A stretch of 62,206 nt of DNA from a virus. The position numbers and the translations under genes were made by a program. The stretch's first letter is position 1. Each line of letters begins with the position of its first letter. The stretch covers positions 1 through 62,206 of IMG/VR virus record IMGVR_UViG_3300013094_000050. One strand, 5' to 3'. The notes under the pieces were generated by a model. The model was given only the letters and a program-made list of their open reading frames with translations, was not told the DNA's origin and made no database searches. Positions 1 through 62,206 of this stretch are shown here, one piece after another.

Positions 1-507
1 TGTTAATTTATCAACTAATGATTCATGCATTGGATGTTGTAAAGCATTTGTTCCTGGAGCACGAGCTAAAGGACTTACTTTGCCTTTGCTATTCATATCA
101 TCACCAGTAAATGTAACAGAATCAACTCCGCCTACATGATGACCAGACCCGCCTTCTGCACTGTTACCCCAATCTTCGTGATCGTCTTCAAATGTTTCGC
201 CCATTGATTCTTCGGGTTGCACATAACATTCTTCTTCCTCTTCTGCATGTGCCATTGCATCGACCATGTCTCCCATAATAGGTTCTTCTGGTCCATGATC
301 GTGCCCAACATCTGTTGCAGGGCCGTCTTCGATGTCTTTAAGAATTTTCATTAAATCTTTGACACCACCGGCACCTGTACCGTTGATGTTAACACTCATT
401 GTAACGTTATCAGGTTGCTCTTGGTGACCAGGCATCGGTCCGCCTATAACTTCGATACCTTCTTCGATGTTATTTAATTTTGTCATTAAATCTTTGAAAT
501 TCATCAT
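1..507 (-). CDS. Acidic conserved phage protein (3' end beyond window)
   Basis: I read this frame directly: 169 codons run from ATG at 505-507 to the window edge without a stop. An AAGGAGT-type ribosome site lies at 511-517. The protein is rich in Asp/Glu with short Gly and His stretches. It contains two related segments, FKDLMTKLNNIEEG near residue 4 and VKDLMKILKDIEDG near residue 49, which suggests an internal duplication. The acidic run EEEEE follows about residue 90. Acidic proteins of this general make-up are common beside structural genes in marine T4-like and T7-like phages, but their role is not established. It is the last gene seen in the gp16 transcription unit, immediately after the putative internal head protein. 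A head or scaffold-associated role is a guess from position. Confidence 0.75.
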   Translation of the reverse strand, partial: MMNFKDLMTKLNNIEEGIEVIGGPMPGHQEQPDNVTMSVNINGTGAGGVKDLMKILKDIEDGPATDVGHDHGPEEPIMGDMVDAMAHAEEEEECYVQPEESMGETFEDDHEDWGNSAEGGSGHHVGGVDSVTFTGDDMNSKGKVSPLARAPGTNALQHPMHESLVDKLT

Positions 508-508
508 T

Positions 509-1129
509 TTACTCCTTGATTGGATCTGCTGGACGTTTAGCAACAGGGCTACGATGAGCTTTTTCTACTGTGCTTTCTTTTGTGGATTTACGATATTCTT
601 TAGCAGCACCTGGTACACTTGGTGCTAGTATTTCATCATTGTAACCTTTAACTTGGGTACCTTGATGTTTTTCTTTGTTTAATTCTTGTAAAAAATTCAT
701 CTTATGTTTTTCGCCAACTAGATGGCTATTATCACTAGGTGTTTGAATTGTACCTACAAGAGCTTTACCTGTACGTGTATCATGTTCATGATTAATTTCA
801 TGCTCAAGTTCTTCCGCCATATTTTTTACTTTAATGCAATTCGACGGCATACCTAATCCGGATGCTACCATATCGTGTATTTGTTTGTTAGTTGCTGGAT
901 AATCTGTAGTAACATCAAAGATTGTCATATTGACATTTTTATGTTCAGGAAATTCTGAATGACGTTCTTGTATTGGAGTACGCTTTCCTGCGCTTACACT
1001 AGACACATGGAATTGTGCTAATGCTGCTTTAATTTGTGAGCTACAATCAGTTGGACAATCTCCGGCAATTTTTACCTTAAATTCGTATATCTTTTTGCTC
1101 TCAGTTAAGTATTCTTTGAATGATTTCAT
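509..1129 (-). CDS. Putative internal head protein with capsid-targeting-like N-terminus
   Basis: 206 residues, no recognised enzymatic domain. The N-terminus MKSFKEYLTE matches the form of the capsid targeting sequence of T4 internal proteins (MKTYQEFIAE type). In those proteins prohead protease gp21 cuts after an (L/I)-x-E motif; here that would be after L-T-E at residue 10. The rest is Lys/His-rich with several Pro, ending PADPIKE, and fits a packaged DNA-associated protein. A late-promoter-like AATAAATA lies 18-26 bases upstream, overlapping the gp16 stop codon. The assignment rests on the N-terminal motif and position next to head and packaging genes. It could instead be an unrelated prohead-core protein that uses the same signal. 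Confidence 0.5.
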   Translation of the reverse strand: MKSFKEYLTESKKIYEFKVKIAGDCPTDCSSQIKAALAQFHVSSVSAGKRTPIQERHSEFPEHKNVNMTIFDVTTDYPATNKQIHDMVASGLGMPSNCIKVKNMAEELEHEINHEHDTRTGKALVGTIQTPSDNSHLVGEKHKMNFLQELNKEKHQGTQVKGYNDEILAPSVPGAAKEYRKSTKESTVEKAHRSPVAKRPADPIKE

Positions 1130-1147
1130 ATTAGTATCCCAGTACTG

Positions 1148-1155
1148 TATTTATT
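1148..1155 (-). promoter_or_regulatory. Late promoter-like AATAAATA
   Basis: AATAAATA on the minus strand, 18 bases before the start of the putative internal head protein and overlapping the end of the gp16 gene. One base from the T4 consensus; chance occurrence is possible in AT-rich DNA. Confidence 0.45.
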
Positions 1156-1633
1156 TCATTTGCTTGAGTTTTTCTAACAGGCTGTTGCGATCCGTAATAA
1201 TTACACCATCACCTTGTAAAGTCACTCCTTCGTCTGCGCTATTAGCATCATTATCTAGCTTCTGTTTTTTAAGTTGAAGGTCAATCATTTTTAATTTTTT
1301 ATCAAGTTTAGCTGTTTTAGCTTGAATGGCATTCCCTAGCATACTTGCAGCAACTTCAAACAACCGTCCGCTATATCTAGCTTCTACGTTCATACCCAAA
1401 TCCATGATATCTTCGTATGCATCAGTAGCTTTTTTTGCTAGTTCATCTAATTCGGCATCACCTAAATCACCGAGACCTTTTACTTGTGGTAATGCAGCAC
1501 TAATTTTATCATATTCGCTCATGTCGCGAATAAATGGTTGTGCTATTTCGGCTTTTTTAGCTTCTTTTTCTTCCTGCTTAACAATTTTCTTGCTTTCAGG
1601 TAAATTGAGTAGTTCTTCGAGTTTCTTAGTCAT
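1151..1633 (-). CDS. gp16: Small terminase subunit, gp16-like
   Basis: 160 residues, close to the 164 of T4 gp16. The protein recognises packaging substrate DNA and stimulates the large terminase ATPase/nuclease. The central part (about residues 60-120) is predicted to form the long helical hairpin of this family: a segment around YEDIMDLGMNVEARYSGRLFEVAASM followed by a Lys-rich coiled-coil-like stretch (KTAKLDKKLKMIDLQLKKQ). The C-terminus has the short beta-like segment VTLQGDGVIITDR, comparable with the gp16 C-terminal oligomer segment. The large terminase (gp17), which directly follows gp16 in T4, is not next to it here; two head-type genes follow instead. Identification is from family pattern and head/tail context. 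Confidence 0.75.
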   Translation of the reverse strand: MTKKLEELLNLPESKKIVKQEEKEAKKAEIAQPFIRDMSEYDKISAALPQVKGLGDLGDAELDELAKKATDAYEDIMDLGMNVEARYSGRLFEVAASMLGNAIQAKTAKLDKKLKMIDLQLKKQKLDNDANSADEGVTLQGDGVIITDRNSLLEKLKQMK

Positions 1634-1641
1634 AACATTAC

Positions 1642-2070
1642 TTATACCTGGCTGAAAATATCGTTTTCATTTAAGATTCTGAATTTTAATCCTTGTTGTT
1701 TGCACCATAACTGAGCCGCAGCCCATTTGGCTTGATTTTTAACAAACTGTGCTTGATTATATTTGTTTTTGCCAACACGTTCAAGGATAGTTTGGCTAGC
1801 AGGTTTAATCTCAATTAATTCAGTAAGCATCCGACCTTTTTTATCAACATATTGAATAAAAAAATCTGGAACATAAACTGTTTGTCTATCAGTTAATGGA
1901 TCTCTATATGGTATTTGTATTGCTTCGCTTGCCCATTTTACAATACTGGTATTGTTGTCGCAAAAATTCATAAAAGTTAACTCCCAACTCGATCTATATG
2001 TAGGAACTTTTGTACCTACATATTTTTCAGGGTGTTTCATATTGAATTTGCCACGTGCAAATTTTGCCAT
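1642..2070 (-). CDS. gp4: Head completion nuclease, gp4-like
   Basis: 142 residues, close to T4 gp4 (150). In T4 this protein stabilises the filled head before tail joining and has a nuclease-like fold. Family features visible here are the basic N-terminus with KYVGTKVPTYRSSWE, the segment WASEAIQIPYRDPLT and the core YVPDFFIQ followed by LIEIKP. Together these give a PD-(D/E)xK-type catalytic set: E30, D69 in the PD motif, E87 and K89. The gene is sandwiched between the small conserved structural protein and gp16 with gaps of only 1 and 8 bases, so all three are probably translated from one message. Confidence is high because several family blocks are present in order. Confidence 0.85.
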   Translation of the reverse strand: MAKFARGKFNMKHPEKYVGTKVPTYRSSWELTFMNFCDNNTSIVKWASEAIQIPYRDPLTDRQTVYVPDFFIQYVDKKGRMLTELIEIKPASQTILERVGKNKYNQAQFVKNQAKWAAAQLWCKQQGLKFRILNENDIFSQV

Positions 2071-2071
2071 A

Positions 2072-2422
2072 TTATACTAAAATGTTACGTGCATCGTATG
2101 CACTTGTAGTTGGTTGTATTCTATAACCTAAATAGCTTGTACTTTCTCTGTAAGCATTTAATATCTGTGCTACAACTTGACTTAACTGTAAATCAGTTAA
2201 ACTTTTTAATGTGTCTAGTAATGTGAATACACTTACATTTTCTGTACGTGCTTGATTTAAGATTACAATAGCAACACTTTTTGCGCTTGTAACATCAAAT
2301 CCACGTTTCTGAAAAAATGCTACAGTTGTATCTATTTGATCTGCCGGAAAACTAACTGGTTTTATAAAATATTTGTCAAAGAATGTCTTAGTACTAACCG
2401 GGCCTGTTTGTTGTGTTGCCAT
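2072..2422 (-). CDS. Small conserved T4-like virion-cluster protein
   Basis: 116 residues. Function not known. The sequence, with TKTFFDKYFIKP near residue 12, KRGFD near 55 and YLGYR near 97, is of a type I recognise from T4-like phages of aquatic bacteria, where it sits beside head-completion genes. It has no Cys, signal peptide or membrane segment and appears mainly helical (two helices around residues 40-60 and 65-90). It lies one base upstream of gp4 and one base downstream of the tube-like protein, so translation is probably coupled. A structural or assembly role is inferred from position only. Confidence 0.7.
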   Translation of the reverse strand: MATQQTGPVSTKTFFDKYFIKPVSFPADQIDTTVAFFQKRGFDVTSAKSVAIVILNQARTENVSVFTLLDTLKSLTDLQLSQVVAQILNAYRESTSYLGYRIQPTTSAYDARNILV

Positions 2423-2423
2423 A

Positions 2424-3770
2424 TTAAGGTCCTAATGAAAAATCTTCTGCGCCGCCACCGGATGCGTCATAATTAGGTGCATCAGTACTGCTTAGGTTAC
2501 CTTCTGAATCAGTTACTAATGTACTTCCATCATCGAAAGTTTGTATACTACTACCATCGTCAAAAGTTTGTACATTAGATGTATTATTTCCTGACAAATC
2601 ATTGTTGGGAACGTTATCTGGAGCGTCTGTACTAGTTACATTACCTTCTGAATCAGTTACTAATGTACTTCCATCATCGAAAGTTTGTATACTACTACCA
2701 TCATCGAAAGTTTGTACACCCGGTGTGCCCGATGTTGTATTTTCAACTTCGCTAGTCGAATCTTGTGTAATACCGCTAGATGTTGCGGTAGTACCAGCTG
2801 GACTTGCACCCGACCCGCTTCCTGGAAATGATATGTTAGATAATCCGGAAGCAATCCCACCAACTAGACTTCCTACTGCTCCGGCAATTGCACCACCTAG
2901 TAGTCCTCCAGCAACTGTCGACAACCCAGGGCCTGAAGTATTTTGATAAGTGTTAATCGAAGCCAACGCACTTCCGATAATTCCTCCAGCTATCGCACTA
3001 GATAATCCAGATGAAATACTAGTACCACCTGGCAAATTTCCCAATAATGGACTTGGTGTTTTATCGTAATGTGTATCTCCGAATCCTTCAGGATCGTCTT
3101 CTGATACTTCTCCGGACCCATATGCAACTGCTTCATACATAATTTTCATATCATTGTCATGCAGACCATAATCTGAATAGGAGAGCTTATTATGATTCCA
3201 ATTAGCAATAATAGGATTTATAAATTTATAACTTACATATTCATGACGAGCCATTTGATAAACTGTAATGTAATTAAAAAACGGTTCAGTACTACCATTA
3301 TCTAACCCATAAGGTTGAGTAATATGGCTTGCACTTTGCGTAGCATTTCGTGTGTATGCTCCAAATATTTCTGCACTTAAAGGATCAGCATAGTAGTAGT
3401 TATAGTAATTTTGCCATAACTGATTTATTAATCCCATATTGTCGTCGTGAAATTTAATGCCGACTTCACCTGGTGTGTGTTTAGTTTGCATTACTTTTTT
3501 TCTGTTGTACTGATTAAGCATAACAGTTTCAACTTTGTAGCTAGGCAAATCGACACTTTTAACTAACATATTAATTTCTTGCCCTTGTGCTCCTACCAAA
3601 TTAAGATTTTGCAACGCATTAGGATTAATACTAAATGCAACATGGAATAAAAAATTATGTTTAGGTGCAAGTCTAAATTGATCAGAATTAAACATGTGGT
3701 CAGCATGTTGCTGATCACGCAAGATTAATTTTGAGTGAGAATGTAAATTACTGTTAGATGTAAAGGCCAT
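2424..3770 (-). CDS. Tail-tube superfamily protein (gp19/gp54-like) with glycine-zipper and repeat tail
   Basis: 448 residues. Residues 25-220 resemble the tail-tube fold family: NFLFHVAFSINP near 39, a long strand pair around LPSYKVETVMLNQYNRKK near 75, and the late block MKIMYEAVAYGSGEV near 208, typical of tube proteins. It is more than twice the size of gp19 and could be a tube initiator or terminator (gp48/gp54 role) or another tube-like structural protein. Residues 245-310 are a Gly/Ala/Ser-rich zipper (GGLLGGAIAGAVGSLVGG). Residues 340-435 contain two 48-residue acidic repeats built on QTFDDGS. A perfect TATAAATA ends 6 bases before the ATG and no ribosome site is visible, so Met26 is an alternative start. 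Confidence 0.6.
   Translation of the reverse strand: MAFTSNSNLHSHSKLILRDQQHADHMFNSDQFRLAPKHNFLFHVAFSINPNALQNLNLVGAQGQEINMLVKSVDLPSYKVETVMLNQYNRKKVMQTKHTPGEVGIKFHDDNMGLINQLWQNYYNYYYADPLSAEIFGAYTRNATQSASHITQPYGLDNGSTEPFFNYITVYQMARHEYVSYKFINPIIANWNHNKLSYSDYGLHDNDMKIMYEAVAYGSGEVSEDDPEGFGDTHYDKTPSPLLGNLPGGTSISSGLSSAIAGGIIGSALASINTYQNTSGPGLSTVAGGLLGGAIAGAVGSLVGGIASGLSNISFPGSGSGASPAGTTATSSGITQDSTSEVENTTSGTPGVQTFDDGSSIQTFDDGSTLVTDSEGNVTSTDAPDNVPNNDLSGNNTSNVQTFDDGSSIQTFDDGSTLVTDSEGNLSSTDAPNYDASGGGAEDFSLGP
2497..2718 (-). repeat. 144-bp direct repeat (48-residue QTFDDGS unit)
   Basis: The sequence starting TTACCTTCTGAATCAGTTAC at 2497 recurs at 2641, an offset of 144 bases (48 codons, in frame), and stays almost identical for about 75 bases. 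Each unit itself contains a shorter doubled motif, QTFDDGSSI then QTFDDGSTL. The near identity of DNA suggests a recent duplication or gene conversion inside the C-terminal tail of the tube-like protein. Confidence 0.85.
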
Positions 3771-3775
3771 ACTAT

Positions 3776-3783
3776 TATTTATA
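3776..3783 (-). promoter_or_regulatory. T4-type late promoter, TATAAATA
   Basis: An exact match to the T4 late promoter consensus, read on the minus strand and lying between the gp19 terminator and the tube-like gene. T4 late transcription begins about 6 bases after the octamer, which would place the start at or next to the annotated ATG at 3770. That implies a leaderless message, or use of a downstream start codon. Confidence 0.7.
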
Positions 3784-3813
3784 GATTAAATAATATACGC
3801 ATATTATGAATAC

Positions 3814-3842
3814 TCATAAAAAAGCCTACCGGAGTAGGCTTA
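3814..3842 (-). terminator. Intrinsic terminator after gp19
   Basis: AAGCCTAC (3822-3829) and GTAGGCTT (3834-3841) form an 8-bp perfect stem with a four-base loop. On the minus strand the stem is followed by a run of six T residues (the plus-strand A run just before 3822). It lies 5 bases past the gp19 stop codon and just upstream of the next late promoter, so it separates the gp18-gp19 unit from the following unit. Confidence 0.9.
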
Positions 3843-3846
3843 ATTA

Positions 3847-4479
3847 TTAAGAACCTAAAGCGTTATTTGTAGAATTAGCGCCTTTTAATATAACAGGAGT
3901 ACTAGATCCAATATCTCCGCCTGATATCTGTGCTGCGTTATCGTAACGAATAGTCAAATCAATCATAACAGGACCATTTTCTTTGTAGTCTAAGTTTTGC
4001 CAATTTGTTTTTTCTAGATAACAACCGTAAACTTCCCATGACTCAAGTACTTGCGGACCGTCTGCACCATTGCCGCCATCTAACATTTCGATACGCATTG
4101 TGAATTTATAATCACCTGCTGAAGCTGCAGAGCTTTGTTCAAAAAAGTCAAATTGTCTTTGATTTTGTTCTCCAACAAGTTTACTAACGTTACCGTTAAC
4201 ATCGTCACGCAATTTAACTGTAATATTTTCCCATGATGGTTTTCCTGCATAGTTAATTTTGCTATTGTAGATATCAATAACGTTGTTAGCAAACGTTAAG
4301 TTAGGACGAGTAATGTCCGAAACTTGTTTGGTCATTTCTGTTGTGCTACCACTATTGCCAAAGTTTTCAAAGTTTACGCGGAAACGATATTTCAACTTGG
4401 GCATTAACATGCCCTGTGAACCTGCACTTTGATCAGATGCTAGTGGTACTGTAAAGTTTGATAATGCTGCGATTGCCAT
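3847..4479 (-). CDS. gp19: Tail tube protein, gp19
   Basis: 210 residues (T4 gp19 is 163). It polymerises into the hexameric inner tube through which DNA passes. Family signs: a strand-rich N-terminal half with MPKLKYRFRVNFENFG near residue 26, a central block with ITRPNLTF near 57, and the late segment SWEVYGCYLEKTNWQNLDY near 144 leading to IDLTIRYDNA, the conserved tube C-terminal strand. It lies 12 bases after the gp18 gene, the same order as in T4 (18 then 19). An intrinsic terminator follows directly. A ribosome site (GGAGAAT-type) precedes the ATG. Confidence 0.93.
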   Translation of the reverse strand: MAIAALSNFTVPLASDQSAGSQGMLMPKLKYRFRVNFENFGNSGSTTEMTKQVSDITRPNLTFANNVIDIYNSKINYAGKPSWENITVKLRDDVNGNVSKLVGEQNQRQFDFFEQSSAASAGDYKFTMRIEMLDGGNGADGPQVLESWEVYGCYLEKTNWQNLDYKENGPVMIDLTIRYDNAAQISGGDIGSSTPVILKGANSTNNALGS

Positions 4480-4491
4480 ATGATTCTCCTA

Positions 4492-7400
4492 TTATGCGCC
4501 GCTTAAACCAGCGATAGCGCCAGTGTTTTCTAGACGTAATGGAATGTAAATAAATTCCACTGATTTAACTGGTTCAATTGCAATGTCAACATGTAACTCA
4601 TTGGCATCGATACGAGCCGGTGTGTTGTTTGATTTATCGCATACTACAATATAATCATACAGAGCACGTTCACCTGTTAACTGTAACAATAATTTCTCAA
4701 TTTGTTGTTTAATTTCGTTACGTGTAATTGTATCGTTTGGTTCAAATATGAATGGTTTAGCAATCACATTTAACTGATAACGCAAGTAAATTACTAAACG
4801 AGCAACGTTGATACGATCCAAACTGCTAGCTGCTAATTGACGTGTGTATTGACCATAACAAACTAAACCAGTTCCAGCAAGATATGTAATTGGATTAACA
4901 TGCACACTTGCTAATGTATCTCGTTGACCTTGATTCAATGCAACTGTTTGGTATTCACCAGTTTGTGCATTAACATATCCAACTGAGCTAGCATTTGTAA
5001 CACCACCACGACGTACACCAGCTGGTGCAAACCATGGATAAGAAACATTATCGCTTAGTGCAATTGTACGTAACATAATATAGCTTGGTGGAACAACAAT
5101 GTCGTTACCTAACAAATCTGTTGTAAATCCCCATGGATAGTAAACAGCACTATATGGATCAGTTGTAACTAAACCTTGCCAGTTATCTTGAACTGCGCCG
5201 GCTGTGTTATTACCCCAATTGCTTAATGCTGTTGCAGTTGGATTCAAATGTATTGGACTATCTGCAACGATGAATGCTGATAAACCGTTATCATTATTCA
5301 ATCCAACTAACGAACTTAGTGTTTCAATATAACCTGGGCAACTTAACAAGTTGAAAATAACTGTGTCCGGTTGACGGATTTGTTGATTACTTTGAATTGT
5401 TGCTTCTAATGCTTGTAAAACAACCTGACGTTGAGCATGTGATCCAAATCGTCCAACACCATTAGTATCGTTGGCTGCATCACTTACCCAGCGATCTGCA
5501 AAATATCCAGACATTGATTCGCCACCAGCATTTGCATTGTGGCCATTTGCAGTGTTGATATAACCTGATACATATTTCTTAACATTAAATCCTGAACGAC
5601 GTAAATTGTATAACAAAGTTCCTCTTGGATATAATGCATATGAAGGAGCATCTGGATCTAAGAAATTGCTAGCTAACAAAGCTGCAATAGTAGCAGGTGT
5701 GCCACTTGATGCACCAGAAGTCGACCAACGTGCGTCGGCAAACACAATACCATTACCACTTGTATGATCTGCATTATTAACTAATACCCATACCTGCTTT
5801 GACAAATTATAAACATAAATTTGTGGGAACAATTCCAAGTTAGCTGTACTAACCCAAATGTCGCCATTAGCTAATTGAGTACCATCGCTTTGTGCTGTAG
5901 GTTGTGTTGCACTTACAATTGGACCATTAGGATCTGTTGAAGTACTAGTACCATTTAATGTTTGATCATAATTTGAATATCCAACCCATGCGCTACCATT
6001 ATTAATCATAATGTCAACATCTGTAATGCTAGAATCATACCATAATGTTCCATTTGCAGGTGTTGTTGTTGGCGGTGTGCTACTTGCAGCAGCAATACTT
6101 GTTGGTGAGCTTGTCCATAAACTTGCTACATATGTGTAAGCTGGATTTGGATCTGCATAGAAGTTTGTAGTAGTACTTGTTGAGAATAGTTTACCAATAG
6201 GTGTAGCTGTACCATCTGCAAAGTGAATATCTCCGCCTTGTGTATGAGTGATTGTAATAGTATTGTTACTATTAACAACAGCATTAATTGGATAGCCAGC
6301 CGAAGCTGTTAAAATTGTTGCCGCAATTGTTGCAGCATCAGAAGATAGACCGGCACCTGTAAATGATACAGAAATTGTTGACAATGCAATACTACCTGCT
6401 GTACTTACTCCCATTGTAAATGTATTTGATCCAGAAGTAATTGTACCAGTAGTAATTGTGTTACTTGTAATATTTAATGCACCTGAACTTAATCTTTCAT
6501 GAATCTTAAAATTGCCCAATTGCGGACTCACTTCAGTTTCATTGTACTTAACATAAACAGCACCTGCTGCAATATTGTAACCGCCACCTGTTGGGTCAAG
6601 AGTTGCTAGTGCACTTTGTCCATTAGGGAACATTTGTACTGGCAATGTGACCCATGTATTAGCTGCTGCGCTATATTCTTTAACAAACCAATTTGCACCT
6701 TGATTAACAGGACTTGCTTTAACCCATACACTACCAGTTGGTGCGCCTTGAACAGTGCCACCATTTTGATACATTCCATATGTTGGAATACCTGTATAAG
6801 GACTAATAGTAAATTGTGGAGCCATCCAAATTCCGCCAATGCCTGAATTTGTTAATCCGTTATGTGTTAAGCCTGCTGTAATTGTAACTTGAACACCAGT
6901 TGAATAAATGTATAATACATTATTAGACGATGATGCAGTAATACCTAACGCTGTTAATGCACTTGATGCATTAATAGCAGTTGCCATTGATGCTTGAGTT
7001 GTACCAGTAGTAGTAACGGTATTACCATTAATTTGAATAGTATCGGCTGAGCCTACTACATACGGTGAACTTGTTCCGCTTGTAGCTGTTGGCCAGCTTG
7101 CTGCCCACGCACCTGTTCCAACTTGTACCCATGTACCAGCTGGTGTCGATGTTGCATATTTTTTCAACCACAATGTAATTAAAGTTGTAGTAGCAACAAT
7201 AGCGTATTGACCAACAGTACCAATGCTTGCAATCGGAGCACCGGTATTAACTTGTGCTGGATTTGTAATTACTAATGGTGTTTGATTAGTAAATGTTTGT
7301 CCAGTAGCCGTTGACCCTGAACTTGAATTCCATTGGAAAACACCAAATGTTGTATCAGTTGTGTCGAACCAATATGTGCCATCTGCTGGATTACCGGTCG

Positions 7401-7779
7401 GAATAGTTGATGTTCCGATCAACTGACTTGTATCTAAGTTTGCACGTACAACATATGCACGATTGCTTACTCCTAAGAAGCTGTAAGCTGCTTGTAAACC
7501 ATATTCGTTTATTTCACTTCCATTGATTGGATTATTACTTGCGTCAGTTTGGAAATAAGGAATACCAAATGTGGCTCCTAAATCTGCTTGACTTGTTAAT
7601 AAGTAAGGTATACCAGCATTTGCTGCTAGTGTTCCTGGTGCAATACCAGTACCTGCTGAATTCTGTTTGTTTGCTTGACTAGCAACAACGATCAAAGGTA
7701 CAGTACCAGGTGCGCCCGGTGTGTAAAACGATTCATCAACTACTGTTACGCTTACGCCTGGTGAATTTAATTGAGCCAT
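4492..7779 (-). CDS. gp18: Tail sheath protein, gp18, with large surface insertion
   Basis: 1095 residues against 659 in T4. The contractile sheath subunit. Residues 1-125 carry the sheath N-terminus (AQLNSPGVSVTVVDES; NRAYVVRANL). The C-terminal half, from about residue 690, holds the conserved core, including DRINVARLVIYLRYQL near 990, PFIFEPND, and AIEPVKSVEFIYIPLRL near the end. Between about residues 125 and 680 is a long Thr/Ser/Gly-rich beta insertion. It includes four related short units of the pattern P-x-GT-x-W-x-D followed 15-25 residues later by a second W. Such units are typical of fibre domains and probably lie on the outer surface of the sheath. A GGAG ribosome site lies 9 bases before ATG and an ATAAATA late promoter lies 36 bases upstream. 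Confidence 0.93.
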   Translation of the reverse strand: MAQLNSPGVSVTVVDESFYTPGAPGTVPLIVVASQANKQNSAGTGIAPGTLAANAGIPYLLTSQADLGATFGIPYFQTDASNNPINGSEINEYGLQAAYSFLGVSNRAYVVRANLDTSQLIGTSTIPTGNPADGTYWFDTTDTTFGVFQWNSSSGSTATGQTFTNQTPLVITNPAQVNTGAPIASIGTVGQYAIVATTTLITLWLKKYATSTPAGTWVQVGTGAWAASWPTATSGTSSPYVVGSADTIQINGNTVTTTGTTQASMATAINASSALTALGITASSSNNVLYIYSTGVQVTITAGLTHNGLTNSGIGGIWMAPQFTISPYTGIPTYGMYQNGGTVQGAPTGSVWVKASPVNQGANWFVKEYSAAANTWVTLPVQMFPNGQSALATLDPTGGGYNIAAGAVYVKYNETEVSPQLGNFKIHERLSSGALNITSNTITTGTITSGSNTFTMGVSTAGSIALSTISVSFTGAGLSSDAATIAATILTASAGYPINAVVNSNNTITITHTQGGDIHFADGTATPIGKLFSTSTTTNFYADPNPAYTYVASLWTSSPTSIAAASSTPPTTTPANGTLWYDSSITDVDIMINNGSAWVGYSNYDQTLNGTSTSTDPNGPIVSATQPTAQSDGTQLANGDIWVSTANLELFPQIYVYNLSKQVWVLVNNADHTSGNGIVFADARWSTSGASSGTPATIAALLASNFLDPDAPSYALYPRGTLLYNLRRSGFNVKKYVSGYINTANGHNANAGGESMSGYFADRWVSDAANDTNGVGRFGSHAQRQVVLQALEATIQSNQQIRQPDTVIFNLLSCPGYIETLSSLVGLNNDNGLSAFIVADSPIHLNPTATALSNWGNNTAGAVQDNWQGLVTTDPYSAVYYPWGFTTDLLGNDIVVPPSYIMLRTIALSDNVSYPWFAPAGVRRGGVTNASSVGYVNAQTGEYQTVALNQGQRDTLASVHVNPITYLAGTGLVCYGQYTRQLAASSLDRINVARLVIYLRYQLNVIAKPFIFEPNDTITRNEIKQQIEKLLLQLTGERALYDYIVVCDKSNNTPARIDANELHVDIAIEPVKSVEFIYIPLRLENTGAIAGLSGA

Positions 7780-7814
7780 TTTGTTATCTCCATGAATACA
7801 TGTTCTGCTGTATG

Positions 7815-7822
7815 TATTTATG
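7815..7822 (-). promoter_or_regulatory. Late promoter upstream of gp18, CATAAATA
   Basis: On the minus strand the sequence reads CATAAATA, a one-base variant of the T4 late octamer, 36 bases before the gp18 ATG. This would give a leader of about 30 bases containing the GGAG ribosome site. Confidence 0.6.
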
Positions 7823-7886
7823 GCAATTTGATTTTTTATAGCACTTAAGGTACTGTAAAAAGGTTCAAAAAAGGCTTAAATAAAAT

Positions 7887-8213
7887 ATGAGACCGTTATG
7901 TTCGTGCGGATTACGCCCTGTAGCTATTAATTACTATAAAGAAGGTAAGCCTTTTTATAGGAGTCAGTGTGGTTCTTGTATGCGCGGAGTAAAATTACCC
8001 CGGTGGTTTACTAGCGGATATAAACTAAAGAATTCTTGCGACAAATGTGGTTTCAAAAGTCCACATAAAGAAATATTCTCTGTATTTCATGTAGATGGCG
8101 ATCTCAATAACTGCCGTCCACAAAACTTAAAAAGTATCTGTGCTAACTGCGCTCGGATTCTTCATAAAGAAGGGATTCGTTGGAAACAAGGAGATTTGAT
8201 TCCTGACCTATAA
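7887..8213 (+). CDS. HNH-type homing endonuclease
   Basis: 108 residues. Zinc-binding Cys pairs occur at C28/C31, C51/C54 and C85/C88, with further Cys at 5 and 7. The HNH-like core is FHVDGDLNNCRPQNLKSICANC (about residues 67-88): H68 and D70 take the first positions, N80 the middle one, and C85-x-x-C88 the metal knuckle. Small free-standing HNH enzymes are common in T4-like phages and often sit beside late structural or nucleotide genes. It is the only plus-strand gene between gp18 and gp14, and its 3' end overlaps the convergent dNMP kinase gene by 71 bases. Opposite orientation suggests insertion as a mobile gene. Target site not known. Confidence 0.75.
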   Translation: MRPLCSCGLRPVAINYYKEGKPFYRSQCGSCMRGVKLPRWFTSGYKLKNSCDKCGFKSPHKEIFSVFHVDGDLNNCRPQNLKSICANCARILHKEGIRWKQGDLIPDL

Positions 8214-8835
8214 CTCTTAATACTTGTTTATATAAATCATCTAAAGTACCGTTGTTCTCAAGTACATGATCAAATTTTGTGCCTACCCAGGCAGTTTCTG
8301 AACTATGAATTCCAGCTTTTTCTAATTTAGCTTTACTTAGTGCCCATGAACTATTACCGTCTGGACCACGATTTACACTAACTGCGGCATTATACCATTT
8401 AGGTTCAGGGCCGCGAACAACACGAATAACTTTCCCACCGGCATTTTTGATTGATTTAATTTCATTAGGGAAACGGCAATCACTGATAACAATATCGTCT
8501 TTGATGTTACGTAGTTTGTTTTCTAAACTAGCAATCCAAATGTCGTCATGAAATCCTTTACGACAAACTTCAGTCCCCCAGTATTGTAATACCCAACGTG
8601 GAGTTAGATTAGGCATATCTAAACGTTCTGCCCACCAAGGATCAACTTCTTCTCGCCATTCTCTGGCACTTTTTGTTCTACCTTCTAGCATAGTGCGATC
8701 CCACCCGAACACTTGTGCTACCGCATCTTTTAAGCTATTGGCAAATGATTCTCTTCGGAATCCGTAAAAATTGGTAAGATAATCGGCAATAGTATCTTTG
8801 CCAGAACCGATAAAACCGCACACACCTATGATCAT
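8143..8835 (-). CDS. gp1: Deoxynucleoside monophosphate kinase, gp1-like
   Basis: 230 residues (T4 gp1 is 241). It phosphorylates dNMPs to dNDPs for phage DNA synthesis. The P-loop GFIGSGKD sits at residues 7-14, directly after the start MIIGVC. Later blocks are ESFANSLKDAVAQVFGWDR near 30, QYWGTEVCRKGFHDDIW near 86 and DIVISDCRFPNE near 115, the typical dNMP kinase signature. I chose the ATG at 8833-8835 because it places the P-loop at the N-terminus. An upstream in-frame TTG would add 22 residues of non-conserved sequence, and a GGGGG-type ribosome site precedes the ATG. The 3' end overlaps the opposite-strand HNH gene. Confidence 0.88.
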   Translation of the reverse strand: MIIGVCGFIGSGKDTIADYLTNFYGFRRESFANSLKDAVAQVFGWDRTMLEGRTKSAREWREEVDPWWAERLDMPNLTPRWVLQYWGTEVCRKGFHDDIWIASLENKLRNIKDDIVISDCRFPNEIKSIKNAGGKVIRVVRGPEPKWYNAAVSVNRGPDGNSSWALSKAKLEKAGIHSSETAWVGTKFDHVLENNGTLDDLYKQVLRVIGQESNLLVSNESLLYEESERS

Positions 8836-8891
8836 AGAGCCCCCTGAAGTAACTCTAGTATATAACAGTTTTGTTACAAGGTCAAGAAATT

Positions 8892-9407
8892 TTAGATCCA
8901 ATTAAAATTAATTACACATCTGTATGGTTGATCTGTGCACGATGTTCCGCTGTGAGATTCCGATGCCGGAAATATTACTATTCGATTAGCAACACTTTCA
9001 ACCTTTTGGCCATCGTTTTCAAAAATAGTATAACCATCATTTGTGTTTACATAAAAAACTGCGGTTTTGACTAGCGGTAATACATGATCGTTAGGTGGAT
9101 CGATATGATATGAATGTAATACAATGTTCTCAGTTCTTGGATTTAGATTTGCTTTAATTCGTATTAAAATATTTGGAGTTAATCTACGTATAATTGGATC
9201 TATTAAATCTAAAGGTTTTCTAGCACCAGCATGTACTTCGAAAAAAGTATGACCTAATTGCCAATTATCTAGTGGATTACATTCTATTTGATCTTCTGGA
9301 GGTACTATATATGACGTAAACCATGGAAATTTACCGTCTATTCCCATAGTGCGTTGTATTACTTCTAGCTCGTATGGATCTAAGAAATTATCAATTATTT
9401 GTCTCAT
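8892..9407 (-). CDS. 2OG-Fe(II) oxygenase-like protein
   Basis: 171 residues from the ATG at 9405-9407; an in-frame TTG five codons upstream is possible, and neither has a clear ribosome site. The double-stranded beta-helix oxygenase signature is complete: H101-x-D103 (HID), distal H152 in the segment FPASESHSG, and R163 that would bind 2-oxoglutarate, followed by the strand CVINFNW. This fits the compact phage oxygenases of the prolyl-hydroxylase-like superfamily. The substrate is unknown. It lies 28 bases downstream of gp13 and 56 bases upstream of the dNMP kinase, so it is probably cotranscribed with late genes. Confidence 0.8.
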   Translation of the reverse strand: MRQIIDNFLDPYELEVIQRTMGIDGKFPWFTSYIVPPEDQIECNPLDNWQLGHTFFEVHAGARKPLDLIDPIIRRLTPNILIRIKANLNPRTENIVLHSYHIDPPNDHVLPLVKTAVFYVNTNDGYTIFENDGQKVESVANRIVIFPASESHSGTSCTDQPYRCVINFNWI

Positions 9408-9435
9408 ATTGTAGTTATACAATATGAAATTTTTC

Positions 9436-10224
9436 TTAGCCAGTTATCAAATAATAACCAGTGCCGCCTGCGGTATTATCCATTATTTCTTTATCTAACT
9501 TTTCAATTTCTTCTTTTGCTTCGGATAACAATGCTGTACCATTCAATGTTATAGGAGACCCAGGTCCTGCAATTGATCCAAATTTACTACGTGCTTGCCC
9601 TAACATTTGTTTTGCTACTGCCAGTGTATAATCTCTTAACCATTGTTTAGCATATATGTCTTGCAACAGCACCCAATCAGGACGGAAATTGTAACTTTGC
9701 ACAAGAATTTGTTCGCCTTGAGCAAACGGACGTTGCAAGATATTCAAAATATGAGTAGTAGGTTTCCATAAAAATTCAATATAACTACCGAACATACGTC
9801 CAACTAATTTTTGATAACCAGCAAATGCATCATAGGTTGCTAATCCACCCATCATACTACCTGACATCAAATAAGTGTTAGTATATGCTAAGTTAAATGG
9901 TTCAAATAAAGTGCCGCCAGCGCCTATTCCGCTTCTTGAACCGATAGCTCTACGAAATACTTGTCGAACTGAAATAACTTCATCGGGCAATCTGTATTCG
10001 TTTTGATCTTGAATTAATTCTAAAAATAAGTAACTTTCTTCGACTGCATTGCTACTACGCTGACGATATTTTGTAAGAGCACGATCCAATGCAACTTCAT
10101 AGTGTTTAGGATCAAGCTCAACGTCTACCATGCCATCTGCAAGCATAGTTTTTACATAGTCAAACACAGCATTACGCTCTATAGTTGCGTTTGACTGGGT
10201 TGTTGCTGGTTGTGAATCGGCCAT
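9436..10224 (-). CDS. gp13: Neck protein, gp13
   Basis: 262 residues (T4 gp13 is 309). gp13 and gp14 form the neck that closes the filled head and accepts the tail. Visible family features are an N-terminal helix pair (residues 15-55), YLFLELIQDQNEYRLPDEVISVRQVFRR (about 64-91), and the C-terminal block from KQWLRDYTLAVAKQMLGQ (about 195) through LNGTALLSEAKEEIEKLDKEI. This last block parallels T4 gp13's WVKDYATALAKELNGQ and its EEARLEKEALREEL. It is divergent from gp14, with only 45 bases between them. A CTAAATA late promoter lies 18 bases before the ATG. Confidence 0.85.
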   Translation of the reverse strand: MADSQPATTQSNATIERNAVFDYVKTMLADGMVDVELDPKHYEVALDRALTKYRQRSSNAVEESYLFLELIQDQNEYRLPDEVISVRQVFRRAIGSRSGIGAGGTLFEPFNLAYTNTYLMSGSMMGGLATYDAFAGYQKLVGRMFGSYIEFLWKPTTHILNILQRPFAQGEQILVQSYNFRPDWVLLQDIYAKQWLRDYTLAVAKQMLGQARSKFGSIAGPGSPITLNGTALLSEAKEEIEKLDKEIMDNTAGGTGYYLITG

Positions 10225-10242
10225 ATTTTTACTCTCTTACTA

Positions 10243-10249
10243 TATTTAG
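10243..10249 (-). promoter_or_regulatory. Late promoter upstream of gp13, CTAAATA
   Basis: CTAAATA on the minus strand, 18 bases before the gp13 start. It forms one half of a compact divergent late-promoter pair in the 45-base gp13/gp14 gap. Confidence 0.55.
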
Positions 10250-10254
10250 CTAAC

Positions 10255-10262
10255 GATAAATA
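10255..10262 (+). promoter_or_regulatory. Late promoter upstream of gp14, GATAAATA
   Basis: GATAAATA on the plus strand ends 8 bases before the gp14 ATG. With T4 late spacing, transcription would start about two bases before the ATG, leaving essentially no leader and no room for a ribosome site. Confidence 0.6.
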
Positions 10263-10269
10263 TGTTACT

Positions 10270-11748
10270 ATGCCAAGATTAAGTCTCTATAAACCAGAAA
10301 AAGGTAACGATTACAAGTTTGTTGATCGCCAAGCATCTGAAATGTTCACTGTGGGCGGTACGGACGTTTATATCCATAAATTGTTGGGTGCAAATACCAG
10401 CTCTGAAAACGCCACCGCAGATCAACCTTCTTATGCTAGCACACAGCTAACAAATATTCAAGATTTACTATTTTTAGAAAATCGTGATAGAAAATATGAC
10501 CAGGAAATATATAGAATTCGTGGCATTTATAATGTACAAAACATCGATTTTAATTTAAGTCAATTTGGTTTATTCATTGACAACGACACATTATACATGA
10601 CTGTACATATTAACGATATTATACAAATTCTAGGTCGTAAACCTATTAGCGGCGATGTACTAGAATTGCCACATTTAAGAGACGATTACGCCTTAAATGA
10701 TTTTGATATTGGACTGCCTAGATACTATGTAATTGAAGATGTAGGTCGTGCTAGCGAAGGTTTTAGTCAAACTTGGTTCCCGCATTTGTACAGGTTAAAA
10801 CTTAAACGTGTAAATGATTCACAACAATTTGCAGATATTTTTAATCAGCCAGCAACTGATGCAAATGGCGATCCGACTAATAATACATTACGTGATTTAT
10901 TAAGTACTTACAATCAAGAATTAACAATAAATGATCAAGTTATAGCACAAGCTGAAGCAGATGCTCCTAAGAGCGGATATGAAACTAGACAATTTTATAC
11001 ATTGGCAGTTGATCCTACAAATGGTAAACCTGTACTGCAAACTGCCGATGAAACTTCTGTTAATGCGAGTAACGTAGGACAGTTGGCTAGTGGAACATAC
11101 GGTATACCATTACGAACAGGCTACACTGGATACTTAGTAGGTGATGGTTATCCAGCTAACGGATATTCATTTGGGTTCGGTGTATTATTTCCAGAAAGTC
11201 CAGAAGACAATGATTTTTATCTGCGTGTTGATTTTTTTCCAAACCGATTATTTAGATTTAGTTCAGTACAAAATGGATGGATTGCTGTAGAAGATGCAGT
11301 TAGAATGACTATGACTCAAACTGATACTCGTAGAACATTGAAGACCGGATTTATTAATAATGACTATTATACGTACACTGATGCGCAAGTTTCAGATTAT
11401 ATAAACTTAACTGTAGGTCAATATGTTATTAACACATCGATGCCATTTGCTGGAAATAGTACGGCACCTTATATTGTATTAAAATATGAAACAGCTATAC
11501 CTGGAGTTACATTATTACAGTATGCTCAAAGCGATTACCCTGCTATAATAAGTTCATATGTTGAAACTATAACAAGTAACACCGGTGTAGTTACTACTCA
11601 AAATTCTATAAGGATTACATTACCAGTCGTCGATGGTGTACAACAGACTATCACGTTTGCCGGGCAATGGAATATTACTTTATATAATTCACAAGAAGCA
11701 CAAAAACAAAGCCTTAGCAAGGCACTTAGACCAAAGGCGGATTTATAA
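10270..11748 (+). CDS. gp14: Neck protein, gp14-like, extended
   Basis: 492 residues against 256 in T4. The N-terminal 200 residues match the gp14 form found in aquatic T4-like phages: LSLYKPEKGNDYKFVDR at the start, GGTDVYIHKLLG near 29, IQDLLFLENRDRKYD near 62, LELPHLRDDYALNDFD near 131 and PRYYVIEDVGRASEGFS near 150. The remaining 290 residues are an extra beta-rich region with few charged residues in places, possibly decorating the neck (a whisker or collar-like extension). The stop codon shares one base with the gp15 start (TAATG), so translation is coupled. No ribosome site is seen before the ATG. Confidence 0.8.
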   Translation: MPRLSLYKPEKGNDYKFVDRQASEMFTVGGTDVYIHKLLGANTSSENATADQPSYASTQLTNIQDLLFLENRDRKYDQEIYRIRGIYNVQNIDFNLSQFGLFIDNDTLYMTVHINDIIQILGRKPISGDVLELPHLRDDYALNDFDIGLPRYYVIEDVGRASEGFSQTWFPHLYRLKLKRVNDSQQFADIFNQPATDANGDPTNNTLRDLLSTYNQELTINDQVIAQAEADAPKSGYETRQFYTLAVDPTNGKPVLQTADETSVNASNVGQLASGTYGIPLRTGYTGYLVGDGYPANGYSFGFGVLFPESPEDNDFYLRVDFFPNRLFRFSSVQNGWIAVEDAVRMTMTQTDTRRTLKTGFINNDYYTYTDAQVSDYINLTVGQYVINTSMPFAGNSTAPYIVLKYETAIPGVTLLQYAQSDYPAIISSYVETITSNTGVVTTQNSIRITLPVVDGVQQTITFAGQWNITLYNSQEAQKQSLSKALRPKADL

Positions 11749-13247
11749 TGGAATGGTTCTATGACGGTCAAGTAAGACGATATATCACACAAACAGTCCG
11801 AGCTATGAGCAACTTTGTTGTTAAGTATGGTGACGGAACTTTACACAGAGTACCTGTTATGTATGGCGATGCTGATAGACAAGTCGCAAGTATTATTCGT
11901 AATAATAGCGAAAATAAAGTTAATAGTGTTCCTCGAATTAGTGTTTATGTTAGCTCATTAGCATTGGATAGAGATCGTACAAGCGATCAAACTTTTGTAG
12001 GTAAAGTTAATATAAGAGAACGCGGAACGTATTTTGATCCTTCAACAGGAGTCGAATCGTACAACCAAATGCAAGGTAAAAACTATACTGTAGAAAGATT
12101 AATGCCAACACCATTTAGTCTAAAAATGAAAATAGACATATGGAGTGCTAACACTGATCAAAAATTACAAATTTTAGAACAAATTTTAGTGTTGTTTAAC
12201 CCTAGTTTAGAATTACAAACTACTGATAACTATATTGATTGGACTAGTCTAAGTGTATTAAATTTAGAAGATATTACATGGGATGGCAAACAAGTGCCAG
12301 TAGGTAATGACACACCTATAAGCATTGCAACATTAACTGTGCAAGCTCCTATATGGATCAGTCCTCCAGTTAAAGTAAAACATCTTGGAGTTATTACAAA
12401 AATTATTACAAGTATGTATGCTAATTCATCATCTAATGGCACTTACATAGAAGGGCTAGGATCGGCGGCAGATCCAATGGCTGCAACTACTACTTTAACT
12501 GATTTGCTAAGTCAGACAGTTACTACTATTAGCGGGTATCAAATACAAGTTTATAACGGGCAAGCAAGATTATTAGGACCGAATGAAAGTGTAGTTCCAG
12601 TAGAACCTACTTTAGATATTACAGTTAAACAAGGTCCCGGAATTAGCTGGTTAGACTTGTTCGAACAATACCCAGGTGAATATGTTGCAGGTTCTAGTCA
12701 AATATATCTAATACAACCTAATGGTAGCTATGTTGTCGGAACTATTGCACTTAATCCGTTAGATTATACAATATTACAAGTTAATTGGAATAAAGATACG
12801 TTAACTTCTAATACGGGGATCGATAGTCAAGGTAGCATCGAGTATAAGGACACAAGTTATATGACTAATCCAACTCAGTATCGATCAAATAGTCCAGGAA
12901 CATTTGATGCTATTATTAATCCATTAACATATAATCCTTATCGTCCTACTGGCAACGAGATTACAGATCAAACAATAATAGTGGGATTAAGATTTTTAAT
13001 AATAGAAGATATAGGAACAGAAGGTATCACAACACCTGTATGGGGATCATTAGTTGCGGTTGCTAATGACATTATAGAATGGACTGGAACACAATGGAAT
13101 GTAGTGTTTAATTCTATTCAAGAAACAACTACGATGGTGTGGCAAACTAATATATACACTGGAGTTCAATACTTGTGGAACGGAGTTTCCTGGGTTAAGA
13201 GCTTTGAAGGTGAATATTCAGCCGCACAATGGAAAATAATACTGTAA
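11748..13247 (+). CDS. gp15: Tail completion and sheath stabiliser, gp15-like, extended
   Basis: 499 residues against 272 in T4. gp15 forms the ring that caps the tail and joins it to the neck. The start EWFYDGQVRRYITQTVRAMSN corresponds to the T4 gp15 N-terminus (YFYNSSFRRYATLMGDLFSN). Further matches are HRVPVMYGDADRQ near 35, PRISVYVSSL near 63, PTPFSLKMKIDIWSANTDQKLQILEQILVLFNP near 119, and APIWISPPV near 198. Residues 230-499 are additional and end in Trp-rich fibre-like sequence (W-x-GTQWNVV; YLWNGVSWVK). It overlaps gp14 by one base and the Nudix gene by 19 bases. Confidence 0.85.
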   Translation: MEWFYDGQVRRYITQTVRAMSNFVVKYGDGTLHRVPVMYGDADRQVASIIRNNSENKVNSVPRISVYVSSLALDRDRTSDQTFVGKVNIRERGTYFDPSTGVESYNQMQGKNYTVERLMPTPFSLKMKIDIWSANTDQKLQILEQILVLFNPSLELQTTDNYIDWTSLSVLNLEDITWDGKQVPVGNDTPISIATLTVQAPIWISPPVKVKHLGVITKIITSMYANSSSNGTYIEGLGSAADPMAATTTLTDLLSQTVTTISGYQIQVYNGQARLLGPNESVVPVEPTLDITVKQGPGISWLDLFEQYPGEYVAGSSQIYLIQPNGSYVVGTIALNPLDYTILQVNWNKDTLTSNTGIDSQGSIEYKDTSYMTNPTQYRSNSPGTFDAIINPLTYNPYRPTGNEITDQTIIVGLRFLIIEDIGTEGITTPVWGSLVAVANDIIEWTGTQWNVVFNSIQETTTMVWQTNIYTGVQYLWNGVSWVKSFEGEYSAAQWKIIL

Positions 13248-13678
13248 AAGAACAAATTGTTTGTAGTGGAGCATTATTTTATGCAAAATCTACACGACGT
13301 TTTTTATTATTACAAAAGGCGCACGGCAAACATGAAGGAACTTGGGGGCTAGTAGGCGGAACTACTATTTCTGGAGAAACTCCTTGGCAGGGATTACAGC
13401 GTGAAATTACCGAAGAGATCGGTAGCGTTCCTGATATAATTAAAACAATTCCATTAGAAACATTTGTCAGCAATGACAAAGTATTTAATTTTCACACATA
13501 CTTATGTGTAATCGATAAAGAATTTGTTCCAGAATTAAGTAACGAACATCAAGGTTGGGCGTGGGCAACTATCGATCGTGCTCCTAAACCTTTGCACCAA
13601 GGATTACGTAATAGTTTTGGTAGTAAGACAATACGTAATAAACTTCAAACAGTATTCGATCTAGTAGATCTTATTTGA
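13229..13678 (+). CDS. Nudix hydrolase
   Basis: 149 residues. A full Nudix box lies at residues 44-65: G44, E50, R58-E59, E62-E63 and G65, matching the G-x5-E-x7-R-E-x2-E-E-x-G pattern. The E59/E62/E63 cluster would bind Mg2+. Nudix enzymes cleave nucleoside diphosphates linked to another group. The substrate (nucleotide sugar, dNTP, ADP-ribose or RNA cap) cannot be read from sequence. The C-terminus, with HQGWAWATIDRAPKPLHQGL, resembles the GDP-mannose hydrolase and MutT-like types. The start overlaps the end of gp15. Proximity to glycosyltransferase and carbamoyltransferase genes would fit sugar nucleotides, but this is only inference. Confidence 0.88.
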   Translation: MENNTVKEQIVCSGALFYAKSTRRFLLLQKAHGKHEGTWGLVGGTTISGETPWQGLQREITEEIGSVPDIIKTIPLETFVSNDKVFNFHTYLCVIDKEFVPELSNEHQGWAWATIDRAPKPLHQGLRNSFGSKTIRNKLQTVFDLVDLI

Positions 13679-13738
13679 TATCACAAATACTCGGTGTTCA
13701 CATAATATATTGATAAGTATTGTCAAGGATGGATAACC

Positions 13739-14458
13739 ATGATGTTTTTTAATAAACAAATCAATTTAACGGCATACACATCAGACCCAAGTTATTATGC
13801 TTCTTGTAAACCTGTATATAAATCAAATGTAAAACCTGATTGGATTACTAGAGTAGGTGCATATATAAAAACATGGGATGATAGATCCGGTTTATATAAT
13901 AAAGCAGGAACAGTGGCAACTTGTCCAGGAATTAAAGATTTTTTATCAAAACCTATACAAATTCCAATGTGGGGAGATATAGATATTCGAATTAATCCCG
14001 ACGGAACGTGGACTAGTAATGGAAGGCCAGATTATGATTTACATATAGGACAGCATTACCCTGCACAATACGGAGATGCATATAAAGATAGAGTTGCATT
14101 AAAACTATCATCTCCTTGGCAATTTGTAAGTGAGAGTAAAATAAATTACTTGTTTACGGAATCTCATTATAGTACTTCATATTTTAGAGAATTAGGAATA
14201 TTATTTCCTCCTGGAGTTATTAATTTTAAGTATCAGCACTCTACTAATATTCATTTTAATTGTCCGATCAGATCAGAACCATATGTTATTAGTTTGAAAC
14301 ATGGTATGCCGTTAGTATCTATATTTCCGATGACTGAACGCTCGATCAATTTTGAAGTAAAGAAAATCGGTAGAGATGAATTTAATGAAATTAATCAGCA
14401 TATGCCAAAAATGGTAGTTGGAAGATATTTTAAGCAAGAAGGTTACAAAAATGACTAA
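13739..14458 (+). CDS. Conserved phage protein of unknown function
   Basis: 239 residues. Not assigned to a function. It resembles a family I associate with T4-like phages of aquatic bacteria: PDWITRVGAYIK near residue 32, TCPGIKDFLSKPIQIPMWGDIDIRI near 60-84, and a C-terminal beta segment with SLKHGMPLVSIFPMTERS near 194. The layout is similar to, but more divergent from, DUF6065 proteins. It probably starts at the first ATG, 5-8 bases after AAGGATGG; a second ATG follows immediately. A GATAAGTA sequence at 13712 could be a weak late promoter. The last 8 bases overlap the next gene, a distant relative. Confidence 0.6.
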   Translation: MMFFNKQINLTAYTSDPSYYASCKPVYKSNVKPDWITRVGAYIKTWDDRSGLYNKAGTVATCPGIKDFLSKPIQIPMWGDIDIRINPDGTWTSNGRPDYDLHIGQHYPAQYGDAYKDRVALKLSSPWQFVSESKINYLFTESHYSTSYFRELGILFPPGVINFKYQHSTNIHFNCPIRSEPYVISLKHGMPLVSIFPMTERSINFEVKKIGRDEFNEINQHMPKMVVGRYFKQEGYKND

Positions 14459-15173
14459 AATAGTATATTGGGCTCCTTGGGCATTTCCGGAAGTATATCC
14501 TGAACAATATCTTAGTTATGCCGATCCTGTTTTGTTGAATGAAGATTTACGACCAGATGTTAACAATGAAAATAAAACAGATAATTTTTTCATGTGTCCG
14601 GCATATGTTAATACACTTCGAAATATATTTACAATAAAAAGTCCGTCTAATTGCGATGTAGAATTTACAAATACGCATGTAGTAAATCATTTGCCAGATA
14701 CTATACCATTTAATAAAAATATGTTACAGTTAAAAATGCCTTCAGTTAAGGATTCATTCACTGTAAAATTTAGTGTAGGTTGGATATTTTTTGCGGAGGA
14801 AGAGCTCGAACTCGAGTCACTACCTCCTTATTTGCATAATACAAAACTATCTCAACAAGGTTATTATGTTCCAGGAAGTTACGATATTTCATCATGGTTT
14901 AGACCATTGGAGTATGCGTTTCAACTGCATAAAGGTACAAATCGATTTTCAGTGAGGCAGGATGATCCATTGCTATACGTGAAATTCAAAACAAAAAGTC
15001 CTATTGAACTAAAAAAATTCTATCTTACCGAAACCTTGTACAAATATTCAATGAGTTGTGTTAAATTAAAAATGTACAGAAAAGAAAAAAATCTTAAAAA
15101 TTTATACGGTATATTCCATGAAACTAAGTTTAGAGATATGGTTCTTAAAGAAATTAAAAAAAATTTAGTATAA
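14451..15173 (+). CDS. Conserved phage protein of unknown function, distant paralogue of its neighbour
   Basis: 240 residues from ATG at 14451, preceded by AGAAGG at about 14437; a TTG 11 codons upstream is less likely. The first 8 bases (ATGACTAA) overlap the preceding stop. The arrangement parallels the upstream protein: a CPAY segment followed by IFTIKSPSNCDVEFT in the first third, a beta-rich middle, then FQLHKGTNRFSVRQDDPLLYVKF near 170, corresponding to the upstream ISLKHGMPLVSIF, and a basic C-terminus (KLKMYRKEKNLKNL). This looks like an old tandem duplication. Both precede two oxygenase genes on the same strand, so a shared modification pathway is possible. Confidence 0.6.
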   Translation: MTKIVYWAPWAFPEVYPEQYLSYADPVLLNEDLRPDVNNENKTDNFFMCPAYVNTLRNIFTIKSPSNCDVEFTNTHVVNHLPDTIPFNKNMLQLKMPSVKDSFTVKFSVGWIFFAEEELELESLPPYLHNTKLSQQGYYVPGSYDISSWFRPLEYAFQLHKGTNRFSVRQDDPLLYVKFKTKSPIELKKFYLTETLYKYSMSCVKLKMYRKEKNLKNLYGIFHETKFRDMVLKEIKKNLV

Positions 15174-15183
15174 GGAAAATATT

Positions 15184-15786
15184 ATGGAATTTTTTGATTT
15201 GTTTCCTACAACAATTTTTAAGGGGTATAATAAAGTTTTAGCAGAATCATTATTACCTCTTTGTAACAAATATACAAGTGAAGAGACTATAAAAAATTGC
15301 CTCGACTGTGACAATTTCCCGTCAACATTGTCTGCAGGGTATTTGGAATTTCAAGTTAATAACAACGAACCATTAGTCACAGAAGCCTTACAATATATAA
15401 GTGATCACTGCTTAAAGCCATTTTTAGCGCATCGGGGTATAGGGTTGCCAGGCCCTATTCGACCTTTTGGATTTTTTAGTTCTATGGAAAAAGGCGGATA
15501 TCTAAGAAAACATCACCACCTTGATTGTTATTTTTCTGGAATTGTATATTTAGAAGTAGGCGAAGATGTTCCTGAGCTAATTTTACATCATCCAGGCAAT
15601 CATATTAAATTTTTACACTATCCTTCGGACCACCAACACATAGATAATTATTTGAATAGGACTTGCAATGTCTTCAAAATTAAGCCTGAAACTGGTATGA
15701 TATTACTATGGGATGCGTCGATTGAGCACGAATTAAACCTTAAGACAAACGATAATCCGAGAAAAACTTTTGTATTTAATTTATGA
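15184..15786 (+). CDS. Putative 2OG-Fe(II) oxygenase, TIGR02466-like
   Basis: 200 residues. The metal-binding triad is H112-x-D114 (in the run HHHLD) and H182 (IEHEL). R193 in NPRKTFVFNL would hold 2-oxoglutarate. The start MEFFDLFPTTIF and the C-terminal order, GMILLWDASIEHEL then a short loop and the FNL strand, match the TIGR02466 type of oxygenase, which is frequent in cyanophage and other marine T4-like genomes. An AAGGA ribosome site precedes the ATG. It overlaps the next gene by four bases (ATGA). The substrate is not predictable. Confidence 0.78.
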   Translation: MEFFDLFPTTIFKGYNKVLAESLLPLCNKYTSEETIKNCLDCDNFPSTLSAGYLEFQVNNNEPLVTEALQYISDHCLKPFLAHRGIGLPGPIRPFGFFSSMEKGGYLRKHHHLDCYFSGIVYLEVGEDVPELILHHPGNHIKFLHYPSDHQHIDNYLNRTCNVFKIKPETGMILLWDASIEHELNLKTNDNPRKTFVFNL

Positions 15787-16406
15787 ATGATATTATTATA
15801 ATCGATGATGTAGTTGATCGACATTATCAAAATCAAATAGAACAACACACATTAGCTGATCATAATGCCACTCCTTGGTTTTTCCAATCGGATCTAACAT
15901 TTCCTGATATATATTTCGATGATTTATTACAAAAAGATCCTACATCTAAAATAGTAAAACGACCTGGTTTTAGTCATATGGTGTACGATACTAATTTACA
16001 TATAGGATCTTCATATAATTTTTATTCGCCATTGTTATATTCAGCTTGCAATGGTATTTGTAGCATTAAGAATCTTACACAAATAAGAATGTTTCTTTCA
16101 ATACCGGTACATGGGGATATTCATAAGATAGATAACCCGCATGTTGATAAATTCGAACCTCACATGGTCGGATTATACTATATAAATGATTCCGACGGGG
16201 ATACTGTTATTTTTGATAAACAATTTAACTATGGTATTGACGAGCCATGGCCATGCAAAACACCTGCAACTGAAATTCCTATTCTAAAAACAATCACTCC
16301 TAAAAAAGGAAGATTTGTATTATTCAATGGAAATAGATATCATGCAAGTTCACAGCCCTTAAAATCTCCAAGGGCTGTGATTAATTTTAATTTTCTATCT
16401 GTTTGA
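15783..16406 (+). CDS. 2OG-Fe(II) oxygenase-like protein
   Basis: 207 residues. The triad is H120-x-D122 (PHVDKF) and H187 (RYHAS), with R197 (SPRAVINFNF) as the 2-oxoglutarate ligand. Between them lies GLYYINDSDGDTVIF, the characteristic strand and turn of phage prolyl-hydroxylase-like enzymes. It is translationally coupled to the previous oxygenase. The last 20 bases overlap the end of the convergent carbamoyltransferase gene. An 11-bp stem-loop lies within the codons for the distal His and the Arg region, so the gene's own end may act as the terminator of the plus-strand unit. Confidence 0.82.
   Translation: MNDIIIIDDVVDRHYQNQIEQHTLADHNATPWFFQSDLTFPDIYFDDLLQKDPTSKIVKRPGFSHMVYDTNLHIGSSYNFYSPLLYSACNGICSIKNLTQIRMFLSIPVHGDIHKIDNPHVDKFEPHMVGLYYINDSDGDTVIFDKQFNYGIDEPWPCKTPATEIPILKTITPKKGRFVLFNGNRYHASSQPLKSPRAVINFNFLSV
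16349..16397 (+). terminator. Stem-loop with T-rich tail embedded in oxygenase 3' end
   Basis: TCACAGCCCTT (16349-16359) pairs perfectly with AAGGGCTGTGA (16369-16379) across a nine-base loop, followed by TTAATTTTAATTTTC. It is oriented to stop plus-strand transcription at the convergent gene boundary. The T tract is interrupted by AA, so efficiency is uncertain. It lies before the stop codon at 16404-16406. Confidence 0.65.
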
Positions 16407-18207
16407 TATCATTATTAATTTTTGATAATAGTTTGCCATATTCAGGCAAATACAAATAATTCATCTCGCTTTTTGCAATAGTATCCGCAGCATCTTCCAA
16501 TGTTTCGACTAACGGATCTCCGCCTAAATTAAAGCTAGTATTGAATAATACAGGAACACCTGTTTTTTCATAAAATGCATTAATCAAACTATAAAAATGT
16601 TTGTTTTGTTCGTTAGTTACAGTTTGTATACGACAAGTTCCGTCTACATGTATAATGCTAGGAATTTTTTCTGCAACACCAGGTTGACAATTTACAGCGT
16701 ACATCATGTAAGGACTGTCCTTCATACCACGTAAATCAAACCATTCATGGACATATTCTTGCATTATAGTACCTGCAAATGGTCTAAAATATTCACGATG
16801 TTTTACACTATTAACAAAATCTTTACCATCTTCGTACATCGGATTAAACAAAATACTACGATTACCTAATGCTCGTGGGCCGTTTTCACTTCGTCCTTGA
16901 AACATTGTAACGATATTTTTATCTAATAATAAAGAAACAATATCTTCATATTCTACATTACTTACTGCTAAATTATATTCAGATGCAATGTCATTTATAT
17001 CATCTGTAGAATAATTATATTCGAATCCTAAATATAATCCGTCTTTCGAATAATCAATTTTTTGCTCTTTAGATACGTCCATGTATATTAACATTGCAGC
17101 ACCCATTGCTGTACCGGCGTCATTACTAATAGGTTCTACATAAATTTCGATACCTTCGTCTCTCAAATGCTCTAAATAATAATAATTAGCTACGCAATTC
17201 AATCCATAACCTCCACTAATAACTACTTTATTATGTCCGGTCATTTCTACAGCTTTGCGAATTAAAGCCAATACTTGATCTTGTGTCTGAGTTTGGACAG
17301 CATATGCTAAATCTCGTCTATTATCAAGCAATGTTATATCAGTGGCATCATGCTCGTCTAAGTATGGAAACAAAGTGCTATTAATCAATGCACCGTTTGG
17401 ATATGTAGGTATGACTATATTTCTATTAGCAACCGGAAATGCTCCATTTTTGTTGAATAGTTCTGGAAATTTATCAGTTTCTTTACCGTATGGAAATAAT
17501 CCCATAGTTTTTCCTGCTTCGATAGATGGCCACCCACAATATTGTGTAACTGCTTCATAAACTTTAACAATTCCTGCAGTTTCGGATACTACAAGGTAGT
17601 GTGAGTCAGACTCTGGTTCATTATATCTTTCACTTGGAAATTTATCTAATACAGTAACAGGAGATGGACCACTTACTGCAAGATGTTTATAAATGGTTTT
17701 GAAATTAAACGGGTAAGAGCAATCAAAAATACTTTCAGTTTCAAACGCTGTAGTTGGAGCACCACTTGCTGTATTTAATTGAACAAAAGTTCCTGCACCA
17801 TCAACTACTAATGCTGCCGCACTATCAAAACCTGATCTATAAAATGCACAAGCGGCATGTAACTTATGATGAATGTTACTTAAATCGATGACTTGAGGGT
17901 GGGGACCAGGTTCGGGTTGTCGTCTTGCAATCAACCCTAATTTTCTTGCAAGACCTGTGTATATATCTTCGTAAGTGAAGTCTATCTTGCCTGCGGTTTC
18001 TTGAAGAGATTGAGTATGTGCAATTGCAATAAAATCTAGCTTATCTGTGTATTCTTTAATTTTTAGCATTGTTGCCAATGGGCCGCCGTCATATTTTTGT
18101 CTGCTAAGACGTTCTTCTTCTATATTAAAAATTACTTTGCCATTTTTTAATAGACACACTCCGCCGTTATGTCCTCTGGTAATTCCTGCAATCCAAATAT
18201 CTTTCAT
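16387..18207 (-). CDS. Carbamoyltransferase, NodU/CmcH/TobZ family
   Basis: 606 residues, full family length. Enzymes of this family transfer a carbamoyl group from carbamoyl phosphate, via a carbamoyl-adenylate, to hydroxyl groups of sugars or antibiotics. The N-terminal Kae1-like domain is visible as HNGGVCLLKNGK near residue 13, IEEERLSRQK near 29, the metal-binding HHKLHAACAFY near 112, and VVDGAG near 133. The C-terminal domain has the block GRSENGPRALGNRSILFNP near 442, HREYFRPFAG near 472, and VPVLFNTSFNLGGDPLVET near 553. All key blocks are present, so it should be active. It is the first gene convergent to the oxygenases and is read after the DUF6445-like gene with a 9-base gap and an AAGGAAC ribosome site. 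Target could be a host or virion glycan; inferred. Confidence 0.92.
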   Translation of the reverse strand: MKDIWIAGITRGHNGGVCLLKNGKVIFNIEEERLSRQKYDGGPLATMLKIKEYTDKLDFIAIAHTQSLQETAGKIDFTYEDIYTGLARKLGLIARRQPEPGPHPQVIDLSNIHHKLHAACAFYRSGFDSAAALVVDGAGTFVQLNTASGAPTTAFETESIFDCSYPFNFKTIYKHLAVSGPSPVTVLDKFPSERYNEPESDSHYLVVSETAGIVKVYEAVTQYCGWPSIEAGKTMGLFPYGKETDKFPELFNKNGAFPVANRNIVIPTYPNGALINSTLFPYLDEHDATDITLLDNRRDLAYAVQTQTQDQVLALIRKAVEMTGHNKVVISGGYGLNCVANYYYLEHLRDEGIEIYVEPISNDAGTAMGAAMLIYMDVSKEQKIDYSKDGLYLGFEYNYSTDDINDIASEYNLAVSNVEYEDIVSLLLDKNIVTMFQGRSENGPRALGNRSILFNPMYEDGKDFVNSVKHREYFRPFAGTIMQEYVHEWFDLRGMKDSPYMMYAVNCQPGVAEKIPSIIHVDGTCRIQTVTNEQNKHFYSLINAFYEKTGVPVLFNTSFNLGGDPLVETLEDAADTIAKSEMNYLYLPEYGKLLSKINNDIKQIEN

Positions 18208-18216
18208 ACTGTTCCT

Positions 18217-18906
18217 TTATATTTTAGTTTTAACGTAATGTGTACTGCGTTCAATGGGCCATAACCCATTAATTGGTTTTATTTTTGCAAAAAATACTTG
18301 TGTCAATCTTGAATTTGTTGGATCTGTACCGAACATTTTACTTTCTCTATGACAATATTCTCCTGGATATACTACCAATCGATTAAAAACATTACCAACA
18401 TCTATTGTTTTATTAAATCGATTATTATGTTCATCCCTTGTTTTTCTGTAAACATCTATATCAACATCTTTATCATTATAGAAATTCATTTTTTGCTGGA
18501 GTTCAAATCCTTGAGGATGCGGTTTCAAATGTTTAATTTTTGGATCGGGATCGTTATCTTCATATATAGAAGTTCCTGCATTTGTTGGAGCTCCAGGTGT
18601 TAGATACACAACTCCGGCAAAAGAAACACCAGTATCTACATGTACCCAACCTTCTTCATATTTTTCTGGTATTAGTTGAAATTCAATAAGAAAATCTGAT
18701 TCAATCGTGTCAGTTTTGAGGTTAAAAAATAGATTCAATATTTTTTGTTCAAATGTTGAATGCATTTCTGGATTAATAGTACTTAACGGATCTGTTCTAG
18801 TTCCAGGCCATGGCATATTTTTTCTAGAAAATGTTTGTGTCAACGCATACTCTCTAACTGACATCGGATCTTCATAGAAATTATCAACAATTGTAATTGG
18901 TATCAT
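18217..18906 (-). CDS. DUF6445-like, oxygenase-type protein
   Basis: 229 residues. The N-terminus IPITIVDNFYEDPMSVREYAL is typical of phage 2OG-oxygenase-like proteins that begin with a short strand and helix. The candidate metal set is H89-x-D91 (VHVDTG) and H186 (YCHRE), with R200 in NSRLTQVFF as a possible 2-oxoglutarate ligand. The segment FAGVVYLTPGAPTNAGTSIY follows the HxD as in DUF6445 proteins. The interval between the HxD and the distal His is longer than in the other three oxygenases of this window. The start overlaps the end of the glycosyltransferase gene by four bases (ATGA), so the two are translated together. Confidence 0.68.
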   Translation of the reverse strand: MIPITIVDNFYEDPMSVREYALTQTFSRKNMPWPGTRTDPLSTINPEMHSTFEQKILNLFFNLKTDTIESDFLIEFQLIPEKYEEGWVHVDTGVSFAGVVYLTPGAPTNAGTSIYEDNDPDPKIKHLKPHPQGFELQQKMNFYNDKDVDIDVYRKTRDEHNNRFNKTIDVGNVFNRLVVYPGEYCHRESKMFGTDPTNSRLTQVFFAKIKPINGLWPIERSTHYVKTKI

Positions 18907-19826
18907 GTTTTTTTCTTAATGTCTACTCTAATTTTTTCAATAATATCTTTGACTTCTTTATCGGTAAAATCCATGCAAGAGTCATTATAACGATTAGCTA
19001 AATCTCCGTCCATACCGTTTTCAGCAAATCGTATTGGAAAATATTTAATGTCAACTGGTGTTTTTTGCAAAATTTGAAAATGTTTACTATAACTGATATT
19101 TTCAGCAAATGTACTACCTAATATTACAGTTCCAGGTTTGTTAAACGCATATGCCATATGTTGACCTACACTATCACATCCAACAAAATAATCGGACGCT
19201 TCGATGATACCTGCCCATGCTCGCAGTGGTGCTTGTATTTTGAAAGTGATATCATCTACATCATTATTCTCTCCAAAGAAAATTAAATTATAATCTTTGG
19301 CTAATGATTGAATAATTTTAAGATATACTGATTTTGTTAAAGACCGGCTTAAAGGGTCGATCAACTCATTTGTTGGCACAGATTGAATAGATCGTCCAAA
19401 CGGTTGAATGACAATTGTTTTTTGTTTTTTCATTGCTTTAGCCGCGTTTGCAACTGCATCTAAAGCATGAATCTCTTCCTGTTTAGTTAGAAAGATTTTT
19501 GGTCTTTCTAGATCACTATGATCGGTAGTTCCGTTAATTAAAAAATCAAAAGATTCTGTTAAACTTCTTTTTTGATTATAATACCCATGTTCTCTGTAGG
19601 GTTCCGGAGTAATGACTATATTTGGTTTAATTATATTTTCAAATACATCTCGACCGTCTAATCCGTACGAGATATTTTGCAAATCTTTATTTCCAGCAAA
19701 CCAATCTATACCGCCTTCACACAGTATATAAAAATCGTTGCCATTTATTTTAAGATATTTTTGTAAGGCAGGTAAGGCGCATAAAACCCGACCGGCTCCT
19801 CCGCCGATTGCAAATACTTTTTTCAT
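18903..19826 (-). CDS. GT9/heptosyltransferase-like glycosyltransferase
   Basis: 307 residues. The start KKVFAIGGGAGRVLCALPALQKYL is a glycine-rich strand-loop-helix similar to the opening of GT-B enzymes of the ADP-heptose transferase (GT9) family. In the second domain QKTIVIQPFGRS near 135 and EASDYFVGCDSVGQHMAYAFNKPGTVILGS near 208-238 match the donor-binding region of that family, including the D-S-V-G-x-H-M/A pattern. The donor and acceptor sugars are not known. An AAGGA ribosome site lies upstream, and a 14-bp inverted repeat sits between this gene and the preceding one. It is the first gene of a three-gene unit with the DUF6445-like protein and carbamoyltransferase. Confidence 0.7.
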   Translation of the reverse strand: MKKVFAIGGGAGRVLCALPALQKYLKINGNDFYILCEGGIDWFAGNKDLQNISYGLDGRDVFENIIKPNIVITPEPYREHGYYNQKRSLTESFDFLINGTTDHSDLERPKIFLTKQEEIHALDAVANAAKAMKKQKTIVIQPFGRSIQSVPTNELIDPLSRSLTKSVYLKIIQSLAKDYNLIFFGENNDVDDITFKIQAPLRAWAGIIEASDYFVGCDSVGQHMAYAFNKPGTVILGSTFAENISYSKHFQILQKTPVDIKYFPIRFAENGMDGDLANRYNDSCMDFTDKEVKDIIEKIRVDIKKKT

Positions 19827-19836
19827 AATTTCCTTA

Positions 19837-19880
19837 AGTTGGTAAATCTATACTACATTATATATGTAGATTTACCAACT
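19837..19880. other. 14-bp perfect inverted repeat between two late genes
   Basis: AGTTGGTAAATCTA (19837-19850) is repeated inverted as TAGATTTACCAACT (19867-19880) with a 16-base spacer. It lies 11 bases upstream of the glycosyltransferase ATG and 11 bases after the preceding gene's stop codon (minus-strand reading). There is no T run on either side, so it is not a standard intrinsic terminator. In RNA it would form a stable stem just upstream of the ribosome site. Confidence 0.8.
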
Positions 19881-19890
19881 GTCAAGAAAT

Positions 19891-20616
19891 TTATTGACTT
19901 AAATCGTGTTGAATTTTAGCAATAACAGCATTCAAATCGTCAATGACTGTTTGAATATGCGTTTCGTATTCGGCAATCGTACCATGTGGCAATGGAGACT
20001 GAGAGCATACAGATTCCCCACCTTCCGATGTGGAATAAGTAAATGGAGGATTAAATGTAATTACACCGTTATCTAGCGTAGCATTAACTAACGCCGATTT
20101 TAATGTTGTCATATGCGTGAGTCGTTTTTGGAATTTCAAAAGATTCTCAGGGTTTGAAGAAATATTAGCCACTTGTGTGACACCAGTTAATCCATCATTA
20201 CCTGCTAATTCAACATCACCTAAATATGAATGATGTATCGGCTTTGGAGAGAAGTTACCAATTCTTTGTTTTTCTTCAATAGTTGCAGGTTTTGACCTAA
20301 ATGGATTAGGATCCTCTTGTAGTGCTCCGATTCTTTCTCTTTCTGCTTCACGAGCTGCCATCTCTGCTTGTACCGCAGCAACAAAGTCAGCTGTTTCTTT
20401 TGCATGATATGCTTCAATAATAGCAGCAATAGGATCATATGCTGGATGATCTCCAGGTTTAATTACTTGGCCATTAAACCAATAATTGCCGGCTACTACT
20501 GGTTGATCAGTAGATTGCCAGTTATTACTCGGTGTTAAACTTACTTCCTCTGCATTGTCAGTGACAGCTATAATTATTTCTAAATTATATTTGTCTGTAT
20601 GTGTTCTAAAAAACAT
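19891..20616 (-). CDS. Unassigned protein following the Cys-rich fibre (possible fibre assembly factor)
   Basis: 241 residues from ATG at 20614-20616, with TGAGGG nine bases upstream; the TTG at 20629-20631 overlaps the preceding stop but has worse spacing. The sequence starts FFRTHTDKYNLEIIIAVTDN, has NYWFNGQVIKPGDHPAYDP near 43, and a charged helix rich in Ala/Glu (about 65-100). The C-terminal helix around residues 215-240 is probably a coiled coil. Position directly after a fibre gene and the helix-rich tail would suit a fibre chaperone or a distal fibre partner, but I recognise no family. No signal peptide or membrane segment. Confidence 0.55.
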   Translation of the reverse strand: MFFRTHTDKYNLEIIIAVTDNAEEVSLTPSNNWQSTDQPVVAGNYWFNGQVIKPGDHPAYDPIAAIIEAYHAKETADFVAAVQAEMAAREAERERIGALQEDPNPFRSKPATIEEKQRIGNFSPKPIHHSYLGDVELAGNDGLTGVTQVANISSNPENLLKFQKRLTHMTTLKSALVNATLDNGVITFNPPFTYSTSEGGESVCSQSPLPHGTIAEYETHIQTVIDDLNAVIAKIQHDLSQ

Positions 20617-20627
20617 TATTTTTTCCC

Positions 20628-22202
20628 TCAATACACTACAATTACTGCGCCGTTACCGCCGGCTGTGTTTAATCTGTTACCACCACCGCCGTAACCTGCT
20701 GCCAAAGTTGTTGCACCATATCCAAATTTGAAATCATTAATGTTTATACACCCTGGAGCTTTTAATGTTGATAATGGTATTACACCCGGAACAACTGGTT
20801 TGTAGAGTGTTTCGTCTTTGTAATAACCGATGTTATAACAATTAATTTGGACTGGTTGCCCAGTACCTGTTCCAGGTGCTCCTCCTGTTCCACTGTTATA
20901 TGCATAACATGTGCATCCACAATTATATCCGAACACAAAATAAAATGCATCACATGGCCAATATTGATAACATACTAAGTTTGTACTGCCGCCGCTACCA
21001 CCACTACTAGTAGAGTAAGTAGGTGTACATAATGCTGGAGTATTTTGTTTGTAAATTTGTACTTCACTTTGTCCATTATTACCATTTGCACCGCTATTAC
21101 CGGCTTCTGCACCTACTCCTACTGGTAACGAAGTTGTTTGCCAGCCTTGATTTTGTCCCCAATCTCCACCATTGCCACCTATACAGCAACGCATTGCATT
21201 TCCTGCAAACGCATATACATCGCCTACATAGCAATTATAAACAGTTAACGTAGCACTACTTCCGCTACTTAAACATAAGTATGTACCGCATAAGCAATAA
21301 GGAACATAATAATTCAAACAATTTTGCCATGTACCGTTAGAGCATTGGGATCCAAATGTAGTATGATAAGTTAAATGACAATAACAATTCAAAGAAGATC
21401 CATAATTTGGACTCCAGCAATATCCGCAACAAGAATTAGCATAACTCCATGGATGTAATACAGTGTTGATACACATACACGTATATCTATTACCGCCAAA
21501 ACCATAATCGTAACTGTTACCAGTCCATGATTGATTTGTACAAGAGCATAAGTAGCCGCCGCCGCTGCCTGTAATTGTTGTAGTTGGTTGGATTGTAACA
21601 CATCCATCAACGCAAGATTCACAATTAAAATAAGGAATAAGAACTCCACGCCCACCGGTTCTATTAACATCACCACCAGTTGCTGTTCCTCCAAAATTCC
21701 AATATCCGCTAATACAATTTACATAACCACATACAGGTAATGCAAACCCCATACTTACCGGATTATCACTTGCATTGCTACGTGCGGTAGAATTATTAAC
21801 ACATGCCCAGCTATATGATACTTCAGTTGCGTTATTGGCAACAACATTATATGAACCTATTGAAACTGAACTTGCGCTACTACCTCCAATTGCACCGACG
21901 GTAATTGTCATTGTTGCGCCTGGTTGCAAATCAACCATTGTTTTTTCAGCATAGCCGCCACCGGCGCCAGTTAGTTGTCCTGCAAAATTAAAACAATAAT
22001 TACAAACTGGAGTAACAACTCCTGAACAACAACCAATACCTTGCATACATACACAAGTGTTTCTAAAACATGATCCTGCGCCAATTACATATACTTTTGC
22101 AACATTAACGCCTGAGGGAACTGTCCAGGTAGTTGAGTTTGTGAATACTTGCGCATTCGAAAAACTCGGATTTCCTGCTGTTGAATTAACAAATCTTCCC
22201 AT
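20628..22202 (-). CDS. Cysteine-rich, glycine-rich fibre protein
   Basis: 524 residues with 38 cysteines by my count, about 7 percent, and very high Gly, Tyr, Asn and Ser. The N-terminus has FTNSTTWTVPSGVNVAKVYVIGAG (about 20-43), a beta-sandwich opening seen in glycine-rich phage fibre proteins. The C-terminus has GYGGGGNRLNTAGGNGAVIVVY, the matching glycine-rich end. Cys residues occur singly, in pairs and as C-x-C along the whole middle. No signal peptide. In the reducing cytoplasm disulfides would not form, but they could after release or on the virion. A CTAAATA promoter lies 33 bases upstream and AAGGAGT precedes the ATG. It is probably a receptor-contact or tip protein. Confidence 0.7.
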   Translation of the reverse strand: MGRFVNSTAGNPSFSNAQVFTNSTTWTVPSGVNVAKVYVIGAGSCFRNTCVCMQGIGCCSGVVTPVCNYCFNFAGQLTGAGGGYAEKTMVDLQPGATMTITVGAIGGSSASSVSIGSYNVVANNATEVSYSWACVNNSTARSNASDNPVSMGFALPVCGYVNCISGYWNFGGTATGGDVNRTGGRGVLIPYFNCESCVDGCVTIQPTTTITGSGGGYLCSCTNQSWTGNSYDYGFGGNRYTCMCINTVLHPWSYANSCCGYCWSPNYGSSLNCYCHLTYHTTFGSQCSNGTWQNCLNYYVPYCLCGTYLCLSSGSSATLTVYNCYVGDVYAFAGNAMRCCIGGNGGDWGQNQGWQTTSLPVGVGAEAGNSGANGNNGQSEVQIYKQNTPALCTPTYSTSSGGSGGSTNLVCYQYWPCDAFYFVFGYNCGCTCYAYNSGTGGAPGTGTGQPVQINCYNIGYYKDETLYKPVVPGVIPLSTLKAPGCININDFKFGYGATTLAAGYGGGGNRLNTAGGNGAVIVVY

Positions 22203-22234
22203 TAATAACTCCTTGACTTTTTATTATCTATGTA

Positions 22235-22241
22235 TATTTAG
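22235..22241 (-). promoter_or_regulatory. Late promoter upstream of Cys-rich gene, CTAAATA
   Basis: CTAAATA on the minus strand, 33 bases before the ATG at 22202, placed just before the end of the preceding gene. An AAGGAGT ribosome site follows within the leader. Confidence 0.5.
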
Positions 22242-22243
22242 CA

Positions 22244-22912
22244 TTATGCTGTACTATCGATACACCATGCGACTGCATTTACACCTGTACCAGTTGCTGT
22301 GGCGCCTAATGAATAATTATTACTTAATACAAGTCCAGTTCTGGAAAGTGTACCGTATGCTGGTAATGAAAACGCATATTCTATATAGTCGCTAGTCGAC
22401 GGCGCAGTAGGTGTTGTTGAAATAAACAAATAAATCGTAACAGCAGATGATGTAGAATTTGTTAATTGCACAGTTGTAGTTGCCATTCTTCCAGATGCGG
22501 GACCACTCCAAATACTTGTTCCGCTACCTAATGTTTGTGAAGTAAGAGCAACTGCACCGACTCTGCCAATTGCTGTAGAACCATTACCACCTTCTAATCC
22601 GTGTACTGTGAAAGAAAAATTTCCAGTAGAAGCCCAGCCTAAAAGTTGATATCCGTATGCCAATACAATCACTTTTTGTTCAAACACTCCGCCAGGTGGT
22701 AGTGGATTTTGATATAGTAAATAATCGGACGATGCAGGAGTTGTTCCAGCTGAAGTCAAACTCATTGCCAATGATATAGTTGCTGTGGCTGCTCCTCTAT
22801 TAACTACAGAAACAGTTAACACTTGTGCAGTTGCACTAGAAGCTGGGCCTGCGGCAATTTGTGTCCAAGTTGTTGCTGATAAAGATGCGTGATATTGTAT
22901 TCCTGATGCCAT
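22244..22912 (-). CDS. Virion beta-sandwich protein, two-domain
   Basis: 222 residues made of two related domains of about 110 residues. Corresponding blocks are SSDYLLYQNPLPPGGVFEQK near 60 and TSDYIEYAFSLPAYGTLSRT near 173, each followed by a hydrophobic strand and a closing strand. The pattern is the same as in the single-domain proteins at 23407, 48843 and 60737. All lie among fibre genes, so a small structural subunit or fibre-binding adaptor is likely. An AAGGA ribosome site precedes the ATG. Function is not known from sequence. Confidence 0.6.
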   Translation of the reverse strand: MASGIQYHASLSATTWTQIAAGPASSATAQVLTVSVVNRGAATATISLAMSLTSAGTTPASSDYLLYQNPLPPGGVFEQKVIVLAYGYQLLGWASTGNFSFTVHGLEGGNGSTAIGRVGAVALTSQTLGSGTSIWSGPASGRMATTTVQLTNSTSSAVTIYLFISTTPTAPSTSDYIEYAFSLPAYGTLSRTGLVLSNNYSLGATATGTGVNAVAWCIDSTA

Positions 22913-22928
22913 GTCGTATTAATCCTTT

Positions 22929-23381
22929 TTATGATCCGTAGTACATACCAAATGCACTTACTTTGGTGGCATTATCAACATACGATTTATTAGTTATATC
23001 AGTAGAATTTGCAGGAGCATTAGTAACTTGCCCACTAGTAATTGTTGCACCCGTAAGTGTTACATGTCCGCCACTACTAACTGCTGGGATATAATTTGTA
23101 CCATCATTTTGTAATACTACTAAATCTCCAGAAGATAATGTAAAATTAACAGAAGCTGTTGATGTAAAAATTCCAGTCGGAGTGCTTAGTGTTACAGTAT
23201 TACTACTTGCATTATAAAAAGTTTGTGCTGTACCTGCATAACTTGCTGGTGTTGCTAGTGTAATAGTAATACCAGCAGATGCTCCTGCTGGGATTTCTGT
23301 AAATAGCCCCGAAGACGGTGATCCGGTGCCTACCGAAGTCGAAACGGTTGTGCTAGATAATACTGTATTATAACGTGCCAT
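22929..23381 (-). CDS. Short fibre-like structural protein
   Basis: 150 residues, Ser/Thr/Gly-rich with alternating strands. It contains STDITNKSYVDNATK near residue 128, the D-I-x-N-K-x-Y-V-D motif found near the ends of many T4-type fibre and baseplate-attached proteins. A middle segment, FTLSSGDLVVLQNDGTNYIPA, resembles the linker to a trimeric fibre stalk. A GATAAATA late promoter lies 20 bases upstream. Probably a small fibre or fibre-tip component; partner not known. Confidence 0.6.
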   Translation of the reverse strand: MARYNTVLSSTTVSTSVGTGSPSSGLFTEIPAGASAGITITLATPASYAGTAQTFYNASSNTVTLSTPTGIFTSTASVNFTLSSGDLVVLQNDGTNYIPAVSSGGHVTLTGATITSGQVTNAPANSTDITNKSYVDNATKVSAFGMYYGS

Positions 23382-23400
23382 AATATTCCTGCTGTTGTCT

Positions 23401-23408
23401 TATTTATC
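23401..23408 (-). promoter_or_regulatory. Late promoter, GATAAATA
   Basis: GATAAATA on the minus strand overlaps the stop codon of the 112-residue gene and lies 20 bases before the start of the next fibre-like gene. Confidence 0.5.
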
Positions 23409-23745
23409 AACTTGTAGATGTCTCAATTCCGTATATATTTACGTTTACCGCACTTCCGTTGCTGCTAACAACAAAGTTAGATGTAGCTTGCGCAACTAAC
23501 CCGGTACGTTCAAATACTCCATACCCAATTATTGTAGTTTGATATTCAAATGCCTCACTTGCAACAGGCGAGCCTGTTGTACTTGTACCTATATACAAAC
23601 GAATAGCTACAGGTGTAGATGCTGTATTTGTAAATGATATATTATAAACTCCATAATACCCTACTGGTACAGTATACAATAATGTATACGATGTAAGGCT
23701 TGCTGCAGTTAATTGATTCGTTGCTTTTATTCCTGATCCTGCCAT
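23407..23745 (-). CDS. Virion beta-sandwich protein, single-domain
   Basis: 112 residues. It shares with the proteins at 22244, 48843 and 60737 the order: a strand with LLYTVPVG near 22, YNISFTNTASTPVAIRLYIGTS near 34, a block EAFEYQTTIIGYGVFERTGLV near 64, and a closing strand. The fold should be a compact beta sandwich. Located directly after the 4936-residue fibre gene with a 22-base gap. Role unknown, likely virion. Confidence 0.6.
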   Translation of the reverse strand: MAGSGIKATNQLTAASLTSYTLLYTVPVGYYGVYNISFTNTASTPVAIRLYIGTSTTGSPVASEAFEYQTTIIGYGVFERTGLVAQATSNFVVSSNGSAVNVNIYGIETSTS

Positions 23746-23767
23746 TTTATTTCTCCGTTTTTATTGT

Positions 23768-26700
23768 TTATCTTTGTCCAAAGAATTGTAGTGCAACCGG
23801 TGCGCCATCAATACCGCCTGTGAACAACATTTTACTACTTACATAAATTTGATTTCCTGTAGTAGTACTTATTGAATTTCCTGCAATATATACCTGGCCA
23901 GCAGTGATTGTATTTACGTTCAACGAACTTTGTCCACCACCAATTTGCGATGTAATGTATGCTTTAACTGCTTTTTGTGTTGGTACAATAGAATCGCTGT
24001 TAGCTGTGAAATATTGATCCGTACTAAATTGAGTAATTGTAGCAGAATTAACTCCTAAACTAACTGATCCAAGTGTCAAACTCTGCAATCCTGACAAATT
24101 AAACGCACTAGCGTTCAAACTAGCAGTACCAGTTGACTGTTGAACTCCGAACAAGTTACCAACGTTGAAGTTACCATCTTGGTCAGTACTTGTAAAGAAC
24201 ACACGACCGCCACCTGTAGCCAATGTTTGGTTGGCTGTTACAGCCTTAGTCGGGTCAACATTTGGATAATTTGTACTTGTAAATCCGCCAGTACCAATAT
24301 ACAAGAAGTCATGTCCTGTTAAACGTGAATTACTATACAATAATCTTGTTGTAATTAACGTATTATGTATCGGAGCTAGTAATGTACTCATCGAAGGATT
24401 AATTTGGAATGTTGCGGTATAATTACCCGCTGATCCTAATACGTTTGTAACTTGAACAAGTTTATACCATTGATTAGATCCAGTGATTGATGAGAAAGTT
24501 ACATTACATCCAGCTGTAGGTATTTGATATAATCCAGAAACATTAATATATGAACCTGTCTGATAAAAATCTCCATAGCCATCACCCGTTACACTTGCAG
24601 TTGCTGTAGTATTTCCAACACCACGATTAGTAAATGTAGGATTACCAAGTACACCATTACCAATTCTAGGTACTAGTGCTGCACTATTAACGTGGTTTGG
24701 ATCAGTAATTGTAGCAATTGGACTTGCAAAATATGTTATTCCTGTAATATTTGCTGTAGTTAATGGAATTGCCACTCCACCATACGATGTTGATACTTGG
24801 AAAGAAGTACTAGTAATACTGCCATTTACTACATAATAGTATACATTAGTAGATAAACCTCCTGCGCTTGTACCATTAAATACAATTTGTTGATTTGCAT
24901 ATAAATTAACAGTATTGTCAACAGTAATAACATTTGTTGATAATGTTGTAGCAGACACATTACCGCGAGCAAAACCACTTCCAGGTTCAATCATACGTAC
25001 TTCTGCAATAGCATTGCTTGTAACTTTTACACGACCTAATGGTGTTGCTCCAGTTTGAATTAAAGCTGCTGTAGTACTGTTAGTTTTAGATACAACAACC
25101 CATGTAGGATTAGATCCTAATGTTGTATTTGTTGGATTACCAAACGCAACAGCTTGCCAAGCAGATGTAGCTGGCATTACTTGCATTGCCCAATCCACCC
25201 CACTCCAGCTAGTTGCACAATAATTATAAGCACTTCCAGCAGAACCCGCAATTGCTGTCCATGAACCAGTAGCTGTTGTTAACGAAATAAGATTAGTATT
25301 AGCAATAGCATGTTGTTGTGTGTCTGCAATTGTTATAACGCCTGTTCCAGAATTAACACTAGCAATGTAATATGTTGTTCCAGAAACTAATCCACCTAAG
25401 TAACTACCAGCAGTTACTGATGCAGGAGGAGTTCCTAAATTAGTCAATGTTAAATTACTAGTTGAATTAGGTGTTGTAGCGATACTAATTGTAGTAGAAT
25501 TAACAATTCTGCTAATATAGTAAACTGTATTAGCAGTAATACCTCCACCTGTCGTTCCTGCAAACACAATTGATTCGTTAACAGCCATTCCAGAGCTACT
25601 ACCAATTTGTACTTGATCTAAAGTACCAGTAAGTGTTGCACTAGTAGTCACTTGACTAACTGATACAGAATAACTTGTTCCAGTAGTAGGTGTTCCTGTT
25701 GCACTTTGATTTAATGTGTAAGATCCGGCACCCCCTGACCCCGATCCAAAAGCAACAATATAAGTACCTGCTGTTACACTTGTACCAGTAATTGCCATAC
25801 CAATGCTGATTACACCAGTAGGAGTTCCGGTTACTGTTAGTGTTGTTGTACTAATAGTACCTGTAAATGTAACACTGTTTACTCCTAAGATAGTAGTACC
25901 AGCAGTAATTGTTCCGCTACTTGTTAAAATCATACCTATTTGGAATGATCCAGTTATTGTACCAGTTGGCGTAAACACTACACCTGCACCTGGACTTGCA
26001 GCACCATTGCCAATAATACCAGTTGTACTTGCAGTTGCATGTGATGTGGCACTTGCAGTTGTAGTTTGAGTAACAGCAGTCGGAGTAAACGCAGCTCCTA
26101 CTGCCAATCCAGTTGTACTACTTAATGTTGCTCCACTTGAACTTGTAGCTGTTACAGTCATAGAAGGTGCACTTGAAATTGCAGTGAACAATCCTTCACC
26201 GTAACTAATATTTTTCCAAGTTGTAATACCGATAGCATTTAACGGGTTGTTATTAGCTGCTACCCATGTATTATTTGTAATATTAGGACTACTTGTCCAT
26301 GCACTAGGTTGCCAGTTGACTGTATAGTACACTGTTCCGTCAGATGCCAATGCTATAAATCTTCCATTACCATAAGTTAAACTTACCCAAGTTTTACTTG
26401 GTAAAGTTCCGCCAACATACCATGTAGTAGGATCTGATCTCATCCACGATGTTAATGTACCGCCAATTGCACAGAACACACCACCGCCATATGCAACTGC
26501 GGTATATCCTGATGAATTAGAAGGAATATAACTTGATTGATTGACCCAAGATGCACTAGCTAATGAAGTTGCATTATACAACGATATTGCTACAGCAGAT
26601 CCGCTTCCACCTACTGCAATATAATAATTGTTTCCGTATGCAACAGAATTTAATGTAGTTTGACCAGTTGATGTACCAGATGACCATGCATTACCTAATG

Positions 26701-29700
26701 TAGAAGATACTGAATATGTAGCACTTATACTCGATACTGGGTTGTATGCTGTAGCATTTGTTGAAGTAGAAATTGCTAAAAATGCCGCGTATTGGTCAAT
26801 AATAGTTACAGTTGGAACTGAAGTATATCCAAAACCTGCTTGTGTTACAGTGAAACTGCTTATACCATTATTGGTTAAATTAGCAGTTGCTGCTGGTAAA
26901 CTACCTGCATATACTAATGTAACTCCGTATGTTCCGCTAGCACCTATACCGGTTGCAGATGAACCTGATTTTCCATAATATTGATTAGTGAAAGTAGGTG
27001 CAGTTGTACTAAATGTACCAGCAGATTGCGCTTGATAATAGTTAGTAACATTAGGAACAACTGTGACATCAACGTAATAATAGTACGCATTTGCTGTTGC
27101 TGTTCCAGATGACGTCCATGCTGTTGATGCAACAGGTGGACTAATAACTACTGTAGGATTTGTAAAATAATTTTGTCCCCATGTTACTGGAGTAATACTA
27201 CTTAATTCGCTTGTAATAGCGGTAACAGTTGGACTAGTATACAAACTTCCTGTAATGTTCATGTAAACATTAGTAACGCTTCCGTTTAATATTTCAGCAA
27301 CTGCTTGAGCACCTTGTCCGGTGCTATCAGTAATTACAATAGTAGGGGGTGATGAATAATTATTACCGCCCTGTACTACTGTAATTCCAACAATTTGTCC
27401 ATAATTAGCACCAGTGCCAATAATTGGTTGTAAGACGCAACCAGATCCGTTAAGGCCGCCGATTACCGCTGTAGCTGTAGCACCTTGGCCGCCACCATAC
27501 ACTACATTCCAATTTGTTGAGCTTGGTAGTACTCCGCCAGCTGTCCATGTTGTTCCATTAGTGCTATAAGAAGTTACTGTACCTGGATTTGCAGCTGTTA
27601 CAAAATTACCTGCGCCGTATGCAACAGATCCGTACTGGGCCGATGGTATTGTTGTAGCAGTGCTTGTAAATCCTGGAGAAGTATATGTTATTAATGGTTC
27701 AATAATATAAGTAGTTGTTGCGTCTAATACATTAGCTATTGTAGCACCTGGCACAGCTGCATCCCACCCTGCTTCATATACTTGAACTGATATAGTTCCT
27801 GTAATTGTTGTATTTGAAATATTTTGACTTACAGTAACAGTCCATGTAGAACCATTACTAGAACCGGAAATATTTGCACTAATATATGTATTAGCTGCAA
27901 CACCATTTCCAGTTAGCAACATACCAACATAAATTGTTCCAGAAGCTAAAGTTCCAACAGTTAATGTTGTACCAATAATAGTCGATGTAGACATAACAGC
28001 AGGTGTAGCACTTGTCGCACTCAACGTTGAGGCTGCTCCGCCACTTGAAGTTGACACTGAGAATGTTGTGCCGTTTGCTGACAAACTAGAACCAACTACA
28101 TAGTACACTGTCGAATATGTTAAATTGCCAATATTTGCACTAAGATAAATTGGTTGATTTGCATACATTGTATTAGTACTTGAAACAGTGAATACACTTG
28201 TTGTATTTGTAGTAATTGTTAACGGTACAAAGTTAGAGCGATACACATTAACAATTTTAGATGAAGCAGTATAGTTTAGAATATTTGCGTACTGGCCAAC
28301 GCCTGTTCCGCCTGTTAAGAAAATTCTCATTCCAATATAGGCACTACTCAAATTAGTATCAGAGTTAGCAATAGTAATTTGCCCAACTGTACCACTTTGT
28401 GCTGTGTTGCTAATAGTCAAATAATTACTACCGCCAACACCTTGGCCATTATTCATGTCAACTAAACGTGTTTCAAAGACAGCAAAATCACGAATTTCGT
28501 CTCCTATAGCGAATGCGTTATATCCAGCGCCGCTAATACTAGGATTATAGTTACTATATGCAGATCCTGCATTTTCGTATTCAATACGTAAAATTGCGTT
28601 TGTACCATCTGTAACTACATTAGTAATGTAAGCTGGATTAGCACGATTATTCAAGTTAGCATAGATAGGTGTTTCATATGAATCTACACCTTCAGCGATA
28701 ACCCCATATGTACCATACGAACTATTACCGTTAGTAGCACGAATACGACCACCGTATTCTGCCATATACCCGGAATAACCATAGTAAGAGAATACAGATA
28801 CACACTCAGTTAACGCTCCGTGTCCTGTACACCATATACCGATACCGTCTGATAACACTTGTGTATAGTCATTTGCAAGCATAGAACGATTACCGCCGTT
28901 ATGCAAAGCAGCATCAATCTTCATACCTACGCAGCCATTACCAAAAGTTGTAACGTTTTGTACGTAGCATGAACGAATGAATTCCCAAACGCTTGAATCG
29001 TTTGGTCCAAATCCTGGATCCAATGATGTGTATGTACCGCCTGTTGGTCGTTTTGTACCTAGCGCATTTGGAATTGTCAATGCACCTTGCATACCATTCA
29101 ATGTCATATTACGGATACCGGTACCATTTCTGACATGTATTAAATTAGTATACTGTGATCCGGTAACTGCCGACAAGTAAACTTGTGCATATCGAGTAGA
29201 TTTATAATTACCAGTTAATGATACATCGTGATGCAACGCATCGATATGATAACTAGCATCTCTTGTTGCTTTAGATACGATGATATAATAGTTAACACTC
29301 ATTGAACCAGATCCGCCTACTAATCCTAGTGTACTTTGAGTACCAGATCCAGGCTGAACAACTGAAACTGTAAATGTTGTAGAAGTAGGTGTAGTTAGTA
29401 CCCAATACACTGTATTAGTTAAAATGTTACTATCAAATATTGTACCGGTTAATCCAAACTGTACAGGATCTCCTACTAATAGATTATGAGGAGTGCTCGT
29501 TGTAATAGTACCATTACTATTAGTAGTTGTTACTACAGAACCGTAATTAGTTTGTGGCCACACAGCTGCTTCGGTAGCTAAGAAAGTTTTGTTAATACGT
29601 AATAATTCTGCACCAGTAATAGTAGATAATGTATTATTATAACCAGGATAGCTTTGATAAGAGTTTGTAGGATTACCCCAGACTTGACTCATTCCGTTTA

Positions 29701-32700
29701 CAATCTTGTAAGCAATACCTTGATTTGTATATAAACCAACAGATGCGTATGCTGTTAGGCCTGTTAAACTATTAGTAATAGTAAATGCTGTACCGCTCTT
29801 ATAGCTATTAGTTATAGTAATAGTAGTACCTGAAGCAGGGTATGTACCTTGCGTTACTGAATTAACCCAATACGTATCTCCATTTACTAAACCGCCTGCG
29901 GCATTAACAAACACATTCATAGCAGCATTAAGATTAAATGTTGCTCCAGTTATTGTTGAGCCTGTGGTAGTTGTTACAATTGGCAGGCCGCCCACTGTGG
30001 CAGATAATTGGAAAGCTGTTGTCGTTGGGCTACCAATTATATAAAAAGTCTGATTTACTATAGCACTTCCGTTAATTGTTCCAGTAGATAACGTACCATT
30101 AATTGTAACAGCTTGTCCAACTTTAGGAATAGAACCTAATGCTGTACATGCAAACACTCCAGATGTTGATGTAATAGTTACACCTGTAATTTGTGTAGTA
30201 GATGTTAGTGATACTGCTGATCCGCCCAATGTATTACTAATTTGAATAGTATTACTTGTTGGATTAATTACATAATAAATTTGATTAAACACTACAGTGC
30301 CTAACATAACTCCAGTAAAATAAACTTGTTGTCCTGCAACAATACCTAAACTGCTTGCTGTTGCTGCAAGAGTGATAGTATTAGTTGTTGAACCTGTAGT
30401 TGCAATAGCTGTAGTATTAATTGGGCTTGGTAACCCCGTGAATACTATTGGCATATTAATGTAAATTCCTGCATCACTACTTAGAGTAATCAAGTTAGTA
30501 CTTGTTGTAACTGCTGTGACAGGAATATTTGTACTTAATCCAGTAACATTAGTTGTTAATGCCAATCCGCCATAAATTCCGTATACCGTTGCTATCATAG
30601 CTCCAGTGTAACCAACTTTAATTGTCCATCCACTTGGTGTACCAGCTGTAGTTGTTATCGGTGACCCGTTAATACTTGCTGATAATACAAATGAAGTAGC
30701 TGTCGGAGTTCCTACAATGTAGTAAGTTGTAGGATTTGAATAACCTACAATCGAACCTGTTCCTACATTTGAACCTGATATTGTAACAGGTTGACCTACT
30801 CCTAATGCAACGCTAACAGCATTGAACGAAAATTGTCCATTAATACCAGTTATAGACACATTACTTAACGTATTTGCAGCTGTAATTGAAAGTACAGGAC
30901 CATTGTATGATGTGCTTAAGGTTAGTTGTGTTGTACTTAACACTTGTTTAATGTAATAAGTTCCAGCTATCAAATTACCAATTGAAGCTCCAGAGATAGT
31001 TACTGATAATCCAGGAACCATTCCGGTAGTTGTACCAAGTGTAATATAATTTGTAGTAGGAATTGCATTTTGTATAGATGTAGTTGTTGAACTAACAGAC
31101 GCACTATAATTTAACAACCATTGTGTCGGGCTAGCTGTTATAGTAATTCCAGTAATAGGACTGCCGCTTGATCCTCCAGTTGTAGTTGTAACTGGTGTCC
31201 CGTTTTGAGTTGTGGATAACTGAAATGTTGAAGTTGTTGGGTTACCAATTACATAATATATTGTTCCAGAAACATATCCAACGATGCTACCAGCAGAGAA
31301 TGTGCCAGAAATTGTAATTTGTTGACCAACAACAGGTGCAGTTATTAATGGCGTTGCTAAAGAAAATACTCCAGTATTACTAGAAATATATGCACCAGTA
31401 ATAGTTGTAGTTGCGCCTGAAATTATCGAAGTACCTGTTTGTATACCAGTACCACTCAATACCATACCAGGTATAATTATACCTGCAGATATACTATTAA
31501 TAGTTAATTGAGTTCCATTAATAGATCCTACAAATAAAGTATTATTAGTTGGTTGTCCTAAAATTTGTGCAACCATATCATCAATTGTAGTCTGGGTTTG
31601 CGCAACAAATCCTGCAGCTGCAATTACTTTTATTTTTTGTCCAATGAACCCAATAGCACCATATGTACTATCTGCATAATTTTGTTGTAGAGCTGCAACT
31701 AATGGGATTAATCTGTTATATGCACGACCATTTATAATACTATAGAAATTACTTCCAAATAGTACATCATAACTTAATGCTGTAACAACATATCCTGCGT
31801 CGCGATTTGTCAATGATAAACTTGGTCCTTCGTTCTGGAAGAAACGTGTTACCCAGGCTTGTGCATCGTTTTGTATTAAAGTTGCCTGTGCCTGAATAGC
31901 ATTAAATGATAATTGATTTAATGGTGTTGCAAAATTAAACGCACCTGATACAACAGGAGTAATTATAAACGTACCTGTAATTGTAGTGGTTGTTACAATA
32001 GTTTGGCTTACACTTACGGTCCAACTTGTTCCAGACCCAGCTGTAATATATGTGCCAGGCGCCACTCCAGCTGTAACAGTCATCTGTCCAGTGGCGGTTG
32101 TTAATGACGGTGCAGTTGTTGTGCCATACTGGTATAATGTCACAGTATTACCTGAGACTGCGTTAATGGTGTATGTTGTAGTTGTTAACCCACCAAATGC
32201 CGATTGTCCGCTGTATCCATAAGCTGTTGTAAATGTAATAGCCATTCCAGATGCGAGGCCAGTTGTTTGTAATAATGTTACTGCGCCAGTGCTGCCGTTG
32301 ACTGCGGTTGCCGTAGTTGTCAATGTTGTACCAGTGATACATTGTCCAATAGCAAGGCCAGTACCGCTAGCAACTGTTAACGTTGATCCGCTAATTGTAC
32401 CTGTCGTAGTACCGGTTGTTGGATTAGGAATGCCGTATGTTAACCAATAAATTATATCTGATACACGAGCTTGAACAAATGCTGACGCATTAGCACCTGC
32501 ATCTGTACCAATACCATTTTGTGTAGTAGAGTTTCCAACGCTGGCTGAAACTGCTGATCCTCTTACAATACTACCAATAATTGCTAATAATCTGTTTAAT
32601 GCAGATTGCACTCCTGTTAAGTAAGGAGCAACAATTAATGGAGAATTTAAGCTATAATATGCGCGACCGCAAATTAATGATTGATCGTTACATCCATATG

Positions 32701-35700
32701 TTAAGTCATATTGTAATGCATCAAGTATGTTGCTCAAATCGCGAACAGTTTCAGCTTGATTTGTAACTCCATACGATTGCCAAGTTGTACCACTTAACGT
32801 ATCATTCAGATAATTAATAATTTCGTCTTTAATAAACTGATAATTATTTTGAATTTGTGTTACCGCAGTACCAAATCCAACCAAATAATATGTATTATAT
32901 CCTGTAACTCGAGGAATATTAAATGCAGGTTCTTGTACAATACCAAGAGTAGTACCATAATTTGTATTATTTTGCACACCAGGAGTAATTGTCAATCCAT
33001 TTGCAAACATATTTTGTATGATTGCTGTATTATTAATTACTAAGTTTACTGCTGCTGGGTTACCAAAATCTCCAGTTTGTGCCGGTAATGTTCCTGCTTG
33101 TGTTGCTAATGCAGAAATATAATATGCAATATATTGAGTTGCACTTTGAGTTGCACTTAACTCAGTAGGAGATACTAAATGTTGTGCACTAGTTACATAC
33201 TTATAAAATGATCTGCCTGATACTAGCGTAAAATAATTAGAACCCAATAACATATCATAACTCAATGCATCAATTACTGTTCCAGCATCTCGATATGTTA
33301 ATGCAAGATTAGTAACATTATTAGGATATTGGGTAGCTACAAATGTTTGTATTTGTGTTTGTAAATAAGATCTTTGAGCTTGAATAGCGTTAAATGCAGT
33401 TAATACTGGTGCGGACACCCAAGTTGTACATGGTAAAACTGTTCCTGATAACCCAATACCGGTACTCAGGCTAGAACCGGTACCATTTGTACCGTTTACC
33501 CAGTTTATAATATTTCCAATCAATGCTTGTGTATAAGTTGCTGCATTTGTATATGTTCCAGATGTAACAACTGTTTGAGTTGCATTATTACCTGATGTTT
33601 TACTCCATGTAGTATTGCCATTTACAATATTAGGAATAATTGTTTGTAGTCGTGTCAATGCTGCAACAGATGCTGCTAATGTAGAAGCAGGAGTTAATGA
33701 TGCTACTCCTAACGAATAATATCCAATACCTTGTATTTGGCTTTGAGTATTACCGCCATAAATTATGTCGTATTGAATAGATTGTAGAATATATCCAAGA
33801 TCACGCAATGATTTCCCTTGATATTCAGCAGTTAACCCATTCCAACTAAATCCTGAACCAGTGTATCCGTTTAGATAATTTGCAATTTCAGTTTGCAAGA
33901 ATGTAATATTGGCAGCAATATTTGCCGCACCGTATCCGTATCCAGTAGTATCGCCAGTGGTATTACCTGTATAACCAGAAACTCCTAGTCCTGTAATTGA
34001 ATAGGCAGTATTTGTTAATGATGAGGTGTTATAGCCTGTTGGAGTTGTTGTAGTAAATGTTCCAATATTTGGAGTTGTTATACCGATAGTAAATGTTGCA
34101 CCTGTAGTAGTTGTTCCACCGATAGTCAATGGATTAGTGCTACTAAGAGCGTTTTGATAGGAAGCATATAACGTTGCAGTTGTTGCTGTACTAGTTGCTC
34201 CGGTGTAATAAATTGCATTAATTGTAGAACCAATTGCGGATATAGCTGTCCCGCCAATAGTCAGATTACCTGTAATTGCTGTACCTGAACTTGTTCTTGT
34301 TATAACAATGGCAGTACCTGCAGGTAACGCTACAGTTGTAGTCGAATATGATATACCAGTAGTACTATTGTTAGTAACAGATCCTAACGTTGTTTGAGAA
34401 ATTATTGTAGAATTTGGATTTCCAAATACAGGGCTATATGTTAGCCCGTTAGCTAAAATACCTTGTAATAACGTATTGTTATTAACAATAGATCCTACTG
34501 TTGCAGAATTTGCAATGTTGATAGTTGATCCAGATGCTCCAATTGGAGAACCTGCTGCATACCCTGCAACTTGTGTTCCTATATAGTTAATAGATTGCTG
34601 AGTAACAGCTAATTCAGGACCGCCTACTAAAGTTTCAGCAGAAGAAACAAGTCGATAAAACGCTCTTCCTGAAATCATACTATAATAATTAGATCCTAAT
34701 AATAAATCGTATGATAGTGCATCAACAATTGTTCCTGCATCGCGATAAGTTAACGCTAAATTTGAAACAACACTACCATAATTAGTCGAAACCCAATTTT
34801 TAACCCATGATTGAATTGCAACTTTATTTGCTTGAATATTATTAAATGCTGACAAATTAGAAGAAGGAACCCAAGAATAACAAGGTCGGATAGTACCCAC
34901 TGGATTAGAACTAAAACTATTTCCAGTACCATTTGTACCGTTTACCCAGTTAATAACTAATCCAACTAGAGCAGCTGCGTATACACCTGCGTTTGTTTGT
35001 CCTGCTGTACCTGTTGTAACTTGTGATGCAGTATTACCAGAAGTTTTTGTCCAACCTCCTGTATTAGCAGTAACAATATAAGGTATAATTGTCTGAATAC
35101 GAGTTAACATTCCAACTGTCGCGGCTTGGAATCCTGAAGTAATACTAGCAGAACCTAATGAATAATATGCTAAACCATCAATTTCACTTTGTGTGTTTCC
35201 ACCGTAAGTCATATCATAAATTATAGAATTTAACAAGTATCCAACATCACGCAATGTATAACCTTGATTAGCTGAACTCATTCCACTCCAAACTGATGAA
35301 TAAGCTGATGCCATATAGGCTGCAATTTCAGTTTGAATAAACGCAATATTTTGTGTAATTTGTGCAACGCCGGCGTCATAACCAACTGTTGATCCTGTTA
35401 CATTTCCTGAACAAGCATACGCAATATTTGATAATGTAGTTCCAAATCCTGTTGGAGTAGTTAAAGTGTATGTTCCTGTATTAGGAACTGTTACACTACC
35501 TCCGGTATACGTGATTGTAGATGTGCCTGCTCCTGGTAGTGCACTTAAACCGTTTGCTAAAATTGTTTGTATTAATGTTACATTAGTAGAAACAGTTTGT
35601 GTAAATGAAGAAAAAGGATTAGTTCCTAAATATTCTTGTACGACACTATTTGTTGATGTTGATATTACCGGAACATTGCTTGCGATTGCAGGCAATAACC

Positions 35701-38578
35701 ACTGTATACGTTGTAGTGCAGACACTGTTCTTGTTCTATCATTAGCTAAGTACGGTTGTGCAGTTGCTGCTTGAATAATAGTACTACGTAATTCATCTCC
35801 AACTAGTGCCGTATCTTGAGGAAGCACCATAGGGCCGTACTCGTTATATGTTCCAGTTTTTACATAAATGCTAGTATGCGGACGTTGTAACTGGGGTATA
35901 CCAGAATATGTACCTGCTGTTAATGCATTTGTAATTATAGCTAAAAGATTTTGTGCAATTGATATTGTTCCTACTTCTATATTTGCAGTAGGAACTTCAG
36001 TAATATTTTGTACTGCTTGTTGGTTAACTGGCAACCCTTGAATTGATTGATATATCACTCCAGGAACTGTATTTGATAACACAAGCGGTAATAGTGTATT
36101 TTGTAAGTATTGCAAACTAGCAATCCATACTGTCATTTCATAGCCAGCATTTGTTGTAATATAACTTGTTAATGTTGCAAAAAATGCCTCAGTAGCGGTA
36201 GTACAATATAAATTACCACCGTGCGTTAAATCAAATACTATAGCATCTACAATAGTACCTGCATCTCTTTCTGCTTTGAATTGATTGTAAACAAACGATG
36301 CTGTTCCGGTACTTATACTGTTAGCAGTTATAGGTAAAATTGACCCAGATTTATAGCTAGTACTAATAGTAAAGGAATTAGCAGAGAATGTATTAACATA
36401 ATATGTTGTTCCTGGAACAATTTGTGTTACAATTGCCGTAGAAAACGTAATTGGCATTCCATAGTACATGTTAGCTGTTGTTGTCTGGCTAGTTGTACTA
36501 GATCCGCCAACAATAAATGTGTTTCCTGATGCGCCAGTTCCGATAACATTGAAAGAATATTGTGTTAAAATCCAGTTATTAACTTCTTTTAACATAAATT
36601 GCTTGTTAACTTTTAATGCAAGTCCGGCATTAGTGTTCAAATATCCGTCTTCAATTTGTTTACAAGCAAATAATACGGTAGCCCATGGTTTATCTAAACT
36701 TAAACCTTGGCTATTACCTGTTACATCGGATCCAGATGGGGATACATATACAACATTTTGCAATAATCCATAATAAGACCAAGATGGAATAGATCCGTTT
36801 ACACGAAGAATTTGGCCGTCTGTACCAATAGGTAACCTTGTGGCACCACTATTACCGTAGTATACAATATCTCCAGTAGTAGTTAATACACCACTATCTG
36901 CACCGCTAGCTAATAAATTCCAGAAACTACCAGTCGAATCACTAATAGGATCGTTTGTTCCTGCTAATCCTATGTGCAATGATACACAAATATAACTGCT
37001 ATTACCATAATATACAGCATCTCCAACTAAGTAACTCATTCCAGATTGCCATGTAACAGCATAACCAGATACAATTGTAACTGTTGAGATTACTCCACCA
37101 GAATTTGACGCTACTTTAACGGTAAGGTCATTTGCAGGACTAATTCCTCCTAAATTTGTACCTAATATTTTTAATGTATCGTTATTAGAATAACCAGCAC
37201 CTCCGGCACCTGCATGAACTACGACTGAATACGATGTGCCAGTTAATGTGACATCAAATAATGCTGTACCATTTCCTGCACCACTTACTAAGTTTACACT
37301 AGAAACAGCATTATATGTAGTTGAAGGAGCAGCATTCCAACGAATTCCTGCATTTAATTGCCCCCAGTTGACATTTGAGCTGGACGGTTCTGAATTTGTA
37401 TTATCGGCTAGTGCTGTATAAGTAAATCCACCTAATGTTACTATTTGACCAATTCTGTAGGCAGTCGACGATACCCATGCTCCTGCATATACTAAACCAG
37501 TTGTAAAAATTTGCCAATATCCAGTTGAAGTACTTGGAACTTGTCCACTATTGTTTTGTATGGCAGTATATGTATATCCGCCATAGGTAACTAAATCTCC
37601 AACAGCGTAGTTAGTTGTATTTGACCAAGAATTTTCAAACTCTAATCCATTTACAAAAATTGTAAAGTCAGTTGTATTAATTGTTAAACCAGAAGATGTA
37701 TGAGGTGTAGTACAAATCCATAAATCGGGACCATACTTTACAATATCATTTAACTTATAACGTGTTGCAGTTACCCACGCACCTAGATAATTTAATCCAG
37801 GATTAAACGATGACCAAAAACTTTGATTTGCTTCTAATCCTAGTGTAGCGGTGCTTGCTGATACGTGTGCAGTATTACACACATACGTAATGCCACCATA
37901 AGAAATAAAATCATTGGCTTTATATCGTGTACTAGTTGTCCATGCTCCTAACCAATTAAGATTTGAAGCATAAGTTGTCCAATATGTTTGTTCTGCTTCT
38001 AATCCGGATGTTCCAGTAACTGTTCCCAATGTTGAAACAGTATAAGTACCAGTTAATGCAAATGTAAGTTGTGAACTAGTGCAAGTAACAACAGTAAAAG
38101 TTGTATTAACTAAATTCACAGTACCAGATGTCGATGTAGGAGTAAATCCTGATAATGTTATGGTTTCTCCTACAAGGAAAGGAGGATTTCCGTTAAGTGT
38201 TGTAGCATATGTTAATGTTGCTACTCCAGCCGATACTGTAAATCCAGTAGCAGTTATTGTAGTAGACGCTGAACAACTCATGTGTGCAGTGTTACATAGA
38301 TAAACAACATTTCCGTAAAGTACTAAATCATTAATATTATAATATGTGCTTGTAGACCAATTGCCTTTCCATGCCTGACCGTCAGCTAATAAGTTCCATT
38401 TAGTTACACCAGCACCTCCAGCTAAGTCAGTAGCAAATGTTGATGAACTTGTATTGTTTAATACACAAATATAAGCTCTTCCGCCGTTAGTTACTACGTC
38501 ATCGACTACATACGAATATCCAGATTGCCATGCACCTTGATAAACAAACTTAATTCTACCTAATTTGAATTCTGCCAT
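23768..38578 (-). CDS. Giant modular adhesin, 4936 residues
   Basis: One uninterrupted frame. Order from the N-terminus: seven short Trp/Tyr modules resembling carbohydrate-binding module family 5/12 (about residues 14-550; pattern W-x4-Y-x4-D-x-V-x-Y-G-x3-Y); a small Ig-like cassette inserted after the second; a beta-helix opening with YVSPSGSD near 606; helical modules centred on a RD-x-G motif near 769, 1109, 1279, 1592, 1762, 1944, 2259 and 3106; a long array of about 70-residue beta domains (about 2340-2900); a conserved beta-helix core with LHNGGNRSMLANDYTQVLSDG (about 3143-3313); repeats with YGNG/YGGG and a W (about 3650-4130); more beta domains; and a C-terminal virion-type end with NSDSIVPTQKAVKAYI. 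The C-terminus, core and N-terminus are paralogous to the 3268-residue neighbour. Late promoter GATAAATA and AGAGGA ribosome site precede it. Role: host recognition, possibly glycan binding. Confidence 0.85.
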   Translation of the reverse strand: MAEFKLGRIKFVYQGAWQSGYSYVVDDVVTNGGRAYICVLNNTSSSTFATDLAGGAGVTKWNLLADGQAWKGNWSTSTYYNINDLVLYGNVVYLCNTAHMSCSASTTITATGFTVSAGVATLTYATTLNGNPPFLVGETITLSGFTPTSTSGTVNLVNTTFTVVTCTSSQLTFALTGTYTVSTLGTVTGTSGLEAEQTYWTTYASNLNWLGAWTTSTRYKANDFISYGGITYVCNTAHVSASTATLGLEANQSFWSSFNPGLNYLGAWVTATRYKLNDIVKYGPDLWICTTPHTSSGLTINTTDFTIFVNGLEFENSWSNTTNYAVGDLVTYGGYTYTAIQNNSGQVPSTSTGYWQIFTTGLVYAGAWVSSTAYRIGQIVTLGGFTYTALADNTNSEPSSSNVNWGQLNAGIRWNAAPSTTYNAVSSVNLVSGAGNGTALFDVTLTGTSYSVVVHAGAGGAGYSNNDTLKILGTNLGGISPANDLTVKVASNSGGVISTVTIVSGYAVTWQSGMSYLVGDAVYYGNSSYICVSLHIGLAGTNDPISDSTGSFWNLLASGADSGVLTTTGDIVYYGNSGATRLPIGTDGQILRVNGSIPSWSYYGLLQNVVYVSPSGSDVTGNSQGLSLDKPWATVLFACKQIEDGYLNTNAGLALKVNKQFMLKEVNNWILTQYSFNVIGTGASGNTFIVGGSSTTSQTTTANMYYGMPITFSTAIVTQIVPGTTYYVNTFSANSFTISTSYKSGSILPITANSISTGTASFVYNQFKAERDAGTIVDAIVFDLTHGGNLYCTTATEAFFATLTSYITTNAGYEMTVWIASLQYLQNTLLPLVLSNTVPGVIYQSIQGLPVNQQAVQNITEVPTANIEVGTISIAQNLLAIITNALTAGTYSGIPQLQRPHTSIYVKTGTYNEYGPMVLPQDTALVGDELRSTIIQAATAQPYLANDRTRTVSALQRIQWLLPAIASNVPVISTSTNSVVQEYLGTNPFSSFTQTVSTNVTLIQTILANGLSALPGAGTSTITYTGGSVTVPNTGTYTLTTPTGFGTTLSNIAYACSGNVTGSTVGYDAGVAQITQNIAFIQTEIAAYMASAYSSVWSGMSSANQGYTLRDVGYLLNSIIYDMTYGGNTQSEIDGLAYYSLGSASITSGFQAATVGMLTRIQTIIPYIVTANTGGWTKTSGNTASQVTTGTAGQTNAGVYAAALVGLVINWVNGTNGTGNSFSSNPVGTIRPCYSWVPSSNLSAFNNIQANKVAIQSWVKNWVSTNYGSVVSNLALTYRDAGTIVDALSYDLLLGSNYYSMISGRAFYRLVSSAETLVGGPELAVTQQSINYIGTQVAGYAAGSPIGASGSTINIANSATVGSIVNNNTLLQGILANGLTYSPVFGNPNSTIISQTTLGSVTNNSTTGISYSTTTVALPAGTAIVITRTSSGTAITGNLTIGGTAISAIGSTINAIYYTGATSTATTATLYASYQNALSSTNPLTIGGTTTTGATFTIGITTPNIGTFTTTTPTGYNTSSLTNTAYSITGLGVSGYTGNTTGDTTGYGYGAANIAANITFLQTEIANYLNGYTGSGFSWNGLTAEYQGKSLRDLGYILQSIQYDIIYGGNTQSQIQGIGYYSLGVASLTPASTLAASVAALTRLQTIIPNIVNGNTTWSKTSGNNATQTVVTSGTYTNAATYTQALIGNIINWVNGTNGTGSSLSTGIGLSGTVLPCTTWVSAPVLTAFNAIQAQRSYLQTQIQTFVATQYPNNVTNLALTYRDAGTVIDALSYDMLLGSNYFTLVSGRSFYKYVTSAQHLVSPTELSATQSATQYIAYYISALATQAGTLPAQTGDFGNPAAVNLVINNTAIIQNMFANGLTITPGVQNNTNYGTTLGIVQEPAFNIPRVTGYNTYYLVGFGTAVTQIQNNYQFIKDEIINYLNDTLSGTTWQSYGVTNQAETVRDLSNILDALQYDLTYGCNDQSLICGRAYYSLNSPLIVAPYLTGVQSALNRLLAIIGSIVRGSAVSASVGNSTTQNGIGTDAGANASAFVQARVSDIIYWLTYGIPNPTTGTTTGTISGSTLTVASGTGLAIGQCITGTTLTTTATAVNGSTGAVTLLQTTGLASGMAITFTTAYGYSGQSAFGGLTTTTYTINAVSGNTVTLYQYGTTTAPSLTTATGQMTVTAGVAPGTYITAGSGTSWTVSVSQTIVTTTTITGTFIITPVVSGAFNFATPLNQLSFNAIQAQATLIQNDAQAWVTRFFQNEGPSLSLTNRDAGYVVTALSYDVLFGSNFYSIINGRAYNRLIPLVAALQQNYADSTYGAIGFIGQKIKVIAAAGFVAQTQTTIDDMVAQILGQPTNNTLFVGSINGTQLTINSISAGIIIPGMVLSGTGIQTGTSIISGATTTITGAYISSNTGVFSLATPLITAPVVGQQITISGTFSAGSIVGYVSGTIYYVIGNPTTSTFQLSTTQNGTPVTTTTGGSSGSPITGITITASPTQWLLNYSASVSSTTTSIQNAIPTTNYITLGTTTGMVPGLSVTISGASIGNLIAGTYYIKQVLSTTQLTLSTSYNGPVLSITAANTLSNVSITGINGQFSFNAVSVALGVGQPVTISGSNVGTGSIVGYSNPTTYYIVGTPTATSFVLSASINGSPITTTAGTPSGWTIKVGYTGAMIATVYGIYGGLALTTNVTGLSTNIPVTAVTTSTNLITLSSDAGIYINMPIVFTGLPSPINTTAIATTGSTTNTITLAATASSLGIVAGQQVYFTGVMLGTVVFNQIYYVINPTSNTIQISNTLGGSAVSLTSTTQITGVTITSTSGVFACTALGSIPKVGQAVTINGTLSTGTINGSAIVNQTFYIIGSPTTTAFQLSATVGGLPIVTTTTGSTITGATFNLNAAMNVFVNAAGGLVNGDTYWVNSVTQGTYPASGTTITITNSYKSGTAFTITNSLTGLTAYASVGLYTNQGIAYKIVNGMSQVWGNPTNSYQSYPGYNNTLSTITGAELLRINKTFLATEAAVWPQTNYGSVVTTTNSNGTITTSTPHNLLVGDPVQFGLTGTIFDSNILTNTVYWVLTTPTSTTFTVSVVQPGSGTQSTLGLVGGSGSMSVNYYIIVSKATRDASYHIDALHHDVSLTGNYKSTRYAQVYLSAVTGSQYTNLIHVRNGTGIRNMTLNGMQGALTIPNALGTKRPTGGTYTSLDPGFGPNDSSVWEFIRSCYVQNVTTFGNGCVGMKIDAALHNGGNRSMLANDYTQVLSDGIGIWCTGHGALTECVSVFSYYGYSGYMAEYGGRIRATNGNSSYGTYGVIAEGVDSYETPIYANLNNRANPAYITNVVTDGTNAILRIEYENAGSAYSNYNPSISGAGYNAFAIGDEIRDFAVFETRLVDMNNGQGVGGSNYLTISNTAQSGTVGQITIANSDTNLSSAYIGMRIFLTGGTGVGQYANILNYTASSKIVNVYRSNFVPLTITTNTTSVFTVSSTNTMYANQPIYLSANIGNLTYSTVYYVVGSSLSANGTTFSVSTSSGGAASTLSATSATPAVMSTSTIIGTTLTVGTLASGTIYVGMLLTGNGVAANTYISANISGSSNGSTWTVTVSQNISNTTITGTISVQVYEAGWDAAVPGATIANVLDATTTYIIEPLITYTSPGFTSTATTIPSAQYGSVAYGAGNFVTAANPGTVTSYSTNGTTWTAGGVLPSSTNWNVVYGGGQGATATAVIGGLNGSGCVLQPIIGTGANYGQIVGITVVQGGNNYSSPPTIVITDSTGQGAQAVAEILNGSVTNVYMNITGSLYTSPTVTAITSELSSITPVTWGQNYFTNPTVVISPPVASTAWTSSGTATANAYYYYVDVTVVPNVTNYYQAQSAGTFSTTAPTFTNQYYGKSGSSATGIGASGTYGVTLVYAGSLPAATANLTNNGISSFTVTQAGFGYTSVPTVTIIDQYAAFLAISTSTNATAYNPVSSISATYSVSSTLGNAWSSGTSTGQTTLNSVAYGNNYYIAVGGSGSAVAISLYNATSLASASWVNQSSYIPSNSSGYTAVAYGGGVFCAIGGTLTSWMRSDPTTWYVGGTLPSKTWVSLTYGNGRFIALASDGTVYYTVNWQPSAWTSSPNITNNTWVAANNNPLNAIGITTWKNISYGEGLFTAISSAPSMTVTATSSSGATLSSTTGLAVGAAFTPTAVTQTTTASATSHATASTTGIIGNGAASPGAGVVFTPTGTITGSFQIGMILTSSGTITAGTTILGVNSVTFTGTISTTTLTVTGTPTGVISIGMAITGTSVTAGTYIVAFGSGSGGAGSYTLNQSATGTPTTGTSYSVSVSQVTTSATLTGTLDQVQIGSSSGMAVNESIVFAGTTGGGITANTVYYISRIVNSTTISIATTPNSTSNLTLTNLGTPPASVTAGSYLGGLVSGTTYYIASVNSGTGVITIADTQQHAIANTNLISLTTATGSWTAIAGSAGSAYNYCATSWSGVDWAMQVMPATSAWQAVAFGNPTNTTLGSNPTWVVVSKTNSTTAALIQTGATPLGRVKVTSNAIAEVRMIEPGSGFARGNVSATTLSTNVITVDNTVNLYANQQIVFNGTSAGGLSTNVYYYVVNGSITSTSFQVSTSYGGVAIPLTTANITGITYFASPIATITDPNHVNSAALVPRIGNGVLGNPTFTNRGVGNTTATASVTGDGYGDFYQTGSYINVSGLYQIPTAGCNVTFSSITGSNQWYKLVQVTNVLGSAGNYTATFQINPSMSTLLAPIHNTLITTRLLYSNSRLTGHDFLYIGTGGFTSTNYPNVDPTKAVTANQTLATGGGRVFFTSTDQDGNFNVGNLFGVQQSTGTASLNASAFNLSGLQSLTLGSVSLGVNSATITQFSTDQYFTANSDSIVPTQKAVKAYITSQIGGGQSSLNVNTITAGQVYIAGNSISTTTGNQIYVSSKMLFTGGIDGAPVALQFFGQR

Positions 38579-38598
38579 TTTGTATCATCCTCTGATAA

Positions 38599-38606
38599 TA
38601 TTTATC
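38599..38606 (-). promoter_or_regulatory. Late promoter upstream of the 4936-residue gene, GATAAATA
   Basis: GATAAATA on the minus strand lies 21 bases before the ATG, inside the 50-base gap between the two giant genes. An AGAGGA ribosome site follows it. Confidence 0.55.
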
Positions 38607-38628
38607 TTATTTTCTTTTCTTGGTTTTA

Positions 38629-41600
38629 TTACCACACCTGAGTCGATGTCTTATTCCACGCATTTCTGCCGAAGAAATCTAATGCTGCCATATTTCCGTC
38701 TACACCTTTCTTATTAATATATACTTTATTTGACATTTTTACCACTGACCCTGAAATTCCATTCGGTATACTTGATGCAATAAGATTTGGATTTCCAACT
38801 TCGACCGTACCTGCAATTAAATTACCAGTAAATGTGTTTGCACCACCTTGGCTTAATCTACTAGTTATGTAAGATTTAATGGCTTTCTGTGTTGGTAAAA
38901 TCGCATCTGAATTAGCTGTAAATGAAGGATCTGTACTAATTTGTGTGACTACTACACTACTACTTCCAACAGCTAATCCGCCTAAACTCAATGTATTCAA
39001 TCCAATCAATCCGAACTGTGTAGCACTAAGTGTAACAGTTCCAGTTGCTTGCTCTACCCCAAATAAACTACCAACTAAAAAGTTACCATTTTCATCTGTA
39101 CTTACATAGAATACGTGACCTTGGTTAACTTCAATTGCTTCGTTTTGAGGTAAAGCAGTTGATTCATCAACATTAGGATAATTTGTTGAATAATAATTAC
39201 CAACACCGATTGATAAGAAATCATGATTTGTTAATCGAACTTGGCTATACAACGCTCTGACTGTAAATTTAGTGCCGTTTGCCGGACTATTTGCATTTGT
39301 CACACTAGGCGATACTTGAATATTTGCTTCAATAAATGGTGCCACTGTTCCATATACTGCATATGCGCTAGTAACTTTGTAAATTTGACTAATACCGTCG
39401 ATGCTAATATTACTACCAACAACTGGTACAGATTGTAAATTATTACAAATAAGAGTATAACCTGTTTGATATGTATCGGCAAAACCATTTCCGCTAATCG
39501 TAACTGCTGTAGATGTTGTATTGTATCCAGTACCTCTATTTACAAAAGTAGGATTACTTAACACACCACTAGCAATTCTAGATTGCACTGAACATGATAT
39601 TTGTGCATTAAAATCGTAAAATGTTACAGTCGGAGACGGAGTTATTGTAACTAGTGTGCCTGATGCTGTTGCAGCTTGTGATATGACGATCGAAGATGCT
39701 CCTGTATTGACTGATAATATTGTAGAATTAATTGGTATACCTGTACCTGCAACTGTTAATCCTGCATACAATGTGCTAATATTTGTAATATGCGTAATTG
39801 TAGTAGAATTTAGAGTTAAGGTTCCTGTTACCGCCGATGGATAATTTGAACCAGTTTCCCATTGTGTAATTCTACTTATAACATTAGATGTTACAGTTGC
39901 TCGACCTTGAGGACGAATACCTTCTGATATTGTTGTAACACTTCCAGTTCCAGTTCCAGTTCCTGATAATGTTGGAAACACACCAACATTATTGGCATTA
40001 AATCCAAATCCTAATACACCTATACTACCATACGATAATGTTCGGTTATACCAGTAAACACCGCTATCACTTGAATACTCAGAAGTTCCTGAACTTTGTA
40101 CTGCAACAAATACTCCCTGACCATATGTTATACTATTAGCTGATAGGTATGTTAATCCTTGATACCAAGTTGCACCATCAAAACTATATGCCGGATACAA
40201 TCCAGTACCACTTTGGATAGCTACAAATCGGCTGTTACCCCAAGTAATACCGGTATAGTTTGGAACACCAGCAATTGCAAAATTTACTCCACTTGTAGTA
40301 CCAGCAACAGTAGTTATTTGTGTGAAAGTTGGATATGTAGATGACAATGTCATTTGTGTTGCGCCGTCTACTGTACTATAAATGTAATAAGTACCATTTG
40401 TTATAGTACCTGCACCGGTATTTTCTCCAGATACAACTACAGCCATTCCAGGCAATAACTGTATAGGACTTGCACTAATTGTAATACCGCCGGCAGAGTT
40501 ATTAATTGTAACTGTTGTGAATATTGTAGATGCTTGAGGCAACTGCCCAGCAACCCATGTATTTCCATCAGGACTTCTTGCAATAGTGCCGTCGCTTGCA
40601 ATCGCTAAGAATTGCTGATCTCCGTACACAAGACCGACCCATGCTTTATTTGTTAATAATCCAGTTGTACTTAAATTCCAACTATATCCAAAATTTGTTG
40701 AATATGCAGCAGGACCAGTAATTGTAACTACTGCCCATGCATTGCTAGTTACGCTATTACCAGAAATTGCAACCCAATTGCTTAATGCAGTGTTATACGC
40801 AGCATCAGCCCATTGTTGTGTGCTAGGCATCGATAATGGTTGCCAGTTAATTCCGTCAATACTAGTTGCTGCTGATTGTGATGGACTTGCTCCTGGATTT
40901 TGTGCTAAGAAATGTCCGTAACCATAACGAATATTTTGCCAATTTAGTACACTTGCGCCAGTTAACACAGTTGATGATGCTGAAATCCAATGAACTCCAT
41001 CTAAACTATATGCAGTATTTCCATTTTGGGCCAGTGCAACAAACACTCCGTTACCAAATGCAACGTTAGTCCAGATTGTAGTAAGAGGCAAAGTAGTTGC
41101 TACCCATGTTTGTGCTCCGTATCCTAGACTATATGCAGCAACATTACTTCCTAGTTGGCTGGTTCCAGTGACTGATCCTAGAACCGAAACTGTGTAAGTA
41201 CCAGTTAACGCAAATGTAAGACCTGCAACTGCGCAAGTTATTACGGTGAATGTTGTATTAACTGTATTCACAGTACCGCTAGTCGATGTGGGAGAAAATC
41301 CCGATAATGTAATAGTAGAACCAGGTGCAAAAGGTGCTATAGTTTGTGTAGCAAACCCTAACGTAGCTGTTCCTCCTGATACAGTGAATGATGTAGCGCT
41401 CAATGTTAACGGTACTTGGCCGCTAGATAATGCTACATATATTCCATTTCCAAAATCAATATCAGTCCATGCAGTAGTAGTAGGTAATGCATATGTTGTC
41501 CAAGATAAACCATTATTTGTACTAACAGATACTAGTGCTGTGTTTGATGCTACAGATACCCATGTACCTTGGCCGTTGTTAGTTACAGCATTAAATAGTC

Positions 41601-44600
41601 CTTTAGTAACTCCCATGCCGCCACCGTTGATCCAAGTCGTGCCGTTAGTAGTATATACACTAATACTTGCACCACTAGCAGCTTGACTAACTGCAACAAA
41701 TGTATTTGCACCGTATGTAATATCTAACCAAGTATAAGATGCACTTAACGATGGTCCAGTATTCCATGTAGTACCGTTGGTACTCCATCCAGTAGTTCCT
41801 GAACCTGAAATTGCAACGTAAATACCGTTGCCATATGCAATAGCTGTCCAATTTACAGTTGCAGGTGCTAGTTGTGCTATTGTACTCGCTTGTGTTACTT
41901 GGGTAGCTATAGTGACAAATCGGCCGTTGCCGTATGCAATCTTATTCCAAGAACCTGGATAATTTGCCGGTAAATTTGTAGTATGCCAACTAGCACCTGC
42001 TGCGTTTGAATATGCCGCGACACTAGTTCCTCCAGCTGTTGATCCTATTGCGATCCAATAAAAGTTTCCAAATGCTATACTGGTCCATGCAGTCACTGTC
42101 GAAGGCAGTGTATAACTAGACCAGGTGTTACCATCAGATGATTGAGCACCTGTTGACCCTGCACTTGGAATTGCTAAGAAATAATTATTTCCATATGCAA
42201 TTCCTTGCCATGTTGGCCCTCCAGTTAATGGTGTAGCCATAGTTCCTGTAACTTGAGACCATGATGGTAAACTATATTGCAATCTTGGTTCAACATAGTA
42301 TACAGATTGAGAATCTAATGCTATTGCAGTCGGGGTTCCTGGATTAAAGTTATCCCATCCGCAAGCACCCATCTGCATTGTTCCAGTTCCAGATATTAAT
42401 GTAATTGGAGTACCTGCAAGCGATGTGCTTACTAACAATGACGGAGTTGTTCCAGGAGTAATAGCTGTAATATAATATGTTGTATATGAATTAACACCAC
42501 CTAATAACGGTAATGAATATGTTCCTGTCATAGAACCAGTTTGTCCTATATTATTTGTTACAACAACTTTAGGTCCTGAAGTAGTAGCTGTCATAGTTCC
42601 GCTACCTCCACCTAGTACATAAGGTGATACACAAGTTCTTACATAAATTAATCCAGACGCATTAACTAATGATACAGGATTAACTCCATCAGACGATACT
42701 GTAATTTGGTTTGTTGCAGTATTAGTTGTTAAAATATAATAAACTGTTTCTCGTTGAAGACCTCCAAAAAATCCCCCTGATGTAAGTCCGCTGAATATAA
42801 TAGGTTGTCCAAGCACAAAATTGTTTACTGATGTTGATATTTGTATCAAATTTGTAGTAATTTGTGTAGATGTTGCTGTCGTCCTAATAATGCCTGCACT
42901 TGAAACAATTTGAAAATCAGTGGTATCGGGTATATTACTAATATAATATACTGTATTTGTTGTAATAGATGCATCAAAAGTTGTTCCTGTAAAAATTATA
43001 GGAGTCATTGGTACTAATGATGTTGTGGAAGTTGTTTGTATTGTGTTTGTTGCACCACCTATACTACCTGTCACAGTAATTGTTACCAAATTAGTAGATA
43101 CAGTAAAATTATTGCTATTTATAATATCGTTAACATAATAATATTGACCTAATGTTATTCCACCAACAGATACTCCAGTAAATTCAATTGGAATATTTGG
43201 AATCATATTTGTAGTCGATGCAATCAAATATCCAGAATAACTTGGGAAAGTTACAGTCATTGTAATACCTGCTGTGCTCAATACATTTGTTAACTGTACA
43301 GCATTACCACTGATGCCTGTTGCTATTTGTATATTATTTCCGGTTATATTAATGATATAATATACAAATCCTGGAGTAAGATTAAAACCTGCGCCTGTTA
43401 ACAATGTAAACACCACTGGCATATTAATAAACAATTGTGCAGCACTATTCACTTGAATAGTATTTGTAATACCACCAACAGTTGCAACAGCTACTACAGT
43501 TGCAACAGATGTTTGCGTAATTGTAGTATTGAAATAAGTAGGAACGAATCGAACTTGTTGGTTAACATATAATCTACTAATGTCAGTACCATTAGCTAAA
43601 AATAATAAATTTGCAGATGGTGTGGAACTATATGTTGTTTGAACAACATTTATTGTATCTACACTTTCTTTTAATACCAGCGCTGTTCTGCCAGGTACAT
43701 TATTTGCATCTTTAGTTGTACTTTTATTATAATATGCAATCCATCCATATTGGCCTGCTCCGGTTCCTGCTTGGATTAATACCCGCATATTTACATAATT
43801 GTAAACACCTGGATCAGATGCTGATAACTGGATCGATGTTGCATTTCCAGATTGTGCATTTCCGCTATTGGTTACATAACCAGATCCGCCAGTGTATCCA
43901 TTACTGTCTGTAATAATTCTAGTATTAAAGATTGATCCACTTCGAATTTCATCTCCTGACAAATTCGCATTATAGCCTGCACCAGTTACTTCATAATTTG
44001 CATATGCGGTATACATACCGTTAGTTGTTTCAAGATAAAAATCCGGAGCAGGTGTAGATCCTGATATTTCTATTTGAGATCCGTATATAACAGAATATGT
44101 ATTAGATATAGGAGCGTTTGCTCCTTGTGCAAAAAACTTATAAGTTAACGAAGTATTAAGTCCAGTTTTATCATTTACAGCAAACCAAACTCTGTACCAT
44201 CCTGCCGCCAAAGTTTTTTCTGCTCCGTAATACAAAGGCAAAGTTCCTGCATTAGTTGAATTTGATATATTTGTTCCTGCATACGGTGTGACTGTATTTG
44301 TGCCAGTATTATAACTGACACCACTTATAACTGTGCTAGAACCAGAAAATATTGCTTGAATATCAATAGTTTGAGAAGTGCCTGGATATACATACAAACT
44401 AAAAGTATAGTTCTGTGAAGTACCAGTAGGAACAATACCAGACGATGTTACAGTCACTAATGTTCCTACTAATATATTAGTAGAACTAGTTGTAGAATAA
44501 GTTCCTATATATTGTAGTGTAACATTACCACTTGTTACATTCTGTGCAAGAGTAGGTGGTGTTATACCAAATGTTCCAGTACTAGTTGCCAAGTAATAAT

Positions 44601-47600
44601 TTGAAGTTCCTGCTACTGGATTATAATAATAATAGTAAGTACCAGATGTTGCAGACCCATTGGATGTCCAAACAGGCATTGTAACTGTTGCTACTACAAG
44701 ACTACAATCATTAGTTCCTGCTTGTCCGCCTAGAGTTGTACCTGAAATTAATAAATTATTTCCAACTTGATAAAGTTGACCGCCTGATGCAACAGCTGGA
44801 ACATATCCAGAAGGTGTAACAGTTATATTAATTGTTGCGCCATTTCCTGCTCCCGTTATAGTTGAGGGAGATAATGCTGAATAATAGTAGCCTGTTGGAT
44901 TTATTCCGACAGTTTGTTGAATATATCCTGTACCTGCCGTGTTAGTTGCACCTGTTATCAACCATGCTTCGGTAAATCCTGTCGGTGCAATTTCGTTTTT
45001 AATAAAAGAAACATTACCGTCATTTGACCAAGGACTTGTAACGAATGAGTTTGATTGCGCAATCATGTTAGTTGCTGGTAAGTAGTAATTTGATCCTGCA
45101 TTAATATAATTTAATTTAATTAACTGATTAGCAGTACCAAACGCATCCGACACACTAGCTTGAACTTGTTGACTTTGATTAAAAATTGTACCAGTTCCAG
45201 GTATTTCAGTAGTGTCGTAACCCCAACTCAGTACACCAAATGTACCGTAAGAACTATTACCGTTTGTAGAACGAATTCGCCCACCGTTTTCTGCAAAGTG
45301 ACCGATATAATTATAGTATGAGAACACCGATACACACTCAGAAAGCGCACCAGGGCCAGTAATATATACACCAATACCGTCACTTAAAACTTGTGTATAA
45401 TCGTTATGCAACATTGATTTATTGCCGCCATTGTGCAATGTTCCATCTACTTTCGTACCAACACATCCTGTTCCAAAATTAGTGACATTTTGCATGTAAG
45501 GGCTACGACGAATTATCCATACAGTAGAATCGTCAGGTCCTGTTCCTGGATTTAGACTTGTATATTTTCCGCCCGTTGGTCTAGATATACCAAATTGATC
45601 TTTTGCTGACAACATGCCTAACAATCCAAAATTAGATAAGTTACGCATTGTTGTACCGTTTGTCATGTACCACATGTCTTTTAAGCAGTCTCCTGCATAA
45701 CATAACATATTACCAGTGCCTCCGGCTAATATTACAACAGTACCAGAAACGCTAAATGATTGTAATATGCCAGATGCTGTCGCAGGAGATGATATTGTAA
45801 CGGTTGATATACTGCTAATAGCTTGAGAAAATGCTGTAATTATGGTGTTAGCGGGAATACCAGGGCCTGTAATTGTTAAACCGACTTTCAAATTAGAAAT
45901 ATTGCTTACATTCGAGAGCGTGGTACTTCCTGATACCGATGTACCTATTATTACCTGTGTAGGTGCATTTAATATTTGAAATCCAGTTGATGTTATAGAT
46001 GAACCTAATATGTAATAAGTTTGTCCTGGTGTTATATTAACTTCAAAAGATGTATTTGCATTATTAACATAAGGAGAAATAAATTGTATCGGCATTTGAT
46101 CTGTTAAACCAACTGTCGTTGTAACTGTAATTGTATTAGACCCTGCAGCGGTTTGTGTTGCATAAAATTGATAGCTTGTAGCAGGTTGTACTGCTACTCC
46201 ACGCAATTCGTCGCCGACTATTGACAAATTTTCTGGGACAACAATAGGTAAAATTTCACTGTATGTTCCAGTTTTAATATATAAAATTGCAGTTAAACCA
46301 GTATTACTTGCAGGTACAAGGTAAGTATTTAGATTTGTTAATGCCGTAAGTGGTATGTTCATTAATGTTGTAATTTCTAAATTAACCCCGTTTTCCGCAG
46401 TTAACGATTGATTAAAATTTTGATTTATAACATTAGTACCAGTTATACCATTCAATGTTTGATAGCTAGCTGGAGGTGCTACTTGATTAACTGCTGCAAT
46501 CATCAGTGATTCCAAATAGGTTAATGATGGAGCAAAATAAGCAATAGAAGATTCAACAATATTATTGACTAATTGAGTGCTACTTCCGTAATAAAACCAG
46601 CGTAAAGTTGCAGCAACAATTTGACTATTTCCTCCGCGTTGCATATCATAAACAATAGCGTCAATTACATATCCAGCATCACGCTGTGTGTAGAATGGAT
46701 CAAATAAACTAGCTGTACTGAACGGAGCAATGTTATTATTGCATTGATACAACATCCATTGATACATTTCTGTAATCATCCACGCTTTATTTGCTTGAAG
46801 TAACGCAGCTGCATTTGAAAAATAAAGACCTTTTGCGACATAATTACAAGAATATTTTATAGTTTTCCAAGGAGTATCCCAGCTAGTACCATGAGAAGCA
46901 TCATCCACACCTAAAAATGTATCTACATAATAGGTAACAGGAATAACATTTAATTTTTTCCAATTTGGTACATTTACATTAACTGCTAAATCGTAAGATG
47001 TTGTTCCGATTGGAATGCGTGTGTATTGGGGACCATTTGCCGCTACGAATGTTTCTAAATCGCCTTTAGTATTCATAGCGTTGTTTAAGTCGTGCGTAAT
47101 ATAAACTGCCCAATAGGTGTGTGTAGTATCGACGGCAGGATCAATATTTGAATTATTTTGAATACATCTATACGTTGTATTTGTACGGATTGCTAAATCG
47201 CCTACTACATATGAAGTACTCGAATTCCAAAAACTTTTCCATTGTTTTCCTAGAATTAATAATGACCATGATGTGGATACTCCTATGAAATTAAGAGTTT
47301 GCCCGTCGACTGGGGTACCGTCTGGTCCCATATCTAAAATTGCTGTTGTACTATTTGAAATACTAGAAACCGTTTGTCCTATCGAAAACCCGACTCCATT
47401 TACAATCATACCAGGTACTAGTTGTAATGCACTTACTAACACTAATGTAGTTCCTGAACTACCTGCTGCTGAATAGATTGCAGATACATCACCGGTTGAT
47501 GGGTCTGTAGTATTATTAGCGGTAGCTTCATAAAGACGTCCATTACGATTAACAACATCACCTGTTAAATAAGTTGTACCTGGAAACCAATTTCCTTTAA

Positions 47601-48435
47601 TTCTAAATCCAATATTAAATTGAGACCAATCTGTAGAATCTACACTAGGAATATTTCCAGTATTATTTGCAGATCTGCTCACGTATGCGGTGCCGCCGTA
47701 AACAACTGCATCACCTATTTGATAATTTATTGAAACAGACCAAATCAAATCAGTGCTTTCACCTGGCAAATACAACGCCCAATTTGATGTATTAAATGTA
47801 AGTCCGCTGGTAAATCCAGCGGAATTAGTAGCAATATAAATGTTAGCATCTAATTTTACAAGATCATTAAGTTTATATCTATAATTTTGTTGCCATGCTC
47901 CTAAATATTGAACACCATTAAAGTAAACTTGCCATGCTGATTGATTTGCCTCTAACCCTAATGCAGATGTTGTAGCAGATGTATGTGCAACTTGACATTT
48001 ATAAGTTATGCCACCATAAGTTGCCAATTGACCTGGAGAATATATTGTATTTGGTAGCCATGGGCCTGCCCATGTTTCGTTACTTAAATATATTGCCCAA
48101 TCACCGTTATTAAAATCAGTCAAGAACACTGAGCTAGTATTAGGACTAGTACAAATATAAATACTGCCATTATATGTAACTAAATTATTTAGGCTGTACA
48201 CAGTCCCAGTTGTCCATGTTCCTGCCCAAGATTTTCCTGAAGTAATTTGAATCCAATAAGGGTTCGGTGTAGCATATAAATCGGTATAAAAATTTGAACT
48301 CGATGTATTTCCTACTAAACAAGCAAATGCTTGTCCTTGATACTCTACCACACTATCTTGAATAAAAACAGTATTAGGAGCCCAGTTACCGGCCCAACTA
48401 TATCGTAATTTACTAATCTTAAATTCTGCTGACAT
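38629..48435 (-). CDS. Giant modular adhesin with Asp-box propeller-like array, 3268 residues
   Basis: Paralogue of the 4936-residue protein. From the N-terminus: seven carbohydrate-binding-like Trp/Tyr modules (about residues 5-420); a beta-helix opening with YYVDTFLGVDDASHGTS near 500; one helical module with RDAGYVIDAIVYDM near 585; the conserved beta-helix core with LHNGGNKSMLHNDYTQVLSDG (about 918-1080); a Ser/Thr-rich region with beta domains (to about 2020); eleven Asp-box/BNR-like blades (S-x-D/N-x-G-x-x-W) between about 2065 and 2810; and a C-terminal end with NSDAILPTQKAIKSYI. A small Ig-like cassette interrupts the blade region near 41165-41410. The blades may form one or more beta propellers; no enzymatic residues were identified, so binding rather than sialidase activity is assumed. 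Ribosome site AGGA, 12 bases after the preceding gene. Confidence 0.85.
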   Translation of the reverse strand: MSAEFKISKLRYSWAGNWAPNTVFIQDSVVEYQGQAFACLVGNTSSSNFYTDLYATPNPYWIQITSGKSWAGTWTTGTVYSLNNLVTYNGSIYICTSPNTSSVFLTDFNNGDWAIYLSNETWAGPWLPNTIYSPGQLATYGGITYKCQVAHTSATTSALGLEANQSAWQVYFNGVQYLGAWQQNYRYKLNDLVKLDANIYIATNSAGFTSGLTFNTSNWALYLPGESTDLIWSVSINYQIGDAVVYGGTAYVSRSANNTGNIPSVDSTDWSQFNIGFRIKGNWFPGTTYLTGDVVNRNGRLYEATANNTTDPSTGDVSAIYSAAGSSGTTLVLVSALQLVPGMIVNGVGFSIGQTVSSISNSTTAILDMGPDGTPVDGQTLNFIGVSTSWSLLILGKQWKSFWNSSTSYVVGDLAIRTNTTYRCIQNNSNIDPAVDTTHTYWAVYITHDLNNAMNTKGDLETFVAANGPQYTRIPIGTTSYDLAVNVNVPNWKKLNVIPVTYYVDTFLGVDDASHGTSWDTPWKTIKYSCNYVAKGLYFSNAAALLQANKAWMITEMYQWMLYQCNNNIAPFSTASLFDPFYTQRDAGYVIDAIVYDMQRGGNSQIVAATLRWFYYGSSTQLVNNIVESSIAYFAPSLTYLESLMIAAVNQVAPPASYQTLNGITGTNVINQNFNQSLTAENGVNLEITTLMNIPLTALTNLNTYLVPASNTGLTAILYIKTGTYSEILPIVVPENLSIVGDELRGVAVQPATSYQFYATQTAAGSNTITVTTTVGLTDQMPIQFISPYVNNANTSFEVNITPGQTYYILGSSITSTGFQILNAPTQVIIGTSVSGSTTLSNVSNISNLKVGLTITGPGIPANTIITAFSQAISSISTVTISSPATASGILQSFSVSGTVVILAGGTGNMLCYAGDCLKDMWYMTNGTTMRNLSNFGLLGMLSAKDQFGISRPTGGKYTSLNPGTGPDDSTVWIIRRSPYMQNVTNFGTGCVGTKVDGTLHNGGNKSMLHNDYTQVLSDGIGVYITGPGALSECVSVFSYYNYIGHFAENGGRIRSTNGNSSYGTFGVLSWGYDTTEIPGTGTIFNQSQQVQASVSDAFGTANQLIKLNYINAGSNYYLPATNMIAQSNSFVTSPWSNDGNVSFIKNEIAPTGFTEAWLITGATNTAGTGYIQQTVGINPTGYYYSALSPSTITGAGNGATINITVTPSGYVPAVASGGQLYQVGNNLLISGTTLGGQAGTNDCSLVVATVTMPVWTSNGSATSGTYYYYYNPVAGTSNYYLATSTGTFGITPPTLAQNVTSGNVTLQYIGTYSTTSSTNILVGTLVTVTSSGIVPTGTSQNYTFSLYVYPGTSQTIDIQAIFSGSSTVISGVSYNTGTNTVTPYAGTNISNSTNAGTLPLYYGAEKTLAAGWYRVWFAVNDKTGLNTSLTYKFFAQGANAPISNTYSVIYGSQIEISGSTPAPDFYLETTNGMYTAYANYEVTGAGYNANLSGDEIRSGSIFNTRIITDSNGYTGGSGYVTNSGNAQSGNATSIQLSASDPGVYNYVNMRVLIQAGTGAGQYGWIAYYNKSTTKDANNVPGRTALVLKESVDTINVVQTTYSSTPSANLLFLANGTDISRLYVNQQVRFVPTYFNTTITQTSVATVVAVATVGGITNTIQVNSAAQLFINMPVVFTLLTGAGFNLTPGFVYYIINITGNNIQIATGISGNAVQLTNVLSTAGITMTVTFPSYSGYLIASTTNMIPNIPIEFTGVSVGGITLGQYYYVNDIINSNNFTVSTNLVTITVTGSIGGATNTIQTTSTTSLVPMTPIIFTGTTFDASITTNTVYYISNIPDTTDFQIVSSAGIIRTTATSTQITTNLIQISTSVNNFVLGQPIIFSGLTSGGFFGGLQRETVYYILTTNTATNQITVSSDGVNPVSLVNASGLIYVRTCVSPYVLGGGSGTMTATTSGPKVVVTNNIGQTGSMTGTYSLPLLGGVNSYTTYYITAITPGTTPSLLVSTSLAGTPITLISGTGTMQMGACGWDNFNPGTPTAIALDSQSVYYVEPRLQYSLPSWSQVTGTMATPLTGGPTWQGIAYGNNYFLAIPSAGSTGAQSSDGNTWSSYTLPSTVTAWTSIAFGNFYWIAIGSTAGGTSVAAYSNAAGASWHTTNLPANYPGSWNKIAYGNGRFVTIATQVTQASTIAQLAPATVNWTAIAYGNGIYVAISGSGTTGWSTNGTTWNTGPSLSASYTWLDITYGANTFVAVSQAASGASISVYTTNGTTWINGGGMGVTKGLFNAVTNNGQGTWVSVASNTALVSVSTNNGLSWTTYALPTTTAWTDIDFGNGIYVALSSGQVPLTLSATSFTVSGGTATLGFATQTIAPFAPGSTITLSGFSPTSTSGTVNTVNTTFTVITCAVAGLTFALTGTYTVSVLGSVTGTSQLGSNVAAYSLGYGAQTWVATTLPLTTIWTNVAFGNGVFVALAQNGNTAYSLDGVHWISASSTVLTGASVLNWQNIRYGYGHFLAQNPGASPSQSAATSIDGINWQPLSMPSTQQWADAAYNTALSNWVAISGNSVTSNAWAVVTITGPAAYSTNFGYSWNLSTTGLLTNKAWVGLVYGDQQFLAIASDGTIARSPDGNTWVAGQLPQASTIFTTVTINNSAGGITISASPIQLLPGMAVVVSGENTGAGTITNGTYYIYSTVDGATQMTLSSTYPTFTQITTVAGTTSGVNFAIAGVPNYTGITWGNSRFVAIQSGTGLYPAYSFDGATWYQGLTYLSANSITYGQGVFVAVQSSGTSEYSSDSGVYWYNRTLSYGSIGVLGFGFNANNVGVFPTLSGTGTGTGSVTTISEGIRPQGRATVTSNVISRITQWETGSNYPSAVTGTLTLNSTTITHITNISTLYAGLTVAGTGIPINSTILSVNTGASSIVISQAATASGTLVTITPSPTVTFYDFNAQISCSVQSRIASGVLSNPTFVNRGTGYNTTSTAVTISGNGFADTYQTGYTLICNNLQSVPVVGSNISIDGISQIYKVTSAYAVYGTVAPFIEANIQVSPSVTNANSPANGTKFTVRALYSQVRLTNHDFLSIGVGNYYSTNYPNVDESTALPQNEAIEVNQGHVFYVSTDENGNFLVGSLFGVEQATGTVTLSATQFGLIGLNTLSLGGLAVGSSSVVVTQISTDPSFTANSDAILPTQKAIKSYITSRLSQGGANTFTGNLIAGTVEVGNPNLIASSIPNGISGSVVKMSNKVYINKKGVDGNMAALDFFGRNAWNKTSTQVW

Positions 48436-48447
48436 TTTTTATTCCTA

Positions 48448-48831
48448 TTAAGTTGTTGAGATAATTTGTGACGCACTATAAATGTATGTTTGATTAATAC
48501 GTACAGTTAATTCACCTTGCGAATCTATGTAATAAAAACAGTTTTTATTATCCCAACGATATTGGTCAAATACTAAATTTGGGTATGGACGACTGTGGTC
48601 TGTCGCAAGTCTTCCGTCGAAGAAATCAACACCATATTCAAAACTTTCAAAGTTATTTGCACCTGCACCTGGATTATTTATAGTTAATGTTCCTGTGCTA
48701 GTTAATTGATCTGTTTTATAAAAGTATAAAGTGCCGTCAGGATCAGATCTTGATAATGCGTAAAAATATCTCGGATTACCTTCACCTAACAAGTCATTCA
48801 AATTAAATTCATTACCAGCATAATATGACAT
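48448..48831 (-). CDS. Small conserved virion-cluster protein
   Basis: 127 residues: SYYAGNEFNLNDLLGEGNPRYFYALSR at the start, then DPDGTLYFYKTDQL near 30 and a middle with FESFEYGVDFFDGR near 61. It has many aromatic residues and an even spread of strands. I recognise the type from fibre clusters of aquatic T4-like phages but know no function. It lies between the 110-residue beta-sandwich gene and the 3268-residue gene, with gaps of 11 and 12 bases, in one polycistronic unit. Possibly an attachment subunit for the giant fibres. Confidence 0.6.
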   Translation of the reverse strand: MSYYAGNEFNLNDLLGEGNPRYFYALSRSDPDGTLYFYKTDQLTSTGTLTINNPGAGANNFESFEYGVDFFDGRLATDHSRPYPNLVFDQYRWDNKNCFYYIDSQGELTVRINQTYIYSASQIISTT

Positions 48832-48842
48832 AATATATTTCC

Positions 48843-49175
48843 TTAACTAATTTCAACCCAACTCATTACTAAATCCATACTAGTAGATACATTTGAATAA
48901 ATTATTACATTAGTACTAGGAGTTAAAATTAACTTTTCTCCCCCTGATACAATACGTAAACTAGTATTTGATGGAATAGTAATATTTTGAATGTAGTATG
49001 CAGTTGTTCCTGCAATAGTATCTTGTAATTGGATACTAGCTTGAATAATACCAGTTGTAGTATTTGTAATACTTAATCCAATTACTGTAGTTGTTGCAGA
49101 AGAATTAGTTTGGAACAACGGCGATGACGATGTTCCAATTCCTGTTCCTAAATAATTTTTGAATACGGTTGCCAT
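48843..49175 (-). CDS. Virion beta-sandwich protein, single-domain
   Basis: 110 residues; fourth gene of the dispersed small beta-sandwich family. The blocks are VIGLSITNTTTGIIQASIQLQ near 31, AYYIQNITIPSNTSLRIVSG near 58, then GEKLILTPSTNVIIYSN and a closing strand SWVEIS. It is closest in outline to the proteins at 60737 and 23407. The gene begins three bases after the end of the 1999-residue fibre gene, suggesting coupled translation and perhaps a shared complex. Function unknown. Confidence 0.6.
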   Translation of the reverse strand: MATVFKNYLGTGIGTSSSPLFQTNSSATTTVIGLSITNTTTGIIQASIQLQDTIAGTTAYYIQNITIPSNTSLRIVSGGEKLILTPSTNVIIYSNVSTSMDLVMSWVEIS

Positions 49176-49178
49176 TTA

Positions 49179-52100
49179 TTATCCTAATGATAGCACTATA
49201 CCAAGTGCAATATCTGTTGCTTGTGATGTTGTTACACCACTTGCGGCTCCTGCCACACTGGCCCAACTAGTGCCATTATAAATTTCCACATACATGTAGT
49301 TTGGATCATTATTAAAACGCATCATTCCTGTTTCTGTATACTGAAACGCTGGATAATTTGTTGTATTTCCTACTGGTATTACAACACCGTATGATCCTCC
49401 AATTTGAACATATCCTGATCCTGCTGCCTCTGTAACAACAGTAGAATATGGTACATTCTGCGGTGGAGTAACATAGTATGTTCCTAAACCATTTGTAGTT
49501 CCTGAAACTTGTGCTGTTATAATTGTACCGGTTGTTATACCAGATCCACTAATTGTATTTCCAATTGTTACTGATCCAGAAATAACCGATGTCACTGTTA
49601 ATAATACAGGAGTACTAGTAACAGTTTCGTTAGTTATTGCTGAAACATAGTTAATATTTATAGTCCACGAACTTGACGAACTTGTTCCAGTGCCTGAAAT
49701 ATTTGATACAATATAAGTACCTGGAGTAATTCCTGATCCACTTAATGAATCGCCTACTGCTAAACCAGTACCGCTGGTACCAAATGGTGACAAATTACTG
49801 TATGAAACATTTCCGCTACCGGCTTGAGATACTGTTTCATTGTTACTAGTATCAATTAAATCGTTAGCACTATTACTTGCTAATAACAATATTGCTGTTC
49901 CAGTAACAGCAGTCAATGGGCCTGTAGGAACAGTTATTGTTGTAGTTGTAGGATCATACACTGACGTTCCTATAACTATTCGTAAGTTAGTTAATTCTCC
50001 TGAAAATAAATTTGTTCCAGATAAAGATGCGCCGATAGTAGTTGTGTTGCTACCATAATTTAGATTATTAGTAATTGCACCCGACGTTGAACGAACTCCA
50101 TTGATGAATACAGTTTCAATTAACGAACTATTACGTACAATCACTAAGTGATTCCAAGTATTTGTAGCAAACGACACTGCGTAACTGTTTGTTGTACCAC
50201 CGACATATTGCACATCTACTGAAGACGAAGATATTGATAAAGAATACCCGCCAGCTCCGGCTCCTAGAATAGTTTGAGTACCAGTTGAAGATGTGTAGAA
50301 GAAAAATTCAATAGTGTAAGCAATACCGCCGACACCGAATCCAGGAGACATATTCAAATAGTTTGTTGAACCATCAAATGAAATACTTCCTCCGAATAAA
50401 CTTCCAGGAGGGCTGCTAACAGTTAATATATTTCCAGAAATTGATCCTGTAAATGTATTTGAAGGTTGTGATGCAATTGTACCTTGAAAAGAAGAATTAC
50501 TTGCACTAGTATTTGTAAACAATGTTACAGCGTTGGTTGCTGTATTTGTAATACTGTTACCGTTGAATAACAAATTACCAACTTGCACACCTCCACTTCC
50601 AGATGTTGTAAAATTGATATCAGTATTTGAAGACAATGCACTGATGTTGTTACCGGTAATACTTAGTTGGCTAGTTTCAAAATTTGTTGCATACAATTTT
50701 GTACTATCAATAGTTGCTGTTAATGTATTTCCAGCATAAAAACTAAGAACGTTGTTTCCAGCTCCGGGAGAACTTTCTGGAGTAATATATGTCTGTCCGT
50801 TTACACTTTGTACTCCACCTAAGTTTGTCCAGTATCCGTTAGAATATCCTTCATAACGATTATGATCGGTATTATAGCGAATCATACCATTTGCCGGTGA
50901 ACTTGGTTCTTGCAAAGTAGTTCCCGCTGGCACTTGTAAACTTTGATTACTATTAATTATAACACTTCCGGTACCTTGTGGAGTTAATGTAATATCGGAA
51001 TTAGTAATTGTCGACGCAATGGTATTACTTGTGACACTTAATCCTTCTATCACAACACTTCCTGTACCATTACCAGTTAAAATTAAATTGCTATTTGTAG
51101 TACTTGTAGTAATAGTGCTGGGACTACCTGGAGGTGCTATTATAATATTACCAATAGTCCATTCGCCGGATACACTTAAATCACCGTTTACAGTAACATT
51201 TCCGCTAGTGCTGAAATTTCCAGTTTGTGTAAAATCACCAGTCTGTGTCAGTGCACCGGTAATACCAACTGCATGTAACGTGCTAGTTCCGGTAACACTT
51301 AATGTGCCACCAACAGTGGCATTTCCATCTAATGTAGCATTACTAGTAATCTCGACTTGCTGACCGCTGTATGCAGCTATTTGTAAGTTAGTTCCAGATT
51401 GTGTTCCAGTAATTGTACTACCACTAATAGTTACATCAGGTAATGTTAATGTACCTGTGCTAGTGATAGCACCAGAATTAATTGTACCAGTTGTACTGAA
51501 ATTACCACTTGTTTGTGTGAAATCTCCAGTTTGTGTCAGTGCCCCAGTAATACCAACTGCATGCAATGTACTAGTTCCAGTGACACTTAATGTACCACCA
51601 ACAGTAGTATTTCCATCTAATGTAGCATCGCTAGTAATCTCAACTTGTTGACCACTATACGGAGTTAATGTTAAATTAGTAGCAGTGGTAGTCCCAGTAA
51701 TTGTACTACCGCTAATAGTTACATCAGGTAATGTTAATGTACCTGTACTAGTGATAGCACCAGAATTAATTGTACCAGTTGTACTGAAATTACCACTTGT
51801 TTGTGTGAAATCACCAGTTTGTGTTAATGTACCAGTGATGCCAACTGCGTGTAATGTACTAGTTCCAGTGACACTTAATGTACCACCAACAGTAGTATTT
51901 CCATCTAACGTAGCATCACTAGTAATTTCAACAGCTTTTCCGCTATACGGAGTTAATGTTAAATTAGTAGCAGTGGTAGTTCCAGTAATTGTACTACCAC
52001 TAATAGTTACATCAGGTAATGTTAGTGTACCAGTCGATGTAATCGCACCAGAATTAATTGTACCGGTTGTACTGAAATTACCACTTGTTTGTGTGAAATC

Positions 52101-55100
52101 TCCAGTTTGTGTTAATGTACCAGTAATACCAACTGCTTGTAATGATGTTGTACCAGATGTAACTGTTAAATTATTACTAATTGTTACATTTTGATCGACT
52201 TGAACATTGTTGCTAGGAATATATACACGACCTGTTCCATTTGGTACTAATTGTAAATCTGAATTGCTAGATGCGGTACTTATAGTGTTACTATTAACTG
52301 TAACATTTCCGATATAAGCAGAATTAAAATATGCATTATTCCAATTTAGTGAACTTGTACCTAAATCATACGCTGAAGTCGTTGCAGGAATTAAATCACT
52401 GTTAATACCAGCAACAAAGTTAACAGTATCGGAAGTTTGATTACCAATAGTAATATTTCCGCCGATAGTAGTGTCTCCAGTTACACTTAAATTACCGGTT
52501 ATATATGTATTATTTTGTAAATTAATATGGCCACTTGCGGCAGTAACATTTATATCTCCTGTTACGCTTTGTATTGTATTACCGCTAATTTTAATATTGC
52601 CAGTATCTATTTCTCCTGGTAATATACTAGTTGTATGTACACCATCTGTAAATGTTACTGCTGTAGCAGTAGTAATCGAAAGAGCTTGGCCGTTGAAAGT
52701 AACTATTCCAGTTTTTTGATTTACTGAAAAATATTGACCTACGTTAAATTGTCCAGCATTGTCAACAGCCGTATAATAAATTTCAGCACCATTGACTTGA
52801 GTGATTTCGTTAGCAACAATTTGAGTCGACGGATCATCTGTAGATAATAGTCCAGATCCAATATAAGAAAAATTATGGCTAACTAGATATGCTTTAACGC
52901 CTTGGCCGTCGCCCCATATACCATAATTGCCAAAACTAAATGCAGACCCAATGATACGCATTTCGACACCGAAATCGCTATAGTCGGCAAAATTAATAAT
53001 GCTTGCAGTACCACCTGCACTTGTTCTTAAATTTTGCTGAGTATATCCGTCGTCTACAAATACAGTTGATCCGTTGGTGCCATCAAAATGCAACATTAAT
53101 ACTGTATTGGTATCTGAAGTTAATGCAACCGAAGACGGAGTAAAGTTTGTAGTATATTTTGCAACACCTTTTTCAATTCTTAAATCGTCGATGTATCCGC
53201 CCAACGGAAGAGTTGCGTTATAACGTGCACCGATAACTAACGGACCTTGAATATATGTATTATTGTCAGTATACGTACTACCGCTTTGTGTTCCATTAAC
53301 AAACATTTTGGTGCTTGTGCCAGATTTGGCTATAGCAATATGTGTCCAAGTGTTCAGAGGGACAGCGGCAGAACCAGTAACCATTGTATTGCCCGCACCC
53401 CACGCTATAATTGGAACATACGTAGCAGACAAATAAACTACTAAACCTACATCGGTACTAGTGTTTCTTAAATCAGCAAGATATTGAATAGCGCCGGCGT
53501 TGCCAGTTCTGTAGACCCACATTTCAATAGTCCAAGCACTTGAACCAAACGCAAAATCTACATTAGTTGGAATTGTAGCGTAATCAGTTGTGCCATTCAA
53601 TGCTAAACTTGCTGTTCCAAATTTCTTAACACTAGCTGATAGGTTGGCACCGCCCTGTGCGTATACAGTTTTGCCAGGGCGATCTGTAATTGTTTGGAAG
53701 CCTAGATGTCTTCCATTTATGTATACGTATTGTCCGCTGATACTGCTAATAGTACCAGATGCTAAAACAGTCACACCGTCTGTATCGTAGTATGTTAATG
53801 TATTACCTACTGCCCATGTTCCAATTTGAGAATTAATTCTTAATTTTGTTCGGCCTGCTCCTGCAAACCCAGGTGTACTTGAATAAAGATAAACAGCTCT
53901 GTTAGCAAAGTATGTAAAACTATTAACCCATTCCATACGAACACCGTTAGTTGCTGTTATAGCATCTTGATTAGGTATAAAAAATGTAACGCCATGGAAT
54001 AACATACTAGCACGTAGACTAGCTGAATTAACTACACTACCATCAGCAAACACACCTTTACCAGCATCACCTTGATTAAATCCGTAAGGATCTCCTGAAC
54101 TGGTTACACTACCTCTAGTGATAATTGTTAGATTTCTAATGTAGGGGCTGCGTGTTGTTGTTAAAAAGTTATTAGCAAATCTGAATCCATAACCAGTATT
54201 TGCACCGCTATTGTATAAAAATCCTGTTAATGTGAAATCTTCAAGAGTAGTTTCTCCGTTTAATAAAAACGCATCATTAGATTTAGTACCGGCAGTTGGT
54301 TGAATAATAACTGCTCGAATTCCAGTTCCACGTAATGTAACACCTTCGGGAACTGTTAATGGGAATATTTCTGAATAAGTTCCTGGATACACATAAACAG
54401 TAGTTCCGCTAGTAGCAACACTCAATGCATGTGCAATAGTTAAAAATGGATTATTTTCATGCACTCCAGCATTACTATCACTACCAGTAGTTGATACGTA
54501 TATAATATTACCTTGAGGCAATACCAAATTAATACCATTAGCAGTAATAGTAGATGTTGTAAGACTACTGGTGTTTACTGTGTTTACATAAGCATTTGCC
54601 CATGCTAAACTGTTTGATCCTAAATCATAGTGGTTGTTTTGATTTGGAATGATACTGCTAGCAACTTCTGCATCAAAAGTAACTGTGTCGGTACTAGCAT
54701 TACCTAATGTTATATTACCATCTGCGGTAATATTGCCAGTAGCATGTAAATCTCCAGTTACTAGAACATTGCTGTTTAAGTTAATTACACCAGAACCGTT
54801 AGCGGTAATATTAATAGCACCATTAGTGTTAGTTGCACTAATTGTATTTCCAGTTAAACTAAGATTGCCAATGTCAGCAGTGCCTTGATACACTACAGCG
54901 CTTGAACCATTGGGTGTTAAATTAATTGTTGAATTTGTACTGGAAATTGTACTACCAGAAATTGTAAAAGTTCCGATAGTTGAAGATGTACTTGCGTATA
55001 AATTGGTAGTACGAGTAGTGCCGTTTATATCTAAATCATATTGTGGTGATGCATTTTTAATGCCCACGCGGCTGTTTACAACATCTAAGTAAAGTAAGTT

Positions 55101-55178
55101 CGTCTCAAAGGCTAAATCAACCCCATTGCGAAGGAGGTTATCCTTTAAGAGCGGACCCGAAATTCGACCAACAGCCAT
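49179..55178 (-). CDS. Beta-helix fibre with two LamG-like domains, 1999 residues
   Basis: The N-terminal motif GRISGPLLKDNLLRNGVDLAF (residues 4-24) is shared with the 1442-residue neighbour and probably anchors both to the virion. Next come repeated short units with ISGNTI/INLTPNGSG, a beta-helix from IYVSTTGSDSNAG near 226, a LamG/concanavalin-type domain (about 443-726) placed inside the helix, the helix continuation (ANEITQVNGAEIYYTAVD), a second helical unit (NIKISGNTIQSV near 850), three copies of a 96-residue repeat (about 1006-1330), the motif NGMIRYNTDHNRYEGY near 1427, and a second LamG-like domain (about 1580-1760). The C-terminus has GMMRFNNDPNYMYVEIYNG. Both LamG domains are candidate glycan binders. 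A 142-base leader with a CTAAATA promoter precedes it. Confidence 0.82.
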   Translation of the reverse strand: MAVGRISGPLLKDNLLRNGVDLAFETNLLYLDVVNSRVGIKNASPQYDLDINGTTRTTNLYASTSSTIGTFTISGSTISSTNSTINLTPNGSSAVVYQGTADIGNLSLTGNTISATNTNGAINITANGSGVINLNSNVLVTGDLHATGNITADGNITLGNASTDTVTFDAEVASSIIPNQNNHYDLGSNSLAWANAYVNTVNTSSLTTSTITANGINLVLPQGNIIYVSTTGSDSNAGVHENNPFLTIAHALSVATSGTTVYVYPGTYSEIFPLTVPEGVTLRGTGIRAVIIQPTAGTKSNDAFLLNGETTLEDFTLTGFLYNSGANTGYGFRFANNFLTTTRSPYIRNLTIITRGSVTSSGDPYGFNQGDAGKGVFADGSVVNSASLRASMLFHGVTFFIPNQDAITATNGVRMEWVNSFTYFANRAVYLYSSTPGFAGAGRTKLRINSQIGTWAVGNTLTYYDTDGVTVLASGTISSISGQYVYINGRHLGFQTITDRPGKTVYAQGGANLSASVKKFGTASLALNGTTDYATIPTNVDFAFGSSAWTIEMWVYRTGNAGAIQYLADLRNTSTDVGLVVYLSATYVPIIAWGAGNTMVTGSAAVPLNTWTHIAIAKSGTSTKMFVNGTQSGSTYTDNNTYIQGPLVIGARYNATLPLGGYIDDLRIEKGVAKYTTNFTPSSVALTSDTNTVLMLHFDGTNGSTVFVDDGYTQQNLRTSAGGTASIINFADYSDFGVEMRIIGSAFSFGNYGIWGDGQGVKAYLVSHNFSYIGSGLLSTDDPSTQIVANEITQVNGAEIYYTAVDNAGQFNVGQYFSVNQKTGIVTFNGQALSITTATAVTFTDGVHTTSILPGEIDTGNIKISGNTIQSVTGDINVTAASGHINLQNNTYITGNLSVTGDTTIGGNITIGNQTSDTVNFVAGINSDLIPATTSAYDLGTSSLNWNNAYFNSAYIGNVTVNSNTISTASSNSDLQLVPNGTGRVYIPSNNVQVDQNVTISNNLTVTSGTTSLQAVGITGTLTQTGDFTQTSGNFSTTGTINSGAITSTGTLTLPDVTISGSTITGTTTATNLTLTPYSGKAVEITSDATLDGNTTVGGTLSVTGTSTLHAVGITGTLTQTGDFTQTSGNFSTTGTINSGAITSTGTLTLPDVTISGSTITGTTTATNLTLTPYSGQQVEITSDATLDGNTTVGGTLSVTGTSTLHAVGITGALTQTGDFTQTSGNFSTTGTINSGAITSTGTLTLPDVTISGSTITGTQSGTNLQIAAYSGQQVEITSNATLDGNATVGGTLSVTGTSTLHAVGITGALTQTGDFTQTGNFSTSGNVTVNGDLSVSGEWTIGNIIIAPPGSPSTITTSTTNSNLILTGNGTGSVVIEGLSVTSNTIASTITNSDITLTPQGTGSVIINSNQSLQVPAGTTLQEPSSPANGMIRYNTDHNRYEGYSNGYWTNLGGVQSVNGQTYITPESSPGAGNNVLSFYAGNTLTATIDSTKLYATNFETSQLSITGNNISALSSNTDINFTTSGSGGVQVGNLLFNGNSITNTATNAVTLFTNTSASNSSFQGTIASQPSNTFTGSISGNILTVSSPPGSLFGGSISFDGSTNYLNMSPGFGVGGIAYTIEFFFYTSSTGTQTILGAGAGGYSLSISSSSVDVQYVGGTTNSYAVSFATNTWNHLVIVRNSSLIETVFINGVRSTSGAITNNLNYGSNTTTIGASLSGTNLFSGELTNLRIVIGTSVYDPTTTTITVPTGPLTAVTGTAILLLASNSANDLIDTSNNETVSQAGSGNVSYSNLSPFGTSGTGLAVGDSLSGSGITPGTYIVSNISGTGTSSSSSWTININYVSAITNETVTSTPVLLTVTSVISGSVTIGNTISGSGITTGTIITAQVSGTTNGLGTYYVTPPQNVPYSTVVTEAAGSGYVQIGGSYGVVIPVGNTTNYPAFQYTETGMMRFNNDPNYMYVEIYNGTSWASVAGAASGVTTSQATDIALGIVLSLG
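51190..52160 (-). repeat. 288-bp tandem repeat array in the 1999-residue fibre
   Basis: The same sequence element starts at 51229, 51517, 51805 and 52093, an exact 288-base (96-codon) step. Copies are close to identical at DNA level and encode units such as TGDFTQTSGNFSTTGTINSG. About three full units plus partial ends. Confidence 0.9.
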
Positions 55179-55320
55179 TTACGCTCCCGTATACCCCGTG
55201 TTTCACGGTTAACCTAGTTTGGGATTGCCCCGCATCCTTTCGGCTCTTTGTCGGTTTACCACAGTTTAATATCGTAAAAACTTGGTCAGTCTTTACAGTA
55301 TTAGTATTTAGCTGTTTTGG
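55179..55320 (-). other. 142-base untranslated leader of the 1999-residue fibre gene
   Basis: The longest gene-free stretch here. It contains a CTAAATA promoter at its distal end and then a GC-richer part than the surrounding genes. This includes CCGTG-AAA-CACGG (plus 55196-55208), a five-pair stem with a three-base loop, close to the start codon. Other leaders in this window are 0-35 bases. No tRNA shape or known riboswitch was recognised. Confidence 0.6.
55305..55311 (-). promoter_or_regulatory. Late promoter upstream of the 1999-residue gene, CTAAATA
   Basis: CTAAATA on the minus strand, directly after the end of the 1442-residue gene. It gives a leader of about 120 bases, much longer than others in the window. 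Confidence 0.5.
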
Positions 55321-58300
55321 TTAGAACCCTAATATGATACTATATATTTCGACTATTGATGCAACTTCGTCTGATGAAATTGAACTACTTGTGCCGTATG
55401 CTTCTACCCATGCTGATCCTGTAAATACTTCAAGAGTAGCTAGTGTCGTGTTGAATCGAGTAGTTCCTGCTGGTGGATTATACGGTCGGTTAACTGAACT
55501 TCCGCTAGGAATAGTTATACCGTATGTACCTCCAAATTTTACATGTCCTTGGCCGGTGCTATTAATTGATAATGCGCCCGATGAAGGAACATATATATTA
55601 TTAACTTGCATACCAGTTCCGTTAAAATAAACAGTTCCAGACGTATTAATATTTGTATTTGTAGATGTATTAAGATTTTCAATTGTATTACCAGATATAC
55701 TTATATTTCCGGCATACATTGTATTATTAGTTAATGCCGTAGAAGTAATTGTTGTGGTGACTGTTCCGTTAATACCAAATCTTAATGTGTTATCCGCTGA
55801 ACCACGTGTTAATTCTGGAGTTATATAAGTTAATTGATTTTGGCTATACAGATTAATAAAATTTACGTATCCAGTATTGTTATAACCTTCTATGTTGTAA
55901 GTTAAATCGTTAAATCTAATTTGTCCGTTAGTTGTTAATACATCTAAACTATCGTCGCTGACTGGTATTTTTAAGCTAGTCGTTGCATTTATTGTAACAT
56001 TGCCAGTTCCCGACGGCGATAAAATAATGCTTTTTTGTAAAGTTGTTGGAGTAGGGTGAGTAGTTTGACTAACTGAATATGACTGCCCAGGTTGAAATAC
56101 AGCGCCCCCACTAGCTGTTATACTTACATTATTTCCTGCAATAGAAGTCGAAGTAACATAGGTATTAGCAGACATTCCTGGACCTGTAATATACCAAGTA
56201 CCGATACTGTAGTTTGCTGCGTAATAATCCCAACCTGTTTGGCTATGATTCAATACTTGAGAAAATATACTTGTATTTGATGCAATAAGATTAGAATTTA
56301 ATTCACTAGAAGTGGTGTTAAGTCCACTTAATGTTCGGGCAAATGTATTTGTTATAGAGCTATTATTAAAACTTAAATCTTCAATAAGAACATTACCGGT
56401 TCCGTTACCATTGAAGGTAATATTGTGTCCAGTTATTGAATTAGTAATCGTACTATTGTCAAAATTAAATTCGCCAATATTAGTGTATGTACCATATACA
56501 TACAAATTACCACCTGTAGTAGTTAACTTACCATTAATAATACTGTTGCCAGTTTGATTAAAATCCCCAGTCTGTGTTATGGCGACGGATGTGACATCAT
56601 TTGAAAATGTTGTTAATCCAGAAGTAACTGCTAATGTTCCACTAATAGAAACATTATCATTAAATTTTGCACTAGTTATTTCTACATTATTGCCAGCCGG
56701 AGATGTCAATTTTAAGTTTGTATTAGTAATTCCAGAAATTACACTACTATTAATTTCAATTGTTGGTAATATTAACGGATTGGCAGCAGTTATGTTGCCT
56801 ACATTAGTTATTGCTCCTAATGTAGCATTACCGGTAATATTATAACTACCACTTTGTGTAATCGCTCCGGATGTGACATCATTTGAAAATGTTGTTAATC
56901 CAGAAGTAACTGCTAATGTTCCACTAATAGAAACATTGTGATCAAATTTAGTAGCTCCAGTAACTTCGACATTTTTTCCGGTATACGGAGTTAACTTTAA
57001 GTTACTTCCGGACACTAGCCCTAATATTGTACTGTTATTAATTTCAACTGTTGGTAATATTAACGGATTGGCAGCAGTTATGTTGCCTACGTTAGTTATT
57101 GCTCCTAGTGTAGCATTGCCGGTAATATTATAACTACCACTTTGTGTAATTGCTCCGCTAGTAACATCACTTGAAAATGTTGTTAGTCCAGATGTAACAC
57201 CTAATGTTCCGCTAATAGAAACATTGTGATCAAATTTAGTAGCTCCAGTAACTTCGACATTTTTTCCAGTATATGGCGTTAATTTTAAGTTACTGCCGGA
57301 CACAAGTCCAGTAATTACAGTGCCGTTAATTTCAATTGTTGGTAATATTAACGGATTGGCAGCAGTTATGTTGCTTGCATTAGTTATTGCTCCTAATGTA
57401 GCATTACCGGTAATATTATAACTACCACTTTGTGTAATTGCATTAGAAGTTGTATTTTTTAGACTAGTTGTACCATTTGTAGTTAGCGCTTGCCCAATTG
57501 TTAAATTGTTATTAATTTGTACATTTGCATTAGGTACATAAATTTTGCCTGAGCCATTTGCCGTTAAACGCAGATCGGTATTGGTAGTAAGGGTGGAAAT
57601 TGTACTGCCAGTAATCTGTGTAGTACCTGTAATATCGATTAGCTGTGCATATAAATTTCTCCAAATATATGAACTAGATCCTAAATTAAACGCATTATTT
57701 GCATCAGGTTTTATTGTCTGTGTAAGATAATCGACAATTGTTACTGTATCGTATGCTTGTCCGCCTAATGTAAGATTTCCATCGATAATAACATTTTCAG
57801 TTATTGCTAAATTTCCAGTTATTGCTACATTAGTATTCAATGTAGTAGTACCACTATATGCTAAGAAATTAGTATTACCTGCTAACGAATCTATATTGTT
57901 ATCATGTATACGAATATTAGCAATTATAATATCAGCTGCTTCTATTAAAGTTTGTCCGTTTAACCCTTCAAGTGAAATACTTCCGTTTGCAGCAAAATTA
58001 AGTGTCTGTGCATTGAATGTAACTGTACCATTTTGTTGATTAACGTAAAAAATATCACCTATTCGATAATCACCAATTTGATCAACACTGTCATAGTATA
58101 TTGTTCCACCGTTTATAGCAACAACTTCATTAGCTTGAATTACTAAAGATTCGTCGTCGCTAGTATCTGCACCAGTGCCAACATATCCAAAATTATGTCC
58201 TACAATATGCCCTAATGTATTGGCACCGTCGGCTACAACTCCATATGTTCCAAACACATTGGCGCTGTTTATAGTTCTTAACTCGGCGCCAAATTTAACT

Positions 58301-59649
58301 CCTAGATTTGCATAACCGGCTGTACCTTGTGTTAAGTAAATTCCTCGTTTTGCAAAATATGTAAAACTATTAACACTTTCAGATCTTGCACCATTTGTTA
58401 CAGTTATTGCATTTTGATTTGGTGTAAAGAATGTTGCACCGTAAAATAATATTGATGCTTGAATACTCGATGAATTGACTACACTACCATCGATATATGC
58501 TCCGCCACCTGCATCACCTGTATTAAATCCTCGGGGATCCGCGCTACTTGTCACACTGCCAGAAGTTAAAACAGTAACTTGATAGATATAAGGACTTTTT
58601 GCAGTTGCTAGATAGTTATTAGCAAACTTAAATGCATACCCTGTATTGTTTGTTGCATTGTAGTAGAAATTTGAGATTGTTAAAAATGATACAGTAGTTT
58701 CACCATTTAATAAAAATGCATCTTTGGAATTAGTACCGACTGTTGGTTGAATTGTAACTGATCTTATTCCTGCGCCGCGAACAGATACACCTTGTGGTAT
58801 AGTTAATGGAAATATTTCTGTATATGTACCTGGAAATATTACAACTTCAGTACCAGTAGTTGCTACTGATAATGCTTGTTTAACTGTTCTAAATGGTGCG
58901 TGTTGATGAATTCCGCTGTTCGTATCACTACCATTCACTGAAACATAAATTGTATTACCTGGCGATAATGTTAAATTTATATTGTTTGCAGTAATATTAT
59001 TAGTGATAATATTAGTAGCATTAACATTAGTTGTATATAATGTTTTCCAATTTGATGATAAGGTTCCTAAATTATTATACACCAAGCCTGAAGGAATAAT
59101 ACTACTACTAATTTCTGCATCGAAAGTAATTGTATCAGTGTTAGCATTGCCTAATGTAATATTACCGTCCCAAGTAATATTACCGGTTGCATGCAAGTCG
59201 CCTGAAACAGTTGTTGTTACACTTCCATTTCCATTTGCAAAACTTATTATGCCTGATCCGTTTGGAGTAATGTTAATACTATCATTAGTAACAGTATCTG
59301 AAATTGTATTAGCAAGTATGTTTAAGTTATCAGTTGCTAATCCAGATATTACAATCGTAGGATTACTTGATTGATTTGGACTGATAGTAATACCACTAGT
59401 TACTTGTTGAATAGTGTTGCCACTAATAACCCAATTGCCGATATCAGCAGTAGTTGTAACTAATAAGTTTGTTGTGTTTACAGCAGTAGGTGCATAAACT
59501 TCTGTAACTGGTGCGTTTGAATTAAAGCCAACGCGACCATTGTTTACGTCAATATATAATACTTGTGTATCAAAGGCAAGATTTACACCGTTACGCTTTA
59601 AGTTATCTGCTAGTAACGGGCCACTGATTCTACCTAGTTCGCGCCCCAT
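55321..59649 (-). CDS. Beta-helix fibre with 96-residue repeats, 1442 residues
   Basis: Paralogue of the 1999-residue protein without the LamG domains. The N-terminus has GRISGPLLADNLKRNGVNLAF (about residues 6-26), then short ISGNTI units, a beta-helix from IYVSVNGSDTNSG near 238 with GTYTEIFPLTIPQGVSVRG, the helix body with FGTYGVVADGANT, and a tandem array (about 730-1027) of units containing SGSYNITGNATLGAITN and LTPYTGKNVEVTGATKF. It ends with GTTRFNTTLATLEVFTGSAW, the short collar-like motif shared with several neighbours. Predicted to be a trimeric rod or spike. Read directly after the 357-residue protein with a 14-base gap. Confidence 0.82.
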   Translation of the reverse strand: MGRELGRISGPLLADNLKRNGVNLAFDTQVLYIDVNNGRVGFNSNAPVTEVYAPTAVNTTNLLVTTTADIGNWVISGNTIQQVTSGITISPNQSSNPTIVISGLATDNLNILANTISDTVTNDSINITPNGSGIISFANGNGSVTTTVSGDLHATGNITWDGNITLGNANTDTITFDAEISSSIIPSGLVYNNLGTLSSNWKTLYTTNVNATNIITNNITANNINLTLSPGNTIYVSVNGSDTNSGIHQHAPFRTVKQALSVATTGTEVVIFPGTYTEIFPLTIPQGVSVRGAGIRSVTIQPTVGTNSKDAFLLNGETTVSFLTISNFYYNATNNTGYAFKFANNYLATAKSPYIYQVTVLTSGSVTSSADPRGFNTGDAGGGAYIDGSVVNSSSIQASILFYGATFFTPNQNAITVTNGARSESVNSFTYFAKRGIYLTQGTAGYANLGVKFGAELRTINSANVFGTYGVVADGANTLGHIVGHNFGYVGTGADTSDDESLVIQANEVVAINGGTIYYDSVDQIGDYRIGDIFYVNQQNGTVTFNAQTLNFAANGSISLEGLNGQTLIEAADIIIANIRIHDNNIDSLAGNTNFLAYSGTTTLNTNVAITGNLAITENVIIDGNLTLGGQAYDTVTIVDYLTQTIKPDANNAFNLGSSSYIWRNLYAQLIDITGTTQITGSTISTLTTNTDLRLTANGSGKIYVPNANVQINNNLTIGQALTTNGTTSLKNTTSNAITQSGSYNITGNATLGAITNASNITAANPLILPTIEINGTVITGLVSGSNLKLTPYTGKNVEVTGATKFDHNVSISGTLGVTSGLTTFSSDVTSGAITQSGSYNITGNATLGAITNVGNITAANPLILPTVEINNSTILGLVSGSNLKLTPYTGKNVEVTGATKFDHNVSISGTLAVTSGLTTFSNDVTSGAITQSGSYNITGNATLGAITNVGNITAANPLILPTIEINSSVISGITNTNLKLTSPAGNNVEITSAKFNDNVSISGTLAVTSGLTTFSNDVTSVAITQTGDFNQTGNSIINGKLTTTGGNLYVYGTYTNIGEFNFDNSTITNSITGHNITFNGNGTGNVLIEDLSFNNSSITNTFARTLSGLNTTSSELNSNLIASNTSIFSQVLNHSQTGWDYYAANYSIGTWYITGPGMSANTYVTSTSIAGNNVSITASGGAVFQPGQSYSVSQTTHPTPTTLQKSIILSPSGTGNVTINATTSLKIPVSDDSLDVLTTNGQIRFNDLTYNIEGYNNTGYVNFINLYSQNQLTYITPELTRGSADNTLRFGINGTVTTTITSTALTNNTMYAGNISISGNTIENLNTSTNTNINTSGTVYFNGTGMQVNNIYVPSSGALSINSTGQGHVKFGGTYGITIPSGSSVNRPYNPPAGTTRFNTTLATLEVFTGSAWVEAYGTSSSISSDEVASIVEIYSIILGF
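56573..57438 (-). repeat. 282/288-bp tandem repeat array in the 1442-residue fibre
   Basis: Corresponding points of the repeat lie at 56573, 56855, 57143 and 57431: steps of 282, 288 and 288 bases. The units are nearly identical in DNA and encode 94-96 residues, the same length as in the 1999-residue paralogue although the sequence differs. Confidence 0.9.
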
Positions 59650-59663
59650 GATTGTGATTTACC

Positions 59664-60737
59664 TTATGCGTCAAAGCCCAACAAGGCTATGACAACTTTG
59701 CCGTAGGGCACTGGAGTGGTGAAGTTTAAGAAATATCCCGTACCGCTGGCACTTGTTTTTACGATAGTGTATGTGGTATTAACTGCCACTGTACTGGTTA
59801 TAGTGCCTGGGCTGAATGTAACACTGACCAGTGCATCAGTGTTAGGATCAGTAACATAACTAGAAATAGTTGAACCAGCCAAGTTGGTTCCTGAAATTGT
59901 TGCACCCACCAAATTCACAGTTGGATATACTGCGCCAACAGCATCAATTTCTCCGCCATTGTTATAAGTAGCGGTAGCTGTACTGGTGTAACTGACACTA
60001 TTTACTGCACTAGCTGTAACTGTAAACGAACCGTTGTAAGTACCAGGACCAGTTGAGTTGATTCCTGTTACACTAATAGTTGCTCCAACTGCAAACGGAA
60101 TTTGTGTTTGCGTGGTAAAAGTCAATGTAACCGTACTACCATTTCCACTTGCTCCTGTAACAAACAAACTGGTATTAAAATATAAAGTTGTGGAACCTAC
60201 AGTGGCATTATAACTTAATTTTGGACTATAAGTTTCTGCTGGCAATGTGGGATTTTGTACTATTGTATAGTTGATACCACTGACCTGTATTACGTTTTCC
60301 ACAATTACTAAAACATTTTGTGCTCCAACAGTTGCACCGTTAGCATTGTTGCCAGGATTATAATATGTACTATTCAACGGGCCAAAAAATAAATTTTGAC
60401 TGTCGCCTGCGCCTAAATTTTGTTGGATGATTGTACCTTGTTCTGTAAATCTCAATGCTCTCCAACGACCAGCACTATATACTTCTACCTGACCACCTGA
60501 AATAGCATCTGTATTATAACGAATCATGCCATTAACAGGTCCGCCGCTTCGCGCAAGAGTATTACCAGTAGGCAATATCAAACTACCAGTATTATTATTC
60601 ATGTAAACAGTATTTGTTGAATTAATATATGTACTAGTACCAACATTTACATAAAAATTCTGCTGGTTGGCATCGACATATACTGTATTGTCGTTAGCTG
60701 TTCTACGATTTAAGGTTTGACGATTAAGGTATCTCAT
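59664..60737 (-). CDS. Virion structural protein, fibre cluster
   Basis: 357 residues. The basic N-terminus RYLNRQTLNRRTAN is followed by LPTGNTLARSGGPVNGMIRYNTD near 54 and VEVYSAGRWRALRF near 84, the same collar-like motif found near the ends of the 1999- and 1442-residue fibres. A beta-rich part follows, with an Ig-like segment TGASGNGSTVTLTFTTQTQIPFAVG near 190 that resembles the cassette found in both giants. It ends FTTPVPYGKVVIALLGFDA. Overlaps the upstream 117-residue gene by one base. Probably a fibre or fibre-connector subunit; I cannot assign a T4 counterpart. Confidence 0.6.
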   Translation of the reverse strand: MRYLNRQTLNRRTANDNTVYVDANQQNFYVNVGTSTYINSTNTVYMNNNTGSLILPTGNTLARSGGPVNGMIRYNTDAISGGQVEVYSAGRWRALRFTEQGTIIQQNLGAGDSQNLFFGPLNSTYYNPGNNANGATVGAQNVLVIVENVIQVSGINYTIVQNPTLPAETYSPKLSYNATVGSTTLYFNTSLFVTGASGNGSTVTLTFTTQTQIPFAVGATISVTGINSTGPGTYNGSFTVTASAVNSVSYTSTATATYNNGGEIDAVGAVYPTVNLVGATISGTNLAGSTISSYVTDPNTDALVSVTFSPGTITSTVAVNTTYTIVKTSASGTGYFLNFTTPVPYGKVVIALLGFDA

Positions 60738-61090
60738 TATACAGGTAATGTGCTTATTGTAATTGTTAGTGTAGATGCTGCACTAGAAACTGCTACGATT
60801 GAATCATACGGACCTAATACTAATTTTTCTTGATCTAAACTTACAGTTTCGTATGGTGGAACTGGAATGGCATTTATAACCATATTTGCTACACCCGGTG
60901 TGCCTAATGCCAATCCTGCACCACTTGAACTCGGTACAACATAAAGTGTAAGAGTTGCATTTGTACTGCTAGTTGTATTACAAATCATTATGCATGTAAT
61001 TGCATTACCTACTTGAGGTGAAGTAACTGAACTGGTATAAACTAACCCTGCTCCAGTTGTTGTTGCTACTACGGATGATGTAATTGCCAT
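60737..61090 (-). CDS. Virion beta-sandwich protein, single-domain
   Basis: 117 residues. Shares with the 23407 and 48843 proteins the order: AITCIMICNTTSSTNATLTLYV near 28, NAIPVPPYETVSLDQEKLVLGPYDSI near 72, then closing strands. Single-base stop/start overlap with the following 357-residue gene implies coupled translation. Likely a small structural piece of the fibre complex. Confidence 0.6.
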   Translation of the reverse strand: MAITSSVVATTTGAGLVYTSSVTSPQVGNAITCIMICNTTSSTNATLTLYVVPSSSGAGLALGTPGVANMVINAIPVPPYETVSLDQEKLVLGPYDSIVAVSSAASTLTITISTLPV

Positions 61091-61099
61091 TGTAAATCC

Positions 61100-62110
61100 T
61101 TATAATAATATGCTGTAAAGAACTGCTTTATGTCTACTTATTAATTCATCTGGAACTGGCGCAACTGTAGTACTTGTAAAATATACTCCTGAACCACCAG
61201 GGCCAACTGTTGAGCTTGAATAAATTTTTGTAGTTCCCGAAATAGCACCAGGTGTCGATTGATTAGTTAAACCTAACACACTATTAATAGAAACATTGCC
61301 GTTATTAGCTTGAATAGTAAGTGTACTAGATCCGCTAGTATCTTGTATGGTATTTCCTGATATTACAATATTACCTGCTGATAAACCTGCACTGCTTATT
61401 TGTACTTCTAATGACCCGCCAATTGTAAAATCAATAGTAGTAGCTGTAGTGGCAATTGAAGTATCGGCACTAGATATTGGACTAGTTACTGGAAATTGTA
61501 CTGTTGAAACAGTAGCTGTTCCTTGTGCACCTGGATTTAGTGCGCTCCATGTACTAGCAATATATGTTTGAATAAATCCTAAAGTTGCAATATCATTTAC
61601 GTTTGATATCAAACTTGAATAATTTGGGCTATTCACAACTTTTAATACCGCTGTAGAAGAACTTTGTAAATCAAATCCTAAATCTGACACTCCATCATTT
61701 GTGATTGTCCTCAAAGACAAACCAGATAGTGCTGTACTATTAGTGGAAGTATTTCTTGTTTGTAATACAAATGTTCCTTGAACTTCTGAATTTGTCGAAG
61801 TATCATAATGGAAAATTTGTTCGCTGAATAATATTTGTGCAGATGGAGCTGAACCTCGTTCAATTTCAATACCTGATTGGTAACCTAAAGCACTACTAAT
61901 ACCACTTCCGGTAGCACCATAATTCAATTGAATTATATTATCTGCGACTGTGGTATTGGTAGACTCTACCGTTGTAGTAGTACCTTTAACGTCAAGATTA
62001 CCTGTGATAGTAACTAACCCAGCGTTAGTTCCAGTGTCGAGATAAATGTTACCTCCACTTTGAACTTGTATTCTGTAATCACCGTTACTTACTTTGAGTA
62101 CTCTTGACAT
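61100..62110 (-). CDS. Fibre-cluster structural protein
   Basis: 336 residues. The start SRVLKVSNGDYRIQVQSGGNIYLDTG, then TITGNLDVKGTTTTVESTNTTVADNII near 34, is a conserved opening of fibre-cluster proteins in T4-like phages of aquatic hosts. The segment SGIEIERGSAPSAQILFSE near 79 follows. The C-terminal half contains the short repeat units seen in the large fibres (NIVISGNTIQDTSGSSTL near 246). An AGGAC ribosome site precedes the ATG. It is probably a proximal or connecting fibre component, since it shares motifs with the N-terminal parts of the large fibres. Confidence 0.65.
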   Translation of the reverse strand: MSRVLKVSNGDYRIQVQSGGNIYLDTGTNAGLVTITGNLDVKGTTTTVESTNTTVADNIIQLNYGATGSGISSALGYQSGIEIERGSAPSAQILFSEQIFHYDTSTNSEVQGTFVLQTRNTSTNSTALSGLSLRTITNDGVSDLGFDLQSSSTAVLKVVNSPNYSSLISNVNDIATLGFIQTYIASTWSALNPGAQGTATVSTVQFPVTSPISSADTSIATTATTIDFTIGGSLEVQISSAGLSAGNIVISGNTIQDTSGSSTLTIQANNGNVSINSVLGLTNQSTPGAISGTTKIYSSSTVGPGGSGVYFTSTTVAPVPDELISRHKAVLYSILL

Positions 62111-62128
62111 TTAAGGTCCTTGTGTTAA

Positions 62129-62206
62129 TTAACTGTTATCAATAGTAACAGTTGAGTTCAATGTTGGAGATGTTAAATTCCAAGGAACTGCTTGCTCGTT
62201 AGCAAA
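62129..62206 (-). CDS. C-terminus of a gene entering from the right edge
   Basis: Read by hand: the frame enters from the right edge and ends with a TAA at 62129-62131, giving 25 residues that finish STVTIDNS. Too short to identify. It belongs to the same minus-strand unit as the fibre genes, 18 bases before the next ATG. Confidence 0.55.
   Translation of the reverse strand, partial: FANEQAVPWNLTSPTLNSTVTIDNS

Follow-up and report, generated by a model that had tools for sequence, protein, structure and literature searches.

Virions of S-CREM2 contain a long tail fiber of 4971 aa, gp85, which was detected by mass spectrometry with 286 unique peptides (PMC10665884), and huge phages encode proteins of up to 7694 aa, some of which are tentatively structural (PMC7162821). 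Several cyanophages encode giant proteins annotated as "short tail fiber," i.e., S-RSM4_214 (4482 aa), Syn1_032 (4017 aa), S-CAM1 SXBG_00073 (3693 aa), and S-PM2p091 (3338 aa). The tail fibers of the phrog_9851 family, including P-SSM2 gp301, S-SSM7 gp113, and those of S-CAM1/S-CAM3 and the Pelagibacter phage Mosig EXVC030M, are 1090 to 1477 aa long.

Here, we analyze P0001, a minus-strand gene (23768..38578) encoding 4936 aa in the window, an IMG/VR virus contig of 62,206 bases. Based on the frame itself, its phrog_9851 match, an orthologue, and dN/dS, we consider it likely that P0001 is a giant phrog_9851 tail fiber of a jumbo-like myophage, in which a fixed core is interrupted at two insertion sites, with a phycobiliprotein-like insert 1 and a propeller-containing insert 2.

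P0001 shares its gene order with the described phrog_9851 fibers, along with the N-terminal motif, the CBM5/12 array, the core anchors, and the C-terminal domain; however, these fibers lack the helical phycobiliprotein-like modules and are present as a single gene copy rather than the two found here. The cyanophage "short tail fiber" giants are comparable to P0001 in length and contain the same helical module, but they have a different core, without the CBM5/12 start and with another type of beta-helix, and a nearly invariant cysteine in the module. S-CREM2 gp85, seen in virions by mass spectrometry (PMC10665884), falls in the same size class as P0001, but homology between the two is not detectable by sequence. 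The best match of P0001 in a viral structure library is A0A6J7WHK8 ("ChiC_BD domain containing protein," uncultured Caudovirales phage; 37% identity), an entry in fragments that is named solely for its chitin-binding domain. A first-pass annotation had measured P0001 against gp34 of phage T4. This was the wrong yardstick, given the S-CREM2 fiber, cultured cyanophage fibers of 3.3 to 4.5 kaa, and relatives of up to 5446 aa; moreover, PHROG, Pfam, and PDB returned no match of the gp34 kind, and a T4-type fiber identity was dropped. The great size of P0001 is by itself not new, and the phrog_9851 family was already known. In the open-access literature searched, we found no description of such a fiber architecture with two insertion sites or of homology between the module and phycobiliproteins; database entries with PF00502 in phage fibers may well exist.

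Results

An intact reading frame under purifying selection

The P0001 frame runs from an ATG to a stop over 4936 codons, or 23.8% of the window, in agreement with the first-pass annotation. The longest open run comprises 4938 codons compared to at most 204 in shuffles of the window, and the GC content by codon position is even and coding-like along the whole gene (0.38–0.42, 0.49–0.61, and 0.14–0.22). An orthologue of 5309 aa, encoded on the independent contig L012, is collinear with P0001 and ∼73% identical to it end to end, with the chief length differences near residues 3951 and 4259. Between the two proteins, dN/dS is ∼0.17 overall and <0.5 in each 250-codon block, values that are approximate because dS is near 1.2. 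It is 0.07 at the C terminus (last block), highest at residues 4251–4500 (0.45), and, this one weaker block apart, 0.1–0.26 over insert 1 and the greater part of insert 2. In all, we identified 71 complete related ORFs of 2634 to 5446 aa, including some near-duplicates. The P0001 ORF is thus unbroken and conserved, and purifying selection acts along its full length; the collinear orthologue, the related ORFs, and this selection show that the frame is real rather than an assembly artifact.

A fixed core and two insertion sites

P0001 matches the phrog_9851 tail fiber profile in five stretches (E 4.9e-139); the neighboring paralogue P0002 also belongs to this family by profile match. P0001 has the N-terminal motif, the CBM5/12 array, the beta-helix anchors, and the C-terminal domain of this family, and occupies the same position within the fiber cassette. 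Using three anchors, we segmented 55 giant and 7 short proteins. The beta-helix block measures 199–203 aa in every giant, and the stretch past the C-terminal anchor 56 aa in most of the proteins. By contrast, the inserts vary in length, with 161–2210 aa for insert 1 (2200 aa in P0001) and 908–2907 aa for insert 2 (1395 aa in P0001). A constant core, consisting of the CBM5/12 array, the ∼200-aa beta-helix block, and the C-terminal domain and amounting to only ∼1100 aa, is therefore combined with two inserts that account for the extra length. The first-pass annotation proposed that such length must be strongly selected; purifying selection is seen throughout the sequence, but this does not amount to selection on length itself; around a constant core, the sizes of inserts 1 and 2 differ more than tenfold and threefold from relative to relative.

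All features of P0001 lie on the minus strand. Residues 1–560 (36899..38578) comprise the start MAEFKLGRIKF, also found in marine homologues, and the CBM5/12 array (PF02839, seven stretches, E 1.3e-29), which is the sole Pfam match of P0001. A linker and a first beta-helix coil follow (residues 575–640; 36659..36856), with anchors that align with P0002 and marine homologues. Further coils precede insert 1 (YVKTGTYNE...LVGDELR, residues 895–945; 35744..35896), and this anchor is kept in 62/62 proteins. Insert 1 (residues 946–3144; 29147..35743), delimited by the length variation in relatives, contains helical modules in a/b pairs and Thr-rich beta modules and has no PHROG match. The constant beta-helix block (residues 3145–3345; 28544..29146) separates it from insert 2 (residues 3346–4740; 24359..28543). 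The conserved C-terminal domain (residues 4741–4936; 23771..24358), with a dN/dS of 0.07 in the last block, has its anchor in 62/62 proteins.

Because no fold was obtained with AlphaFold for the beta-helix half of P0001 in isolation, the beta-helix assignment rests on homology: the core of the S-CAM3 homologue matches a pectate-lyase-like Pfam family just over the cut-off. The beta-helix block has no cellular relatives among 84,980 species genomes. Within insert 2, repeats of the type W..V.YGNG.FVA...S.DG..W span approximately residues 3560–4140 (26159..27901, boundaries approximate). AlphaFold models this region with a pLDDT of mostly 80–90, and Foldseek matches it to several propellers with a probability of 1.0 (E 1e-4 to 6e-4). 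As modeled, insert 2 contains beta-propeller repeats. The parts listed in the first-pass annotation were thus all recovered, i.e., binding modules (CBM_5_12), beta-helix (through S-CAM3), helical modules, and beta arrays including the propeller repeats; the structure prediction by segment that it called for was confident for the helical domains and the propeller region but not for the isolated beta-helix half. The inserts are rich in Thr, Ser, and Gly with little charge. When not corrected for composition, BLAST of four giant proteins against one another produced long alignments of low identity; these arose from this shared bias and were discarded.

Phycobiliprotein-like helical modules

Residues 590–1390 were modeled (pLDDT 80) as all-helical domains between beta coils. 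An HMM built from cyanophage modules only found all eight modules of P0001 with a total E of 6.3e-56, compared to 0.01 for reversed sequences and 0.013 or worse for short marine homologues. Module 1 (residues 711–824; 36107..36448; domain E 2.4e-9), which is helical in the model, lies ahead of insert 1. Modules 2 (a1, residues 1054–1187; 35018..35419; E 6.6e-11), 3 (b1, residues 1221–1325; 34604..34918; E 9.9e-7), 4 (a2, residues 1537–1670; 33569..33970; E 5.4e-8), 5 (b2, residues 1712–1824; 33107..33445; E 7.1e-6), 6 (a3, residues 1881–2001; 32576..32938; E 7e-11), and 7 (b3, residues 2194–2305; 31664..31999; E 6.1e-7) alternate between the two types, and the partial module 8 (residues 3093–3153; 29120..29302; E 4.7e-6) follows. 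Identity is 57% between a1 and a2 and 45% between b1 and b2, compared to 70–84% between P0001 modules and their orthologous copies in L012. Because the paralogous copies are less alike than the orthologous ones, the duplications predate the split between P0001 and L012. Across relatives, proteins with a longer insert 1 tend to have more modules (Spearman 0.82). The module is present in 344 phage records, at up to nine places per genome, and all but one of these are named Synechococcus phage, Prochlorococcus phage, or cyanophage.

Several lines of evidence connect these modules to phycobiliproteins. A profile of 82 family modules searched against the whole PDB gave phycocyanin alpha as the first match (E 4.1e-5); of the 41 matches, the top 32 were phycobiliproteins. 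When the profile was built from 25 modules of cyanophages, either cultured or sequenced, all 60 listed matches were phycobiliproteins (best E 2.7e-5), and with a profile from the P0001 and L012 modules only, 12/12 were (best E 0.0027). The Pfam family PF00502 (Phycobilisome) was detected in the S-RSM4 fiber with 60.5 bits against a cut-off of 22.2 (E 2.4e-16) and in the DSL-LC03 fiber (E 3.4e-6), and among the 82 modules it was the most frequent Pfam family (11, next family 3). The P0001 modules score below the PF00502 gathering cut-off. Foldseek searches of the PDB returned many phycobiliproteins with a probability of up to 0.99 and a TM score of 0.62 to 1b8d_B, but with E values of 0.2–0.8, none significant alone. 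Judged by these profiles, the helical modules of insert 1, eight copies in P0001, are distant homologues of phycobiliproteins but not members of PF00502 by its curated cut-off. Phycocyanin, phycoerythrin, and the fiber modules have in common the profile similarity, a helical structure (modeled for the fiber modules), and the invariant Arg and Asp of the pigment site; in P0001, however, the modules are inserted as fiber repeats and lack the bilin cysteine.

The bilin-attachment cysteine

In phycobiliproteins, the pigment is attached at Cys84, beside Arg86 and Asp87. In profile alignments, the C-x-R-D motif of the module aligns on this bilin site, and its Arg and Asp are invariant in the alignment of 82 modules. 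Of 295 family modules, 167 have the cysteine, compared to 0/8 in P0001. In 21 of the 43 proteins with at least four modules it is all-or-none, compared to a mean of 2.6 in shuffles, a pattern to which sequence relatedness contributes. Examples from family loci L012–L091 have it in 12/12, 11/11, and 8/8 modules or in 0/8, 0/6, and 0/5.

The cpeT bilin-lyase gene lies just upstream of a module-bearing giant fiber gene in S-RSM4 (L104, 2465–13788), S-CAM1 (L106, 1912–10771), and Syn1 (L107, 3216–11398). Only 66 records match S-RSM4 cpeT, compared to the 344 with the module.

Gene neighborhood

The next gene upstream of P0001 encodes the paralogous fiber P0002 (38629..48435, minus strand; 3268 aa), identified by phrog_9851, the segmentation, and the module HMM, with an insert 1 of 161 aa, an insert 2 of 1934 aa, and one helical module. 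The first-pass annotation mentioned neither this paralogue nor the minus-strand orientation of P0001. On the same strand follow a small virion-type gene (48448..48831; 127 aa; phrog_8997), positioned in the conserved fiber cassette as in S-SSM7 and P-SSM2, and two baseplate-wedge-like genes, P0003 (1999 aa) and P0004 (1442 aa; together 49179..59649; phrog_13163). Downstream of P0001 are small tail genes, a minor coat gene, and a carbamoyltransferase gene, and then neck, sheath, and tube genes. The gene order is that of P-SSM2, S-SSM7, and S-CAM1/3, in which a single fiber of 1090–1477 aa takes the place of the two giants. PA5oct-type jumbo Pseudomonas phages have the closest counterparts (47–52%) of the sheath in the window and of the terminase in relatives, whereas the carbamoyltransferase (58–60%) and the fiber cassette are closest to cyanophages; from these similarities, the genome looks like a mosaic. 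We considered a cyanobacterial host for the P0001 family, which is unsupported: psbA is present in 0/16 and cpeT in 0/11 related records, which may be fragments.

Other features of the region include a LamG/concanavalin-A-like lectin domain in P0003 (49179–55178; residues 528–669; PF13385, E 1.3e-28) and a 288-base unit (96 residues) repeated ∼3 times in tandem in each of the neighboring baseplate-wedge-like genes (51223–52144 and 56594–57441), with equal period. A 142-base leader before the 1999-aa gene (55179–55320) has a somewhat more favorable fold than its shuffles (z −1.8) and no Rfam match; Rfam searches found no RNA in the window. The tail sheath (4492–7779) is unusually long at 1095 aa, and its ends match jumbo phage sheaths while its middle is unaligned.

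Discussion

The first-pass description of P0001 as a phage adhesin agrees with a tail-fiber-family protein that is encoded beside sheath, tube, and baseplate genes and is under purifying selection along its full length; its presence in the virion as a fiber is inferred. We suggest that P0001, like other beta-helix fibers, is probably trimeric, and that one conserved end holds the fiber, or spike, on the tail. The beta-helix would form the shaft, from which the inserts may branch off as side modules. The CBM5/12 modules near the N terminus and the propellers are the likely surface-binding parts, with the propellers as candidate receptor-binding heads, while the helical modules, having lost the bilin cysteine in P0001, would most likely be structural or packing units. 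The inserts may grow and shrink by duplication and exchange of modules as the core stays fixed.

Two alternatives concern the protein as a whole. P0001 could be a baseplate or tail-spike component near the tail, its inserts packing into a bulky mass, and not a long, extended fiber; the neighboring genes match baseplate-wedge families, cyanophage relatives of the module are annotated as short tail fiber or baseplate proteins, and the core alone would be short. The family is annotated as tail fiber, and CBM5/12 modules and propellers fit surface binding; however, neither bears on geometry, and we regard this alternative as unlikely but worth keeping in mind. The long frame might also be an assembly artifact or a chance fusion of separate genes, as the internal repeats of P0001 could in principle mislead assembly. 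With a collinear orthologue in another contig, 71 complete relatives, and purifying selection throughout, the chance of this is negligible.

For the inserts, it could be argued that the helical modules are unrelated to phycobiliproteins and have converged on a helix motif that is short and common (R-D, aromatic, G). The matched region is mostly 50–80 residues around this single motif, the Foldseek E values exceed 0.1, and individual P0001 modules remain under the Pfam cut-off. Nevertheless, searches of the whole PDB with three different module sets yield almost nothing but phycobiliproteins, PF00502 far exceeds its cut-off in S-RSM4, and the module cysteine aligns with the bilin site, making convergence quite improbable. 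The inserts could also be functionless expansions of repeats, selfish or decaying, as might be suggested by their widely varying length and their low-charge, Thr/Ser/Gly-rich composition, but this is very hard to reconcile with the low dN/dS in insert 1 and most of insert 2, even considering the one weaker block, and we give it very little weight.

Returning to P0001 as a giant tail fiber with phycobiliprotein-like modules, pigmented fibers are possible in some cyanophages but unlikely for P0001 itself. A more far-reaching scenario is that cyanophages recruited a host phycobiliprotein as a repeating tail-fiber module, that lineages keeping the cysteine carry a covalent bilin attached by phage CpeT or host lyases, and that the phage of the window obtained the module after loss of the pigment site; as a whole, we consider this scenario a long shot. 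If the modules are indeed homologous to phycobiliproteins, their pigment-binding cysteine, kept in some proteins and missing in others, would provide a direct test of whether any phage fibers are pigmented and of the target of phage CpeT. Altogether, P0001 illustrates a route to a fiber of ∼5000 residues, in which a fixed core has two expansion sites filled by repeated modules, and which is widespread in environmental jumbo-like phages. If the homology is true, a photosynthesis protein has been reused as virion building material.
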